Part shown: in pieces, positions 1 to 64,000 of the stretch
Numbering within the stretch: position 1 is the stretch's first letter
Layout: each line of letters begins with the position of its first letter
Source of the DNA: Liolophura sinensis
Lineage: Eukaryota; Mollusca; Polyplacophora; Chitonida; Chitonidae
Assembly: GCF_032854445.1 (NCBI RefSeq)
Contig: NC_088302.1
Coordinates: forward strand, 41,792,191-41,856,190
Direction: 5' to 3'
Length of the DNA stretch: 64,000 nucleotides
Notes under the pieces: model-generated
What the model was told of the DNA's origin: nothing
The model's database searches: none
Seen by the model: the letters and a program-made list of their open reading frames with translations, nothing else
Translations under genes and position numbers: made by a program

Positions 1-60
1 TTCACCTGAGTCATACATTAATAGTGTCTCCAGTATTAGACTGGACTAGAGTATCCTTAC

Positions 61-214
61 CTTCGTATCCAAGATAGAAACGATCACAAATGTGTTCCCA
101 AACGTCACAGAAACACTGCATATAGTGATATGCGATTGCAAATGATGGATTTGTTTCCAGCAGGGAAGCGTTAGTTGTGCGCTTAAAGCGCATACTATTT
201 GATGCCAGATTCAT
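61..214 (-). pseudogene. Broken first exon of a melatonin-receptor-like GPCR (copy F)
   Basis: On the minus strand this matches exon 1 of the two intact receptors downstream: an ATG at 214-212, the start MNL, a TNASLLETNP segment matching their NHTDVPLLQKNP, and a preserved splice donor (AAG followed by GTAAGG) at 61/60. The sequence that should encode TM1 is about 11 nt shorter than in the intact copies. The frame therefore slips after the AIAY residues, and the Gly-Asn pair of TM1 is lost in the starting frame. Exons 2 and 3 would lie off the left edge. A sequence error cannot be excluded, but several further substitutions point to real decay. Confidence 0.65.
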
Positions 215-530
215 TGTTGCTAATCATCTATTCTGCTGCCGTAAGTGGGAAGGTCTGCCAGCAACCTGCGGATGGTCGTGGGTTTCCCCTGGGCTGTGCC
301 CGGTTTCCACTCACCATAATGCTGGCCGCCGTCGTATAAGTGAAATATTCTTGAGTACGGCGTAAAACACCAATCAAATAAATAAATAAATAAATCTATT
401 CTGCTGGGTTTTGACAATGCTTTCTCTCCGGTCGTAAGTGACATCAACCTGTGGATGGTCGTGGGTTTCCTCCGGGCTCTGCCCGGTTTCCTCTCACCAT
501 AGTGCGGCGTAAAACACCAATCAAAGTTTC
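215..530 (+). repeat. Two SINE family 1 fragments, back to back
   Basis: From 225 to about 397 lies a 5'-truncated copy of the commonest SINE in the window, ending in the core 'gaaatattcttgagtacggc' and an AAATAAATAAATA tail. A second, internally deleted copy follows at about 425-530. Better-preserved copies (34731-35011 and 62350-62615) carry a tRNA-like B box (GTTCAAGTCC), so the family is probably tRNA-derived. Confidence 0.75.
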
Positions 531-1302
531 ACAATGCGACACAAATGAAAGTACACGATAATGAAGTTCTTACTGACAATCGATACCTAACGCCATGGCC
601 TACTTAAATGTTTATGTGTTCACAGATATTTTACTGTAACATTTCAGGTTCTCTATGAGTGGCCAAGTTTCATAGCAAGAGGTGTGTAAATGCGTATGTT
701 TGTATGAAAACTACAACTTAGAGTGCACAACCAGCAGTAGTGACACGGTGATAGTTGGCAAATGATGGCACGTAACCGGTGAAATAAAGCCCCTTGTTAA
801 TTAACCTCAGTTAAGGTTTTATTCTAACTGGTCATGTAAATGCATAAATAGCACCAGATTTCATATCTTGTGCCTTCAGTACGGTACTTTCGCTAGGTAA
901 CACCATAATATGAAAGTAAGGTCACAAATGAATTGAGCAAAGAGTCAAATGGTCTCATGAGTTTATCATAATGAAAGGAACGGGACTTAATGCATTTGTA
1001 CGTGACTACAAAATCAAAAGACTACAGCACAAGGAGTAAAAGGGAACCAGCGATGGTAATCTAATAGTTAGCAATAGGCCACACCTTACGGGTGAAATAC
1101 GGTCAATTTAACTCATTTTTTTATGGTTTCTTTGTAAATTGTCTATTTAACTGTTCATGTAAACTACTAACACCATGGCTTAAGCAGATATGGCGAAAAT
1201 ATATGCAGTGATGGTAACTATAACAAACGCTGGCCAACGAGATACTGATTCATTCCCGAATTTCCGGAAGGGTTCCTGGAATCCTTGACCAGCGATGTCC
1301 CT
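531..1302. other. Intergenic, nothing recognised
   Basis: AT-rich sequence without a usable open frame, a recognisable repeat or a splice-linked exon. Confidence 0.5.
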
Positions 1303-2842
1303 GATTCAAAACCAGCTCTCCCTAATTCATCAGCGGCTTTATGTCACTTTTTCATACCCATTGCCACATGATTTCAAAACCAGCTCTCCTTAATTCATCA
1401 GCGGCTTTGTGTCACTTTTTCATATCCATTGCCACATGATTTCAAAACCAGCTCTCCCTAATTCAGCAGCGGCTTTGTGTCACTTTTTCATACCCATTAC
1501 CGCATGATTTCAAAACCAGCTCTCCCTAATTCATCAGCGGCTTTGTGTCACTTTTTAATGCCCATTACCACATGATTTCAAAACCAGCTCTCCCTAATTC
1601 ATCAGCGGCTTTGTGTCACTTTTTCATACCCATTGCCACATGATTTCCAAACCAGCTGTCCCTAATTCATCAGCGGCTTTGTGCCACTTTTTCATACCCA
1701 TTGCCACATGATTTCAAAACCATCTCTCCCTAATTCATCAACGGCTTTGTGCCACTCTTTCATACCCATTACCACATGATTTCAAAACCATCTCTCCCTA
1801 ATTCATCAGCGGCTTTGTGTCACTTTTAATGCCCATTACCACATGATTTCAAAACCATCTCTCCCTAATTCATCAGTGGCTTTGTGCCACTTTTTCATAC
1901 CCATTACCACATGATTTCCAAACCAGCTGTCCCTAATTCATCAACGGCTTTGTGCCACTCTTTCATACCCATTACCACATGATTTCAAAACCAGCTCTCC
2001 CTAATTCATCAGCGGCTTTGTGTCACTTTTTCATACCCACTGCCACATGATTTCAAAACCATCTCTCCCTAATTCATCAGCGGCTTTGTGTCACTTTTTC
2101 ATACCCACTGCCACATGATTTCAAAACCATCTCTCCCTAATTCATCAGCGGCTTTGTGTCACTTTTTCATACCCATTGCCACATGATTTCAAAACCAGCT
2201 GTCCCTAATTCATCAGCGGCTTTGTGTCACTTTTTCATACCCACTGCCACATGATTTCAAAACCAGCTCTCCCTAATTCATCAGCGGCTTTGTGTCACTT
2301 TTTCATACCCATTACCACATGATTTCAAAACCATCTCTCCCTAATTCATCAGCGGCTTTGTGTCACTTTTTCATACCCATTACCACATGATTTCAAAACC
2401 AGCTCTCCTTAATTCATCAGCGGCTTTGTGTCACTTTTTCATACCCATTACCACATGATTTCAAAACCATCTCACCCTAATTCATCAGCGGCTTTGTGTC
2501 ACTTTTTCATACCCATTACCACATGATTTCAAAACCATCTCCCTAATTCATCAGCGGCTTTGTGTCACTTTTTCATACCCATTGCCACATGATTTCCAAA
2601 CCAGCTGTCCCTAATTCATCAGCGGCTTTGTGTCACTTTTTAATGCCCATTACCACATGATTTCAAAACCAGCTCTCCCTAATTAATCAGCGGCTTTGTG
2701 TCATTTTTTCATACCCATTACCACATGATTTCAAAACCAGCTCTCCCTAATTCTTGAGCAGCTTTGTGTCACTTTTTCATACCCATTACCACAAGATTTC
2801 CAAACCAGCTCTCCCTAATTCATGAGCAGCTTTGTGTCATTT
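1303..2842. repeat. 68-bp satellite array, about 22 copies
   Basis: Head-to-tail repeats of a 68-bp unit that includes 'ccctaattcatcagcggctt' and 'cacatgatttcaaaaccag'. The spacing was measured between successive 'atttcaaaac' boxes (1371, 1439). Units differ at a few positions, for example agctctcc versus atctctcc and cattgcc versus cattacc. The last units are more divergent (cttgagcag). No unit contains a useful open frame. Confidence 0.95.
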
Positions 2843-3409
2843 TTATAAATTGTATTTTGAAGGTCTCTTATTGATAATCGTATCCGTTTACATACGATTT
2901 TGTAACCAGATGGAGAAATACATATTCCAGCCTTGCAAAACCTCTTGTTTGTCACCAAAAGCAAGCTGTTGACTTGATCAGAATTCTTTTTCATTACTGG
3001 CATACAACGTTCATATATACTAAACTACCCATATCTTTTGTCTGACACCCCTTTTTGTTTAATGGCTATTCCTTACTGAACTATGGTGTTTTACTTTAAT
3101 TGGTTAAAATCAAAGATACACCTGCAGAATACTTGAAAACATCTTCGAAGGTCGGTAAAATCTGTAAAACTCTAGATAATCCTAATACCGCACGTTTTAT
3201 TGAAGGGTATCATGTTATGACATGTTTTTACCTTCCTCGAGTATAAATTCCATTGTATAATGATCCTGGACATAAATTATATTACGATATGATATGATAG
3301 ACCGCTATTAATGTTATTACTGTTGAACTGAATCCAGCATTTTGTATATAGATTATCTTCTAGTGGTGACATTGACAATCTAACAGTCAAAGTTATGTTT
3401 ACATCCAAC
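2843..3409. other. Intergenic, nothing recognised
   Basis: Unique-looking AT-rich sequence between the satellite and the receptor pseudogene. I find no supported coding sequence. Confidence 0.45.
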
Positions 3410-4094
3410 GTTTCGTGGAATAAATGGTATCTATAAAAGCAGCTTGGAATTGTTCGTTTGTCAATCCACAAATAATCCAATTGAGGCTAGAGCCTGCGTA
3501 AGCAATTTTCGACGACAAATAAGTAGACTTGCTTTCAAACGAGACGATAGTGTACGGCATGAGACAAATATATGAATTAATGACTATTAACAGTAGAGGC
3601 CAGCTTGATGCAGTCTGACCGCCGAATTTGAATAGTCAGCCGATGTCTCCTGACAAGGTAAAATATTCCCGAATAGAATACAGTGACGGTCAAAAAGCAC
3701 AGCAGGGCGAGTGCTTTCAGAACCCATGAGTTAGCCTCACGGTCGTAAAAACATTGTCAAAACAAGTCAAAGCCATGTCCACGGCTGTGCAATTTGATCA
3801 GATAGCGGGCGTCACGGAGGATAGTAATTATCCAGACAGCTGCGATCAGGACACTGGTGGACAGCCTGGTGAAGGCTGAGAAACAAATGTGAACGATAGT
3901 AATTATCCAGACAGCTGCGATCAGGACACTGGTGGACAGCCTGGTGAAGGCTGAGAAACAAATGTGAACGAATCTGTGAAAGCTGCCAAGAGTAACGCCA
4001 GGGATAGAGACGAGACAGGAGATAACAACAAAGGACGAGGACAACTCACAGAGGACCGGATGGTCGTCATAAAACACCCTTCCCAGGATGGCAC
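3410..4094 (-). pseudogene. Exon 3 of a melatonin-receptor-like GPCR, disabled (copy E)
   Basis: The minus strand aligns along its length with exon 3 of the intact receptors. It begins after an AG acceptor (gatatag, then GTGCCATC) and reads AILGRVFYDDHPVLCEL, the TM3 segment, then FHRFVHIC at the DRY position. Three lesions are visible. About 75 bp is duplicated in tandem (about 3823-3897 and 3898-3970), repeating 25 residues around TM4 in frame. Four residues (CDKL in the intact copies) are missing just before TM4. An in-frame TGA follows GFDLF where the intact genes read GFDFKVEQC. Similarity continues past the stop to the TM7/C-tail region near 3420 but is degraded. No matching exon 1 or 2 is nearby, unless the remnants at 15070-15986 once belonged to it. 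Confidence 0.85.
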
Positions 4095-4265
4095 CTATAT
4101 CAAAAAAGAATGTCAGCAAATCTTAAGGTAGGCGTTTTAGCGTACATTCATACGCCAATCGTCAACTAAAATAAAAATAAAAAAACAAGACCAATTTCCA
4201 ATGCAGCGTACCAGTATAGCATAAACCACCAGAAAATAGGATGGATATTCGATACATGTAAAACC

Positions 4266-5600
4266 AACTAAAAAGCTTGTTTGTCAGGACAATTGATAGG
4301 TAGGACAGTGTTTGTCAGGAAAATTGATATGTAGTGTAGTGTTCGTCAGGTCTATTGATAGGTAGTGTAGTGGTCGCCAAGACAATTGATAAGCGGTAGA
4401 GCGTTCATCAGGGCAACTGATAGGTACAGCTGTTTTCGTCAGAAAAGTTCATAGGTATGTTCGTCAGGATGTTCGTCAAGATAACCGATAAATAGTGTAG
4501 TGGTCGTCAAGACAACTGATAGGAGGTATAGTCCCCGTTAGCTAGGGTAGTGTTGATAAGGACAGTCGACAGGCAATATAGTGTCCGTGAAGACAATTGA
4601 TAGGAAGTGCAGTGTTTATCAAAACAATTGATAGGTAATACAGTTTTTGTCAGGGCAATTGACAGGTAGTGTAGTGGTCGTCAAGACAATTGATAAGTAG
4701 TGTACTGGTCGTCCAGACCATTCATAGGCAGTACACTGTTCGCTAGGACAGTTGATAGATAGTACAGTGTTCGTCAGGACAATTGATAAGTAATGTAACG
4801 TTCGTCCGGGCAATTGATTGGTAGGACAGTGTTCGTCAGGACAACTGATTGGTAGGACAGTTTTTGACAGGACAATTGATAGGTTGCGTAGTGGTCGTAA
4901 AGACAGCTGATAGGTAGTATTGTGTTTGTGAGGGTAATTGATTGGTAGGACAGTGTTCGTCAGGGCAACTGATAGGTAGTGCAGTGTTCGTCATGACAAT
5001 TGATAGGTAGTGTAGTGGCCGTCAAGACAATTACTAGGTAGTGTAGTGTTGGTCAGGACAGTCGACAGGCAGTATAGTGTTCGTCAGGACAACTGATAGG
5101 TAGTGCAGTGTTCGTCAGGACAATTGATAGGTAGTGTAGTGGTCGTCAAGACAATTAATAGGTAGTGTAGTGTTGGTCAGGACAGTCGACAGGCAGTATA
5201 GTGTTCGTCAGGACAACCGATAAGTAGTACAGTTTTTGTCAGGACAATTAATAGGTAATGTAATGCTCATCAAGACAATTGATAGAAAGTGCAGTGATCG
5301 TCAAGATAATTGATAGCTTGTACAGTGTTCGCCTGGACAACTGATACATGTAGGTAGTACAGTGGTCGTCAGGACATTTATTAGGCAGTATAGTGTTCGT
5401 CAGGGCAATTAATATGTAGTACGGTGCTCGGCAGGACAATTGATAGGCAGTACTGTGTTCGTCAGGGCAATTCATAGGCCGTGCAGTGTTCGTCAGGACA
5501 ATTGATAGGTAGTGTGGTGTTCGTCAGAGCATTTGATAAGCAGTGCAGTGTTCGTCAGCAGAATTCGTAGGTGGTACAGTGTTTTCCGGGCAAATGAAAG
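4266..5600. repeat. 31-bp minisatellite, about 43 degenerate copies
   Basis: Tandem array of a unit close to 'gttcgtcaggacaattgat' plus 'aggtagtgtagt', 31 bp in period. Units alternate between 'gtgttcgtcagg' and 'gtggtcgtcaag' versions, which suggests a higher-order 62-bp arrangement in places. Short open frames across it come from the repeat and are not genes. Confidence 0.93.
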
Positions 5601-5614
5601 GCAGTACAGTTGTC

Positions 5615-5930
5615 CACAAACCGTGGATAACGTTGAAAACATCTCATTACCTAAAATCTACCCAACTAATTCTTAAAAGGAAGTATTTGAAAAGAAAAAC
5701 ACAATATGCACAATATGTATATGGCCATCGACTAAGTGAGTACTATATATAAATAATATATCATTGATAGGCCTATGAGGACATATTTATGAACTGAATA
5801 CACTGAACTACAAACCGTGGATATCGTTGATAACATTACAACATGTCTAAACATTACCCAACTCATTCTTTAAAACAAAAAATATTTGAAAAGAAACAAA
5901 TATATATGTACAATATGTACACTTACATTT
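5615..5930. repeat. Imperfect direct repeat of about 110 bp
   Basis: The block at about 5617-5735 (caaaccgtggataacgttga ... aagtatttgaaaagaaa) is repeated with changes at about 5813-5930. It follows directly on the minisatellite. Confidence 0.7.
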
Positions 5931-7834
5931 AATGACTACTTCACTAAGCACATGTTTAACAGGCAGCGTTTCTGTAGTTCGTACTTTGTTGCATCACGAG
6001 CTGTTGTGACCATAACTGACGTGTGAGATCACACCGTGACATCAGGCGGCAGCGGTAGATACCCGCGCATTGGCAACTTGTTTCAATGTAGTCACGTGCT
6101 TAAGGCCCACTTTTTCGTGAGGGAGTGTAAGTTTCTCTTGACTGTGGTATTGCCGAACGTCTCCAGACATCTCTATACATGGGCGTTAACTTATATGAGG
6201 CGCATAAAATCGCGGTGTTCTGCAAGACTATTCTAACGTACGGATAAAACCCGATATCTTCACACATCACAATGTCAGGTAAGCTATATCATTATATCTA
6301 TGTGTCACTTTGTATCCGTTTGTTTGTTTCTTTATGTTTTTCTCTGCTCACTTTATTCGACTACTTGCCATGCATAAGACATCCACTATTTGTGTAATTT
6401 TGTTTTCATACATTTCAATGGACAGTGTGTTATACAAGAACAGAAGTGAATTGCCGTAGCGGTTTTAATACTAATCTTCCGTCATCGCATAATTCAGCAG
6501 CTTACGAAGGTAAATCATTGTTTCTTTGACTTACCACTTGATTTTTTTCATTTCGTCATTTCATGTTTATTAATTTTTACAGGGCTAAAGCAGCTATAGC
6601 GCCTACACACTCTCCCTAATATATCCGAATTTCAGCTGTTGCCTCAAATGTCAACATACCCTCGTATTAGGACCAACAAAATCTCTATTATCGGAACCAC
6701 GTCTGTAAACTTTACGAAATTCGATATTTTTAAGATTTTGTTTTTCATCATGCAAAAAACAAACAACTGATCGTATCTGTACTCACAACTGATGTGGCGT
6801 GAATATATGAATGGTTTCATGGCAATGCCGTGTTTTCAGCCACGTTGGAGAGTATTTCAGCTATGTAGTCGGGAACATAGAGCTCAGTCGATCACCATTT
6901 TATCGGACACCATTTTTCCTATATCGACTGTATTTCAACCATCCACGTCATTCAGATTTGTTTGTGTATGTCAGGTATCCAGATTGTTTCATGTTATTTA
7001 AAAGTCAGGCTGGATATAAAAGTACAATAGCTCCGTTGTATATCAAATGCATTTTGCATACCCTATAGGTAAATACAATTTAAAGTATTTTCTACTTCAC
7101 GTAAAGGAGCCATTTTTCTGGGGCATTCATTTACGCAAATACTGCGAACAAGCGTTGAACTGGCGAGAATAATAATTCACACTGATGTCGGCAGGTAGGA
7201 GAAAGTTTTCACGTGACTCTTTTAAAAGCTTCAAGTTACTGGAGACGGTAGCTAGACACAAGGCAGAACACAAGGAGTGAGGTGTTTCACAAGTCAAAGG
7301 ACAAGCATATAACCTACACTGACGAGGCCTAAGCTGACGTCAACAAAGCGGCCGAAAACAAAGCTTAAGTGTGGAACATACATATGTCTACATCATGCGG
7401 GCTTCTCGATTGCCACTGACTGATCAAACGGGTAAAAATGTTGACATACACTTGTCACAGCTGCAGGACACGCCCACACAGGGTACCAATCAGGGTTAAA
7501 ATCCCCATATACCCTTCTCTACACGCGGGTAATTTATAATAGCGTAAGGTTATTATGCAAGCAAGTCAACAACCCTGAAATAGAATAAGTTGGTCTCGAC
7601 AGTAAAAAAAATGTTTACATTTTCATGTTTCAAGATCGAAGTCGAGAGGCCAGAGATCAAACCCAGGTCGGGTCATTGCATTTGGTCATTTCTTTCTTTT
7701 GTCTGTTTGCCTGGTGTTTCTATTTCCACCAAAGGGCAATAGGGCTGCATATACAGGAGTAATTTTACATTCAGTCGTGTTCCAATGTAGTCTATTTAAT
7801 TGTCCATATTCCTGTCGTTACCTAACAAATCCAA
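5931..7834. other. Intergenic, nothing recognised
   Basis: No open frame resembling a known family. At about 6271 an ATGTCAG is followed by a good donor (GTAAGC), but nothing on the plus strand continues it convincingly, so I do not call an exon. Confidence 0.4.
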
Positions 7835-7960
7835 CTCTCGTCGGACACGCGATCCATTAGACACGATATCTCTTAGACACGCTATACCTGAAATACTTCA
7901 GACATAATGTCCCTCGGACACGCTGTCCTTCATTCACGATATCCCTCACTCAGGCGATAC
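7835..7960. repeat. Short degenerate tandem repeat around 'gacacg-atatc'
   Basis: Five to six loosely spaced variants of 'ttagacacgatatctc' (cggacacgcgatcc, tagacacgatatctc, tagacacgctatacc, cggacacgctgtcc, attcacgatatccc). Too degenerate for a firm period. Confidence 0.5.
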
Positions 7961-8348
7961 TTGAGAATAGTTGGCAAAATGTATATCATCTCGGATCACA
8001 CGGAAGAAACAGTGCAAGAGAACAAAAAAAAAATACGGACATATACATTTACAAAATGATGCAATTTCCCCTCATAAAATACTGTGGCAATTAAAAGCTT
8101 ACTACTATGGATGCGCAAGAACCGTTTCAACAATATGTTCATTTAAGTGCGAGCTTCCCTGTTGTTGTACTCCGATACCACTCATTAGACCAACAGAACG
8201 TCCTTAAACTAAAGAGCCTGAAGCTTGAATCGAAGTTTAGGTTTTAATTTTATCTATATATAAAGTTTGTCACTTTGTGTGGCTGAAAGTCTATTCTGAA
8301 ATAAAATCTTTCACCAGACGTCTGATGCAGTATATCTGTGATAAATTT

Positions 8349-8396
8349 GTGACAGTCGAATACAATAGCTATTGTCGTATTCTATTCGACTGTCAC
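8349..8396. repeat. Near-perfect hairpin
   Basis: The arm 'gtgacagtcgaata' reads outward on both sides (right arm tattcgactgtcac), with a further imperfectly paired inner stretch around 'caatagctattg'. It may be a foldback element or the scar of one. Confidence 0.75.
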
Positions 8397-8779
8397 CACC
8401 TTTCCGGGAGGTCTATAGCTTTTCTGTGGCTCTACTCGATCACTGCGCAGTTGTGGTGCACCGTGATGACATCACTTGTCGTGGGCGGATCGAGAAATGA
8501 CGCTTCACTGAGAGAAATGCAGGGGACTAGTGCCCGGTTATGTCACCATGTCACCAAAATCATATGGATAAATTCAAACAAAGTGGTTATTAAAACACCT
8601 TACAGTTCATAGAAGTCATATATCGTGGTTTGGAAAACCCACCTTTCTGAATCACAATCAATTTTAATTCCATTTCTCTTCTTTTTTTATTTATACATTA
8701 TACAGAATATCAAAAGTAAAGATGGTTTTGTGCTAGGTCAATAACTACATGTGTATATATAATATATCCACGGGTGAGG

Positions 8780-8830
8780 CGGGTGGGGCAAAGCGGGTGG
8801 AGTGGGGTGGGGGGGGGGGTGGCGGGGCAA
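8780..8830. repeat. G-rich low-complexity tract
   Basis: The tract is rich in runs of G, including one longer than ten bases, in otherwise AT-rich DNA. A G-quadruplex is possible on the plus strand. Confidence 0.7.
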
Positions 8831-9239
8831 GTCGGAAATACTTAACCTCAATCATAAACACGCTCTGGCTATGCTTTTCCTCAGCTGTTAAGGTGCAAAG
8901 ATTTTAAATGCAAGGATATTATGCTTCTCGTTATTAGATTCTGGTTTAGCTCAATATTCTTAATCCGTACTGAAACCGCATCATTGCACAAGGCACTCTC
9001 TTCGTGCTCTCTTCTACGTCCTAACATTTACATTTAACATGTTCTGTTCATAATTTCAGCATTTGTGAATTTCAGAATCCATTTTGCTGAATTCATACAC
9101 TTCAGTGAAGAGTTTCTTATCTCGCGTTCAAAATATCGTCCGGGCCTTCACGGGGTACCTTTATGTCGCAGTCTTAAGCTCTATATCTTCACGATCAACA
9201 CTCACGGGAATACCCACACACCCAACCCCGCCCCCTCTC

Positions 9240-9745
9240 CACCCCGTCATCCCAGCATCTTGGAAAGATGCGCAGGATGAGAGGGATTCTCCGAGATACA
9301 GGCCGAAGCTTTGAGGGAATATATTTGCATGGTTTATCATGCCGCAACAAGACAACATGATTTTTAACGAGACTTCCGGTCCCACCAGGTTGCAGGCCAT
9401 CAGGTACTATATGACCCCCAGGCACCCCTTAGTTCTTGTCTTTTTAAACCAACAGCGCAGATCGGTTGGCAGTACCTGCAGACTGATGGGTGGGGGGAGA
9501 TACTTGGCTGATGTGAATTGTTCCTACTTGATCCTCCGATGCCGTTCACAATGGAGTCAGTATGCACGCATGACCTGTGTACACCCCCAGCCTGTGACAC
9601 CAATTGTAATGCGAATTGCCATACTAGACATCCATCTTCCATCCCAAGCGTGACATTAGGTAGGGTGATTCCGTCAAGGCCTCAGCCGGTATCTCGAAGA
9701 ATCCCTCTCATCCTGCACATCTTTCCAAGATGCTGGGAGGAGAGG
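9240..9745. mobile_element. Foldback/MITE-like element with inverted arms of about 60 bp
   Basis: Sequence at about 9247-9308 (catcccagcatcttggaaag ... ggccgaag) returns as its reverse complement at about 9678-9740 with only a few mismatches. The roughly 370 bp between the arms carries no recognisable transposase, so a non-autonomous element is the best reading. I could not settle target-site duplications. Confidence 0.7.
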
Positions 9746-9920
9746 GGGAAATTCTTCTTCGATAGTCTCAGCCTATCGGGATAATATTTGCAACCTTTAC
9801 TTTTCGTTATATTGTGCTCTTTACTTTCACAACAGCCCATGGAAATACATGTATCTAAAACTGCTATATAGTTGGAAATTTGGTGCTAGGTAGCTCAACA
9901 GGAAAACCGTAAACGAATAT

Positions 9921-10700
9921 TCACTGCAACACAGCTTCGGCATAGTTTTGCCCTGTGAGGGACAATGGCCTGCAGTCAAACACTGAAAAAGTTCTCGCAG
10001 ATGACCAGTCCGCAGTCTTCATGAGTATCCTTAACTGACACCCCCTTCCTACCCGCAACCGATGTGGAAGCACCCCTAAAAAAATGTGCGCGAAATACAT
10101 CAATATCAATATCTGATAACCTAAGGACTTCACATAGCCATCTAGAAATAGTTTCCGTGGACATTTGTCGTAGAGTCTTAAATGAAAGTAACGACAGGTC
10201 ATGTTTCTGCTTGGCATTAGTGCGCTGTAAATAAATTAGCAATGTATGAACAACACAAATGCTTCTTTCTCGAAACTTGCAAATCTTAACAGAACCTGGT
10301 GGGTGTCTTTGAGACGTTGTTTTTACCGACTTATCGATCAAAAGGTAACCTCTGTCTGATCATCAGATATGCGCATCCCTGACACGCTGAGGGCTTTGAG
10401 CGTGCATACACGCTGAGCAGAGATCAAAGCTACTAAAGACACCAATTTTAATGTCAGACATTTAAGAGAAATAGTTTCAGCTGGAACTAAAGTTTGTAGG
10501 TATTTCAAAACCTTTGACACATCCCAGGTCCTCGACGCACATACCAGGGCCTGGGCGGTAAAACCTCAAAAACTCCCTTCACCAATCTTTTGACAAGATC
10601 CAGTTGAACAGGTCTGTTCAGACAGTGTGGGCGGGCAGCACGACGGTCAGGCCAAATCTTCATGTTTTTACATACACTGGTAGTGAGGCAACATGGCCCG
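9921..10700 (-). pseudogene. Relic of a tyrosine recombinase (Crypton/DIRS-like integrase), C-terminal part
   Basis: Several minus-strand frames together resemble the catalytic half of eukaryotic tyrosine recombinases. In order they give KGVFEVLPPRPWY (about 10600-10560), VSKVLKYLQTL with LTLKLVSLVALISAQR holding the first catalytic Arg (about 10516-10400), and SRWLCEVLRLSDIDIDVF followed by AHFFRGAST, the H-x-x-R box (about 10170-10070). Last comes a frame-shifted ADWSSARTFSVF block (about 10015-9985). At the position of the nucleophilic Tyr I read DC rather than Y. At least two frame changes and the missing Tyr make it inactive. Crypton and DIRS origins are not separable here, because no reverse transcriptase is visible. 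Confidence 0.7.
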
Positions 10701-10744
10701 TCTCAGGTGAATGTAGTCCGAATAATTTTCCCTGTACAGTGCAT

Positions 10745-11655
10745 CTTTACTACTGAAATATGCAACAAAAATGCAACGTATACATAAATAGTTTATTAAT
10801 CATATTCATGATCTAATACGCTGTAAGTCTGGCAGCTATATTATCTACATGTACAAGGGTGAATAAAGGTACAGCTTTTAGACTTAGGACAGTATGACAA
10901 TATGATATGACAAAAGAAATAAGATACACAATTTAAGATGATATGTAACACTTTAAAATATACCGTCAGTGTGAAATGAATTGTTACAATTTCTGATAGA
11001 TGAACAATTTCCATCCTTTAATTACACAGGATTGACAGAACTATAAATACTTTGGTCGCTAAAATTGGGCACCTGTAAAGATAAACAGTGTAAATGGTGC
11101 CATATTTGCCCTTGTCATGTACATTTTGTTACTGTTGATAGATACAGTATGTGAACTGCGAACTACAATAAACCAATCATGTCTTATTCTCAGTGTTCTC
11201 ATTTCAGGCAACAAAGAGGATTTATTGCTACAGATCTATGGGAATGCAATTTATGGATCTCATAATCTCCTCAGTGGCCACATTTTCAAAAGTCTCTTCA
11301 CCTACACGGTTAAATAGCCTTATTCATCGGAAATTGCTTTTTAACCATGGCGTTAGCTATATTCCATGGGGTATCCTTCATATCAGTTTAATATTTCCGC
11401 TTGGTTTCTCCTGGGACTGAAGTACATGTAGCACTTTAAAAAATTACCGCTATGCTAATACTTGTGACATGGTTTTGAATCAATGCTGTCACCACAGCTG
11501 CTTGCCTCCTGTAATTCGTAATGGGGTTGTATGATAAGGAGTTCCTTTGTATTGTATTTGTATTGATATGTGTCCATAGCAAATAAAAAAAAATGTGATA
11601 AGATAAGGCTCTTTGATAGTAGCACTGTTATGACGTAGTGTGAGGGGGCATGTTA
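10745..11655. other. Intergenic, nothing recognised
   Basis: AT-rich; short open frames only, none with family resemblance. Confidence 0.4.
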
Positions 11656-11952
11656 TTAGTTACATGGTTGCACGGATGTGAAAATACCTGATGTTAGTAA
11701 CCCTCATATAGAAAAGGGAATAGTGCAACGACTTGTTGACCCATATCAGTATAATGGCTCGGGCGGGGCAACTGACTGCCTTCGGTAAGCCGTCTCAGTG
11801 AAACAGCACTAGACAAAAGAGCGGTGGGAATCTGCCGTGCAACAAGGAGGCATACTACATGCATTCTAAGGATTCCTTCGTCGTCATATGACTGAAAAGT
11901 TGTTAAGTACGACGTTAAACCCCAAGCTCTCACTCGCTCACTCACTCACTAA
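11656..11952 (+). repeat. SINE family 2, 5'-truncated
   Basis: Carries the family body (agtgcaacgacttgttgacc ... gtatcagtataatggctcggg) and the closing 'gtacgacgttaaac' followed by CACTCACTCACT. The tRNA-like head is missing. Confidence 0.85.
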
Positions 11953-12977
11953 TAGGATAACTGCTGTTGTTGTGACTACATTTTAAGACACGCATACCAG
12001 TAAGTAGTCTGAGTTAGAGTCTGGGAAGTCGCGGAATAAAAGTACATCAAGTAACTCATACAATTAATGGCTATGAAGTGCGGAGTGATGTAAATTAAGT
12101 CACACTAAAATGGCATTATGCTACAAAAGGTCTTAATGAAATTTCACAACCTTTTGCTGCACTGAATTCCGTCTTTTATTAAATGTAATATAGCATTCTA
12201 GATAACTACCCTATTTCTTCCACCTTTTCGCATGTTTGAGGACAACTTTAAATAATGGTGAAAATTTATGTTTAATTATGTTTCCCCACATCAAGGCTTC
12301 ACAGAGAAAATCAAGTTTTTAGTTAGATAGTGAAATCTCCTCAGAATAGACTTAAAACACCAGGTGAACATGTTAATAGGTTGAAGAAATATAGGGTAGT
12401 GGTAACCTGGTAAAACGCAATGAAAAGAAATTAATCCTATTAGTGGATATAATATTTGCTTTGATATTTATATACTAGGCCTATTTGCTTGTAATACATC
12501 CTATTCAGGCAAGTCATACAACTCACGCTCACAACTTTGTGCGAGCAAATATCTCAGCAAGCCTGTATGCCACGCGGGCCAAGACAGGATTGCATAGTGG
12601 TCAGTTCAGGCCTAAATATTTCAAAATAAATATCGATTGTAGGAGTTCGTAAGTGTAACTAGATTTATAACTGTTGCAAAAGTTGATAAGAACACATTTA
12701 TTCAAAATAATTCAGTGAAAAACACCTCAACAAGAGGAAAAGCGACGATTTTCTGAGAAAAATTCTTGAGTAAGGTGTTAAACAACAATCAAATCAGAAA
12801 ATGAAAGCTAAGTTTAACTATTCCACACTTTTTTTGAAGGGGTGTGGAACATGACATGTTTGATTGGTTACAGAGTACATGTTTTAATAACACATGTGGT
12901 ATATTTCTGAGCATGTTTTGTTGTTTTCTGATCAAATACACAGCTGATTAATAAAAATGTGATTAAAATGTTGTTTA
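11953..12977. other. Intergenic, nothing recognised
   Basis: No supported exon or repeat. A fragment resembling a SINE 3' end (ttcttgagtaaggtgttaaacaacaatcaaatc) sits near 12760-12798. Confidence 0.4.
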
Positions 12978-13166
12978 CTCATGGGTTCAAGTCCAGTTTA
13001 TGATGGCTTCCCCTCTGGCCGCACGTGGGAAGGTCTCACAGCGGATGGTCGTGGGTTTCCACCGTGCTATGCCCGGTTTCGTCCCACCATAATAGTGGCC
13101 GCCGTCGTATAAGTGAAATATTCTTGAGTACGGCGTAAAACACTAATCAAATAAATAAAATAAATT
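12978..13166 (+). repeat. SINE family 1, partly 5'-truncated
   Basis: Begins within the B-box region (ggttcaagtccag) and runs to the core 'gaaatattcttgagtacggc' and an A/T tail. Confidence 0.85.
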
Positions 13167-13984
13167 TAAGTAATTTTCATAATTTTGCAAGAACACAGCT
13201 AAACAGGAATTAGGCATTTAGTGATTTATATTAAAAGAAATAGTTTTTCTTTCACCATTACGGATGTAATGTATTTTATATTTTACATTTTATTACAAAT
13301 TATTGCTTACCCGTTATTAACAATCTATTACCAATATTATATATATTACCAACATAATATTAATAATGGCTATTTTATGATGACTGCAGTAAATTATGAA
13401 ATGCTTAGTTAACTTAAATATGCTGAAATGATGAAATTTTTGTTGAATAAAAATAAATTTAGAACTGTGCTGTAAGAATGTTTAAGGTTATATACCAGTA
13501 AGTACCAAAGTTAACTACAATGGGAGCCCAACAAAGGCCCGGCAATAGGATCGTAAAATTATTAAATTGATATCAGATGTTCCTTTACCAGGTCACAACA
13601 ATAATGCCACATTAAAAGCAGTATGACGTTACAATAAAAATTGATACATTTAATTTGTAACATATAGTAGCCGTTGCGCAGACGTTGCGCTACAATGCAC
13701 AGTTGTGACATGACAATGGTTACAGGTACTTCTTCGCTCTAGCGCCACTTTCATTAAATAAAAAATATCCCTCCATCCCAGTATTTTCACCATATATTAA
13801 ATTGGGAGACCTGAACAAAAACAATTGTTATAAATAAATAAATTCAGTAATTTAATTGCCAGTTGAGCTATTAAAGTGAAGAACTTGGTAAGATGTTTAT
13901 TGTTTACTGGAAATAAACGTTTCTGAATATTGTTATCCCGTCGGTTATTGCTTTCATGAGTTTATTTTCTCAGTTTCAACAAAA
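13167..13984. other. Very AT-rich intergenic stretch
   Basis: Nothing recognised. The short open frames reflect base composition. Confidence 0.4.
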
Positions 13985-14352
13985 CTTTACCGGCCCCGAT
14001 AGCACAGTTAGTAGAGCGTCCGCTTCGGGTAGATCCAGGGTCAGTCCTGGGTCGAGTCACACCTAAGACCTTAAAAGAGGAAGTTGTAATTTCCTCACTT
14101 GGCGTTCAGCATGAAAGGGATAGTGCAACGACTGGTTGACCCGTATCAGTATAATGGCTCAGGTGAGGCGGCTTACTTATCTTCGGTAAGGCGTCTCAGT
14201 GAAGCAGCACTAGACAAAAGAGCGGTGGAAATTCGTCCTGCAACAAGGAGCCACATTACATGCACTCTAAGGATTCCTTCGTCGTCATATGACTGAAAAA
14301 TTATTAAGTACGACGTTAAACCCAAAACACTCACTCACTCACTCACTCACTC
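13985..14352 (+). repeat. SINE family 2, full length
   Basis: A tRNA-like head with A box (TAGCACAGTTAG...GAGCG) and B box (GGGTCGAGTC) is followed by the family body and a CACTCACTCACTCA tail. It defines the family's full structure together with the copy at 41058-41419. Confidence 0.9.
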
Positions 14353-14449
14353 AACGAAACTTCCTTGTGTTAACTTTTAGCTGGTTTCGCCAGATATCGT
14401 ATGATAGATGACTAATTGTTGGACTAAATAATTCTCGGGCAAATTAAAA

Positions 14450-15070
14450 CCATTAAAACAAAATAATGCATAATTATACATTTATTATTGTTACAAACCA
14501 GGAAACTGAAGAACATGAAGCACTTAACAGGTTTGTTGACCTGCAGCATGCAGACCTACTTGGTAACGCCTTGACATTCTCACCTACTCCCGAAACGCAC
14601 TCTTGCATACCGTATGAGTAGCCTTTTAGCATTCTCGAGGTGCCGAGGTGGTTAGCACGGTAGCGCCGCGCAATGGTTCATGAGCAACCTGCAGATGGTC
14701 ATGGATTTCCCCTGGGCTCTGCCCGGTTTCCACCCACCATAATGTTGGCTGCCGTCGTATAAGTCACATAACCTTGAGTAAAGCCTAAAACGGCAATCAA
14801 ATAAATAAATAATGTTTGCCAAATGGTCCACATTGTCTCTGGTCGAATTAGTAACACTTATTCTATGCTGGTTCAAACCACAACACGATTTCCTCTGATC
14901 TCCGCCAGTTACTCTTCTCTATGACAAGGCTTTTTTAAAAACGAACCCCAATACATGCATTTAACAAACTCAGCTTAGACAACGTAACGCTTTTGTCTCC
15001 ACAGACAGTCAGTGCAAAAGTATTAAGAACACAGGAGCTATTTCTAATACGAACCCCAATACATGCATTT
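14450..15070. repeat. Part of a segmental duplication, with a SINE family 1 insertion
   Basis: The flanks (acatttattattgttacaaa; caacgtaacgcttttgtctc) match the stretch at about 19050-20370. A SINE family 1 copy at about 14636-14812 lies at the equivalent place of the one at 19880-20132. This marks an older duplication of the receptor-cluster flank. Confidence 0.7.
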
Positions 15071-15986
15071 AAAGAACTCAGCTCAGATAATATGTTCCCA
15101 ATAGTCCGTGTTCTCTGGTAACGAACATTGTACAAAGGGTGTAGGTCTACGATGTTGAAGAATGAGAGTAAATGTCAGATAGCTCAATGACTGTGTCTTT
15201 TCAGTTGAATACACGGTATTAAACCCATGTCGAGTAATGCCAAAGATTTTATAAAGTTGCAATCTTGAGCTTACAACTCAGCGTTAGAACTGGTTTGTTC
15301 GTTTGATTGGCGTTTTACGCCTTGCGCACGAATATTTCACTTTTCACGAAAACGAAAACGGGCTCGGGAAACCCACGACCATCGACAGATCTTACAAACC
15401 TTCCCAAGTACAGCCGGAGAGGAGGCCAGCACGAGCAGCACTTGAACTCACATGGGATCGCATTGGTGATAGGCTCCTGGCGATTGTGCTGCACTAGAAC
15501 TCTAACCACTTGGCCACAGAGGCCTCCGCTTTCAGGAAAGTAAGTACAATAAATATGTTTGCATTGCATTATATGAACACTACGCGAGTAAAACCATAGA
15601 AGCGACGACAGTGTGATAGTGGATCACATGAAATTCATTTGTCAGTTCACCTGATACCCAAATACTTTATGGAGACACAGCCATAACAAAATAAGACAAT
15701 ATTGTTGAAAGCGGCTTTGTTACGTACATTATTGGGGTAAGATTATCATTTATATTTCCTAAAACCGGATGTTTAAAATTATAATGCAGTGACCTACCTT
15801 TGTAGCCAAGATCGAGGCGATCACCAGAATGTTCCCAAACGTTCCAGAAACATAGCAGACTATGAGGATTGTGATGTCTGCGATTGCCAATGGCGGGTTT
15901 TTCTCCAGAAGAGGGACATCGGTGTGGTTAACGCCCATACCAAACCTTGTCGCATCTATAGACTGGCTATGCAACATAAGTTCCAC
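15070..15986 (-). pseudogene. GPCR copy D: exon 1 plus exon 2 remnant
   Basis: Exon 1 (15986-15798) is open and reads FGMGVNHTDVPLLEKNPP, then TM1 with FGNILVIASILATK and a GTAGGT donor. The conserved MNL start is lost (ATA GAT), so translation would need an upstream Met in LMLHSQSIDA. At about 15125-15075 a scrap of exon 2 reads RTRTIGN and then leaves the receptor sequence before the LAVAD motif of TM2. No exon 3 follows downstream on the minus strand. I call it a pseudogene. Confidence 0.75.
15297..15530 (-). repeat. SINE family 1, minus strand
   Basis: The reverse complement carries the head (ggcctctgtggccaagtggttagagt) and body of the family, with divergence in the middle. It lies inside the intron of receptor copy D. 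Confidence 0.8.
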
Positions 15987-15999
15987 GCCTCTAACACAG

Positions 16000-16915
16000 A
16001 CAATGAACTAGTCCTGTGTTACCGGTGACAAATACCATGGCGTAATTAATGTTTAAATGATTGCTGAAAGAAATTGTTGCAAATTAAATTAGTAGCTAAT
16101 GTATTTCATGCCAAGAAGCGAGTAAAAGAATCATGTCCATTGACGTAAAATACAGTTACATACTGGGTGTGCTTGTCGAAGGGGGGAAATTTTTAAATAG
16201 ATTAAGTGTATTGATTTTTATGATTGGCCGATGTTTGTGGAGTCGATAAAGCTTTACGGCTTGTTACTACATTCAGATTTGAATTTGAGTGTTGTTTACT
16301 TTTCGGGTATGATCTCGATTTCATACTGTTGTATTATCTTATGACATCATAATGCGGAAGACACCAAACAGGAAACCCGGTACCTTTTCTGCCATTCAGG
16401 TTTTCAGTGTTTCTGCGTGGTTTTCGCAACTCAGAAATTTCAACCCGTAAGTTATAATCATGATAGTAAAATACCCTTGAGTTCGGCGTAAACACTAATC
16501 AAGTAATTATAGAAATGAAAATGGACGCCAGCCACTGTGAGACCAATCGTTTAGTTTTTTTTTATGTATATCAGACTAAGAGACAAAAAGAGCAGACACC
16601 CAGCCAGGGATTGTATCCGCGCCTTTTGTTTATTGTTTACTGGAAATAAACGTTTCTGAATATTGTTATCCCATCAGTCATTGCTTTTATGAGTTTATTA
16701 TGGTTACAAACCAAGAAACCAGTTTAAACCAACCAGGAAATGAAGTCCCTTTTTTACAGTGTCGTGCGACCTTAATACTGGCTGTTTTTATCTGCAAATC
16801 TTTGTTACTGAGTTATAGTTCATGATAAAACTCGATTGCAGCGCTGCCAATTAATAACAATAATGCTTTATGTCAGGCAACAAGGTCCATATGAAAGGAA
16901 GGTTTTACAATAGAA
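16000..16915. other. Intergenic; SINE 3' end near 16459-16515
   Basis: A tail fragment (agtaaaatacccttgagttc ... actaatcaagtaat) is recognisable. The stretch near 16630-16700 (tgtttactggaaataaacgt) recurs at 13900 and 18900 and belongs to the duplicated cluster flank. Confidence 0.5.
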
Positions 16916-16924
16916 GTAAGGCTG

Positions 16925-17360
16925 ATCAGCCGATGGCTTCTGACAAAACAAAATATAGCCCAATATACTCCACCAGACATAACATCCATCACGAGGAAGT
17001 CTGGATCCAGTGTGGAAGAATCACCGGCAACCGGACTTCGAGTTGAACGCGTGCCTCACGCTTTCGGGTTACAAAGCAGAGGTTTGAATCCCACCGGCCA
17101 CCTTGGTGTGGACAGTGAGTTGAAGGGGTTGGCTAATAAGTGCATAGACAGTTTACATCGGGTTAATACAATGGATTGTAGCGTAATGTCCGCTTACCTT
17201 TGTAGCCAAGACCGAGACAATCACCAGGATGTTTCCAAAAGTTCCAGAAACACAGCAGACACTGAGGATTGTGATATATGTAATTGCCAATAGCGAATTT
17301 TTCTGCAGCAGAGAAACATCGGTGTGGTTAACGCCCATTCCCAAATGTTGTAAGATTCAT
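16925..17360 (-). pseudogene. GPCR copy C: exon 1 with frameshift plus an exon 3 scrap
   Basis: Exon 1 (17360-17198) is nearly identical to that of receptor A and keeps the donor AAG|GTAAGC. One extra G after the MNLTTF codons breaks the frame from the conserved start; only a downstream Met at 17344 (MGMGVNHTD) is in frame with TM1. About 190 bp further on, at about 16928-16975, a short piece matches the exon 3 segment around the third cytoplasmic loop (ctgatcagccgatggcttct). The rest of exon 3 and all of exon 2 are gone, so this is a deletion-derived pseudogene. Confidence 0.8.
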
Positions 17361-18500
17361 TGTATGCAATAATTCAGTTGCAATTTAGCCTATCAGCCTA
17401 TCGTCCAGCTGCAGTTAAGTCTATCATCCAGTTACGTTTACAACTATGCGACACAAACTCCACAGCTCAACTTTAAAACTCAAGTTAGTTCCCAGGACGA
17501 TGTATACTTGTACAGCTACATACAGTAAGCAGTTCAATGATTATGTATGTAAAGATGTAGATTTGGCAATTAATTCAGAGGAGTGAAAATAGACACCCAA
17601 TACCAGGACGCTGCAAGGTAATTTGTGGCTTCATATCGTGTAAATAAAATGATAAAGTAATTTGTGAATCAAACATGTCCTAATGTGTTTATAACGCTTA
17701 CTCCCAATCCCAGTTATAAGCGGTAAAAAGGAGATCGCTGACGTGCGCGTCACAGCTATGATGCCACAATGCAGAAATTCACAGCCTCTTGAGCTGTTAT
17801 ATTGCGCTAAGAGCTCCAAATAAAAGAGGCGCCGGAGAAATTATATCTGTTGCCTTGTTTGTTTGGTTGGTTGGTGTTTAACATCGTTGTAAACATGTTT
17901 TCGGTCGTACTACGACGGTGACTCCTTGTAATAGGCCAGGCCTCATGCTCTAAGCCATGTAGGCCCTAGTAGCAAGATTACTTTCAGATGTCAAAATCTC
18001 AGGTGTGATAACAAACTGGATTGAGCCCGGAATCTACCGTTTACGAAGCAAATGTACTAACCACTACGCCACCGCGGCCGATCGTTAATTTTTCTGAATC
18101 ATCAATGATTTTCTATTCCATGATATTTCGCATTCTCAACATACTTACATGTACTTATGTACAACAGCTATTCCTTCTCCGAACTATTAATCTGTCCGGC
18201 AGGATAGAAGGCACTGTATGATCTCTTATTGGTGAAGCTAAAAATTTTTAATATTTCAAAACTTAAATCAATTTGCTTGTATCATCCGTGCCAATAAATT
18301 GATTCATCATGCACAGCAATATTCTGGTAATTTTAGAATTATTTCACAAGACATTCTGATATACACAATTACCCAACGAGAGTGGGAGAATTATCTTTGT
18401 GTATAGAGTCAGTTAATTGTACATCACTGTTTAAATCTCGACCATAACAGATCATGTATGTAATTGCTGTGTGTGAGCATTTTTCAGTGTGTATAGTTGT
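17000..18500. repeat. Recent segmental duplication, unit 1 (matches 22310-24180)
   Basis: From about 17000 the sequence tracks about 22310-24180 closely. It shares receptor exon 1, the block at 17700-17940 (equivalent to 23010-23250) and the block at 18350-18500 (equivalent to 24029-24170). Indels account for the length difference. Confidence 0.85.
17855..18082 (-). repeat. SINE family 3 (tRNA-derived), minus strand
   Basis: The reverse complement starts 'gcggtggcgtagtggttagt' (A-box-like) with GGGCTCAATCC as B box and ends in a 'ttaaacaccaaccaacc' segment. The copy at 23165-23380 is its duplicate, truncated at the head. Confidence 0.75.
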
Positions 18501-18656
18501 TGCATGTGTCACTGTCAATATTTTCTGCATGACTTTGAGAAGAGAACAAGTTCTTCGGAACTTTTTCTCCTACCGAAAACCAATATATATGTGTGTGTAT
18601 ACACTTCAGTTATACTTTCATGATTATATGATATACATATATATAACGTCATAACG

Positions 18657-18773
<117 letters not shown>

Positions 18774-18889
18774 CATGAAAGTAAAATACCCTTGACTTCG
18801 GCGTGAGCACTGATCAAATAAATATAGAAATGAAAATGGACTGAGAGTCAAAAAGAGCAGACACCCAGCCAGGGATTGTATCCGATCCC

Positions 18890-20400
18890 TATGTTTATTG
18901 TTTACTTGAAATAAACGTTCTGAATATTGTTACCCCATCAACGAAACTTCCTTGTGTGAACCTTTCGCTGGTTATATCGGTCATATGATAAACGACTAAT
19001 TGTTGGACTATATAATTATCGGGCAAACTGAAACCATTAAAACAAAACTTATACATTTATTATGGGTACAAATCAGGAAACCGGTTTAAGCCAACCACTG
19101 ATTTCTTAACTATAGTAGCATATTTAGAGAACTTCCTTAGTAACATATTTGCACGTACACCCAGTATCCGTTTTTGTGCTACAGTATCAGAGTTATCATA
19201 CAGACCACTAGTAAGTATATGACCTAAGCATACATATGACTGCACGTAGAGCAATATCGCATTGTTAAGCATGACACGCGGAAGGGTAAAATGCTATCGG
19301 ATGACGTTATGTCTCCATATTTGTTCTCAACTATTAGAGTGATAACAACATGAGTAAGCAAACTCCCCAGGAAGTTATCCATGTTTACTATCAAAGATAC
19401 TCATCTTGCGGCCCCTGCATGGCCATACAAAAACTAGACATACAAGTTAACTGTAAGTATTGATATACTTGCTGTACAAAACCTGAACTGAAAGATCAGA
19501 TTAAATTTGGAAACGTTTAGAACAGACACTACGCCATGGCCAAGTAAACAGCAGAGTCGGTCACGTACATATTTCGCCGAGCTTATCCTTGCGGCAAAAT
19601 AGTACCTACTCTGGTGACAGAGTATTAATCGAATGGCTACTCCTTAACTAATGCCACATAATCCCAGTGTATTCGCATCAGTTTGTTTGTTCATCTGTTA
19701 ACAACGTCCTCTGTGATTTTCAATGAATGTTTTCATATTGTGGACCGAAGTCACAAGAACTTTCTTATGGTTTATTTGCAGCATGCAGGCCTAATATGGT
19801 ATCGCCTTAACATTCTCACCTAGACCCGAAACGTATTCTTGCATTAGAGTACTATCGTATGGCTAGCCTTTTAGCATTCTCCGTTGCAGAGGTGGTTAGC
19901 ATGCCAGCGCGGCGCAATGATTCATGAGTCTCTCGCCAATACAGTCGCTGTGAGTTTAAGTCCAGCTCATGCTGGCTTCCTCCCCGGCTGAACGTGGGAA
20001 TATTTGTCAGATACCTGCGGATGGTCATGGGTTTCCCCTGGGCTCTGCCCGGTTTCCTCCCACCTTAATGCTGGCTACCGTTGTATAAGTGAAATATCCT
20101 TAAGTAAAGCCTAATACACCAATCAAATAAATAATGTTGGCCAAATTGTCCACATTGTCTCGGGTCGAATTAGTAACACTTATCCTATGCTGGTTCAAAC
20201 CACAATACGATTTCCTCTTGTTTCGGCCAGTTACTTTTCTCTATGACAAGGCTATTTTAAATACAAACTCCAATACATGCACTTAACAAACTCAGTTCAG
20301 ACATTGTAACACTTTCGTCTCCACACACACTCAGTGCGGAACTCTTAGGAACACAAGAGAGCCATATAGGCCATAAATGAAATATACAAAGTACTTTAAA
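18890..20400. repeat. Duplicated cluster flank with SINE family 1 at 19880-20132
   Basis: Blocks match 14450-15070 and 24880-25000 (for example 'gagccatataggccataaat' near 20363 and near 24940). The contained SINE family 1 copy has a complete head (gaggtggttagcatgccagc) and the tail AATCAAATAAATAA. Confidence 0.75.
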
Positions 20401-20570
20401 ATCCTGGAAGTTCACATCGTCCCCATGGGTAAAATCTTCGATTGAAGATCAGATCAGGAAAACAAGTTGGGTTAACAAAAAACAGAATTATCCTTCCATC
20501 AAGTTGTCATTCTGTAATGAATCGGAGTCCCTTCAGCCCCTGGCACATCATCTCATAATCCCCGTGGATT

Positions 20571-22677
20571 TTACTTCCAACATTTTATGGAATTTAGGGT
20601 GTTTTTGAAGGCGGCTCGGAATTGTTGGTTTGCCAGTCCGTAAATCATCCAGTTGAGACTGGAGCTTAGATAAGCAATCGCGATGGTCAACAAATATACT
20701 TCCTGCCCGAGAGAGTCCGTTTTGTCGATGATGGTAACAACGGTGTACGGCATTATACATACATACACACTGATGACTATTACCAGTGAAGTGTGGGCCA
20801 GCTTGATCGAGTCTGACTGCCGAGCTTGACTCATCAGCCGATGGCTTCTGACAAAGCAAAAGATAGCTGAATATGATACAGTAACGGCCACGAAAGCCAA
20901 CAGAGCGAATATTTTAAGAATCACGGAATTAGCATGACGATCGTAAAAACACTGTTCCACTTTGAAGTCAAAACCGTGACCCCGGCTGTGCCATTTGAGG
21001 AGATAGCGAACGTCAGAGAGGATAGTAATTGTCCAGACAACAGCGATCAGAACACTTGTGGATAGCCTGGTGAACAGTTTGTCACAGTATACTGAGAAAC
21101 AAATATGGACGAATCTATGAAAGCTGACAAGTGCTACGCCAGCGATAGAGGCCAAGCACGAGATAACCACAAGCCCACCAGCTACCTCACACAGGACAGG
21201 ACGGTCGTCATAAAACATCTTTCCCAAGATGGCACCTGAGTGGCAGAAAACAACAAAGCAAACAGGATTAAAAACTTTCTGTAAAATCACAGGGCAAATG
21301 TTAATGCGACTGGCTGAAATCTGTAAAATATTTATGAAGCAAAACTACTGTTATCGGAAATCTAGTCTCTGCAATTCGCTGCTCCTCACCGTCCTTGTAT
21401 AAGAAGGAGATATCGGTATAGGTCCGATTCACATTCATTTCCAGCTTTCTCCAGGTAAAAATAAATATGAATTTATGTCTAAAACCGGATGCCCAATGAC
21501 AACCTTAACATTACCATCAGGTAAATATGTAAAATATACAACTGCCATGCCCCAAAAACGGTAATTTAATGACCTCAGAGGAGAAAGGCCACAGCTCAGG
21601 AAAGTGTACCTTAAGGATTGTAAATTCTATATTCGAACTAAAATATTTCTTGCCGGAAGGCAGTAAAATGTGTAGCTTGACTGTTGGAAGGTTATTTTCT
21701 ACAGAAGGACTTTAAAATGCATAATCAACTCATATTAATCAGATCTCCATGCGAACAGTTGACCCACCTGTAACAGCGGAACTGTCCAACACAGAACACA
21801 CAAGGAGATCAGCCACAGCCAGATTCAAGATAAACATGTTCCCAATAGTCCGAATTTTCTGACAACCAAAGCAAAAGGAAAGAACTGTTGTAAGCCTTGG
21901 CAGTGAACCTTATATACTTGACCGAGAAACTAGAACATCCGTCAAATTATTGAGAAACCCCAGAAAAACGTTGCCTGTGTAGTACGAAGAATGTCGGTAT
22001 ATACAGGTTGTAATCATATGTCGTCATATTATTTGCATTCACCCAGGGGCGGGTTAAGTACTGAGGTTACAAAACTTGCGTTCTTAGAATTGATTGCTTG
22101 GTTCTCGACATACGAGGGTATACCTAAACAAATCGTCAGGCCCAGTATCGAAGTAATAATAGCACCACCTAGCCGATTGATTGACTTAATTATATATCCA
22201 TTTATTTGACGTTCTATGCTCTACTTTTATTCAAGAATATTCCACTTATGCAACGCCACTCCCCCCCCCCGCCCCCACCCCCCGCCCCCACCAGACATAA
22301 CACCCATCACGAGGAAGTCTGGATCCAGTGTGGAAGAATCACCGCCAAACAAACTTAAAGTTGAACGCGTGCCTCACGCTTTCGGCTTACAAAGCAGAGG
22401 TTTGAATCCCACCGGCCACCTTGGTGTGGACAGTGAGTTGAAGGGGTTGGCTAATAAGTGCATAGACAGTTTACATCGGGTTAATACAATGGATTGTAGC
22501 GTAATGTCCGCTTACCTTTGTAGCCAAGATCGAGACGATCACCAGGATGTTTCCAAAAGTTCCAGAAACACCGCAGACACTGAGGATTGTGATATATGTA
22601 ATTGCCAATGGCGGATTTTTCTGCAGCAGAGGAACATCGGTGTGGTTAACGCCCATTCCAAATGTTGTAAGATTCAT
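20571..22677 (-). CDS. Melatonin-receptor-like rhodopsin-family GPCR A, 3 exons, 305 aa
   Basis: Exon 1 is 22677-22516 (54 codons, donor AAG|GTAAGC), exon 2 is 21858-21768 (acceptor TGTCAG, donor ACAG|GTGGGT) and exon 3 is 21235-20571 (acceptor CTCAG, ends at the stop). Phases agree (0, then 1), giving 305 residues. The N-terminus has a glycosylation site (NHT). TM1 holds FGNILVIVSIL. TM2 holds GNMFILNLAVADLLV. A Cys before TM3 (PVLCEV) and one in the second outer loop (VEQCFYD) can form the usual disulfide. FHRFVHIC stands at the DRY site, TM6 has CIMPY, and TM7 has SLNWMIYGLANQQFRAAF in place of NPxxY. The RxxxIC(H)S...DKL block and the NxxIYGLxNQxFR block are typical of melatonin receptors and their invertebrate relatives, including the Moody/Tre1-type group. 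The ligand is unknown. The start was chosen because MNLTTFG is shared by copies A, B and C. Confidence 0.88.
22258..22292. repeat. C-rich low-complexity tract
   Basis: Runs of C broken by single G or A, in intron 1 of receptor A. It is absent from the equivalent place in the copy C duplicate. Confidence 0.85.
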
Positions 22678-24180
22678 TGTATGCAATAATTCAGTTGCAG
22701 TTTAGCCTATCAGCCTATCTTCCAGCTGCAGGTATGTCTATCATCGAGTTGCGACACAAACTCCACAGCTCAACTTCAAAACTCGCAACAAGTTAGTTCC
22801 AGACGATGTATACTTGTACAGCTACATACAGTAAGCAGTTCAATGATTATGTATGTAAAAATGTAGATTTGGCAATTAGTTAAGAGGAGTAGAAAATAGA
22901 CACCCAATACCAGGACGCTGTATGGTAATTTGTGGATTCATATCGTGTATTTATATTCCAATAAAGTAATTTGTGAACCAAACATGTTTAATGTGTTTAT
23001 AACGCTTACTTCCAATCCCAGTTATAAGCGGTAAAAAGGAGATCGCTGACGTGCGCGTCACAGCTATGATGCCACAATGCAGAAATTCACAGCCTCTTGA
23101 GCTGTTATATTGCGCTAAGAGTTCCAAATAAAAGAGGCTCCGGAGAAATTATAACTGTTGCCTTGTTTGTTTGGTTGGTTGGTGTTTAACATCGTTGTAA
23201 ACATGTTTTCGGTCGTATTACGACGGTGACTCCTTGTAATAGGCCCGCCTGATGTTGACATATTCATAGCGCTGTCTCACGGGAACGAGAAGGAAACGGG
23301 AAGCAAGATTACTTATAGATGTTAAAGTCTCAGGTGTGATTACAAACGGAATAGAGCTCGAAATCTACCGTTTACGGTTTTCCGTATACTGAGACACACA
23401 CTTACATGTACTTATGTACAACAGCTATTCCTTTTCCGAACACAGGCTATTGGGACTATTAATCTGTCTGGAAGGATGGAAGGCACTGTATGATCTCTTA
23501 TTGGACAAGCTAACATTTTAAATATTTTAGAAGTTAAATCAATTTGCAGGGGCCGCAACTGCGGAAGACCGCCCCCCCCCCACCCCCCGGCAAAAACGTT
23601 CCACTAAAGTTGACCAAAAAATATTTTAGTCAATATTTCTTACCTAGCTATTAACATTCATTCCACAGATATTTGTTGTAGCCTATATAAACCAATATTT
23701 CAATTTCGTACCAATTTACTAAATAGTATATAGGCCTATTTAGATATGTTCTGTTTAATGTCAACCATTCCATATTGTTCTCGGTGGAAGACAGCGTGTT
23801 TGACAGAATTACCTCTCTTGAATCGTACTGCGCAGGAAGCAGAAGCCATTTCCGTTTGGTGGACAAGACAGATGCCGCAGTTTTACTTGTACTGTTTGTA
23901 ACCCTAGAATCCATGACAATAAATACTATATATTCAATGACAGCCTGTTTTCAACCCCACCTAAGCTGAGCTTGAATTAATCTGTTAACTGTTAACAAAG
24001 CCCCTGTTAATTTTTGAAGTATTCAACAAGACATTCTGATATCCACAATTACCCAACGACAGTGGGAGAATTATCTTTGTGTATAGAGTCAGTTAACTGT
24101 ACATCACTGTTAAAATCTCGGCTATAACAGGTCATGTATCTTATTCCTCTGTGTAAGCATTTTTCAGTTGGTATTATGTA
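22310..24180. repeat. Recent segmental duplication, unit 2 (matches 17000-18500)
   Basis: Contains exon 1 of receptor A and its upstream flank. Inside it, about 23390-24025 carries extra sequence, including a C-rich tract at 23570-23598, that unit 1 lacks or has lost. Confidence 0.8.
23165..23380 (-). repeat. SINE family 3, head-truncated
   Basis: Matches 17855-18040 almost base for base and breaks off after 'aatctaccgtttacg', where the tRNA-like head should follow. Confidence 0.75.
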
Positions 24181-25030
24181 TGTATAAATATACTAAAGTC
24201 ATATTTATATCGTGTATAAATTTATATCATGTATAAATGAAAATGAAATGAAACAAGTCATGTTCTTGAATATTTTCGAAGGATGAGATGGTCCTGTATA
24301 TTTCGACACCATGAGAATAACAAATATTTCAGGGCCGTATGAAGTCCCAGAAAACAGGCGACGGAAAACTTCTGAGTATACGTTCATGTCAACACAAATG
24401 GATGTGTCTTTATCATCAGACATCTTGTGGCGTCCTCAAACAGGGGACACGTCCATTTTCTCCGGCAAAAAGCGACCATTATATCTTAATCTGAATAATA
24501 AGAGATCCGTTAAATATCTTTGGACCATCATCATTTCTTGAATTTGGAGGACCGACATTTTCAACATTTCTAAACTATCAGAAGTATACTGAAACATTAT
24601 TGGCTGATTTTATCTGCAAGTCTATCTCACTATGCCAGTCCATAACAAAATAAATTTGTAGCATAAATTAATACATGTACTATAAATGATACACGTCTTG
24701 CCGCCATGCATTACATGGTCATAAAACCTGTACATACAAAATTACGGTAATCATTGATACACAAGCCGTGCAAAGATCTGAGCTGATAGGTCAAATTTAA
24801 TTTGGAAACATTTGAACGTGGGAACACAGCACAGAGCCCTTGTCACGCAAACAGAAGAGTCGATCATGTACAAATTTGGCCAAGCATACCCTATTCGTCT
24901 CCACAATCAGTCAGAGCGAAACTCTTAAGAACACAGGAGAGCCATATAGGCCATAAATGAAAAATACAAAGTACGGTACTTTAAAATCCTGCTGTAATTC
25001 TGTAATGAGTCAGGCTCCTGTTAGCCCCTG
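24181..25030. other. Intergenic; duplicated flank at the right end
   Basis: No gene recognised. About 24880-25000 matches the 3' flank of receptor A (20330-20400) and is probably the 3' untranslated region of receptor B. Confidence 0.5.
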
Positions 25031-25058
25031 TCACACCGTCACATAATTACTATGGACT

Positions 25059-27925
25059 TCACTTCCAACATTTCATGGAACTTAGGGTGTTTTTGAAGGC
25101 GGCTCGGAATTGTTGGTTTGTTAGTCCGTAGATCACCCAGTTGAGACTGGTGCTTACGTAAGCTATCGCGATGGTCAACAAATATACTTCCTGCCCGAGA
25201 GAGTCCGTTTTGTCGATGATGGTAACAACTGTGTATGGAATCATACATACGTACAGACTGATGACTATTACCAGTAAAGTGTGGGCCAGCTTGATCGAGT
25301 CTGACTGCCGAGCTTGACTGATCAGCCGATGGCTTCTGACAAAGCAAAAGATAGCCGAATATGATACAGTAACGGCCAGGAAAGCCAACAGAGCGAATAT
25401 TTTAAGAATCACGGAATTAGCATGACGATCGTAAAAACATTGTTCCACTTTGAAATCAAAGCCATGTCCGCGGCTGTGTAATTTGACCAGATAGAGGACG
25501 TCACAGAGGATAGCAATTGTCCAGACAGCAGCGATCAGGACACTGGTGGACAGCCTGGTGAACAGTTTGTCACAGAAGGCTGAGAAACAAATGTGGACGA
25601 ATCTGTAAAAGCTGACAAGAGCTACTCCAGCGATAGAGGCCAGCCCACAGACTACCACAAACCCGGCAACCACCTCACACAGGACCGGATGGTCGTCATA
25701 AAACACTCTTCCCAGGATGGCACCTGAGTGGGAAGAGAAAAAAGGCGCACAGAGTTTAAAACCCTATGTAAAATTATCGAACAACTTTTATCAGAAGTCC
25801 TTTCACTGGAAAGCATTCAACCGCCCATAAACATGACCATAAAAGTAAAATATTCTTTATAAAGACGTAAAACACCAGTCAAAAGAGGAAATAAATAAAC
25901 CATGTAGATATTATCAAATAAATTGCCAGTTAAGGAAATAAATGTGTCGTCCAGAAATTGAAAACGTACAACAGTCGATATTTTCGATCTGAATTCCAAT
26001 GGTCCGCTCATGCACTATAAACTACATTGTAAACATGAATGCGGCTGGTGGAAACTTCTGCTATCTGTAGTTTGCTGTAAAGGCCTACCGATATTTTTCT
26101 TCAGAATAAGGTATCGGTATAGGTCCTTGAAAGGAACATCTTAGCTTAAAGTTTTTTGTTCATTTTTGTTTTTTACATTGATTTCCAGCTTTCTCAGGTG
26201 CAAATTAATCCGAAGAACTCTTTGCCATATGGACAATATCTGAAACCGAATGCTCAATGACAAACTTAATATTACCATCGTGTAAATATGTAAATCAAAC
26301 ATGGAGAAAGGGCACAGCTCAGGAAAAGACACCTTAAGAATTGTAAATTTCATATTAGAACTAAAATAATTCAAAAATCAATGCAATGCCTAAACTTGAC
26401 ATTGGACGTTTTCTACCGAAGAACTTTAAAATAAAAGAAAGCTGAAATATGAAATAAGGATCATCAAACAGACAACTGAACACTATGGTAGAAATACTTT
26501 CATTAATTTTTTCCGATTTTTTGTAACAGTGTTGAAATGCAATCAAATAAATGAATACTGTGGTGGGCTTTAAGAGCCGTATGCAGGAACTGTGACGTCA
26601 CATCACCTTTTATTCCTGATCTTCACCGGAAGGAAATTTTTACTCATGGGTGAAAACAGTTATTCCAACATTCAGTGTCTGATTAGAGTAGGAAATACTT
26701 CACGTGACGTCAGAGTTCTAAACTCTGACAGTATGGTCCATAGCAGCCACCTTAGAATTCAAATGTTTGAACGCCTTTAACTCTTTTCACAAAAATCTAA
26801 AAAATTAAATGAAAGTATATTTATGCATAAATTTAAGTGGTCTATTTAGTGATGCCTACTTTTGTTTTTAGAGGTCTTTTCTTTTAAAATGCATAGTTAA
26901 CTCATATTAATCAGATCTCCATGCGACCCACCTGTAACAGCGGAACTGTCCAACACAGTACACACAAGGAGATCAGCCACAGCCAGATTCAAGATAAACA
27001 TGTTCCCAATGGTCCGAATTTTCTGACAACCAAAGCAAAAGGAAAGAAATGGTGTAAACCTTGGCAGTGAAGCTTACATGCTTGACCGAGAAACTAGAAC
27101 ATCCGCCAAATAATTGAGGGACCTCAGAAAAACGTTGTGTGTGCAGTACGAAGAGTATCGGCACACACAGTTTTTGATCTTATGGTGTCTTACTATTTTG
27201 CATTCACTTAGAGGGCGCCAATACATGATTTTTTGATTTATTTACATATTTATTTATTTCAGGCTTTACGTCATGTTCAAGAGTATTTGACTAATACGAC
27301 GGCGGCCTACATGGTGGGTGAACAGGTAGCAGAACCCGGAGGCAAACCACGACCATTCTGAGGTATAGCTGGCAGATTTTCCCACGAACGACAGCACGTG
27401 AACCGCAGAGGAAACCAATGTGAGCTGGACTTGAACTCACAGCGCTCACGTGTTCAATACCTAGAAGAGGGTCCTGCAAAAACGCCGATTCAGCAATATC
27501 GATTGTAGCGGAATGACTCCTTATCTGTGTTTATTGACTTATTTCATTGGTGGTTTACGCTGTATTCAAGAACATTTCACTTATATGACGGCGGCCAGTA
27601 TTATGGTGGGAGGAAATCGGGTAAACCCACGACCATCCGCGTGTTGCTGACAGACCTTCTCACGTCCGACTGGAGAGGAAGCCATCATGAGCTGCGCTTG
27701 AACTCACAGCGATTGGTGAGATGCTTCTGGGACACTGTGTGCTTTGCTAGCACGCTATCTTACCTTTGTAGCCAAGATCGAGACGATCAGCAGTATGTTC
27801 CCTAACGTTCCACAAACACAGCACACGATGAGGATTGTGATATACGCGATTGCCAATGGCGGATTTTTCTGCAGCAGAGGAACATCGGTGTGGTTAACGC
27901 GCATACCAAACGTTGTCAAATTCAT
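25059..27925 (-). CDS. Melatonin-receptor-like rhodopsin-family GPCR B, 3 exons, 305 aa
   Basis: Exon 1 is 27925-27764 (54 codons), exon 2 is 27022-26932 and exon 3 is 25723-25059. Lengths (162, 91, 665 nt), phases and splice sites are the same as in receptor A, giving another 305-residue protein. Exon 2 differs from A by one visible residue (VCTVLD for VCSVLD). Exon 3 has YRFVHICFSAFCDKLFT at the DRY region, VEQCFYDRH in the second outer loop, MIPY in TM6 and SLNWVIYGLTNQQFRAAF in TM7. The third cytoplasmic loop is short. Intron 2 contains a MITE (26450-26860), and intron 1 contains two minus-strand SINEs (27230-27475, 27530-27745). Near-identity of exon 3 with A suggests recent duplication or gene conversion. 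Function beyond a class A receptor is inferred from family only. Confidence 0.88.
25820..25905 (+). repeat. SINE family 1, 3' fragment
   Basis: Degraded core (aaatattctttataaagacg, then acaccagtcaaa) with an AAATAAATAAA tail, in intron 2 of receptor B. Confidence 0.6.
26450..26860. mobile_element. MITE with terminal inverted repeats of about 100 bp (copy 1)
   Basis: The left end (agacaactgaacactatggt ... gaaatactttc ... gtggtgggcttta) is the approximate reverse complement of the right end (tagcagccaccttagaattc ... tgaaagtatatttatgc). The whole element is the inverse of the one at 29355-29785. No transposase is encoded. It lies in intron 2 of receptor B and is absent from receptor A. Confidence 0.75.
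27230..27475 (-). repeat. SINE family 1, minus strand
   Basis: Starts with the complement of the A/T tail and 'caggctttacgtcatgttca' and runs to 'gagctggacttgaactcaca', the complement of the B-box region. Diverged copy. Confidence 0.8.
27530..27745 (-). repeat. SINE family 1, minus strand
   Basis: The complement of the core (ctgtattcaagaacatttca) leads to the complement of the B box (gcgcttgaactcacagcgat). Placed in tandem with the preceding copy in intron 1 of receptor B, just before exon 1. Confidence 0.85.
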
Positions 27926-27934
27926 TGTACTCTA

Positions 27935-28175
27935 TCATCCAGTTACACCTGCATCGCAGCCTATCAACCAATTACTTTTGCATTGCAGCCTATGATCCAG
28001 TTACATTTGCGTTGCAGCCTATCATCCAGTTACGTTTGCAATGCAGCCAATCATTCAGTTACATTTGCATTGCAGCCTATCATCCAGTTACATTTGCATT
28101 GCAGCCTATCATCCAGTTACGCTTGCATTGCAGTCTATCATACAATTACGTTTACATTACACTCTATCCCCCAGG
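27935..28175. repeat. 29-bp tandem repeat, about 8 copies, upstream of receptor B
   Basis: Unit close to 'cctatcatccagttacattt' plus 'gcattgcag', period 29 bp. It starts only about 10 bp upstream of the ATG of receptor B, so it lies in the 5' untranslated region or promoter. A degenerate trace (cagcctatcatccag) is present at the same place in copies A and C. Confidence 0.85.
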
Positions 28176-28179
28176 TGTA

Positions 28180-29350
28180 TCTTCGCTTATCACCCAGATG
28201 CGTTTGCAAACATTCTGCAAACGCTCCACGCCTCTATTAAAATCGTTGGTTCGAGATGTTGTATACTTGTTGAGCTACATACAGCAAAGGCTTCAATGTC
28301 TGTGCGTGTAAAGATGTAAATCTGACAAGTTACCTAGAGGCGTGGAAAATATCTAGCCAATACCGATATGTTGTGTGATGAGTGATGTCTTCACATTGTG
28401 AACCGACCTTATCTTCAAATTATAGATTTTTTAAATCAAACCAGTTTAATGTGTTTATAATTAGTCTGGGAATCTGTCCAGAGGAGAGATTAGACACCAG
28501 GAAACGTGTTAACATCAACCAGGTTTCATATTTTGAATTAAATTTCTACATTTAGGTCAGTCGCTCTCAGTTGTGGGTGTGTACAAATTCCCTGAAATTT
28601 GTAAACAAATGTTTGTTACTGTCGATGTGTGAAGCATAACGTAAACCTAGTATACCAAGAATAACAAACGTTTCATGACCTTCTAGTCTTGCATAATTTG
28701 AATCATTAGAAGGTCATTACACATTTATTGACCATCATCACTCCTTGATTTCGGGGGACCAACGGTGTCAACTTTTCTAAACCATCAGAAGTATACTGGA
28801 ATATTTTTGGAGTAAGCCTATAAAAAGTCCAAACTGGTATTTCTCTCCCACAGGAACAACATTTATATCTCTGAGCTATCGGTATGTTATGTAAACCCTA
28901 GAACAGGTAATGAATGAACATTCTCAGAATAAGGTATAGCGAATGGGTTAGTCCACCTCTGTGACAATCGAAAGTTTTTCTTGAAGCTTTCCTTCAAGAA
29001 TACCTTTCCTCCATTTTTTTTTTTTTTTTTTTTTTTGTCTTAAAAAATGTATTCATCATTCGATATGTCAGACAGTCTGACTTTCTGACCGGTTTTTCCT
29101 GGTATAGTCTCGGTGTTTGGATCTAATATATCGGTAGCCATGCAAGACAACAAATGCACAGAATCATATATATCTCCAGATTTCGCAAAAACTGGAATCA
29201 CGCTTTGCATGAATGTCACGCTCTCCATTAACATTTATCAATGATACCAGTGGCTACGCGCATCACGATCTTACTTGGCACCAAACAGCCTTGGATAACC
29301 AAAATGAGATATATGCAGGCTGATCCTATAGGAAAAGACCTCTAAAAGTC
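28180..29350. other. Intergenic, nothing recognised
   Basis: A run of T at about 29015-29036 is the only marked feature. Confidence 0.45.
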
Positions 29351-29354
29351 GAAG

Positions 29355-29785
29355 CAGGCATCATTAAATAGGCCACTTAAAACCGGCATAAATGCACTTC
29401 CATTTCTTTTTTTACATTTTTGTCAAAAGAGTTGAAGGCGCTCAAACATTTGAATTCTAAGGTGGGCTTTATGGAAAATACTATCAGAGCTTAGGAACTC
29501 TGACGTCGAAGGAAGTTCATCCAACTCTTATCACGACACTGAATGTTGGAATAACTCTTTTTTATTTGAATTAAAAATTACTGAAATAATGATCCTAAAA
29601 ATTTCAATCTTCTGGTGAAGATCACGAAAAAAGTTGATGTGACATCAGTTCCCAGATACCGTCAACATGGCCCATAAAGCTCACCATAGTATTCAAACAT
29701 TTGAGTGTCTTTCCAAAAAATCTGAAAAATAAATGAAAGTATTTTTACGCACAGTTTTCAGTTGTCTGTATGATACACCTTACCA
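29355..29785. mobile_element. MITE with terminal inverted repeats of about 100 bp (copy 2)
   Basis: The left end (aggccacttaaaaccggcat ... ggcgctcaaacatttgaatt) mirrors the right end (attcaaacatttgagtgtct ... aaatgaaagtatttttacgc). Internal sequence such as 'gaatgttggaataactc' is found in reverse at about 26655-26680 in copy 1. Confidence 0.78.
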
Positions 29786-29819
29786 CATAGCTTAGTTTTC
29801 TTTTACTTTAAGGCAAGCT

Positions 29820-30240
29820 ATCAATCCTTGGTAACCAGATGTAGTAGGAGATACAGGAAGGCTGATCTAAGGGGAACCTTCCAACCCTGGGTAACCAGCA
29901 GGAGATACATCCAGCCTGATGGGAAGGAAACATTTCAACCCAGGATAACGAACTGGAGATACATGAACACTGATCTGAAGGAAACCTTCCAACCCTGGGT
30001 AACCAGCAGGAGATACATCCAGCCTGATGGGAAGGAAACATTTCAACCCAGGATAACGAACTGGAGATACATGAACACTGATCTGAAGGAAACCTTTCAA
30101 CACTGGGTAACCAGCAGGAGATACATCCAACGAGATCTTAAGGAAACCTTTCGATTCATGATAACCAACAGGAGATACATCCAACCTGATCTGAAGGAAA
30201 CTTTTCAACGCAGGAAAACCAACAGAAGACAGATGTTAGG
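29820..30240. repeat. 54-bp minisatellite, about 8 units, open in both directions
   Basis: Units alternate between 'accctgggtaaccagcagga' and 'cccaggataacgaactgga' versions, giving a 108-bp higher-order pattern. Because 54 is a multiple of three, long frames stay open. The plus strand at 29828-30274 repeats ETFQPWVTSRRYIQPDGK/ETFQPRITNWRYMNTDLK, and the minus strand at 30208-29867 repeats GFLQISVHVSPVRYPGLK. I see no supporting splice sites or family match, so I treat both frames as by-products of the repeat. Confidence 0.85.
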
Positions 30241-30493
30241 TTTAACCCGAGCTAATATTTTATCAGGATTTTAAGACATTTTGAGAATTTTCATACCTTA
30301 CTATGTGTGATTTTATCATTATTTCTAGCTTAAATAAAGACGAAGCACAAATACAAATTCAATCACACAGGTAAACTTTACTGAACTATTTGCTGCTTGA
30401 TCACAAAATTAGACACATAAAACAATATGCCTCATATCCAGAATCTGTGGTTTATGATCTAGGAATTTATTCTCTGACGGATGATTCAGCTAA

Positions 30494-30762
30494 AAATTCC
30501 ACATTACCATCTATTATCATCGGGATATATATGTATACTGCCTGAATTGCCTGGATATAACAATTCCACATTACCATCTATTATCATCAGGATATATATG
30601 TATACTGCCTGAATTGCCTGGATATAACAATTCCACATTACCATCTATTATCATCAGGATATATATGTATACTGCCTGAATTGCCTGGATATAACAATTC
30701 CACATTACCATCTATTATCATCAGGATATATATGTATACTGCCTGAATTGCCTGGATATAAC
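30494..30762. repeat. 67-bp tandem repeat, 4 copies
   Basis: Near-identical units start at 30494, 30561, 30628 and 30695, each running 'aattccacattaccatctat' to 'gcctgaattgcctggatata'. Confidence 0.97.
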
Positions 30763-31041
30763 ATTCGTGAAATGTGATGTCTCTTCTGATGTTATGGCAT
30801 GGCCTTATAAATAAAAGTGCATAAAAGCTTCCCACCTTTCTTCTTATGGTAAAAAAATGGCTTAAACTAGTCCATAAATCTCTGGTAATACAACAGGTAA
30901 AAGGGATTCTCAGCATTTTTCTTTCAAATGAATGTACCCTGTGGACAGTAGGTACACATCTATATTAAAATATATTTGTAAAATCACAATATATACATTT
31001 GTAATGTTCACAGAATATGTCATGTATTCAAGAACATGTCC

Positions 31042-33919
31042 CTAATCTTCAAATTCCTTCCTTTCCAATTCTTTTATTTTCCCGGCAATGTTATCATAAT
31101 ACTTTAAATGTATCAATAATTTCCTTGCTTCTGAGATGTCCCCTTTGTCAAAAGCCATGGATATATCAGTTGTAAGTCTTTGTAAGACTTGCTGATTGCG
31201 TTTCCTGATTGCATTGACTTTCTCCATGGAATCTGTTTCTGCCAGATCTTCGTTAATCTCCATGATTTCCATGAGGAAGTCTGGATCCAGATTTGTGTTA
31301 TCTGTTGTCTCATCAATCGGATCTCCGCTAAGCTCTAGCAGGTAAAGACCTCGCGATAATGGCTTGATCAGTGTTGTGTATGCCTTGTTCACTTGGCTGG
31401 ACTGATCAGCCGAATACTGCTGCTCTGTCTGCAAAACATAGACAAATACACCAAGTTACATGAATGTACTGACCGGTAGTGAAAACATTAATCACCTGCA
31501 CAAACTTCCCGATACACAATAGATGAGTGTGTCTGTGTAGGAGATGTGTGGCAGAGGTGAACTTTTCTAGTCTGACAACTATTTCAAAGTGTTTTTTCCA
31601 GTTCAGCAAAACATGTATATAGGTTATCATAATGACAAAATCTCTGGAAACACTACTTCTTTATACATTTATTTATTTATTTGGTGTTTTATGGCGCACT
31701 CAAGAATATTTCATTTATACAATGATGACTGGTATTATGATGGGGGGAAATACTTTGTTATATAGACTAAAACATTGTTACATTGTAATTTTTTTACACC
31801 ACAATCTAAATATTTCTAAACATGCTAAAAAAACTATCTGTTACATTATCTACTGGTTTAGTATAATTTTGCATTACCAAGAATTAGCTAGCAATACAAG
31901 GGAGATAACTTGGCAGTGTACATTTAGATAACAAATATTAATCACTAAAATAAATTGCCTACAGCAGAAAAAAAAAATGCTAGTGTCTAGGTTGAAAAAA
32001 AAAGTCCTTTCAATGTAGCACAAGTAAATCTGCAACTGTTTGATTTGGTATCAGAACAAGTTGTCCTAATATTAAGATATACTGGTAGAATACTAGAGTA
32101 CATACATGTACCGACAGCTAATATCTCCCGATACGTTCTGGATAAAAATGCCTTCCCTAGAGTTCCCTCGAGTTCATTTACCTGTGCTCTCTGAAGTTGA
32201 AGACAATTTATAGAGTCAGAGGCTATAAGCTGCTCTAATTCTTTCTTCACAAAATTGGCAGCCTGTGGTAAACTCATGCACATTCTGGCATGTCAGTGCA
32301 CTATTGGATCTATTGAGCCAAACATCTTTGGCAACTCAGCTAGGCAAATTAAAGAGTAGCACAAGATAGATGATCTCATCTTAGGTAGAGCTCAACCCCA
32401 GCCCTATTTAACTGCATGGCAAAAATGTCACTGGCTTTTACAGTACAATGTCGTTCTTATATCTGGTATACACTGATGCCCTCTCATCTAATGTGTAGAC
32501 ATACCAAAGCCTATGATAATACATTACTAGGCTAAACCATATTTGCAATGTTATCCAGCTGTTAAAATATTTGAATCGAACATGTCTACACATCAGATGA
32601 CATAGGAGTCATCTAGATGACATTCAACGTAACACTGAGTCCATCGCCACCTCTCAAACAAATCGCCACATATCAGCACACTCCAACTCGATGGAGCCGA
32701 TCTCAATGAGATCACGGCACCCAAACTTACCTGCACTAAATATACAAGCTCTTTTTTATGCCTTTTTGGATTGAAGTTGTTCTTGCAGACGGTGATTGAA
32801 ATATAATCATGTTCTTGAGGATTTCAATACCAAAACTAAGTTGCATTTCAATCCCGGAAGTAGGCCACCTGACACTTCAAAATAGCTGTCAATGGCGAGG
32901 TACTTGGTACCGCCGAAGTTCTTGCAGTCAATGTGACCACCATGCGCTGAGTTAATTAGTTTCGTTGGTGAGGATCGTAACTTAAAGGATATTATTAGAG
33001 ATTCCACCATAAAATTACATATAAATAAGCAGAGTAGGTGAGCTAGATTGCCATTAGTGGGAAGGAGGTAGGAGTTGGAAATCTGTGTTTTCTGGAGAGG
33101 TGTTGATGAACTCAGTGTTACAATGCATGTCAGAATTTTAAAATAGCACACTGTGTCCATCTAAATGGACTGAGGAAAGTAGTATAGGGGCTAACAAACA
33201 TAAAGTCGGGTTGGGGTTGTAAATGTTGGGGTCATTTAGCTTTTCCTCTTAGAATTAAAAAAAACATGCGACCGAGCGCTACATAAGGTCGCTTGAGCAG
33301 TTCAAAAAGGGAGCTGAGTGTGGACTATGAAACAACCAGACGATGAAACAATAAACCCAAGACAACCCTGGGTTATTGACACTCGCTGTCATACAGTATA
33401 TCTCACCTCTGACTTTTGAGTAAATTTATCAGGATGAAGTTGGCGTTGTAAATCTTTAAATTTTTGAGACAAACTTTCTTCATTCAAGTTAAAGCTTTTT
33501 TCCAGATTGAACAACTGAAAGTGATCCATGTTAGGTCTTGGTGCCATTATCACTCCACATTTGCAGAAGAAAATCTCATCACTGGGGTGTATTGTATTTC
33601 CACATTTCCAACATGATGGGCTAGATGACGCTGCGTCGCTATGTATATCTGCAGCAGATGACAACCCTGGCGTCATGGGACCAGAGAGAAACACTTCTGC
33701 AGCAGACCACAAAGGAGAGTTCAAACGCTCAGGTCTGCGTCTAGTTACAGTCAGACTGTTTGAGAATGAGTTATTTATTCTTTGTCCCCAAGACGCAATG
33801 CATGCTGCTGAAATCCGTTTTCTTGGTATTGGTGAACTCCCTAGTCGATCGAATACTGTCACAAAACCTTCAACCCTCAGCATCGTTTGACATCCCTTGA
33901 TCACCTTGGGCGCCGCCAT
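31042..33919 (-). CDS. HSCB: Iron-sulfur cluster co-chaperone HscB, mitochondrial, 2 exons, 299 aa
   Basis: Exon 1 is 33919-33407 (171 codons, donor GAG|GTGAGA) and exon 2 is 31428-31042 (acceptor TTGCAG, 128 codons plus stop). HscB is the J-protein that brings the ISCU scaffold to the mitochondrial Hsp70 for Fe-S cluster transfer. The sequence shows, in order, a basic presumed targeting leader, a CWKCG...CKCG zinc-binding pair, and a J domain with the HPD motif (QLHPDKFTQKSE). The NKAYTTLIKPLSRGLYLLEL helix and the C-terminal domain (FLMEIMEINEDLAE, then LLIHLKYYDNIAGKIKELE) follow. The start at 33919 (MAAPKVIKG) has A at -3 and G at +4. A later Met (MLRVEG) is possible. The leader before the zinc site is longer than in vertebrate HSCB. 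The single intron holds a SINE fragment, a MITE and a possible alternative first exon. Confidence 0.93.
31660..31750 (-). repeat. SINE family 1, tail and core only
   Basis: Complement of the A/T tail followed by 'ttggtgttttatggcgcact' and 'caagaatatttc'. It stops after about 90 bp, in the HSCB intron. Confidence 0.75.
32182..32283 (-). other. Possible alternative first exon in the HSCB intron
   Basis: A 34-codon open stretch begins with ATG at 32283 (or 32277) and includes FVKKELEQLIASDSINCLQL. It ends in CAG followed by a donor-like GTAAAT at 32181. Its phase 0 end would join the phase 0 start of HSCB exon 2 and give a J-domain-less product. No outside evidence; it may be chance. Confidence 0.3.
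32600..33175. mobile_element. MITE of about 570 bp with inverted termini (copy 1)
   Basis: Homologous in the same orientation to 61630-62215. Shared blocks include 'cccaaacttacctgcac', 'cttttttatgcctttttgga' and 'agtcaatgtgaccacca'. The ends are inverted copies of each other (caacgtaacactgagtccat and actcagtgttacaatgcatg). It lies in the HSCB intron and encodes no transposase. Confidence 0.8.
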
Positions 33920-35677
33920 TTTTGAAGTCACGTGATAATTTCGTTATCGTTTATTTTTGCTTTGCAAAAGCCGTGATTCGGTCCGGTTACTAATAGAACC
34001 TCTTTGCGGCGCAAAAAGAATTTATTCTAACAAAAACTACAGGACTAAAACTCTCAAACAATGCCAAAACAATTTTTTGAAATCGAAAGTCACGCAAATT
34101 TTCGCGAGAATCCAATAGGGGGCGCTGTACAACCCTTTAGGCGGCGTGTTTGGTAAGTGACAATAAATTTTATAGATTGAGAACAGAGAATATCCATCCC
34201 TGTTTCGTGAATAATTTTGTTCTGCAACATGTGCTTTACAAGCCGAAACATGTCTTGTTGCTGCCATTATTACAACATCTTAGTGAAACGTAAGTTAGTG
34301 AAACATTTCAAATGTTGATCTGTTGACTGTTGTGCTGTTGTTGTTGCTGTACCGGTACAGATTATTGTCTGGGATAGTTACCCAACTTTCATTTTTTGAC
34401 TATGACAAAACTATTTTTCGAGGATACCTAAATACTGAAGCCATAAATTGTTTGCTCCGTAATGCTGGCTGCAATCGTATATGTTGGATATTCTTAAAAC
34501 GCCTAGGTCTAAAAACACCAGTGAAATAAATAAACAAAATTAAATGCAAAATTTTTCTTGAATGTCATCGTCTGTGATCTAACAGTTAGGTTACGGTGTT
34601 ACAGCACGTCATATATCCCAGCACTTAATGCCTTTCAGCTACTTGAAATAGCACTATCACTTATGAGTGTGTGGTCTTAAAGTGTCGAATCATTAGTCCG
34701 AGGGTCCCCCTAAATTCATATAAAATGTGGAGGGGCCTCTGTGACTGAGTTGGTTAACGCGCTAGCACAGCATAATGACCCAGAAGACTCTCACCAATGT
34801 GGTCGCTGTGAGTTCAAGTCCAGCTCTTGCTGGCTTCCTCTCAGGTCGTAAGTGGGAAGGCCTTGCAGCAACCTGCAGATGGTTGTGGGTTTCCACCGGA
34901 CTCTGCCCGGTTTCCTCCCATCATAATGCTGGCGGCCGTCATTTAAGTGAAATATTCTTGAGTACAGCATAAAACACCAATCAAATAAATAAATAAATAA
35001 ATAAATAAATATAAAATGTGGATCAAATTGCTGCATTTTTGTCTCTGCTGATCCTAGGCTAAGTTGACAGTAACTGTCATGGCTACATATGTTTTTAACA
35101 TGTGTTACCATTGTAGTTATTATCAGTTATGATCTGCTTAATCTTTGTGCGAGCAGTCCTAAGTAGAATGTCATTTCAGACTTCACCAGTGGAAGTTAAT
35201 TTGTAGGCTACCAAACTTTATATGTGTTATCGGTTGTGTTAACATGTGAAAGGATTGTATGTAAAATATATGATAGACCCAGTTGTGGAGGAAATTTGGC
35301 TGGGTACCAGTATGTCTTGTAATTTGTGCTGTGTTTTGTAGATACTTAAAGTACTTTTTGAGTAGTTATAAATAGTTTCTTGAATGGTTAGATCATCTGA
35401 TTTACCAGCTGGCTGCCAAAGATTTCTCAATTTACCTTCAAAATATGCCATACAGAACCACAAATTTACACTTATATCAAGTTTTTTTATTTTTTTTTTA
35501 TTTTATGTTTTTTTTAAAATTAGGCATACTTATGTAGTTGTGACAGGCAATATCTAACTTAGAAAAGCAGTTGTGATGTTTAAAACTTAATATTATCCTT
35601 TTTTTTCATAAGTGAATTGATCTTGACTTCCTTACAACTGATTCAACGTCAATGTCAAGTGGGAGTCAGAATTCAAG
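33920..35677. promoter_or_regulatory. Head-to-head intergenic region between HSCB and LSM6
   Basis: The two divergent genes are separated by about 1.76 kb. The HSCB-proximal part has several CpGs (cgttatcg, ttcggtccgg, ttgcggcgcaaa) unlike the surrounding AT-rich DNA. It probably carries the HSCB start region and perhaps a non-coding first exon of LSM6. A full-length SINE interrupts it at 34731-35011. No TATA box stands out. Confidence 0.45.
34731..35011 (+). repeat. SINE family 1, best-preserved copy
   Basis: Complete from the head (ggggcctctgtgactgagttggttaacgcg) through the B box (GTTCAAGTCC), the body and an (AAAT)n tail. It serves as the reference for the family. Confidence 0.92.
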
Positions 35678-38600
35678 ATGAGCCGTAAGACTCCAAGTGA
35701 TTTTCTCAAGCAGATCATTGGCCGTCCTGTTGTGGTGAAACTAAACTCAGGCGTTGACTACAGAGGTAACTCTAACATGGCTAAAGACTTACAATTCATT
35801 AGATTCAGATTATTATCTCTATACAGTACGCTGATATGGTACATATTAAGTTGATCCTTACTGAACAGGGGCATTTGATTATGATTTATGAGTATTGGTA
35901 AGTAATGAAATAACCTTTGTAAGTGGGCATGATTTAGGCAGATTAAACTTCACTATAGTTTTCAATCAACTTTGCCACATGCCATTTCAGAAATGTAAGT
36001 TGACAGCTGACAGATCATGATCCATCAGGTTCCTTACTCTTTACTAGTTACTCTTACATAAATAAGGATGTAGTTGTATTTGATATTAGCTCTGAGATCA
36101 GATGGCCATGTTCCCAGCTTAGCGTCCACATTACCCGCTCTGGACCGTTACATTCAATAACCTGGAACTCGGTCCTGTCACCTGTGCTGTCATCAAAGTG
36201 CCAACGATGGACGCCACAAAAAAAAAGGTGTCCTGTGATGTTAAAGTAATTCTGAATTCATATCACTTCATTATGTGGGAATAATAAAGACCATAACGTC
36301 GTAAATAACACAAAAGTAACTGATCGGAACTTCAAATCATTTTCAAATCATGTGACTTGGTTGCTATGGTGGACTAGGCTGCTTTTCCCAAAATTAAGAT
36401 CATCTTTTTTTACAATATAATTGATTATGGTTCATTTCTGTTCATTATTAACACACATATTAAAGTAAAGACTCCCAAATTTGTCAGTCACCATTTTTAT
36501 GGTGTACATCTCATTAGTTTCCATCAAATTGTGCCACAAGATTATCTTTATCTGGAAGATGCCGAGTGCGACCGATTCTAATCAAACGTGGCCTCTAGTG
36601 AAGTTTGGCTCGCTGTTAATGTACCAGATACGTTTGTGTTAATTATAACGTTGTTGGTGTTCATTATTCACGAATAACTAGGTGATATGAAATAAGAATT
36701 ACTGAAGGATTGCAGGCAACTTGTTTTTGTAATGTACAGCTTTGACATGTTGAGGACAGCATACTCGAAAACAGTGAGTTGCAGGTTAGTGAATGGAAGA
36801 GTACAGGTTGTATTTTTGAAAGTTAAGCTAGGAAGAATAAAACAGATCTCAGATCTTATTTGATATATGCATACGTTTGAATTATATTTCAAGTATTTAA
36901 AGTTTTGTATTGCATTATCTTATTGTCTGATTTTTCATTGTAGTACTTGTAGGCTCTTGCCTGTCAATCACAGTGACAAAAGAGGTGCAGGATCAAACCC
37001 CGCCTTAGACAGGGAATTTGTAGATTCCTGGCTCTCACTGCCTCTGGGGCCTTTGTGACAAGTAGTTGTAGCCGTTTTGCTCAGGTGAAAGTTGATGGCA
37101 GACCTCTTGTCTTCCACCATTAAACGTGACTGTCATTGTTCAAGTAGCACTCAAATAAATAAATATTGTCTGACTATCTTTTCTAGGTGTATTGGCCTGT
37201 TTAGATGGGTATATGAACATAGCCCTGGAACAGACAGAAGAATATGTCAATGGTCAGCTGAAAAACAAATATGGAGATGCCTTTATCAGAGGAAATAACG
37301 GTGAGTCACCAAATGTATATATGTACACTTTGATAAAGTATCCCTTAGGAAATATAAAAAGCATAACTTTTTATTTTTAGCTCATGTAGCTTATGTGGCA
37401 CTCTGAGAGTTGGTGTTAAACAAAGTGTTAGGGATTGTATCTCAAAAAGTACTGTTGGGACTTCCGTGGACGAGGGGGGTTAACAAGCCAGCGCTGAGCA
37501 ATGACCCAGGAACCTCTCACCATTGCAGTCTCAGTGAGTTCAAGTCCAGCTCATGTTGGCTCCCTCTCCAGCCATAAGTGGGAAGGTCTATCGGCAACGT
37601 GTGGATGGTCGTGAGTTTCCCGGTTTCCCCCCACAGTAATGCTGGCCGCCATGTATAAGTGAAATATTCTTGAGTGTGGTGTAAAATCAAATAAAAAGTA
37701 CTGCCTGTACGCAAATCAGGGTTTGAATACATGTAGAGCACAAAATACACAGGGGGGATATTCCATCGTTGATTTGGAGCGTCCACCTTGAAGTAGGGAG
37801 ACCCGGGATGAAACCTGAGTCGGGTCATACCAAAGACTTCAAAATGGTACTTGTTGCTGCCTCACTTGGCACTCAGAGGTTAGAGCAAGGAAACATGGCT
37901 GGCCCGATGTCAGTATAATGTGACTGGGTGGGCACTTTGGTAGCATGGACTCGCCCTGCCACAAGACACAGCATATACACCCTAATGACTCCTCGTCGCA
38001 CTGGCCCAGATGGCTCAGTTTGTAGAGCGTCTGCTTCAGGGGTGGTAGATCCAGGGTTAATCTTGGGTTAGGTCACACCTAAGACCTTGAAAGAGCAAGT
38101 TGTAGTTTCATTTCTTGGCATTCAGCTTTAAGGGGATAGTACGACTGGTTGACCCTTATCAGTATAATGGCTCGGGTGGGGCAGCTTACTTTGCCTGCTG
38201 TATTAAAGTCATCTTAGTGAAGCAGCACTGGATAAAAGAGAGGTGGAAATCTGTCTTGCAGCAAGAAGACACATTACATGCACTCCAAGGACTCCATCAT
38301 CCTATGACTGAGAAATTATTTAAGTGCGATGTTAAAGCCCAAGCACTCACTCACTCCTCGTCACAGGACTGAAAAGTTGTTAAGTATGACGTTAACCCCT
38401 CAAGCATTCATTCGTTCTTTCTATCGCTGATTTTGTATTTGCATATTAAATTCCATAAATTACCAAATTCCTGAGTTGTTGAATTGTGTTAGAATCATTA
38501 TTAAAGCAAAACATGAGGGGTGGTATCTTAAAAAAGTACTGCATGTATTGACCTGAAGTTTTGCATGCACATAAAGCACAATAACACAAGGAGGATGTTC

Positions 38601-38942
38601 CATCGCTGATGCTCTGTGAGCATATTAATTGCTGTAAATTCATGACTTCATTACTTTATATATTGAGATGGAGTTTTACATTCATGTGCCTCCCCCAGTC
38701 TTTGGTAGCAATTTGAAGTTGTGATATTGCATATCCGATATATTGCTGTTCAAAGAGAGCAAATCAAAAGTGCCGCCATGTTATCAGTTTTATCAAGTTA
38801 GGGACAAGTTACATGTATTTCTATAAACCAAGGACATGTCTGTTTCGGCTTCCATCACTCAAAGGAAAACACATGCTATTCAAGTGTGTTTGCCATTTTG
38901 TTGACAGTGTTGTACATCAGTACACAGAAGAGGAGGGTATGA
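35678..38942 (+). CDS. LSM6: U6 snRNA-associated Sm-like protein LSm6, 3 exons, 78 aa
   Basis: Exon 1 is 35678-35765 (donor AGAG|GTAACT), exon 2 is 37187-37300 (acceptor TTCTAG, donor AACG|GTGAGT) and exon 3 is 38908-38942 (acceptor TTGACAG, ending GTA TGA). All phases match (1, then 1), giving 78 residues; human LSm6 has 80. The protein is almost unmistakable: SDFLKQIIGRPVVVKLNSG (Sm1 start), YRGVLACLDGYMNIALEQTE (Sm1 with the DGYMN RNA-binding loop) and FIRGNNVLYISTQKRR (Sm2 with the RGNN turn). LSm6 is part of the nuclear LSm2-8 ring that binds the U6 3' end and the cytoplasmic LSm1-7 ring in mRNA decay. Intron 2 is heavily loaded with SINEs (37455-38415). Confidence 0.97.
37455..37695 (+). 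repeat. SINE family 1 in LSM6 intron 2
   Basis: Runs from a divergent head (ggggttaacaagccagcgct) through the B box (GTTCAAGTCC) to a shortened tail (gtgtaaaatcaaataaaaag). Confidence 0.85.
37775..38415 (+). repeat. Cluster of SINE family 2 copies in LSM6 intron 2
   Basis: A diverged copy lies at about 37775-37995 (aaacctgagtcgggtcatac ... gatgtcagtataatg). A near-full-length copy at about 37997-38355 has A and B box regions and CACTCACTCC at its end. A further tail fragment lies at 38356-38415 (ttaagtatgacgttaacccc). Confidence 0.8.
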
Positions 38943-39207
38943 GAACAAGGGCATAGTGACTTTCCCCTGGCTCAGCTCCAGAGCACAAGGGTGTCCCAGT
39001 TCTAGTAGCTGAGGTATGCAGAATACCTCTTGTGGATGACCTGGCCAATTCCAGTGACGAGACTAAAACATTTACCGTGGCGGAAACACGATCTGTGGAC
39101 CCCAAGGGCACAATTGTCAGGACTGTTCATGAGGAAATGATGTCCTGCCAGATCTTAGGACTCCTAACTAGTGTGCAGGAAAGCACCAGTCGTCATTTGA
39201 ACTTCAT

Positions 39208-39213
39208 AATAAA
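39208..39213 (+). terminator. Likely LSM6 polyadenylation signal AATAAA
   Basis: First AATAAA after the LSM6 stop, about 265 bp downstream, followed by 'catgtcattgtagaaatgtg' with a T/G-rich stretch beyond. Confidence 0.55.
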
Positions 39214-39579
39214 CATGTCATTGTAGAAATGTGTATTGTTCTTGGTTTCCTATGCAGGAATTGTTTGGTCTTGATTTTGTCCATAACTGTGATCCTATGC
39301 AGACAGTCCCGTGAGTTTAGGAGTTCAAGTCCATCTCCATATAGAAAGTCAGTCACCAATCAAATAAATATATACGAGATATTCAGCCTGCCACTGGTGG
39401 TGTGCTCTTTTCAGCAAATGTAATACTGATGTACTTATATTCTCTTGATTGTTGTTTGACACATAAGTCTTTTTCACTGGAATGGTGGCCAGTTTTCTGA
39501 GGGGAGGAATCTTGAATACTTGGAGTAAAGCCCTGACCTTTGGAGAGTGTGCAGTGCAGTGGTGATATTCTGTCTGCAT

Positions 39580-39815
39580 GTACTTTGCTTGGTGCCCAGC
39601 AGAAGAGGAATAGGCCAAGTTCTGGTTAGTCCCATGTCTGTATAATGTGATTGGGTAGGGTGTCACGTCTGTAGTCTTAGGCATGGCCTTGCAGTGAGGC
39701 AGCATTACAAATATGTCGGTATGGGGCCCCAGCCTGCTCCACAAGGAGACACTGTCATGATACGTCCACAGGAATGTTGAAAGTGATGTTAAACCTTAAT
39801 CAATCAAATGAATTT
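39580..39815 (+). repeat. Diverged SINE family 2 copy
   Basis: Recognised by 'gtctgtataatgtgattggg', 'acaaggagacactgtcatga' and 'gtgatgttaaaccttaatcaa'. The head is lost. Confidence 0.6.
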
Positions 39816-40816
39816 GTGTATGTAAATATTCAACACAGCGCTGTCATGCAATAACTGACAAACAAATCCACTTCAGATTCGGTTCAGTTTTTTATTTGTG
39901 AGCAGTTTTATATAAAAAAAAAAATACTAAAATTCATCACAATTCACATCCAGCCCATTTCAGACTGATAAACAAATCTCTTGTAAAATATAAAGCCTTC
40001 AGTTGCATTAGAATAAAACTTTCCTCAGTTATCAAGAAAATAACTGAGTTTTGGGACTAAATTTAGAGCACTTGTAGAGGTAAGCAGTAGGCACAAATGG
40101 CTGAATTACACTGATAATCATCAGGATGATCAACACTGTACCATCTATACTGGTAGGAGAGTCTCCATGACTGTGTGACATACATATGTGTATTAATGTT
40201 CATAACTTATTCTATGCACAAAATTTATTTAAATGATACAAAATCAGTGAAAATCTGGCTACATACATATAACCTGAATATCCACTCATTGAAAAGCTGC
40301 ATAAAACTGCATGAGTATCATTTATACTGATGGTAAATAAATAACAGATTTGGTTTGATGTGCACATGTTTTACATGTGCCACCATGGATTGTTATAATT
40401 ACAATTTTATATTAATAAATACTTAATATATGCATACAGGTACACGTGCCATGTACTTCGATTCTGATCTCAATATTATGATGCTGGCTGCCGTCGTACA
40501 AGTGACATATTATTGAGAACGGCATAAAACACCAATGAAATATATAAATAAATCAATATTATGCCTAACTGAAACTGCTCTTTGCAGGTCACCTACCAGT
40601 CCGTAATATGTGTATTCACCGGGTTGTTAGTTACAGTAAATTCCTTAGGACAAACCCCATGTACAATCACAGTTACAAACTCCTGCACATGTATTTATGT
40701 ATTTGACTGGAGTAAAATGATAGATTCATGAGTGGCTCACAAAACCGTAGTAAACCACTGACCTTTTGGCAAGTAACTCTGATAAATTTCCCCATGTGTT
40801 TTACTGTCTTATACGG
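39816..40816. other. Intergenic; SINE family 1 tail at 40478-40556
   Basis: No gene seen. The SINE fragment contains 'gctggctgccgtcgtacaag' and 'aaaacaccaatgaaat' with an AAATAAAT tail. Confidence 0.5.
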
Positions 40817-41515
40817 GAGCGGTAGATCCAGGGTCAATCCTGGGTTGAGTCACACCTAAGACTTTAAAGGAGGGAGTTGTAACTTCCTCGCTTGACATTC
40901 AGCATGAAGGGGATAATGCAACGACTGGTTGACCCATATCAGTATAATGGCTCAGGTGTGGCGGCTTACTTGCCTTCGGTAAGGCCTCTCAGTGAAGCAG
41001 GACTAGATAAAAGAGCGGTGAAAATCCGTCCTGCAACAAGCAGGCACATTACATGCACCGGCCCGGATAGCACAGTTGGTAGAGCGTCCGCTTCGGGACC
41101 GGTAGATCCAGGATCAATCCTTGGTCGAGTCACACCTAAGACTTTAAAAGAGGAAGTTGTAACTTCCTCGCTTGGCGTTCAGCATGAAGGGGATAGTGCA
41201 ACGACTGGTTGACCTGTATCAGTATAATGGCTCGGGCGGGGCGGCTTACTTGCCTTCGGTAAGTCGTCTCAGCGATGCAGCACTAAATAAAAGAGCGGTG
41301 GAAATCCGTCCTGCAACAAGGAGGCACAATTACACGTGCATGCACCCTAATGATTCCTTCGTCGTCATATGACTGAAAAATTGTTGAGTACGACGTTAAA
41401 CCCCAAGCACTCACTCACTCATTACATGCATGCTAAGGATTTCTTCGTCATCATATGACTGAAAAATTGTTAAGTACAACGTTAAACCTCAAACACTCAC
41501 TCACTTACTGTCTCA
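40817..41515 (+). repeat. Nested SINE family 2: outer copy split by an inner copy
   Basis: The outer copy spans 40817-41057 and resumes at 41420-41515. The inner full-length copy is 41058-41419. The 11-bp sequence CATTACATGCA occurs at 41047-41057 and 41420-41430, on either side of the inner copy, as a target-site duplication. The inner copy has clear A (TAGCACAGTTGG) and B (GGGTCGAGTC) type boxes and a CACTCACTCACT end. Confidence 0.93.
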
Positions 41516-42329
41516 TAAATTGTGACCAATGGAGCAAGTACAATGTGTATATTCTGTAATGGTGGAAGGAAATTGATCTCCCAGAGACTTCATGTAAGAC
41601 GATTTTAAGCTACAATAAATGTGCTTTTGACTGCTTACTGGCACCAAAGTCCCCAATAGTCATTAAAAGAACACATCAAATATACATGTAAATACATAAA
41701 ATTATTCATTACGAGCACTTGCTGATTTAAAAAGATGCATGTCAAAGTAATTATAACACCAATGTATAGCTGAAAGTACAAGTGAATCCTGCACAGAAAG
41801 ACATCTAAGAATGCACCAAGGCAAAACACTATTGAACATAATGTATATAATTTAGGTCCTTGAACCAGAATACAGTATTTTTATGTAGTAGTGCTTCGAC
41901 AAGTAACGGGCCCCACCGAATTACTTCCCTTGCAATTACTCCCATATATTAAAAATACACATAGCATGCTTTTTTTTATGGAGTAATGGGGTCAACTAGT
42001 TCCTCTGACAATGGCTAATGACATGGAATTGAGCTCAATCCATTGTCAAATACTGAAAATGCAAAATACTGCACATAGTTATGATTTGAAGTGTAGAACA
42101 AATTATTGACGAACACCTGCACAGCAACAAAAATTTGAATAAGAAGATACTATTCTGATACAAAAACAAGTATAACCAATAAACACAAATCAAAATTACG
42201 CCACACATGATGCATGTACAAGTATTGCCAGTCTCTTATTTGCTCAGGTGTAAACCATATTCTCATGATGTGTCATTTTAATACCTTGAAATATCACTTC
42301 TTAGTATAAACTTACGGTGACCATTGAGT
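41516..42329. other. Intergenic, nothing recognised
   Basis: AT-rich; no open frame or repeat with support. Confidence 0.45.
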
Positions 42330-43060
42330 ATGATGTCACAGTCAAGATATCACACAGGTCATGCTTCTCTTATTCACAGTGTGCTCTTGTGAGCCTGCTG
42401 TCAAGAGAGTCAACTGAGCTTCCCTCTTGTGAATTGTTCAACATATCCATGGATTGATAGTTCAATCCAATGATACAACACGATCTGGATTTATTTATTT
42501 GATTGGTGTTTTACGCTGTACTCAGGAATATTTCACTTATATGACAGCGGGAGGAAACCGGGCACAGCCTGGAGGAAACCCACGACCATCCGCAGGTTGC
42601 TGGCAGACCTTCCCACTTACGGCCGGAGCACGATCTGGAAGTCAGATACTTGTTATTGTAGGTCACCAGCCATGTTGCATTCCTGAATGACAAAATCATT
42701 CAACTCGAATTTAGAGTGGTGAGGACAGAGGTCACCAAATCTTCTGTATCATTGCTGTCTGGCTGCGGACAGATCCCAGTCGCTCTTTGTCTGCGCTGGA
42801 GTCGTAAGGCAGTGGGCTTGGCTTTCTTCTACACATAAGTCAAGGGGTCCAGATAAATCAGAGACAACTTTATGATAAGTAGCCTCACTTGTATCACTTA
42901 TGTGATAAACAGCCTCACTTGTATCAGCTTTGTGATAAGCAACCTCACTTATATTGCTTACATAATAAGCAGCCTCACTGGTATGACACCGTGTTTCTTC
43001 TACTGCAGTGTCTGGTGTCCTCGACTGCCCAGTCATTACAAGCACAGTGACCTCCATCAT
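42330..43060 (-). pseudogene. Tail exon remnant of the second TIR gene, split by a SINE
   Basis: On the minus strand, 42465-42365 matches the end of the tail exon at 51920-51790 of the first TIR gene. It shares the codons for EGSSVD and the flanking 'cagtcaagatatcacacag'. Upstream, 43000-42749 is open and encodes a 12-residue repeat (DTSEAVYHI, DTSEATYHK), comparable in style to the SSHEAVLSA repeat of the first gene, then stops after SAARQQ. A minus-strand SINE family 1 copy (42489-42640) lies between the two halves. This is probably no longer a working exon. Confidence 0.6.
42489..42640 (-). repeat. SINE family 1, minus strand, inside the tail remnant
   Basis: Complement of the tail, core (gctgtactcaggaatatttc) and body up to 'gaccttcccacttacggccg'. 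The head is absent. Confidence 0.88.
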
Positions 43061-45602
43061 CGTGTTTCTTGTACTGCAATGTGTGGTGTCCTCAGTTGCC
43101 CAGTCATTACATGCACAGTGACCTCCGCCACCGTGTTTCTGGTATTGCAGTGCCTGGTGTCCTCAGTTGGCCAGTCATTACATGCACAGTGACCTCCATC
43201 ACCATGTTTCTTGTACTACAGTGCCTGGTGTCCTCGGTTGCCCAGTCATTACATGCACAGTGACCTCCATCACTGTGTTTCTTGTACTGCAATGTCTGGT
43301 GTCCTCAGTTGGCCAGTCATTACATGCACAGTGACCTCCGCCACCGTGTTTCTGGTATTGCTGTGCCTGGTGTCCTCAGTTGGCCAGTCATTACATGCAC
43401 AGTGACCTCCATCACCATGTTTCTTGTACTACAGTGCCTGGTGTCCTCGGTTGCCCAGTCATTACATGCACAGTGACCTCCATCACTGTGTTTCTTGTAC
43501 TGCAATGTCTGGTGTCCTCAGTTGCCCAGTCATTACATGCACAGTGACCTCCGCCACCATGTTTTTGGTATTGCAATGCCTGGTGTCCTCAGTTGGCCAG
43601 TCATTACATGCACAGTGACCTCCGTCACCACGGTTCTTGTACTGCAGTGTCTGGTGTCCTCAGTTGCCCAGTCATTACATGCACAGTGGCCTCTGTCACC
43701 GTGTTTCTTGTACCGCAGTGTCTGGTGTCCTCAGTTGCCCAGTCATTACATGCACAGTGACCTCTGTCACCGTGTTTCTGGTATTGCTGTGCCTGGTGTC
43801 CTCAGTTGGCCAGTCATTACATGCACAGTGACCTCCATCACCGTGTTTCTGGTATTGCAGTGCCTGGTGTCCTCAGTTGCCCAGTCATTACATACACAGT
43901 GGCCTCTGTCACCGTGTTTCTTGTACTACAATGTGTGGTGTCCTCAGTTGGCCAGTCATTACATACACAGCGGCCTCCATCACCGTGTTTCTTGTACTGC
44001 AATGTGTGGTGTCCTCAGTTGCCCAGTCATTACATGCACAGTGACCTCCATCACTGTGTTTCTTGTACTGCAATGTCTGGTGTCCTCAGTTGCCCAGTCA
44101 TTACATGCACAGTGACCTCCGCCACCGTGTTTCTGGTATTGCTGTGCCTGGTGTCCTCAGTTGGCCAGTCATTACATGCACAGTGACCTCCATCACCATG
44201 TTTCTTGTACTACAGTGCCTGGTGTCCTCGGTTGCCCAGTCAGTACATGCACAGTGACCTCCATCACTGTGTTTCTTGTACTGCAATGTCTGGTGTCCTC
44301 AGTTGGCCAGTCATTACATGCACAGTGACCTCCGCCACCGTGTTTTTGGTATTGCAATGCCTGGTGTCCTCAGTTGGCCAGTCATTACATGCACAGTGAC
44401 CTCCATCACTGTGTTTCTTGTACTGCAATGTCTGGTGTCCTCAGTTGCCCAGTCATTACATGCACAGTGACCTCCATCACTGTGTTTCTTGTACTGCAAT
44501 GTCTGGTGTCCTCAGTTGGCCAGTCATTACATGCACAGTGACCTCCCGCCACCGTGTTTTTGGTATTGCAATGCCTGGTGTCCTCAGTTGGCCAGTCATT
44601 ACATGCACAGTGACCTCCGTCACCACGGTTCTTGTACTGCAGTGTCTGGTGTCCTCAGTTGCCCAGTCATTACATGCACAGTGGCGCCTGTCACCGTGTT
44701 TCTTGTACCGCAGTGTCTGGTGTCCTCAGTTGCCCAGTCATTACATGCACAGTGACCTCCATCACCGTGTTTCTTGTACTGTACTGCCTCATGTCCTCAG
44801 TTGGCCAGTCATTACATACACAGTGGCCTCCGTCACTGTGTTTCTTGTACTGCAATGTGTGGTGTCCTCAGTTGCCCAGTCATTACATGCACAGTGACCT
44901 CTGTCACCGTGTTTCTTGTACCGCAGTGTCTGGTGTCCTCAGTTGCCCAGTCATTTCATGCACAGTGACCTCCGCCACCGTTTTTCTGGTATTGCAGTGC
45001 CTGGTGTCCTCAGTTGGCCAGTCATTACATGCACAGTGACCTCCATCACCGTGTTTCTTGTGCTGTACTGCCTGGTGTCCTCAGTTGCCCTGTCATTACA
45101 TGCACAGTGACCTCCATCACCGTGTTTCTTGTACCGCAGTGTCTGGTGTCCTCAGTTGCCCAGTCATTACATGCACAGTGACCTCCGCCACCGTGTTTCT
45201 GGTACTGCAATGTGTGGTGTCCTCAGTTGCCTAGTCATTACATGCACAGTGACCTCCATCACCGTGTTTCTTGTATCGCAGTGTCTGGTGTCCTCAGTTG
45301 CCCAGTCATTACATGCACAGTGACCTCCGCCACCGTTTTTCTGGTATTGCAGTGCCTGGTGTCCTCAGTTGCCCAGTCATTACATGCACAGTGACCTCCA
45401 TCACCGTGTTTCTTGTACCGCAGTGTCTGGTGTCCTCGACTGCCCAGTCATTACATGCACAGTGACCTCCGCCACCGTTTTTCTGGTACTGCAGTGCCTG
45501 GTGTCCTCAGTTGCCCAGTCATTACATGCACAGTGACCTCCGCCACCGTGTTTCTGGTATTGCAGTGTCTGGTGTCCTCAGCCATTACATGCACATTGCA
45601 TG
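43000..45602. repeat. 71-bp satellite array, about 36 copies
   Basis: Unit contains 'tggtgtcctcagttgcccag', 'tcattacatgcacagtgacc' and 'gtgtttcttgtactgcaatg'. Spacing is 71 bp (for example 43084 to 43155). Units fall into a few recurring variants (ggcc/gccc, ttgtactgc/ggtattgc), and blocks of three units (213 bp) recur nearly unchanged, as in the stretches around 43107-43292 and 43320-43505. Since 71 is not a multiple of three, the many overlapping open frames are by-products. It ends about 25 bp from the stop codon of the second TIR gene. Confidence 0.98.
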
Positions 45603-45626
45603 GGTAAGTCATCACACGACTGGTGT

Positions 45627-46606
45627 TCATAAATCCTTCATTCTTCTTGTGATTGCCTCAAACCAACGCTTGTCTTCTTTCCACTTTTTGATATCCTGTT
45701 CCCTTTTCTTTTCATTTTCCACCTTAATATACCGTCTTTTCAAAACCATTTCTTTCATTCTTGAATAGTAAAACTCGTCTCTGGTGTGGAAGTAGTATGC
45801 ACACAAACACTGCAGTCCAAAAGGAACCTTGTATTTACCCTCACTTTTTGAATCCATGAAGTATGGTACTATGCGCCAATTCCTTTCTGGTTTCTGAATG
45901 GATTCCATTAGGCACTCTTCTTCTAGAAAGCAGCTGAGTTCACATTCGCAGAAAGTTTTGGAAATAAGGATGAAAACAAAAGTACAATGTTCCATTCCTT
46001 CTCTCAGGCAGCTGATTTGGCGATTAAAGGTGCTTGCCAGTTCCTCGTATAACAGAACCTGAATTGGGTCTTCAGTCATATGAAATTTTTCATCTGTTTC
46101 CAAGTGTTTTTTAACTTCTAAAGCCTTGTAAAGGTCATCCACACAGTGAAGCAGAAGAATATCATAACATGGAAAGCAGATTTCTGGAGGTACCATGTTA
46201 TCTGGGATATCTTCCTCTGACACCTTGGCAGAACTACTGGATCCAGACATTGCACTCTTAGGTGTAGACATTGCACGGTTGTAAGCAGAATTTGCATTGT
46301 TTAGTGTAGATATTTCTCTGTTAGCTGCAGGCAATGGACTGCTACATGCAGCCTCTGCATACGTGGGTGTAGACACTGCACTGTTTATTGCAGACACTGA
46401 ACTCTTGGGTGCAGCCACTGCAGTTTTAGCCACAGACATTGCATTATGCGTATTGTCATTATTGTGTACAGGCACTGCATTCCTGCTTGCAGGCATTTTA
46501 TTCCTTTTTGCAGACATTGCATTCCTGGTTGGGACTTCTGGTGTGGCTAAATCTCTAGTTGACAAGTAACTTCCTTTGCCATTTTTTGGTGTAGCAAGGA
46601 ATCTGC
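45627..46606 (-). CDS. Second TICAM-like TIR-domain gene, TIR exon, apparently truncated
   Basis: One exon is identifiable, starting after an acceptor (TTTCCAG) at 46606 in the same phase as the TIR exon of the neighbouring gene and ending in a TGA at 45627. It encodes an N-terminal linker of loose 10-12 residue repeats (NAMSAKRNK, SAVSTPTY), then SEEDIPDNMVPPEI and a TIR domain. The TIR reads YDILLLHCVDD (box 1), VLLYEELASTF, CTFVFILISKTFCE and YYFHTRDEFYYSRM. A charged helix (EKKREQDIKKWKEDKRW) follows. Translation stops directly after it (RRMKDL), where the paralogue continues for about 500 more residues to its RHIM. A 71-bp satellite begins at that point. No upstream exons 1-2 were found, so it is either a partial gene or uses undetected 5' exons. 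Confidence 0.75.
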
Positions 46607-46935
46607 CTGGAAAGGTTTACAAAGATAAAAACTGTTCATAATTTCATCAAGGGAGAGCTAAATGAAGATAGACATCATTAACAAGAAAATTCCAAAATGT
46701 CTTATGCCAGATGACCACATAAATGTTTTTACAATACAAATTTGTATTCATCACACTTCATACATTTTGCTTCCAGTGATAAAGTTAGGGTACATGTAAC
46801 AACTGTGTCCTAAAGTTTGCCCTAAAAGTGGATTTCTTGAGGCAAATCAAAACTTGCATATGAGGCAACTGAGGCTTCAAATGCTTGGCCCACTAAGTGG
46901 GACCAACAGTCAAAATGCATGAGACCAGTTTGAGC

Positions 46936-46982
<47 letters not shown>

Positions 46983-48560
46983 GGCCAAAAAGTAAATTCA
47001 GTGGTAATCATTATGTTTATAGGCCTCCTGCTTAAGACATGAGTATGATTTTTATTCAAACGCATCAAGACACTATTCACCCTTCCCACAACGTGACAGT
47101 TCATTTAAAATCTTCATTACTGCCAACTTTATTATTCCCAGATGTATCATGTAAATGTACATAAACTTTGTTAACAACCTAGATAAATAACATAAACACG
47201 CGTGTGTTGGTCAGTGGATATACTATACATATGCCAGTAAGTCGCCTAATGAATTAGATGTTGTATGCTAACAGGGTATCGCTAACATACAAGGGCTAAT
47301 TCATTAGGCTACAGTGTAGCCAGTCAGCAAAATTCTTAGAATGACAGGCCTTCGGATTTTGTTATATAATAGTCTTCACTATTCTTTGCAGAAAACAGGG
47401 GGTGTGTTTTGATTGGCATCATTTAACGAAATCTAGTCACCATATGATGCATCGATGGCCTACTTAAGCTGCATGACTGGCATTTTGACTACTTCTGCTA
47501 AAAACGTAACTGGAACACCATTAACTATGTCCAACAGCTTTCCAAAGGTCCAGTTTTTACTTACAAATTTCTTAGCTGTATTTACGCTCCTCGAAGGTGC
47601 CAATTAATCCCAAACTTTTTATCAACAGCTGATCGCACGTTGTGTTCGTAATCATCACAACATTTTTCGTGCAACAACATCCGGGTACTTCGCTCGCATG
47701 CAGCGGTGGTATGTTTATGACTGCAAACAGATTATATCAAGGGTTACCTGAAGGCAAATATCTGCAAATTTGTTTTCGACCATATCTTGGTTTATGCTAA
47801 ACATAGTCAATCAATAAAATAGCTAAAATAATCGTTTATAAACGTCGTATACAACCACAATAAAACCACCAGTAAGATGAATTCAGCTATGTTCAAAGGC
47901 TATGGCAGAACTCAAATATGCCTGTGACAGATATAACCTATCTCTTACATCAGTCCCAAAACATGCTTAGCTCTTTGTATTTCCCATATATATGTATATA
48001 AACTACTATCATGAAAACAACACTTGTGCTAATGTAGGGCACCCCACCTGTGTTTTGAAAATATTTTATATTACTAAACAGCGGAAGAAATGTAGGCTAA
48101 CCGACAAAGACCGATGTGGACCTAAATCTTAAACTTTGAATGAATTTAACACTGTCATTGTCAGAAATTTCCAAAAATGTGGTAGGGTGCCATAGATGTA
48201 CAAGGCTTGCTTTGTGTCATAGTCTGCTTTATTAATTAACTTTAAAACTGATAAAGTTCCGCATGTTCTCACTCATTCCATTGTCTTAGAAGATATAATG
48301 CTATGGGGAGGTTCCCAGCATTTAGATTTACAACTAGTTTGATGGGTTAAATGAAGTCCCTCGGTTTTCATGCAGAAGCTCTGTTATTCTCGTTACTCAG
48401 TGAAAACTACAAAGATTTAGTTACAAATATTTGGTCGATCAGAATGCCTGCATATGATTTGATGTAACCTAAAATGCGTTAAACGTTAACACAATCACAG
48501 CATCCTTAAGTTGTGAACATCACAGAACCCCCATCATAGTTTGGGTTTTAAGGAATATGG
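46607..48560. other. Upstream of the second TIR gene; hairpin and (AT)n
   Basis: An (AT)n tract lies at 46941-46978. A hairpin at 47244-47309 has 14-bp perfect arms (gcctaatgaattag / ctaattcattaggc). No exon equivalent to exons 1-2 of the first TIR gene is visible. Confidence 0.5.
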
Positions 48561-48565
48561 GAGGA

Positions 48566-48640
48566 ATTAGACGTATCATATACTAACGATACGTCTAACG
48601 GAGGTTCCTTCCCAAAATGCTGGGTACTTTCCTATCAGCA

Positions 48641-48714
<74 letters not shown>

Positions 48715-48715
48715 T
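48566..48715. repeat. Small hairpin and (AT)n(AC)n microsatellite
   Basis: Arms tagacgtatc / gatacgtcta at about 48568-48598. A compound AT then AC dinucleotide repeat follows at about 48645-48714. Confidence 0.85.
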
Positions 48716-48789
48716 AAAAACCTTTTGCTTTTCCGATCGAGTCAGGCGGTAAAGGGCAATGGTCTACACTCAGAAAGACCAGAAAAATA

Positions 48790-49100
48790 CTAATGACCAT
48801 GGTCTACAAGCACCGTACATCCTCATTAGATGTGTTAACTGAACCTGATCTGATTGGGTATGGTCATGGTGTGGGCAGGCATATGCCATGGACAACGCAC
48901 TCGTCTGTGCGCCTCCATCATGTGACATTCTCGTATGACACTGTTCACCCTCACATTGCCCGGATCTACAGGGAGTTTCTGGATGACAGACATTAATTCG
49001 TCCTCAACTGGCCACCATATTTCGCCCGACAAGTCATCCATCTAACACCTTGAGATGTTCTGGATCGGTGTGTTTGAAGTGTTCCAGTTCCACAGAACGT
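48790..49100 (+). pseudogene. Relic of a Tc1/mariner-type transposase, C-terminal part
   Basis: The plus strand encodes VMVWAGI-like residues in one frame near 48859-48882, TVHPHIARIYREFLDD at 48940-48987, and after a frame change NWPPYFA near 49005-49025 and DVLDRCV near 49052-49072. This order is the familiar Tc1 series of VWGGI, D-x-x-x-PHxA, WPPxSPDxNPIE and W-x-x-LDRRV. Stops and frameshifts are present. The first catalytic Asp and the DDE third residue are not preserved, so it is a dead copy. Terminal repeats were not found. Confidence 0.65.
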
Positions 49101-49267
49101 CCATTCTTAGTAAATTCTACTTCTCACATATTTTTTCAATCAGAAATTTGACTCAATTTTACCAACCGAATGAGCAGTAATAGTATGAGAATAATTTCTT
49201 TACTATTCATGGCAGAATAAATTAAGATATTGGTATTTATGTGTGTGTGTACTAAGGCCTGTAGAAA

Positions 49268-49415
49268 TAAATGTATTTATTGTTTGTTTGATTGGTGTTT
49301 TACGCCGTACTCAAGACTATTTCACTTATAGGACAGCGGCCAGAATTATGGTGGGAGGAAACTGGGCAGAGCCCGGGGAAAACCCACGACCATTCACAGG
49401 TTGGTGGGAGATTGA
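49268..49415 (-). repeat. SINE family 1, minus strand, partial
   Basis: Complement of tail, core (cgtactcaagactatttcac) and body to 'cacgaccattcacaggttgg'. Confidence 0.85.
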
Positions 49416-51496
49416 TATACATGTAAACACACAACCGGTATCCTTAAGCATATATGTGACAGTGCAAAATCTCTGTACTGTAATTAAGGCATGCAAATCA
49501 TAACTCACAATTCAAATCATAACTCACAATTCACAACTCTCCCTTTGTCTTTATTTGCAGAAATCATAAACGTGTTTGATTTCTCCTTACAATGCAACTA
49601 CACAGATGTTTTGCAGGATTTTTAATAAAGCATTCAGCAGGATTTTGAAAGCAGGATTTTGAATCAAGTTTCCTCCATTCGAACAATTAGTACTATAATC
49701 ATGGTAGTAATTCTAGACTAGAATCCCAGGCCTCATCTGGATTTACATCTGCATCACACATACAGGTACACATATACCTGTATTATATTCATTATTTTGC
49801 ATAGTATAAAACATCTTCGAATATCAGAAATACATGTAATCCCTGATACATGCTGAATGCAATCAAGCACTCACATTGCTATTACACAAAATTCCTTTTA
49901 AGGAAAAAAGGCAAACAAAGCAATAATGTAGTATTAAACAACATATATATACCTGTATTGGTATATCCAAATGAATCTTAACACAGGCACAACAAATTAT
50001 ATATTATGCACCAAGGCATGAACATCCACATAATTATCAATAAAAGTGATCAATATATTTTTATATAGGTAATTTGGGGAACTCCAAAATTATTATTTGG
50101 GACATCAACCTAAGGCCTCATCAACCAACCATTCTGTCCATTTCAATATATGGTATATTTATTAATTCACAGTGACATAAATTCCTACATTTGTCAAAAT
50201 GTATCAGTATCTCAATATAGTACTGCTGATTTACCGTAATGATGGTGGTGCCTCACAAAAGTACCATTCCAAAAACATCAGGCAAGACACCAAAATGCCG
50301 TAGTCACAGTAGAGAGAGACCAGTGTAAAACTGTCTTACATTAAATTCACAACTAGTACTGATATTTAAATAGTTTATTGTGCTAAAATTGTGACTTATT
50401 TTAAGAAGTGTTAATTTAATAGTCATTCTCTTAGTCCTTCACAAGAAAATTAATAAATCAGTGATTAAGTTTCAATCAAAGACCAGGAATAATACCACAT
50501 ACTAAGAAGACTCAGGCTGACTTCAGGCGAAGACATCTTCGTGATCCTGGGGCCTGATCCACTGTGCTTTTCTCTTGGTGCAAGTCTGATACGACCTGGC
50601 ACAGGACTGAACCCAGACCTTCTTTATAAGTCAGAAACTGTAACCGCTAGGTTATACATGTTTCAACATCCATAGAATACAAACACACATCCAGCATAAA
50701 ACTGTCATATGTAGGTACATGTACACAAATGCAGAATAATACGTAGAGGAATCAAAAACATTCCATATGGCACAACGATAACAATAACATTCCACAGGGT
50801 TCCCACCCATGAATTAAATATTTTTCAAGAACTTAATATCACATGTTTTCCAGCACTTTCAGAATATTCGGTTTAGACGTTAGATACAAACCTTCGGGGG
50901 AGACTGTTTATGCAGCTTACTTGCGAGTCCATTTAGAAAATAATGCAAAATGGTATGTACCTAACATTACGAAAATCAAGCTCTTATCCCAAAACCAAAT
51001 CATTTTTTTTTTCAAGAATTTACAACATTTTGAAAACCTTTCAATCAAATTTAAGTACATGAAAGGACCAGCAAAAAACCGTGTCCTCTCATGACAATGC
51101 TGAACCGGATGCTCTCACCGTGGGGAAAACAAGGAAATCTTACTACCATCAATCAGGGACTTACACTGCATCACATATGTATTAAATAGCATGCAGTTAA
51201 CTTAAGACATGTAGTGATCTCCCACCATAAATCCACCAAATTACACGTATTTCTACACAACACTGTCACACTGATAGTGCCATTGTCTGATAGTCCTGGG
51301 CTGGGTTGTTCAAAACTGTAAGCCTTAATACCGGATTTAACTGTAAGCCTTAATACCGGATTTAACTTTAATTTTCAATTTTATATTTAACCCAAAAATA
51401 ATGTGCAACAGCAATTTAAATATGACTAATTCAGTTGCAGTTATACTTTGACTTGGGCAGCGGCATTTGCTTTTGGTTAGCTTTTGTAAATATAAA
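49416..51496. other. Intergenic; small 25-bp duplication near 51315-51366
   Basis: The unit 'ctgtaagccttaataccgga' with flank is repeated twice. Otherwise AT-rich with no supported exon. Confidence 0.45.
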
Positions 51497-51720
51497 GTAT
51501 GGCTTATTTATTTATTTATTTAATTGGTGTTTTAGGCCGTATTCAAGAATATTTCACTTATACAATGGCGGCCAACACTATGGTGGGAGAAAACCGGGCA
51601 GAGACCGGGGGAAACCCAAGACTATTCGCACGTTGCTGACAGACCTTCCCACGTAAGGCCGGAGAGGAAGCCAGCATGAGCTGGACTTGAACTCTCAGCG
51701 ACTGCATTGGTAAAAGTATG
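51497..51720 (-). repeat. SINE family 1, minus strand
   Basis: Complement of tail (TTTATTTATTTATTT), core and body through 'agctggacttgaactctcag' (B-box region). Confidence 0.9.
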
Positions 51721-51857
51721 ACTTCATACTGGTATTAACTGATACACTTCGAACTGGGCCCAGCACTTTGGAAGTTTCATATCTAATCACAGTCAAGATA
51801 TCACACAGTCCTTGCCCATCTTTTTCTGTAAAGAACGTCTTGTGCGTTTTGGCTGAC

Positions 51858-53066
51858 CTACACGAGGTCAACTGAGCTTCCCTCTTCACAGGACAAATCC
51901 ACTGACATATCCCTGGGTTCATCGAATGAGAGAGCTTGTTGTGAATTGTCAGAAAACATGGATTCATTCATGCTACTAGATACATATAACATGCCTCCAT
52001 GAGAACTACCAGATGGTTCTTGGGAGCTAGCAGACAACACTACTTCATGAGAGCTAGCAGACAACGCAGCATCATGTGAACTGGCAGACAACACAGCTTC
52101 ATGAGAGCTGGCAGAAAGCACAGCTTCATGAGAGCTAGTGGACAACACACCTTCATGAGAGCTACCAGGCAACACAGTTTCATGAGAACCAAGAGAGAGA
52201 CATGGCGTTGCATTAGAGCTACTTGTACCAGGTAATACATCAGTTCGACCAGTTTCACGACTGTCACCATTTCCCTGTTTTATCATCTCCTTTGGAAGGT
52301 ATCGAGAAATTATAGACAATATTGCAGATTTATTTTCGCCACACTCATGTCCATCGAACTGTGACATACTTAATTCTGCACCGCTTTCTCCCACAGTATT
52401 CACACATGTTTCACCTGTTGAGCACACACCCTTTCCACTCAGAGATATAGCCTCTACCATATCTGTATGCTGTCCTCTTTTGACCCTATCACAGACCAAC
52501 ATACTTGAGCTTGACGTCTGTTTTCTCTTGTACATCCAGGTTTCACAGTGTAGTTTGGTATTTGCTTTTTCACCTGCTGTAGATCTCCCCACATCAGATT
52601 TATCACGCTGAGCATTAGCACATTCTGCCACACCAGGGGCAGGCTGCTTTCCCTCTCTGAATTCCACACCTAACCCTACCACACCCACCCCATCAGCATC
52701 CTCTCCATGGCCTTGAATCAACGGGCTAGCTGATAAGTCAGTATAGTCAGATGTGCAAGGAACATCACGCATCATGGACTCTGAGGCTGTGCTTGTTTTA
52801 ATGATGTCTGCTGATCGTTGTTGGTTATACTCATCTCTGAGCAATCAATGGTAGAAACTTTCACCCATGTGTCATCCTCCATTTGAGCGTCCAGAGTCTG
52901 GGGTCTATGCTCACCAGAAAAATCGCTCCTGTCATCACCTGCTTCATTACCCCTTCTGTCTTCCTCATCATATCTCCTCTCTTCCTCATCATATCTCCTC
53001 TCTTCCTCTTCATATCTTCTCTCTTCCTCATCTTCATCCAAACACCCGCCTCTCCCTGCCAAGTTT
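51858..53066 (-). CDS. Tail exons of the TIR-RHIM gene (acidic segment and SSHEAVLSA repeats)
   Basis: From 53066 the minus strand encodes RGGCLDEDEEERRYEEEERR and two more RRYDEEE-type repeats, then DDRSDF. That frame runs to a stop at 52772. A second, longer open frame (52844-51858) in another phase carries about eight copies of a nine-residue repeat (SSHEAVLSA) and ends EEGSSVDLV. They can be joined by a 134-bp intron with donor TCTG|GTGAGC (52915/52914) and acceptor GCCTCAG (52781/52780), which keeps frame. The acceptor's pyrimidine tract is poor, so a frameshift or separate isoforms remain possible. The last part is homologous to the tail remnant at 42330-42465 behind the second TIR exon, which supports its membership of the same gene type. 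Confidence 0.6.
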
Positions 53067-56000
53067 CTGACCTGATAACAGACAAAACCATTACAAAACC
53101 CAAGACAAAATCTATATGTAGTGTTGATGTGTATTTAAGGCTCGAAATAACAATATTTCCTGTAATAAACATTTTAGAAAATCGATTTTGCAATGATATA
53201 CATGCACAAATTAGTTCATCTTTTTTTCATGAGCATCTATTCTTTCTAATAGAGGTGATATGTCCCACATTAACAAGCAACACAGACCAATATAAGAGTT
53301 GCAATTAAAATCCACTCATTACATGATGTAATCATGTGAATACAAGCATCTGGCTATACATTACATTCTCGGTTAGTGCAAAGCAATTCATTGTTTACTG
53401 ATATGATCATAACAATAAACTCCTGAATTTTTCACTTCTGTAACGCCAGTCAGATTAATGGGTGGAGGAAACAGGAGTGTCCAGAGTAAACCACCCACAA
53501 TCTTCTTGACTCAACAGTTGGTCAAAGCTGATCGGTTGCAGTGAGAATGTTATGCTTTATTCTTTAAAGAATACTAGCTTTCAATGGCCTTATGAGGCAG
53601 TTTGAGGCCTCCATATGTTTTGGAATGCATTCTTTAACCCTAAGTCTAAATATCTGTGTACACCGTACTGTATCACACCAACTTATCATATAACTGTATT
53701 AGTGCTGTTAAAGGCAAACTGCAACGCTTTCAATTTTTGCAAAATGCTTGTCAACAAGCTTCTGCTGTTATTGTACTTAGCAAGTTTATGCTGCGAAAAT
53801 AATATTTCACTTATATGGCGGCGGCCAGCATTATAGTGGGTGGAAACTGGGCAGAGCCCAGGGGAAACCCACAACCATCCGCAGGTTGCTGACAGACCAT
53901 CCCACGTGTGGCTGGAGAGGAAGCCAGTATGAGCTGGACTTATAGCGACCGCATTGGTGAGAGACTCCTGGGTCCACACTGAAGACTACATATTATAAGG
54001 ACAATATTATACTTTAGAGAAACTTGACATTTTACAGTTTACCTGACCTAACTCACCGGTCATCCCACCCCTGGTGACCAGTCCGGTATTGCGCAACATC
54101 ATGTGGGATGTTCTGAACGGTGGACCTGTCTCCTAGGTGAACTGTGTCACAGTTCTGAATAATGATCACCTTCTTGGCCTCAGAATCGTGGTGGTGATGG
54201 TGGTGGTGGATTTCCCGCAGCACAGACCCGTGCTGCTCAGTTCTGCCTGTAAACTGCTGCTCTCTGCTCTCTGCCACTGACTCAGCTAACAAGGCTGAGC
54301 TTAGTGAGTCTGACTCAGATGTCCAGGATGAGCTCAGTGAGTCAGTTTTGCTCCTGGATCTCTGAGCATCCTCCTGCTCCACTCCACTGTGGCTCTGTTT
54401 TGTTGGAGTCGTTAATCCCAAGCTCTGCTGAATGTACGAGGCCGTAGAAATTTTGGATGTTGACCTGCTGCTGGAGGCATAGCCCGAGTCTGTGGCAGGG
54501 GGTGCTCCGTGCGCCCGTGTAGAGGATGACTCCCTTACTCTAAGACCATCCAGATGTTGCTTGACTGATGTCTCCTCAATCTGCTTGGTTGCATCCTCCT
54601 CCACACTGGAATCTAAGAGTGGATCTGTGCAGGAACCAGCATGATGAGTTACTGCTTGTTCGTCATGTTCATGGGCACTGCTGCTGACAGAAGCCTGAGG
54701 CAGTGATTGTGAAGCCTGAATCGGGACAGCCTGGCTGAGGCTAGCTTCATGTTGGTCAGACTCACGGAACCCTGTTTCACTGTAGGCAGTGCTGTTATCA
54801 GAACCTTGACGATAATCTTTTTTTGTGCGAGGGAATCTCTGGGGATCTGTGCTTGGCTCTTCCTCTCTGAGGTAGGTGACGGCATCAAATGACTGCTCTT
54901 TAAGCAGGCCTTCTTTTGTCTTCATTTCGTTGTTACTTGATCCAGTCTTTGGATCCGAGCATCTATCACCTGTATCAAACCTGGCAGAGCTGGTGCCCTG
55001 TCCAGTATCTTCATTCTTACTGGAGAGCTTGTGACCATCAAGACTAGTGTCAATCTGTTCTGTTGGCTCTGGTCCTCTCCTCAAGCCGGCTTGCTCCAGT
55101 GCCTTACCGTCAGACTGATGGTAAGGTGGGGGACGTGCTCCAAGGGTCACTGTGTGACCACCGTGCTGTTCCCCTACAGAATACCCTGCCATCTCTGCCA
55201 TGTTCCCTGGCATGGAGTGGCTCTCAGTGATACCTCCAAACCCCGGAGGCATGCCATATCCACCCCATGCCTGCTGGAGGTGTGGGTAACTCATGGTTAA
55301 GTGCATGGGTTGTCCATGGGGATATTGCGGATATCCATAAGGGTTTGTCCATGGGTATGGAAATGGAGGGAAATTCCCTAACTGTTCAGTGTTGGGATAT
55401 TTGCAAGAGTTGGCTGCTTGTGGCATGTTGTAACTGGAGGAAGTAATGGCCATATAACTAGGATTTACGGGCGCATTTTCTAAGCTTTTCTTAAGCTGTT
55501 GCAATTGCATTTCTTTCAAATCTTTTGCTTGCTTTTCACGCTGTTCTTCCTTTATTCTTTCCATAAGTAGCTCATGCCGTTTGTCTTCTTTCCAGTTTTT
55601 AATGCGCTTTAGCCTTTTCTTTTCCCTTTCATTCTTAATGTATCTCCTTTGCTCGATCATTTTGATCATGTTTGAAGAGTAGAACTCATCTCTCGTGTGG
55701 TAGCTAATGCCTTTCAAACAATTCAGTCCAGTCGGAATGCAGTAATCAGCAGACCTTTTGGGTTGAGTGAACAACGGAACAACACTCCATCTCTTGTTTG
55801 CGTCATGAATTGATTTAATCAGACACTCTTCTCCCAGAAAGCGGCTCAAGTCAGACTCACAGAAAGTCTTGGTGATAAGAATGAAGACAAAAGTGCAGTG
55901 ATCCATTCCCTCTTTCAAACAGCCGATCTGACGTCTAAATATCTGTACTAGTTCTTCGTATAACAGCACCTGTATTCTCTCCCCATTACTCAACAGGAGT

Positions 56001-59000
56001 TCTGTTTCCAAATGTTTCTTCACTTCCCAAGCATTCTCTGGTTCATCCTCGCTGTGAAGAAGGAGTATGTCGTAACAACGCAGTCCAACCTCAACAGGTA
56101 CCATGCTATCTGGGATATCATCATCTTCCTCCTCTGAGAGCTTCATGGTACTGACACACAGTTCTTCTGATGAACTGCTGGAAACAGCCACTGCATAACT
56201 AGTTGCTGAGCTGCTGGATACAGGCACTGAACTGCTGGATACAGACGCTGAGCTGCTGGATACAGTCTTTGAGCTACTGGATACAGATACCGCCTTGTTG
56301 GACAGTTTCTTGTCTTCATTACTATGTCCTGACTCACGATCAAGTAAAGCATTTACTGACACCTGTAACTGAAGGGATATATCATCTGGTAAGTCATCTT
56401 TGCCACACTTTGATTTCGCAGGAAAGTTATCTGAAAAGATAAAAATAACATTGTTTTATATAATTTCATGCTACGATAACAGAATGTGTAATAAGTTTAG
56501 TGCTGGCACACCAATCAAATAAATAAAATAAATAAATACTTCACAATGACGAACTAACAAATCTATGTTCATTTATAGACATGCCAGGAAAACTACAGCT
56601 GTCCTTTAAAAGAATTAAATACAATTAAAATATTTGATTTCTAAGATCTGCTTAAGATTTATTGATACTATTTATGGTGTTGAATGCAAATTACCTCCAT
56701 GAATAGTTATTAATGTTCATTAATGAGCATTTATACAACACTTCACAAGAATTTTTCTAATAAACTAAAGATAAATGTTAAAAGAAAAGACAACACTATA
56801 CCAAACGTTTATAGTCATTAAACTATAGTATAGTATATAGTATTCCACTGAAAGTTTAACAATCAAAACATGTTGTTTTTGTAATGCAGCACATCCAATA
56901 TGGAGTTCAAAGCAAGCAAAAAGCAAGCACAGATGGAGTCAATCGAGACTGACTCATGTCATCAGCATCTTTTTTATCTGTTTATCATTTAACCATATGA
57001 CAACGGGGTACAAGTACAGGCTCCAGTTGCTCTAACATGGCGCATTCCATGGCCTCAAAAGAATTCCTGATTAAAAGTTGAGTGACTTAGCAAGTCAGGG
57101 AAAAAAGTGTCTGTGGCCATTCATATCATTCTCCATCCATCCCCTATTCCAAAAAAAAATCAAGTTATATTATTTGCTGTTTTTCCTTTGAAGAAAGTGC
57201 CTATGCTGTCATCAAGGCTCAACAATGGTCCAGCACCTTAGAATGCACGTACTCTTATCTCAGGCTTTTGCAAAAAGGGAGGTAATTTTGATCTCTCCTC
57301 CCTGTACATGTATGCTTGTCAAATATTGGTTTCTGACAAATGACTCCTCCAAATAGTCTAATTTTGAAACAAAAAAAAATTGTGAGCAGGTCCACTTTAA
57401 TAAAGGAATTTTATCAATAAGTTTTACATATTTCATTCCGTGATTCTCAAAGGTTGGTGGTTTTGGTGCAACAGCTGCTCCAAATATTGTTATTGATGAA
57501 ATTCCTTGGGCAGATAAAATCCAAAAACCAGCTGGGTCAGTTAAAATTTGAAAACAGCTGGATCCTTGTACAAGTCTTGCATATTCAACCATTTCCTTCA
57601 TGATGACTGGTAATTGGTTTCCGTGCAGTAACCACTTCAAATATTGTCTGTATATGATAAAATTTTGTGTGCTGATTCAATTTGTGGTCTCTTTAAGATC
57701 AAATCTGAAAATCAGGCTATATAACCATGGGTTACGAGTGCATAAGGCTTGTACACTAAACATGAAATATAAATTTGGAGACTGTGCTGGTAAGGTACAG
57801 TTTTCAGTTGGGTATCTGTGATGATGATTTCATAACCTGTGAGAACATCTCCTCTTTGTTCGTTGTGAAAGTGTGAGAATGCTCAAAACCACACAGGGCT
57901 CAATGCTAACACTGATCCAGTGGTTCAATGGCAGTGGTATTTATGATCAAAATTTATTTAAAAACATGGCTTCTACATGTCCTATAGATGCTATATATTT
58001 AGATTAAAATAAAGTTTGATCATGTTTTCCTTTATTTAACTGAAGGACCAACTAATACCATGGACGAACAACTACATGTAATACCAAGGAGGGTCAACTA
58101 CATATAATATCAAGGATTGACTTCATGTTTGTAACATCAAAGACCAACTAAATGTAAAATCAAGGAGGACCAGCTACATGTAATATCAAGGAGGATCAGC
58201 TACATGTAATATCAAGGAGGACCAACTACATGTAATATCAAGGATTGATTTCATGTTTGTAATATCAAGGACCAACGAAATGTAAAATCATGGATGACCA
58301 GCTACATGTAATATCAAGGAAAACCAGCTACAAGTAATATAAAGGAGGACCAACTACATGTAATATCAAGGATTGACTTCATGTTCGTAATATCAAAAAG
58401 GACCAACTAAATGTAAAATCAAGGGGACCAGCTACATGTAATATTAGGGAGGACCAACTACATGTAATATCAAGGAGGACCAACTACATGTAAAATCAAG
58501 GATTGACCTTATGTTCGTAATATCAAGGAGGACCAGCTACACATAATATCAAGGAGGACCAACTACATGTAATATCAAGAATTAACCTTATGTTCGTAAT
58601 ATCAAAAAGGACAAACTACTTGTAAAATCATGGGGGACCAACTACATATAATATCAAGGGTTGACTTCATGTTCGTAACATCAAAAATGATCAATTAAAT
58701 ATAACATCAAGGAGGACCAGCTACATGTAATATAAAGGAGGACCAACTACATGTAATATCAAGGATTGACTTCATGTTCGTAATATCAAGGACGACCAGC
58801 TACATGTAATATCAAAGAGGACCAGTACATGTAATATCAAAGAGGACCAGTACATGTAATGTCAAGCAGGACCAGCTACATGTAACATCAAGGAATGACT
58901 TCATGTGCGTAATATCAAAAAGGACCAACTAAATGTAAAATCAAGGAGGACCAGCTACATGTAATATTAAGGAGGACCAGCTACATGTAATATCAAGGAG

Positions 59001-60410
59001 GACCAGCAACATGTAAAATCAAGGAGGACCAACTAAATGTAACATCAAGGGGGACCAGTTACATGTAATATCAAGTAGGACTAAGTTTGTGGTTAATTAT
59101 GGCCCTGACAAGTATCAGTAACTAACAGCACGGTAGAATAGCTCACACTTACCAGGTGGTGATCGTGATTGGGGCCTTGTGGCAGGGGGTGGTGCCTCAC
59201 AATGCCCTGCCCCACTGGGTACCTGATGAGCTGATGCTGTACTCTGCTGTGCATTGCTTGGAGTCTGTTGAGCTGGTGTAGTTCTGGGTGCAACACTGTA
59301 TGTGTTGGGTCTCACACAGCCTGTCTCAGGGGTGAAGGGAACAGCATCAGGGCTGACACACCCTGACAGGTCTCCAGCACTTGTCTCAATATGAAGAGTT
59401 AGGGGCTTGATGTCAGCTTCAGTCTTATCTGTCATGTAAAGAGTTTACACACATTTCTGATGGTGATCTAGTTATAACAGTCCAATATAATGCATAAATA
59501 AATAGTACATTAACAATACTTCCACACACAAACAATTAAGTGAATTATTCAAGATTGCAAACACCAAGCGAAATTGTCGCTTTACTCACGTCAACGCGCC
59601 TGATGTGTCTTTTCGACGTTCAAAATTTACATACGCTGTGCACATAGGTCTACTGCCTTACATATTGTAACTTCTGGTTACGATTAGCGGTACTTCAGTG
59701 ATTATCATCCAATGTTTTATATTTCCCTACATCTTCCCATTTTATCTTTCACCTCCTCATCTGCTTGCCCCTGTCTTGTATGAGAGAAGTGCCCGGACGT
59801 CCACAGTCTCGAATTGGCTGGTTGTGTCAAAGTATTCCAAGTGAAAGGAGATCAGAAACTGTAACATCTGTATTGCTGATTGCAGACATGATCGTACTGA
59901 AGTTTAAAATCGAGCACATGGGTCATACGGAAGACAGAAGAACAGTGAAAACAAATAAAACTCACCTCTTCTCCCAACTCCACGACTCTTTAGAGTCTGT
60001 TTGTTCTCATGGATGGTCATCATTTCTGACATGAGTATGAATATAAAATATGTTTTCAAGTACATAACTATTAGTATCTATAAGTACATGTAGATACACA
60101 CATACTGGTACAAAAGTAGCTTGGGTGTCAACCACATCATCACACATGTAAACTAAAGATTTAGAAAACTTGGGACTAATGGACATTGTCAACATCAGGT
60201 CAATATTTTCTCAATATGGTAATTCAAACAGTGCATGATTTCTAAAGGCTTTCCAAGCAAGTCTTTATGGTAATTTTATCACTTACCCATGTGGTCTTTC
60301 ATAGTGTTTTCCATCGAGGTTGTCTCCTGCCTTAAGTTGACCATGCTAAAGGTTGGAGATGCGTCTTCATCCACGCGACTAGTCAGTTTCTTTCTTCTGC
60401 TGTTGGACAT
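51858..60410 (-). CDS. TICAM/TRIF-like adaptor with TIR domain and C-terminal RHIM, multi-exon
   Basis: Exon 1 is 60410-60287 (MSNSRRKKLTS; donor GTAAGT), exon 2 is 59428-59153 (donor GTAAGT) and exon 3 is 56430-54057 (acceptor TTTTCAG, donor CCG|GTGAGT). Phases 1 and 1 join cleanly. If exon 3 is not spliced, a TGA within the donor ends a 925-residue protein. In order it has Pro/Thr/Gln-rich exon 2, Ser-rich repeats (about 180-225), a TIR (about 253-396: YDILLLHSEDE, CTFVFILITKTFCE, YHTRDEFYSSNM), a charged helix (to about 450), a Pro/Tyr/Gly segment (FPPFPYPWTNPYGYPQYP), seven His, and a RHIM-like core VIIIQNCDTVHLGDRSTV near 888-905. Splicing on to exon 4 (from 53066) adds an acidic tail (DEDEEERRYEEEERRY). 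A proposed further intron (52914-52781) leads into a Ser/His/Glu-repeat exon ending at 51858, for about 1282 residues. TIR adaptors of this kind link Toll-like receptors to RIP kinases through the RHIM. Confidence 0.85.
53783..53985 (-). repeat. SINE family 1, minus strand, in the intron after exon 3
   Basis: Begins at 'gctgcgaaaataatatttca' (diverged core) and runs to 'gagctggacttatagcgacc'. The A/T tail is missing. Confidence 0.8.
56431..58040. other. Intron 2 of the TIR-RHIM gene, left part
   Basis: A SINE tail fragment (acaccaatcaaataaataaa) lies at about 56507-56537. A minus-strand open stretch of about 126 codons at 57640-57260 has no ATG at its start, no family resemblance and no splice support, so I do not call it. 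Confidence 0.45.
58045..59085. repeat. 26-bp minisatellite with two unit types, about 39 copies
   Basis: The main unit is close to 'gaccaactacatgtaatatc' plus 'aaggag'. A second unit, 'attgacttcatgttcgtaat' plus 'atcaa', recurs at intervals (near 58107, 58244, 58373, 58502, 58655 and 58756). The array sits in intron 2 of the TIR-RHIM gene and ends about 70 bp from exon 2. Confidence 0.93.
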
Positions 60411-61629
60411 AGTACACTTCTACACTTTCTGATCCAGTCTGCCTCTCATTTTTCAGAAAATGACCAGACTTTTTCACACTACTATTCCATATTCCAAATG
60501 AGATGTTTATCGCTCCCTTGGCCTCAGCTGACTTATAAAACAGAGGAATACAATGAAGTCAGATTTACTGTAACTGTACTGAAAACCATGTAACAATGCC
60601 AAGTCAAAAAACATGTAGTCCAGGAACATGTGCATAGGTTACAAGATGGAAATAAAGGTTAAAATGCATACAAGACTTTCTAACGTTAGCATGCCTGGTG
60701 TAAGCTACCTTCAGTAACTGAGGTAATTAAAAGTCTCCGAAGTGACCTCCAATCAGTCTTAACAGGACAAAGCCGATGGTGACCGATGGTGACCGATGGT
60801 GCACTGAGTTTTGAGGGTTGATAAGGGACCTACAAGTGCTTTCTCATGGCCAAAAAAAACAATAAAAAAATAAAAAATAAACCCACCAATTATTTTACAA
60901 AGCAAACCACCAATAAAAATAACTCTAAAACTACATAGAATATACAGAATATATTATTACCTTAAGCTATTGTGACCACATTACTTCAGGTCACTCTCCA
61001 GTCGAAAAGGTGCATTTCTAAAACTGCTAATAACAAGTTCCGGTGTTAAAGCGACATAGGCTAGTCGAAGGATTAAGACAAATTCATAAGCTGGGTCTTT
61101 GACTAGCTTATGAATTAATCTTGCACACTGATTACAAAAGCCACAGATAAACGTGATGTATTATTTTAATCCATACAGAGGTAGTTTGAAAATCCTGGTA
61201 TTAATTAAATACAACAGACAGCTTTGACGAAGTCCTGTCAAATATGATCTCAGCACTAATGCAATGTAATAATCAGGTACAAAAATCACTCGGGCTAAGG
61301 ATGATGGCTTCTGCATAACAATAAATATAGGTTCCAAAAATAACCTTACATTATATCATAGCTGGGATTAAGATTATACCAGATCATAGTCACTGATGTC
61401 AACTTGTGTATGACAAGGGAGGTAATTCAGAGCTGGCCTATTCTGTTCTTTATACTGTTCAACAATGGCATCAACCAGAGAATGCAAAACGTGAGTTTTT
61501 TTAATAACCTCCGAGAGTAAGAAACAAAACAAGCCTTTAATATCATCTACATGTCCTTTAGTCGTATAACTAGGATATTTTCAAAAAAGATAGGCAGGTT
61601 ACCCTCGACACACAAGGATTATTTAGCCC
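60411..61629. promoter_or_regulatory. Region upstream of the TIR-RHIM gene
   Basis: Upstream of the exon 1 ATG I see no clear TATA box. A 10-bp unit (gatggtgacc) is repeated three times near 60775-60800. A hairpin at about 61085-61122 pairs 'aattcataagct' with 'agcttatgaatt'. Promoter position is not visible from sequence alone. Confidence 0.35.
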
Positions 61630-62215
61630 ACCTAGATCTGATGATCCCAGAGAGCTATTTTAAAATTCTGACTTTCATCGTAACACTGCGTCCATCGCCG
61701 ACTCTCAAACAAATCGCCGCACATCTGCACACTACAGCTCGATGGAGTGGATCTCAATGATGTCTGGGCTCACACACCCAAACTTACCTGCACCAGAAAT
61801 AAAAGTTCTTTTTTATGCCTTTTTGGATTGAGTTAAGAAGGTTAAGTTGTTCATGCAGATAGCAATCAAAGTATAACAGTTTTCTTGAGGATTCCAATAC
61901 CAATGCATTTCAAACTCAAAAGTAGATTACGTGACACTATAAAATGACTGCTGATGGCAAGGCACTCGCTTACCGCCAAAGTTCTAGCAGTCAATGTGAC
62001 CACCACACAGAGAGTTAATTACGGTAGTTTCGTAGGTGAGGAAAGTCAATCAAGAGGATGACATTAGAGATTCTACCATAAAATTCATATACATTGCCAT
62101 AATTTGGAAGGGAGATCTGGAAATTTGCGCCATGTTTGTTGATAGCCGGCGATGGACTGAGAGTGTTACGATGAATGTCAGAATTTTAAAATAGCACACT
62201 GAGTGCATCTAGATC
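61630..62215. mobile_element. MITE of about 580 bp with terminal inverted repeats (copy 2)
   Basis: The left end (tattttaaaattctgacttt ... aacactgcgtccatcgcc) mirrors the right end (ggcgatggactgagagtgtt ... cagaattttaaaatagcaca), giving inverted repeats of about 60 bp. It is the same family and orientation as the element at 32600-33175. No transposase is present. Confidence 0.85.
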
Positions 62216-62349
62216 TGATGGACTAGAGGATTATTGCAGATGATAATATACATGTCAATGTGCATTAGAAACAGGAAGAGATCAGCACTAGTAACTTTAG
62301 TCCACATCATTGTCTTGGTCCAGGCAAATGAACATTTTAGATGTAGCTG

Positions 62350-62615
62350 AGGAATCTCCATGGCCAAGGTGGTTAGCGAGCCAGTGTGGCACACTGACCC
62401 AGGAGCCTCTCGCCAATGCAGTTGCTGTGAGTTCAAATCCAGCTCATGCTATCTTCCTCTCCTGCGGTACATGAGAAGGTCTGTCAGCAACCTGCAGATG
62501 GCTGTGAGTTTCGACAGGCTCTGCCCAGTTTCCTCTCACCATAATGCTGGCCGCCGTCGTATAAGTAAAATGTTCTTGTGTACGGCGTAAAACACCAATT
62601 GGCTAATCAAATAAA
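62350..62615 (+). repeat. SINE family 1, nearly complete
   Basis: Head 'tccatggccaaggtggttagcgag', B box (GTTCAAATCC), body, core (aaaatgttcttgtgtacggc) and an ending in 'aatcaaataaac'. Confidence 0.92.
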
Positions 62616-64000
62616 CACTGATAAATGTAGCCGATTCCTGAGGGTTATAAGGGCGTTTTAGACTTTTCACCAGGAACCTTATGAAGGCTAAGGTTTTACG
62701 TTATCTAATCTTATCAAGGCAGATGAGTTCGGCGGCCGTAAGAACACACCTGTTACAAGTAGTTTAAAATGACACAGATCAAATAAACCTGGTTCGAGTT
62801 GCTGAGTTGTTGTTGTTGTTGTAATGTCACGGTGGGACTCTGCGCGTTCAGCCAGGCCTTCCTTGGAATAGCACTTCTTAGAACAAAAATTTTACCCACT
62901 TCTGCCGGGAAAATCCATAATCAAACGTAACATAAACGAATTAGCAACTGTTATACAGCCTACGCGCCTCGAAATAATACAGAAAATTTTGTCTGGTTTC
63001 CCCTTCCTGCTAAAAATAGAGAGCTAATGGTAAAGTAAAAAGCTGGAGTACTTTTGAAAACGGACTATGGCTATATCCATTGTTGACTACAGATTGATAA
63101 GCTGTACGGAGGTACAAACAATGTTAGTGTGAAAAAAAATCCGATCAGATATATATGGATGCATGAAACAACTGATTACATGTAACCCTTGTCTTACAGG
63201 CGTTGTGACGTATTCATGCAACCCACATATCGCTATTGTCTTACGGCTGGCCTTAGCTCTAAGATTGGCTGGCTATATTCCCACCTAAGTTTCCACACCA
63301 ACCCTTTTAAACCTTGTAATTTTGTATTTCAGTAAGCTAAGCTGGGATGAATGAAATAGATCTCATATCTAGTCAGGCCTATTTAGGTCTATTATATATC
63401 CGAAGCCCACAATGGGTGATGCACTTCTGATTATATAGCCTCTATATTGTTCGTACAGGTCTTTCATTTCTAACCTTGATTTCACCACTAGGCCTAGGGC
63501 AGCATAGAGATCAAGACATAATGTCATGCTGGTGGGTACAGTTGGCAGCATACTGTGTCTGCTTTGAACATGTTAAAGTCGTTTATTTCTGGGCCGAACT
63601 TCCTATCTCTCAAGTTGACAACAACAACAGCATGCGCCCAAGTTATTGTCCCAAACGCTGTAAATTTGGTTCTTGTCGGGTAGACCTCTATACAATCTGG
63701 GATCCGTCTGTCTTAAATTCAGATACCATATATATGAAAAATACCTACCTTTCAACCGGCAACAACACCATGCGCCCACCACAGAACATGACAGGGAGCG
63801 CCAATTTGAAGTAGCCGGCGCGCTCCATAGGGTGAAAGGAATAGCACGGCGACTTAACGTCTACACGCTGTTTCAATAGGCTACTTTCTATTATCTTAAA
63901 AGCCTTGCCCATACATTTTCATTTATCATATAAAACTGGAAAACTGACTGTATACTCGTAAACTAATGTACCCGATAAATTTATGGTGAGAAAATACGCA
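62616..64000. other. Intergenic, nothing recognised
   Basis: Only short open frames without family resemblance. A (GTT)n run occurs near 62808-62821. Confidence 0.45.

What the first reader, a model, noticed from the sequence alone, without database searches (positions are those of the whole stretch)
51858..60410. A TIR adaptor with a RHIM-like amyloid motif at its C-terminus
Seen: exons that join in phase put a TICAM-like TIR (YDILLLHSEDE) and, near the end, VIIIQNCDTVHLGDRSTV in one protein. Known: RHIMs of RIPK1, RIPK3, ZBP1 and TRIF share a hydrophobic run, an N-C-type turn and a core of V/I-Q-V/I/L-G; here the core reads V-H-L-G, with His for Gln. Inference: this molluscan protein can nucleate amyloid-like signalling downstream of Toll-type receptors, and it departs from vertebrate TRIF in its Pro/Tyr/Gly linker and acidic tail.
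Basis: partly seen in the sequence, partly recalled or inferred. Interest (0 to 1): 0.75.

Follow-up and report, generated by a model that had tools for sequence, protein, structure and literature searches.

The report
Chiton TRIF-like adaptor, RHIM-like motif
A chiton (a mollusc) appears to carry a relative of the vertebrate immune adaptor TRIF, with a short stretch resembling the amyloid-forming 'cryptic RHIM' of insects, although TRIF-type adaptors are usually said to exist only in chordates.

Summary
The gene lies on the minus strand (60410 to 52772 or 51858) of the chiton Liolophura japonica, not a bivalve. One exon encodes a TIR, a basic helix, a Pro/Tyr/Gly linker and VIIIQNCDTVHLGDRSTV.

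The TIR is TICAM-type: all 6 PDB matches (E up to 10) of the two-gene profile are TICAM1/2; human TICAM1's best hit in the genome is the tandem paralogue; a tree joins both genes to human TICAM1/2 (98/97).

The motif fails the strict RHIM tests (Pfam silent, His for Gln). Still, it is the protein's best RHIM-like site (15 of 5000 shuffles as good), and its VHLG core nearly matches VHIG of insect cryptic RHIMs that stain as amyloid (PMC9531809). Best reading: a TICAM-type adaptor with a cRHIM-like element.

Weak points: no orthologue testable, paralogue lacks the motif, no RHIM partner found, structure models inconclusive. Several papers seen call TICAM chordate-specific.

The parts
60287..60410 (-). 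exon 1, proposed start ATG at 60410
   Evidence: reading frame, donor GTAAGT, phase
59966..60025 (-). exon 2
   Evidence: AG/GTGAGT borders, in phase
59153..59428 (-). exon 3, Pro/Ser/Thr-rich N-terminal part
   Evidence: AG/GTAAGT borders, in phase; residues 1-202 give only one insignificant Pfam hit, DUF4681, E 0.15
54057..56430 (-). exon 4: TIR, basic helix, linker and RHIM-like motif
   Evidence: 2374 nt without a stop in this frame, 33 and 65 stops in the others; acceptor TTTTCAG, donor GTGAGT
55625..56104 (-). TICAM-type TIR domain (residues 263-422)
   Evidence: PDB matches to TICAM1/TICAM2, profile comparison, trees, human TICAM1 against the genome, which hits the paralogue
55487..55654 (-). 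basic helical extension with WKEDKR (human TICAM1 has MWRKEQDTR, TICAM2 has IWKETR)
   Evidence: letters; shared with the paralogue. The resemblance to the human helices is by eye: the aligner does not put the Trp in one column
55226..55486 (-). Pro/Tyr/Gly-rich linker
   Evidence: 49% P/G/Y/F/W/M, human TRIF linker 47%
54116..54169 (-). RHIM-like (cRHIM-like) motif VIIIQNCDTVHLGDRSTV
52915..53066 (-). exon 5, acidic tail; may instead continue to a stop ending at 52772
   Evidence: acceptor GTCAG, frame with the best codon score of three
51858..52786 (-). possible exon 6 (start 52786 or 52810): Ser/His-rich C-terminal tail
   Evidence: open ORF, phase-compatible GT-AG intron; not proven
45627..46616 (-). 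tandem paralogue: same TIR (57% identical) and helix, ends after the helix, no motif
   Evidence: pN 0.265, pS 0.615 over 200 codons

Best explanation
The gene encodes a molluscan TICAM-type (TRIF/TRAM-related) TIR adaptor. Proposed mechanism: its TIR binds the TIR of an activated Toll-like receptor of this TLR-rich animal (inferred); the basic helix, the flexible Pro/Tyr/Gly linker and the long polar stretch let the downstream segment reach out (inferred); VIIIQNCDTVHLGDRSTV, a cryptic-RHIM-like beta segment, then stacks with itself or with the RHIM of a RIPK1- or IMD-like protein into an amyloid-type platform that turns on NF-kappaB or cell death (inferred, as for TRIF and insect IMD). The paralogue without the motif would be a TRAM-like bridge or a brake (inferred). 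Shown: gene structure up to exon 4, TICAM affinity of the TIR, motif sequence. Not shown: expression, receptor, amyloid, partner, output.
For: TIR: phmmer against 177,635 PDB sequences gives TICAM1 first (E 0.0068); 6 of 9 matches up to E 10 are TICAM1/2 and 3 are the unrelated SlmA. With the two-gene profile all 6 of 6 up to E 10 are TICAM1/2, best E 6e-4. HHalign P 7e-8 to the human TICAM pair; human MyD88, TIRAP, SARM1, TLR2, TLR3 (letters recalled), 16 chiton TLR TIRs, the neighbouring TIR and a shuffled control are all at 0.0046 or worse. Tree: both chiton genes with human TICAM1/2, 96/95 with 20 rows and 98/97 with 18 rows; grouping with MyD88 or TLR3 rejected, p-AU 0.006 and 0.004. Human TICAM1 against the whole genome: 3 matches, best the paralogue, E 0.044; none of the 109 PF01582 places is among them. 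Architecture TIR, basic helix, P/G/aromatic linker, motif as in human TRIF. Motif: best RHIM-like site of the protein, 15 of 5000 shuffles; strongest beta segment after residue 430. Core VHLG close to VHIG of insect cRHIMs; mosquito PGRP-LE and IMD with VHIG stain with ThT in cells (PMC9531809 passages). Oyster authors found TBK1, TRAF, IRF and RIP1 but no TRIF, and proposed a possible unknown adaptor (PMC4892480 passages).
Against: Pfam RHIM is silent; even with Gln put in, the motif stays under the cut-off. The pattern [IV]Q[ILV]GxxNx[MLI] has no match in the 1042-aa model. A noise ORF outscored the motif, so the motif alone could be chance. The paralogue lacks it. No other RHIM emerged from the genome by Pfam family or pattern, and no RIPK1 or IMD partner was identified. 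No TRIF-NTD hit and no pLxIS motif. The BB-loop Pro of human TICAM1 is absent in both chiton genes. Human TICAM1's hit is the paralogue, not this gene; human TICAM2 lists 45 places, led by ordinary TIRs, and neither chiton gene. Predicted structures are too poor to confirm the TIR fold. Linking the chiton genes with TIRAP is not rejected (p-AU 0.064), their branch is long, and treekit warned of long branches meeting.
Confidence: 0.52

Rival explanations
1. The TIR is TICAM-type, but the RHIM-like segment is a chance resemblance in a long, probably disordered tail; the protein signals by TIR assembly alone.
For: Pfam silent; an unrelated ORF in the held loci scores higher; paralogue lacks it; a [VI][QH][VIL]G core alone appears in 1265 of 20000 shuffles of the part after residue 430.
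Against: Best site in the protein (15 of 5000), downstream of TIR and linker as in TRIF, with the NC turn (N[CS]..[VI][QH][VIL]G in 6 of 20000 shuffles, a pattern chosen after seeing the motif) and the top beta propensity of the tail.
Confidence: 0.33
2. The TIR is not a TICAM orthologue but a divergent molluscan TIR that fell together with TICAM by long-branch attraction or convergence.
For: Long branch (3.28 and 3.16 changes per column); low identity (22% in HHalign); BB-loop Pro absent; human TICAM2 prefers ordinary TIRs of this genome; several papers seen restrict TICAM to chordates.
Against: phmmer, profile, HHalign, tree and the reverse search with TICAM1 agree, and the TLR, MyD88, TIRAP and SARM1 TIRs tested do not score comparably; a similar Trp-Lys-Glu helix after the TIR, by eye.
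Confidence: 0.12
3. A variant of the best explanation (it overlaps with it): a cross-pathway hybrid in which the TIR brings Toll receptors onto an IMD-type amyloid; the VHLG core reflects an IMD/PGRP-type cRHIM rather than a TRIF-type RHIM.
For: Core VHLG is nearer to insect VHIG than to vertebrate V/I-Q-V/I-G (PMC9531809 passages).
Against: No IMD with a cRHIM was identified here; insect flanks were not available for comparison.
Confidence: 0.15

Closest known systems
TICAM1/TRIF (vertebrates)
   Same: TICAM-type TIR, basic helix with a similar Trp/Lys/Glu stretch, Pro/Gly/aromatic linker, RHIM-like segment downstream
   Different: no TRIF-NTD hit, no pLxIS, no BB-loop Pro, His for Gln in the core, 352 extra residues before the motif, acidic tail beyond it
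TICAM2/TRAM (vertebrates)
   Same: the paralogue has TIR plus helix and no RHIM; profile match at E 0.39-0.43
   Different: reverse search with TICAM2 returns neither chiton gene; myristoylation not examined
bbtTICAM (amphioxus)
   Same: single TICAM-type adaptor outside vertebrates, reported to signal to NF-kappaB by binding RIP through its RHIM (PMC6043800 passages), although a Pfam and motif survey reports no conserved RHIM in Leptocardii (PMC9440496 passages)
   Different: chordate; its paper was not held and its sequence was not compared
[quoted passage not shown]
   Same: core lacking Gln in some members; VHIG in mosquito PGRP-LE and IMD against VHLG here (PMC9531809 passages)
   Different: flanking residues were not available for comparison; that those proteins have no TIR is recalled
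RIPK1/RIPK3 RHIM
   Same: RIPK3 VNIYNCSGVQVGD against IIIQNCDTVHLGD here (RIPK3 letters seen in PDB 7dac)
   Different: no Pfam domain in the TIR-motif exon, so no kinase there; His in the tetrad; Ser instead of Asn three after the Gly

Membership tests
TICAM (TRIF/TRAM) TIR adaptors | TIR nearer to TICAM1/2 than to TLR, MyD88, TIRAP or SARM1 TIRs | tested here: met
   TIRAP not excluded by the AU test (p 0.064)
TICAM (TRIF/TRAM) TIR adaptors | reverse best match in the whole genome | tested here: inconclusive
   human TICAM1's best hit is the paralogue, this gene itself is not listed; human TICAM2's best hits are ordinary TIRs
TICAM (TRIF/TRAM) TIR adaptors | Pfam TIR/TIR_2 match | tested here: inconclusive
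   no match, but human TICAM1 itself scores 23.6 against a cut-off of 28; human TICAM2 passes with 36.7
TICAM (TRIF/TRAM) TIR adaptors | BB-loop Pro (its importance for signalling is recalled) | tested here: not met
   alignment of 4 sequences; a functional residue, not taken as definition of the family
TRIF (TICAM1) proper | TRIF-NTD at the N-terminus | tested here: not met
   residues 1-202 give no TRIF-NTD in Pfam; no positive control was run
TRIF (TICAM1) proper | pLxIS motif | tested here: not met
   no match in the 1042-aa model
RHIM (PF12721) | profile score of at least 20 bits | tested here: not met
   no match up to E 10; controls RIPK3 40, RIPK1 23.8, TRIF 43.9 bits
RHIM (PF12721) | core tetrad (V/I)-Q-(V/I/L/C)-G (PMC9444067 passages) | tested here: not met
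   V-H-L-G
Cryptic RHIM (insect IMD pathway) | RHIM-like core without Gln, V-H-I-G in some known cases | tested here: met
   V-H-L-G; precedent in PMC9531809 and PMC9496462 passages
Cryptic RHIM (insect IMD pathway) | amyloid formation | not testable with these tools
   needs a fibril assay; only beta propensity computed
Cryptic RHIM (insect IMD pathway) | conservation across species | not testable with these tools

The most novel reading that the evidence does not exclude
TICAM with a RHIM-type amyloid element predates chordates: the common ancestor of protostomes and deuterostomes already had a MyD88-independent TIR-to-amyloid route, and molluscs kept it in a form that Pfam does not see, with an IMD-like cryptic core.
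Probability: 0.42. Interest if true: 0.82.

Novelty: new variant of a known kind. Interest (0 to 1): 0.63.

Why it matters
Passages seen here place TRIF/TRAM adaptors in chordates or vertebrates only (PMC6043800; PMC7075850; PMC9440496; PMC9334734; PMC4892480), while the oyster study finds the downstream parts (RIP1, TBK1, IRF) and raises the possibility of an unknown adaptor (PMC4892480). In the other direction, PMC3308963 cites TRIF and TRAM in cnidarians and reports one weak TRAM hit in Mytilus. This gene is a concrete candidate for the missing adaptor and makes the question testable. If it works as proposed, it would join the TLR route and an IMD-type amyloid element in one molecule. It also shows why Pfam-based surveys could miss such genes.

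Tried and rejected
Rejected or unresolved: (a) The 71-bp minisatellite beside the paralogue as a relic of a RHIM-coding exon: one frame resembles the motif region, but at DNA level 630 of 1000 shuffles score as high. (b) Homology of the two genes' downstream tails: 734 of 1000 shuffles as high. (c) Another RHIM in the genome: PF12721 gave nothing at E 0.001 and 4 sub-threshold matches at E 10; translations of 5 weak loci (these 4 plus the second match) showed no RHIM context. The pattern search gave 4 matches against 4 for its reversed control; 3 of the 4 were read in context, the fourth having the same letters as one of them. (d) A RIPK1 or IMD partner: 40 Death-domain matches, 30 with loci of about 3 kb, plus 2 longer stretches, scanned for RHIM-like cores; nothing convincing. 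L040/L071 looks like FADD by eye. In one search the minus-strand loci were read in the wrong orientation, so its table is valid only for the plus-strand ones; one search repeated the motif scan in the right orientation. A recalled human RIPK1 kinase query gave 71 matches that I did not sort. (e) AlphaFold2 models of the TIR from 2 rows: mean pLDDT 50.2 and 44.5. Foldseek found nothing at E 0.001 or better for either (first model: TLR2 TIR on top at E 0.4; second: PII, CutA and S6 variants on top), and none of the 50 entries shown by VIA-align is a TIR. Inconclusive. (f) The neighbouring TIR 5.6 kb beyond the window is not TICAM-specific.
Full report
What is there. The window lies at G000:C8:41792191-41856190 of a 609-Mb assembly with 632 contigs. 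Three contig lengths and the contig number equal those published for the chiton Liolophura japonica (PMC11068029, passages; total length differs by 31 kb), so the animal is a mollusc of the class Polyplacophora. On the minus strand, four exons join in phase. Exon 4 (56430-54057) has no stop in one frame and 33 and 65 in the others; it encodes the TIR, a basic helix, a Pro/Tyr/Gly-rich linker, 352 mostly polar residues and VIIIQNCDTVHLGDRSTV at residues 908-925. Beyond it the acidic exon 5 either stops at 52772 or is spliced again into an ORF ending at 51858. The motif is therefore followed by 117 or about 380 residues and is not C-terminal.

The TIR is TICAM-type. Pfam gives no match, but human TICAM1 also scores below the TIR_2 cut-off and gives no PF01582 match. 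Against the PDB, the single sequence matches TICAM1 (E 0.0068) and TICAM2; 6 of 9 matches up to E 10 are TICAM and the other 3 are SlmA. A profile of this TIR and the paralogue matches only TICAM1 (best E 6e-4) and TICAM2 (best E 0.39), 6 of 6 up to E 10. HHalign of the chiton pair gives P 7e-8 to the TICAM pair, 1.7e-6 to TICAM1 and 3.4e-5 to TICAM2, against 0.0046 or worse for human MyD88, TIRAP, SARM1, TLR2 and TLR3 (letters recalled), 16 chiton TLR TIRs (of 109 PF01582 matches), the neighbouring TIR and a shuffle. A tree of 20 rows (10 of the 16 chiton TLR TIRs) and one of 18 rows (SARM1 and the neighbouring TIR left out) put the two chiton genes with human TICAM1/2 at 96/95 and 98/97. Joining them to MyD88 or TLR3 is rejected; joining them to TIRAP is not (p 0.064); branches are long. 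In the reverse direction, human TICAM1 against the whole genome gives 3 matches, the best being the tandem paralogue (E 0.044); this gene itself and the PF01582 places are not among them. Human TICAM2 gives 45 matches, led by places that also match PF01582, and neither chiton gene. Human TICAM1 letters outside the TIR were checked against PDB 8rlm: a helix with MWRKEQDTR follows the TIR, against IKNWKEDKR here and IWKETR in TICAM2. That likeness is by eye; the aligner does not stack the Trp.

The paralogue. At 46616-45627 a second gene has a TIR 57% identical over the 160-aa query, the same intron phase at its 5' border by eye, and ends after the helix. pN is 0.265 against pS 0.615 over 200 codons, as for protein-coding sequence under constraint. 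It lacks the linker and the motif, as TRAM does relative to TRIF; this can be read as division of labour or as a sign that the motif is dispensable. No convincing upstream exons like exons 1-3 were found for it, so it could also be incomplete.

The motif. Pfam RHIM does not score it. Controls: human RIPK3 fragment 40 bits, RIPK1 23.8, TRIF 43.9, TRIF with His for Gln 32.5, chiton motif with Gln for His 16.6, cut-off 20. A phmmer search of the motif region against the PDB gives nothing; the TRIF RHIM used the same way finds only itself and a designed protein, so that search has little power. My own matrix from four vertebrate RHIMs ranks it first in the protein (14.3 bits; the four, which are training data, score 41-46); 15 of 5000 shuffles of the protein reach it; it is first of 273 window ORFs; in 2934 ORFs of the fetched loci one noise ORF scores 18.9. 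It has the highest beta propensity after residue 430 but is only seventh in the list of hydrophobic windows. So the sequence alone does not prove a RHIM. What lifts it is context: a TICAM-type TIR, a TRIF-like linker (49% against 47% Pro/Gly/aromatic/Met), and a core V-H-L-G that follows insect cryptic RHIMs: mosquito PGRP-LE and IMD have V-H-I-G, described as a fly cRHIM core, and stain as amyloid in cells (PMC9531809, passages; also PMC9496462, passages). In vertebrates the natural tetrad variants tested in human RIPK3 all keep Gln (PMC12119088, passages), so His is untested in that setting.

How it may work. Shown: gene, TIR affinity, motif. Inferred: TLR-TIR recruits this TIR; the linker extends; the motif seeds an amyloid with itself or with a RIPK1/IMD-type partner and activates NF-kappaB or death.

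What is known. Passages read say that TRIF homologues first appear in amphioxus (PMC6043800), that the TRIF-like TIR group is exclusively chordate (PMC7075850), and that TRIF and TRAM were not found in Aplysia or Sydney rock oyster (PMC9334734; PMC4892480). PMC3308963 did not find clear TRAM/TRIF orthologues in Mytilus but reports one weak TRAM hit, and cites TRIF and TRAM in cnidarians. PMC4346834 has a table comparing TICAM1/2 and other adaptors in oyster and other animals whose numbers I did not see. Searches (20 of 141 listed), 21, 63, 64 and 88 in the open PMC library listed no title or abstract start describing a molluscan TICAM with a RHIM; of the papers cited I saw passages (for PMC9440496 also the outline and abstract), none in full. 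Subscription papers are mostly not held, and the bbtTICAM and RHIM/HET-s papers were not held.

Verdict. TICAM-type adaptor in a chiton: about 0.85. Functional RHIM-like element in it: about 0.5 to 0.6. It fails the strict RHIM tests, so I do not file the motif as a RHIM; it may well work like one, in the manner of cryptic RHIMs.

Noticed in passing
window 42987-45581: 71-bp minisatellite, 36.5 copies, directly downstream of the TICAM-like paralogue, with several long ORFs on the + strand.
   Followed up: partly
window 58053-59081: Degenerate minisatellite of about 26 bp in the intron between exons 3 and 4.
   Followed up: no
L069, G000:C8:41861773-41862015, + strand: A third TIR gene 5.6 kb beyond the window end, ordinary by Pfam (TIR_2 33.5 bits), on the opposite strand; a small TIR cluster.
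   Followed up: partly
window 20574-21344 and 25062-25763, - strand: Two very similar rhodopsin-type GPCR exons (7tm_1, 65.5 and 69.3 bits); related-looking ORFs by eye at 3760-4122 and 22474-22701 (the latter without a Pfam hit).
   Followed up: partly
window 31045-33943, - strand: HSCB iron-sulphur co-chaperone gene (HSCB_C 72 bits; tetracysteine motif 21.2 bits, below its cut-off of 26.2).
   Followed up: partly
window 35642-35851, + strand: First exon that looks like LSM6 by eye; Pfam gave nothing on the fragment.
   Followed up: no
window 54188-54208, - strand: Seven consecutive His codons (residues 895-901) just before the motif.
   Followed up: no
whole genome G000: At least 109 PF01582 TIR matches at E 0.01, many with open frames of over 800 aa, often in clusters on C13, C11, C12 and C10: it looks like a large TLR expansion.
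   Followed up: no
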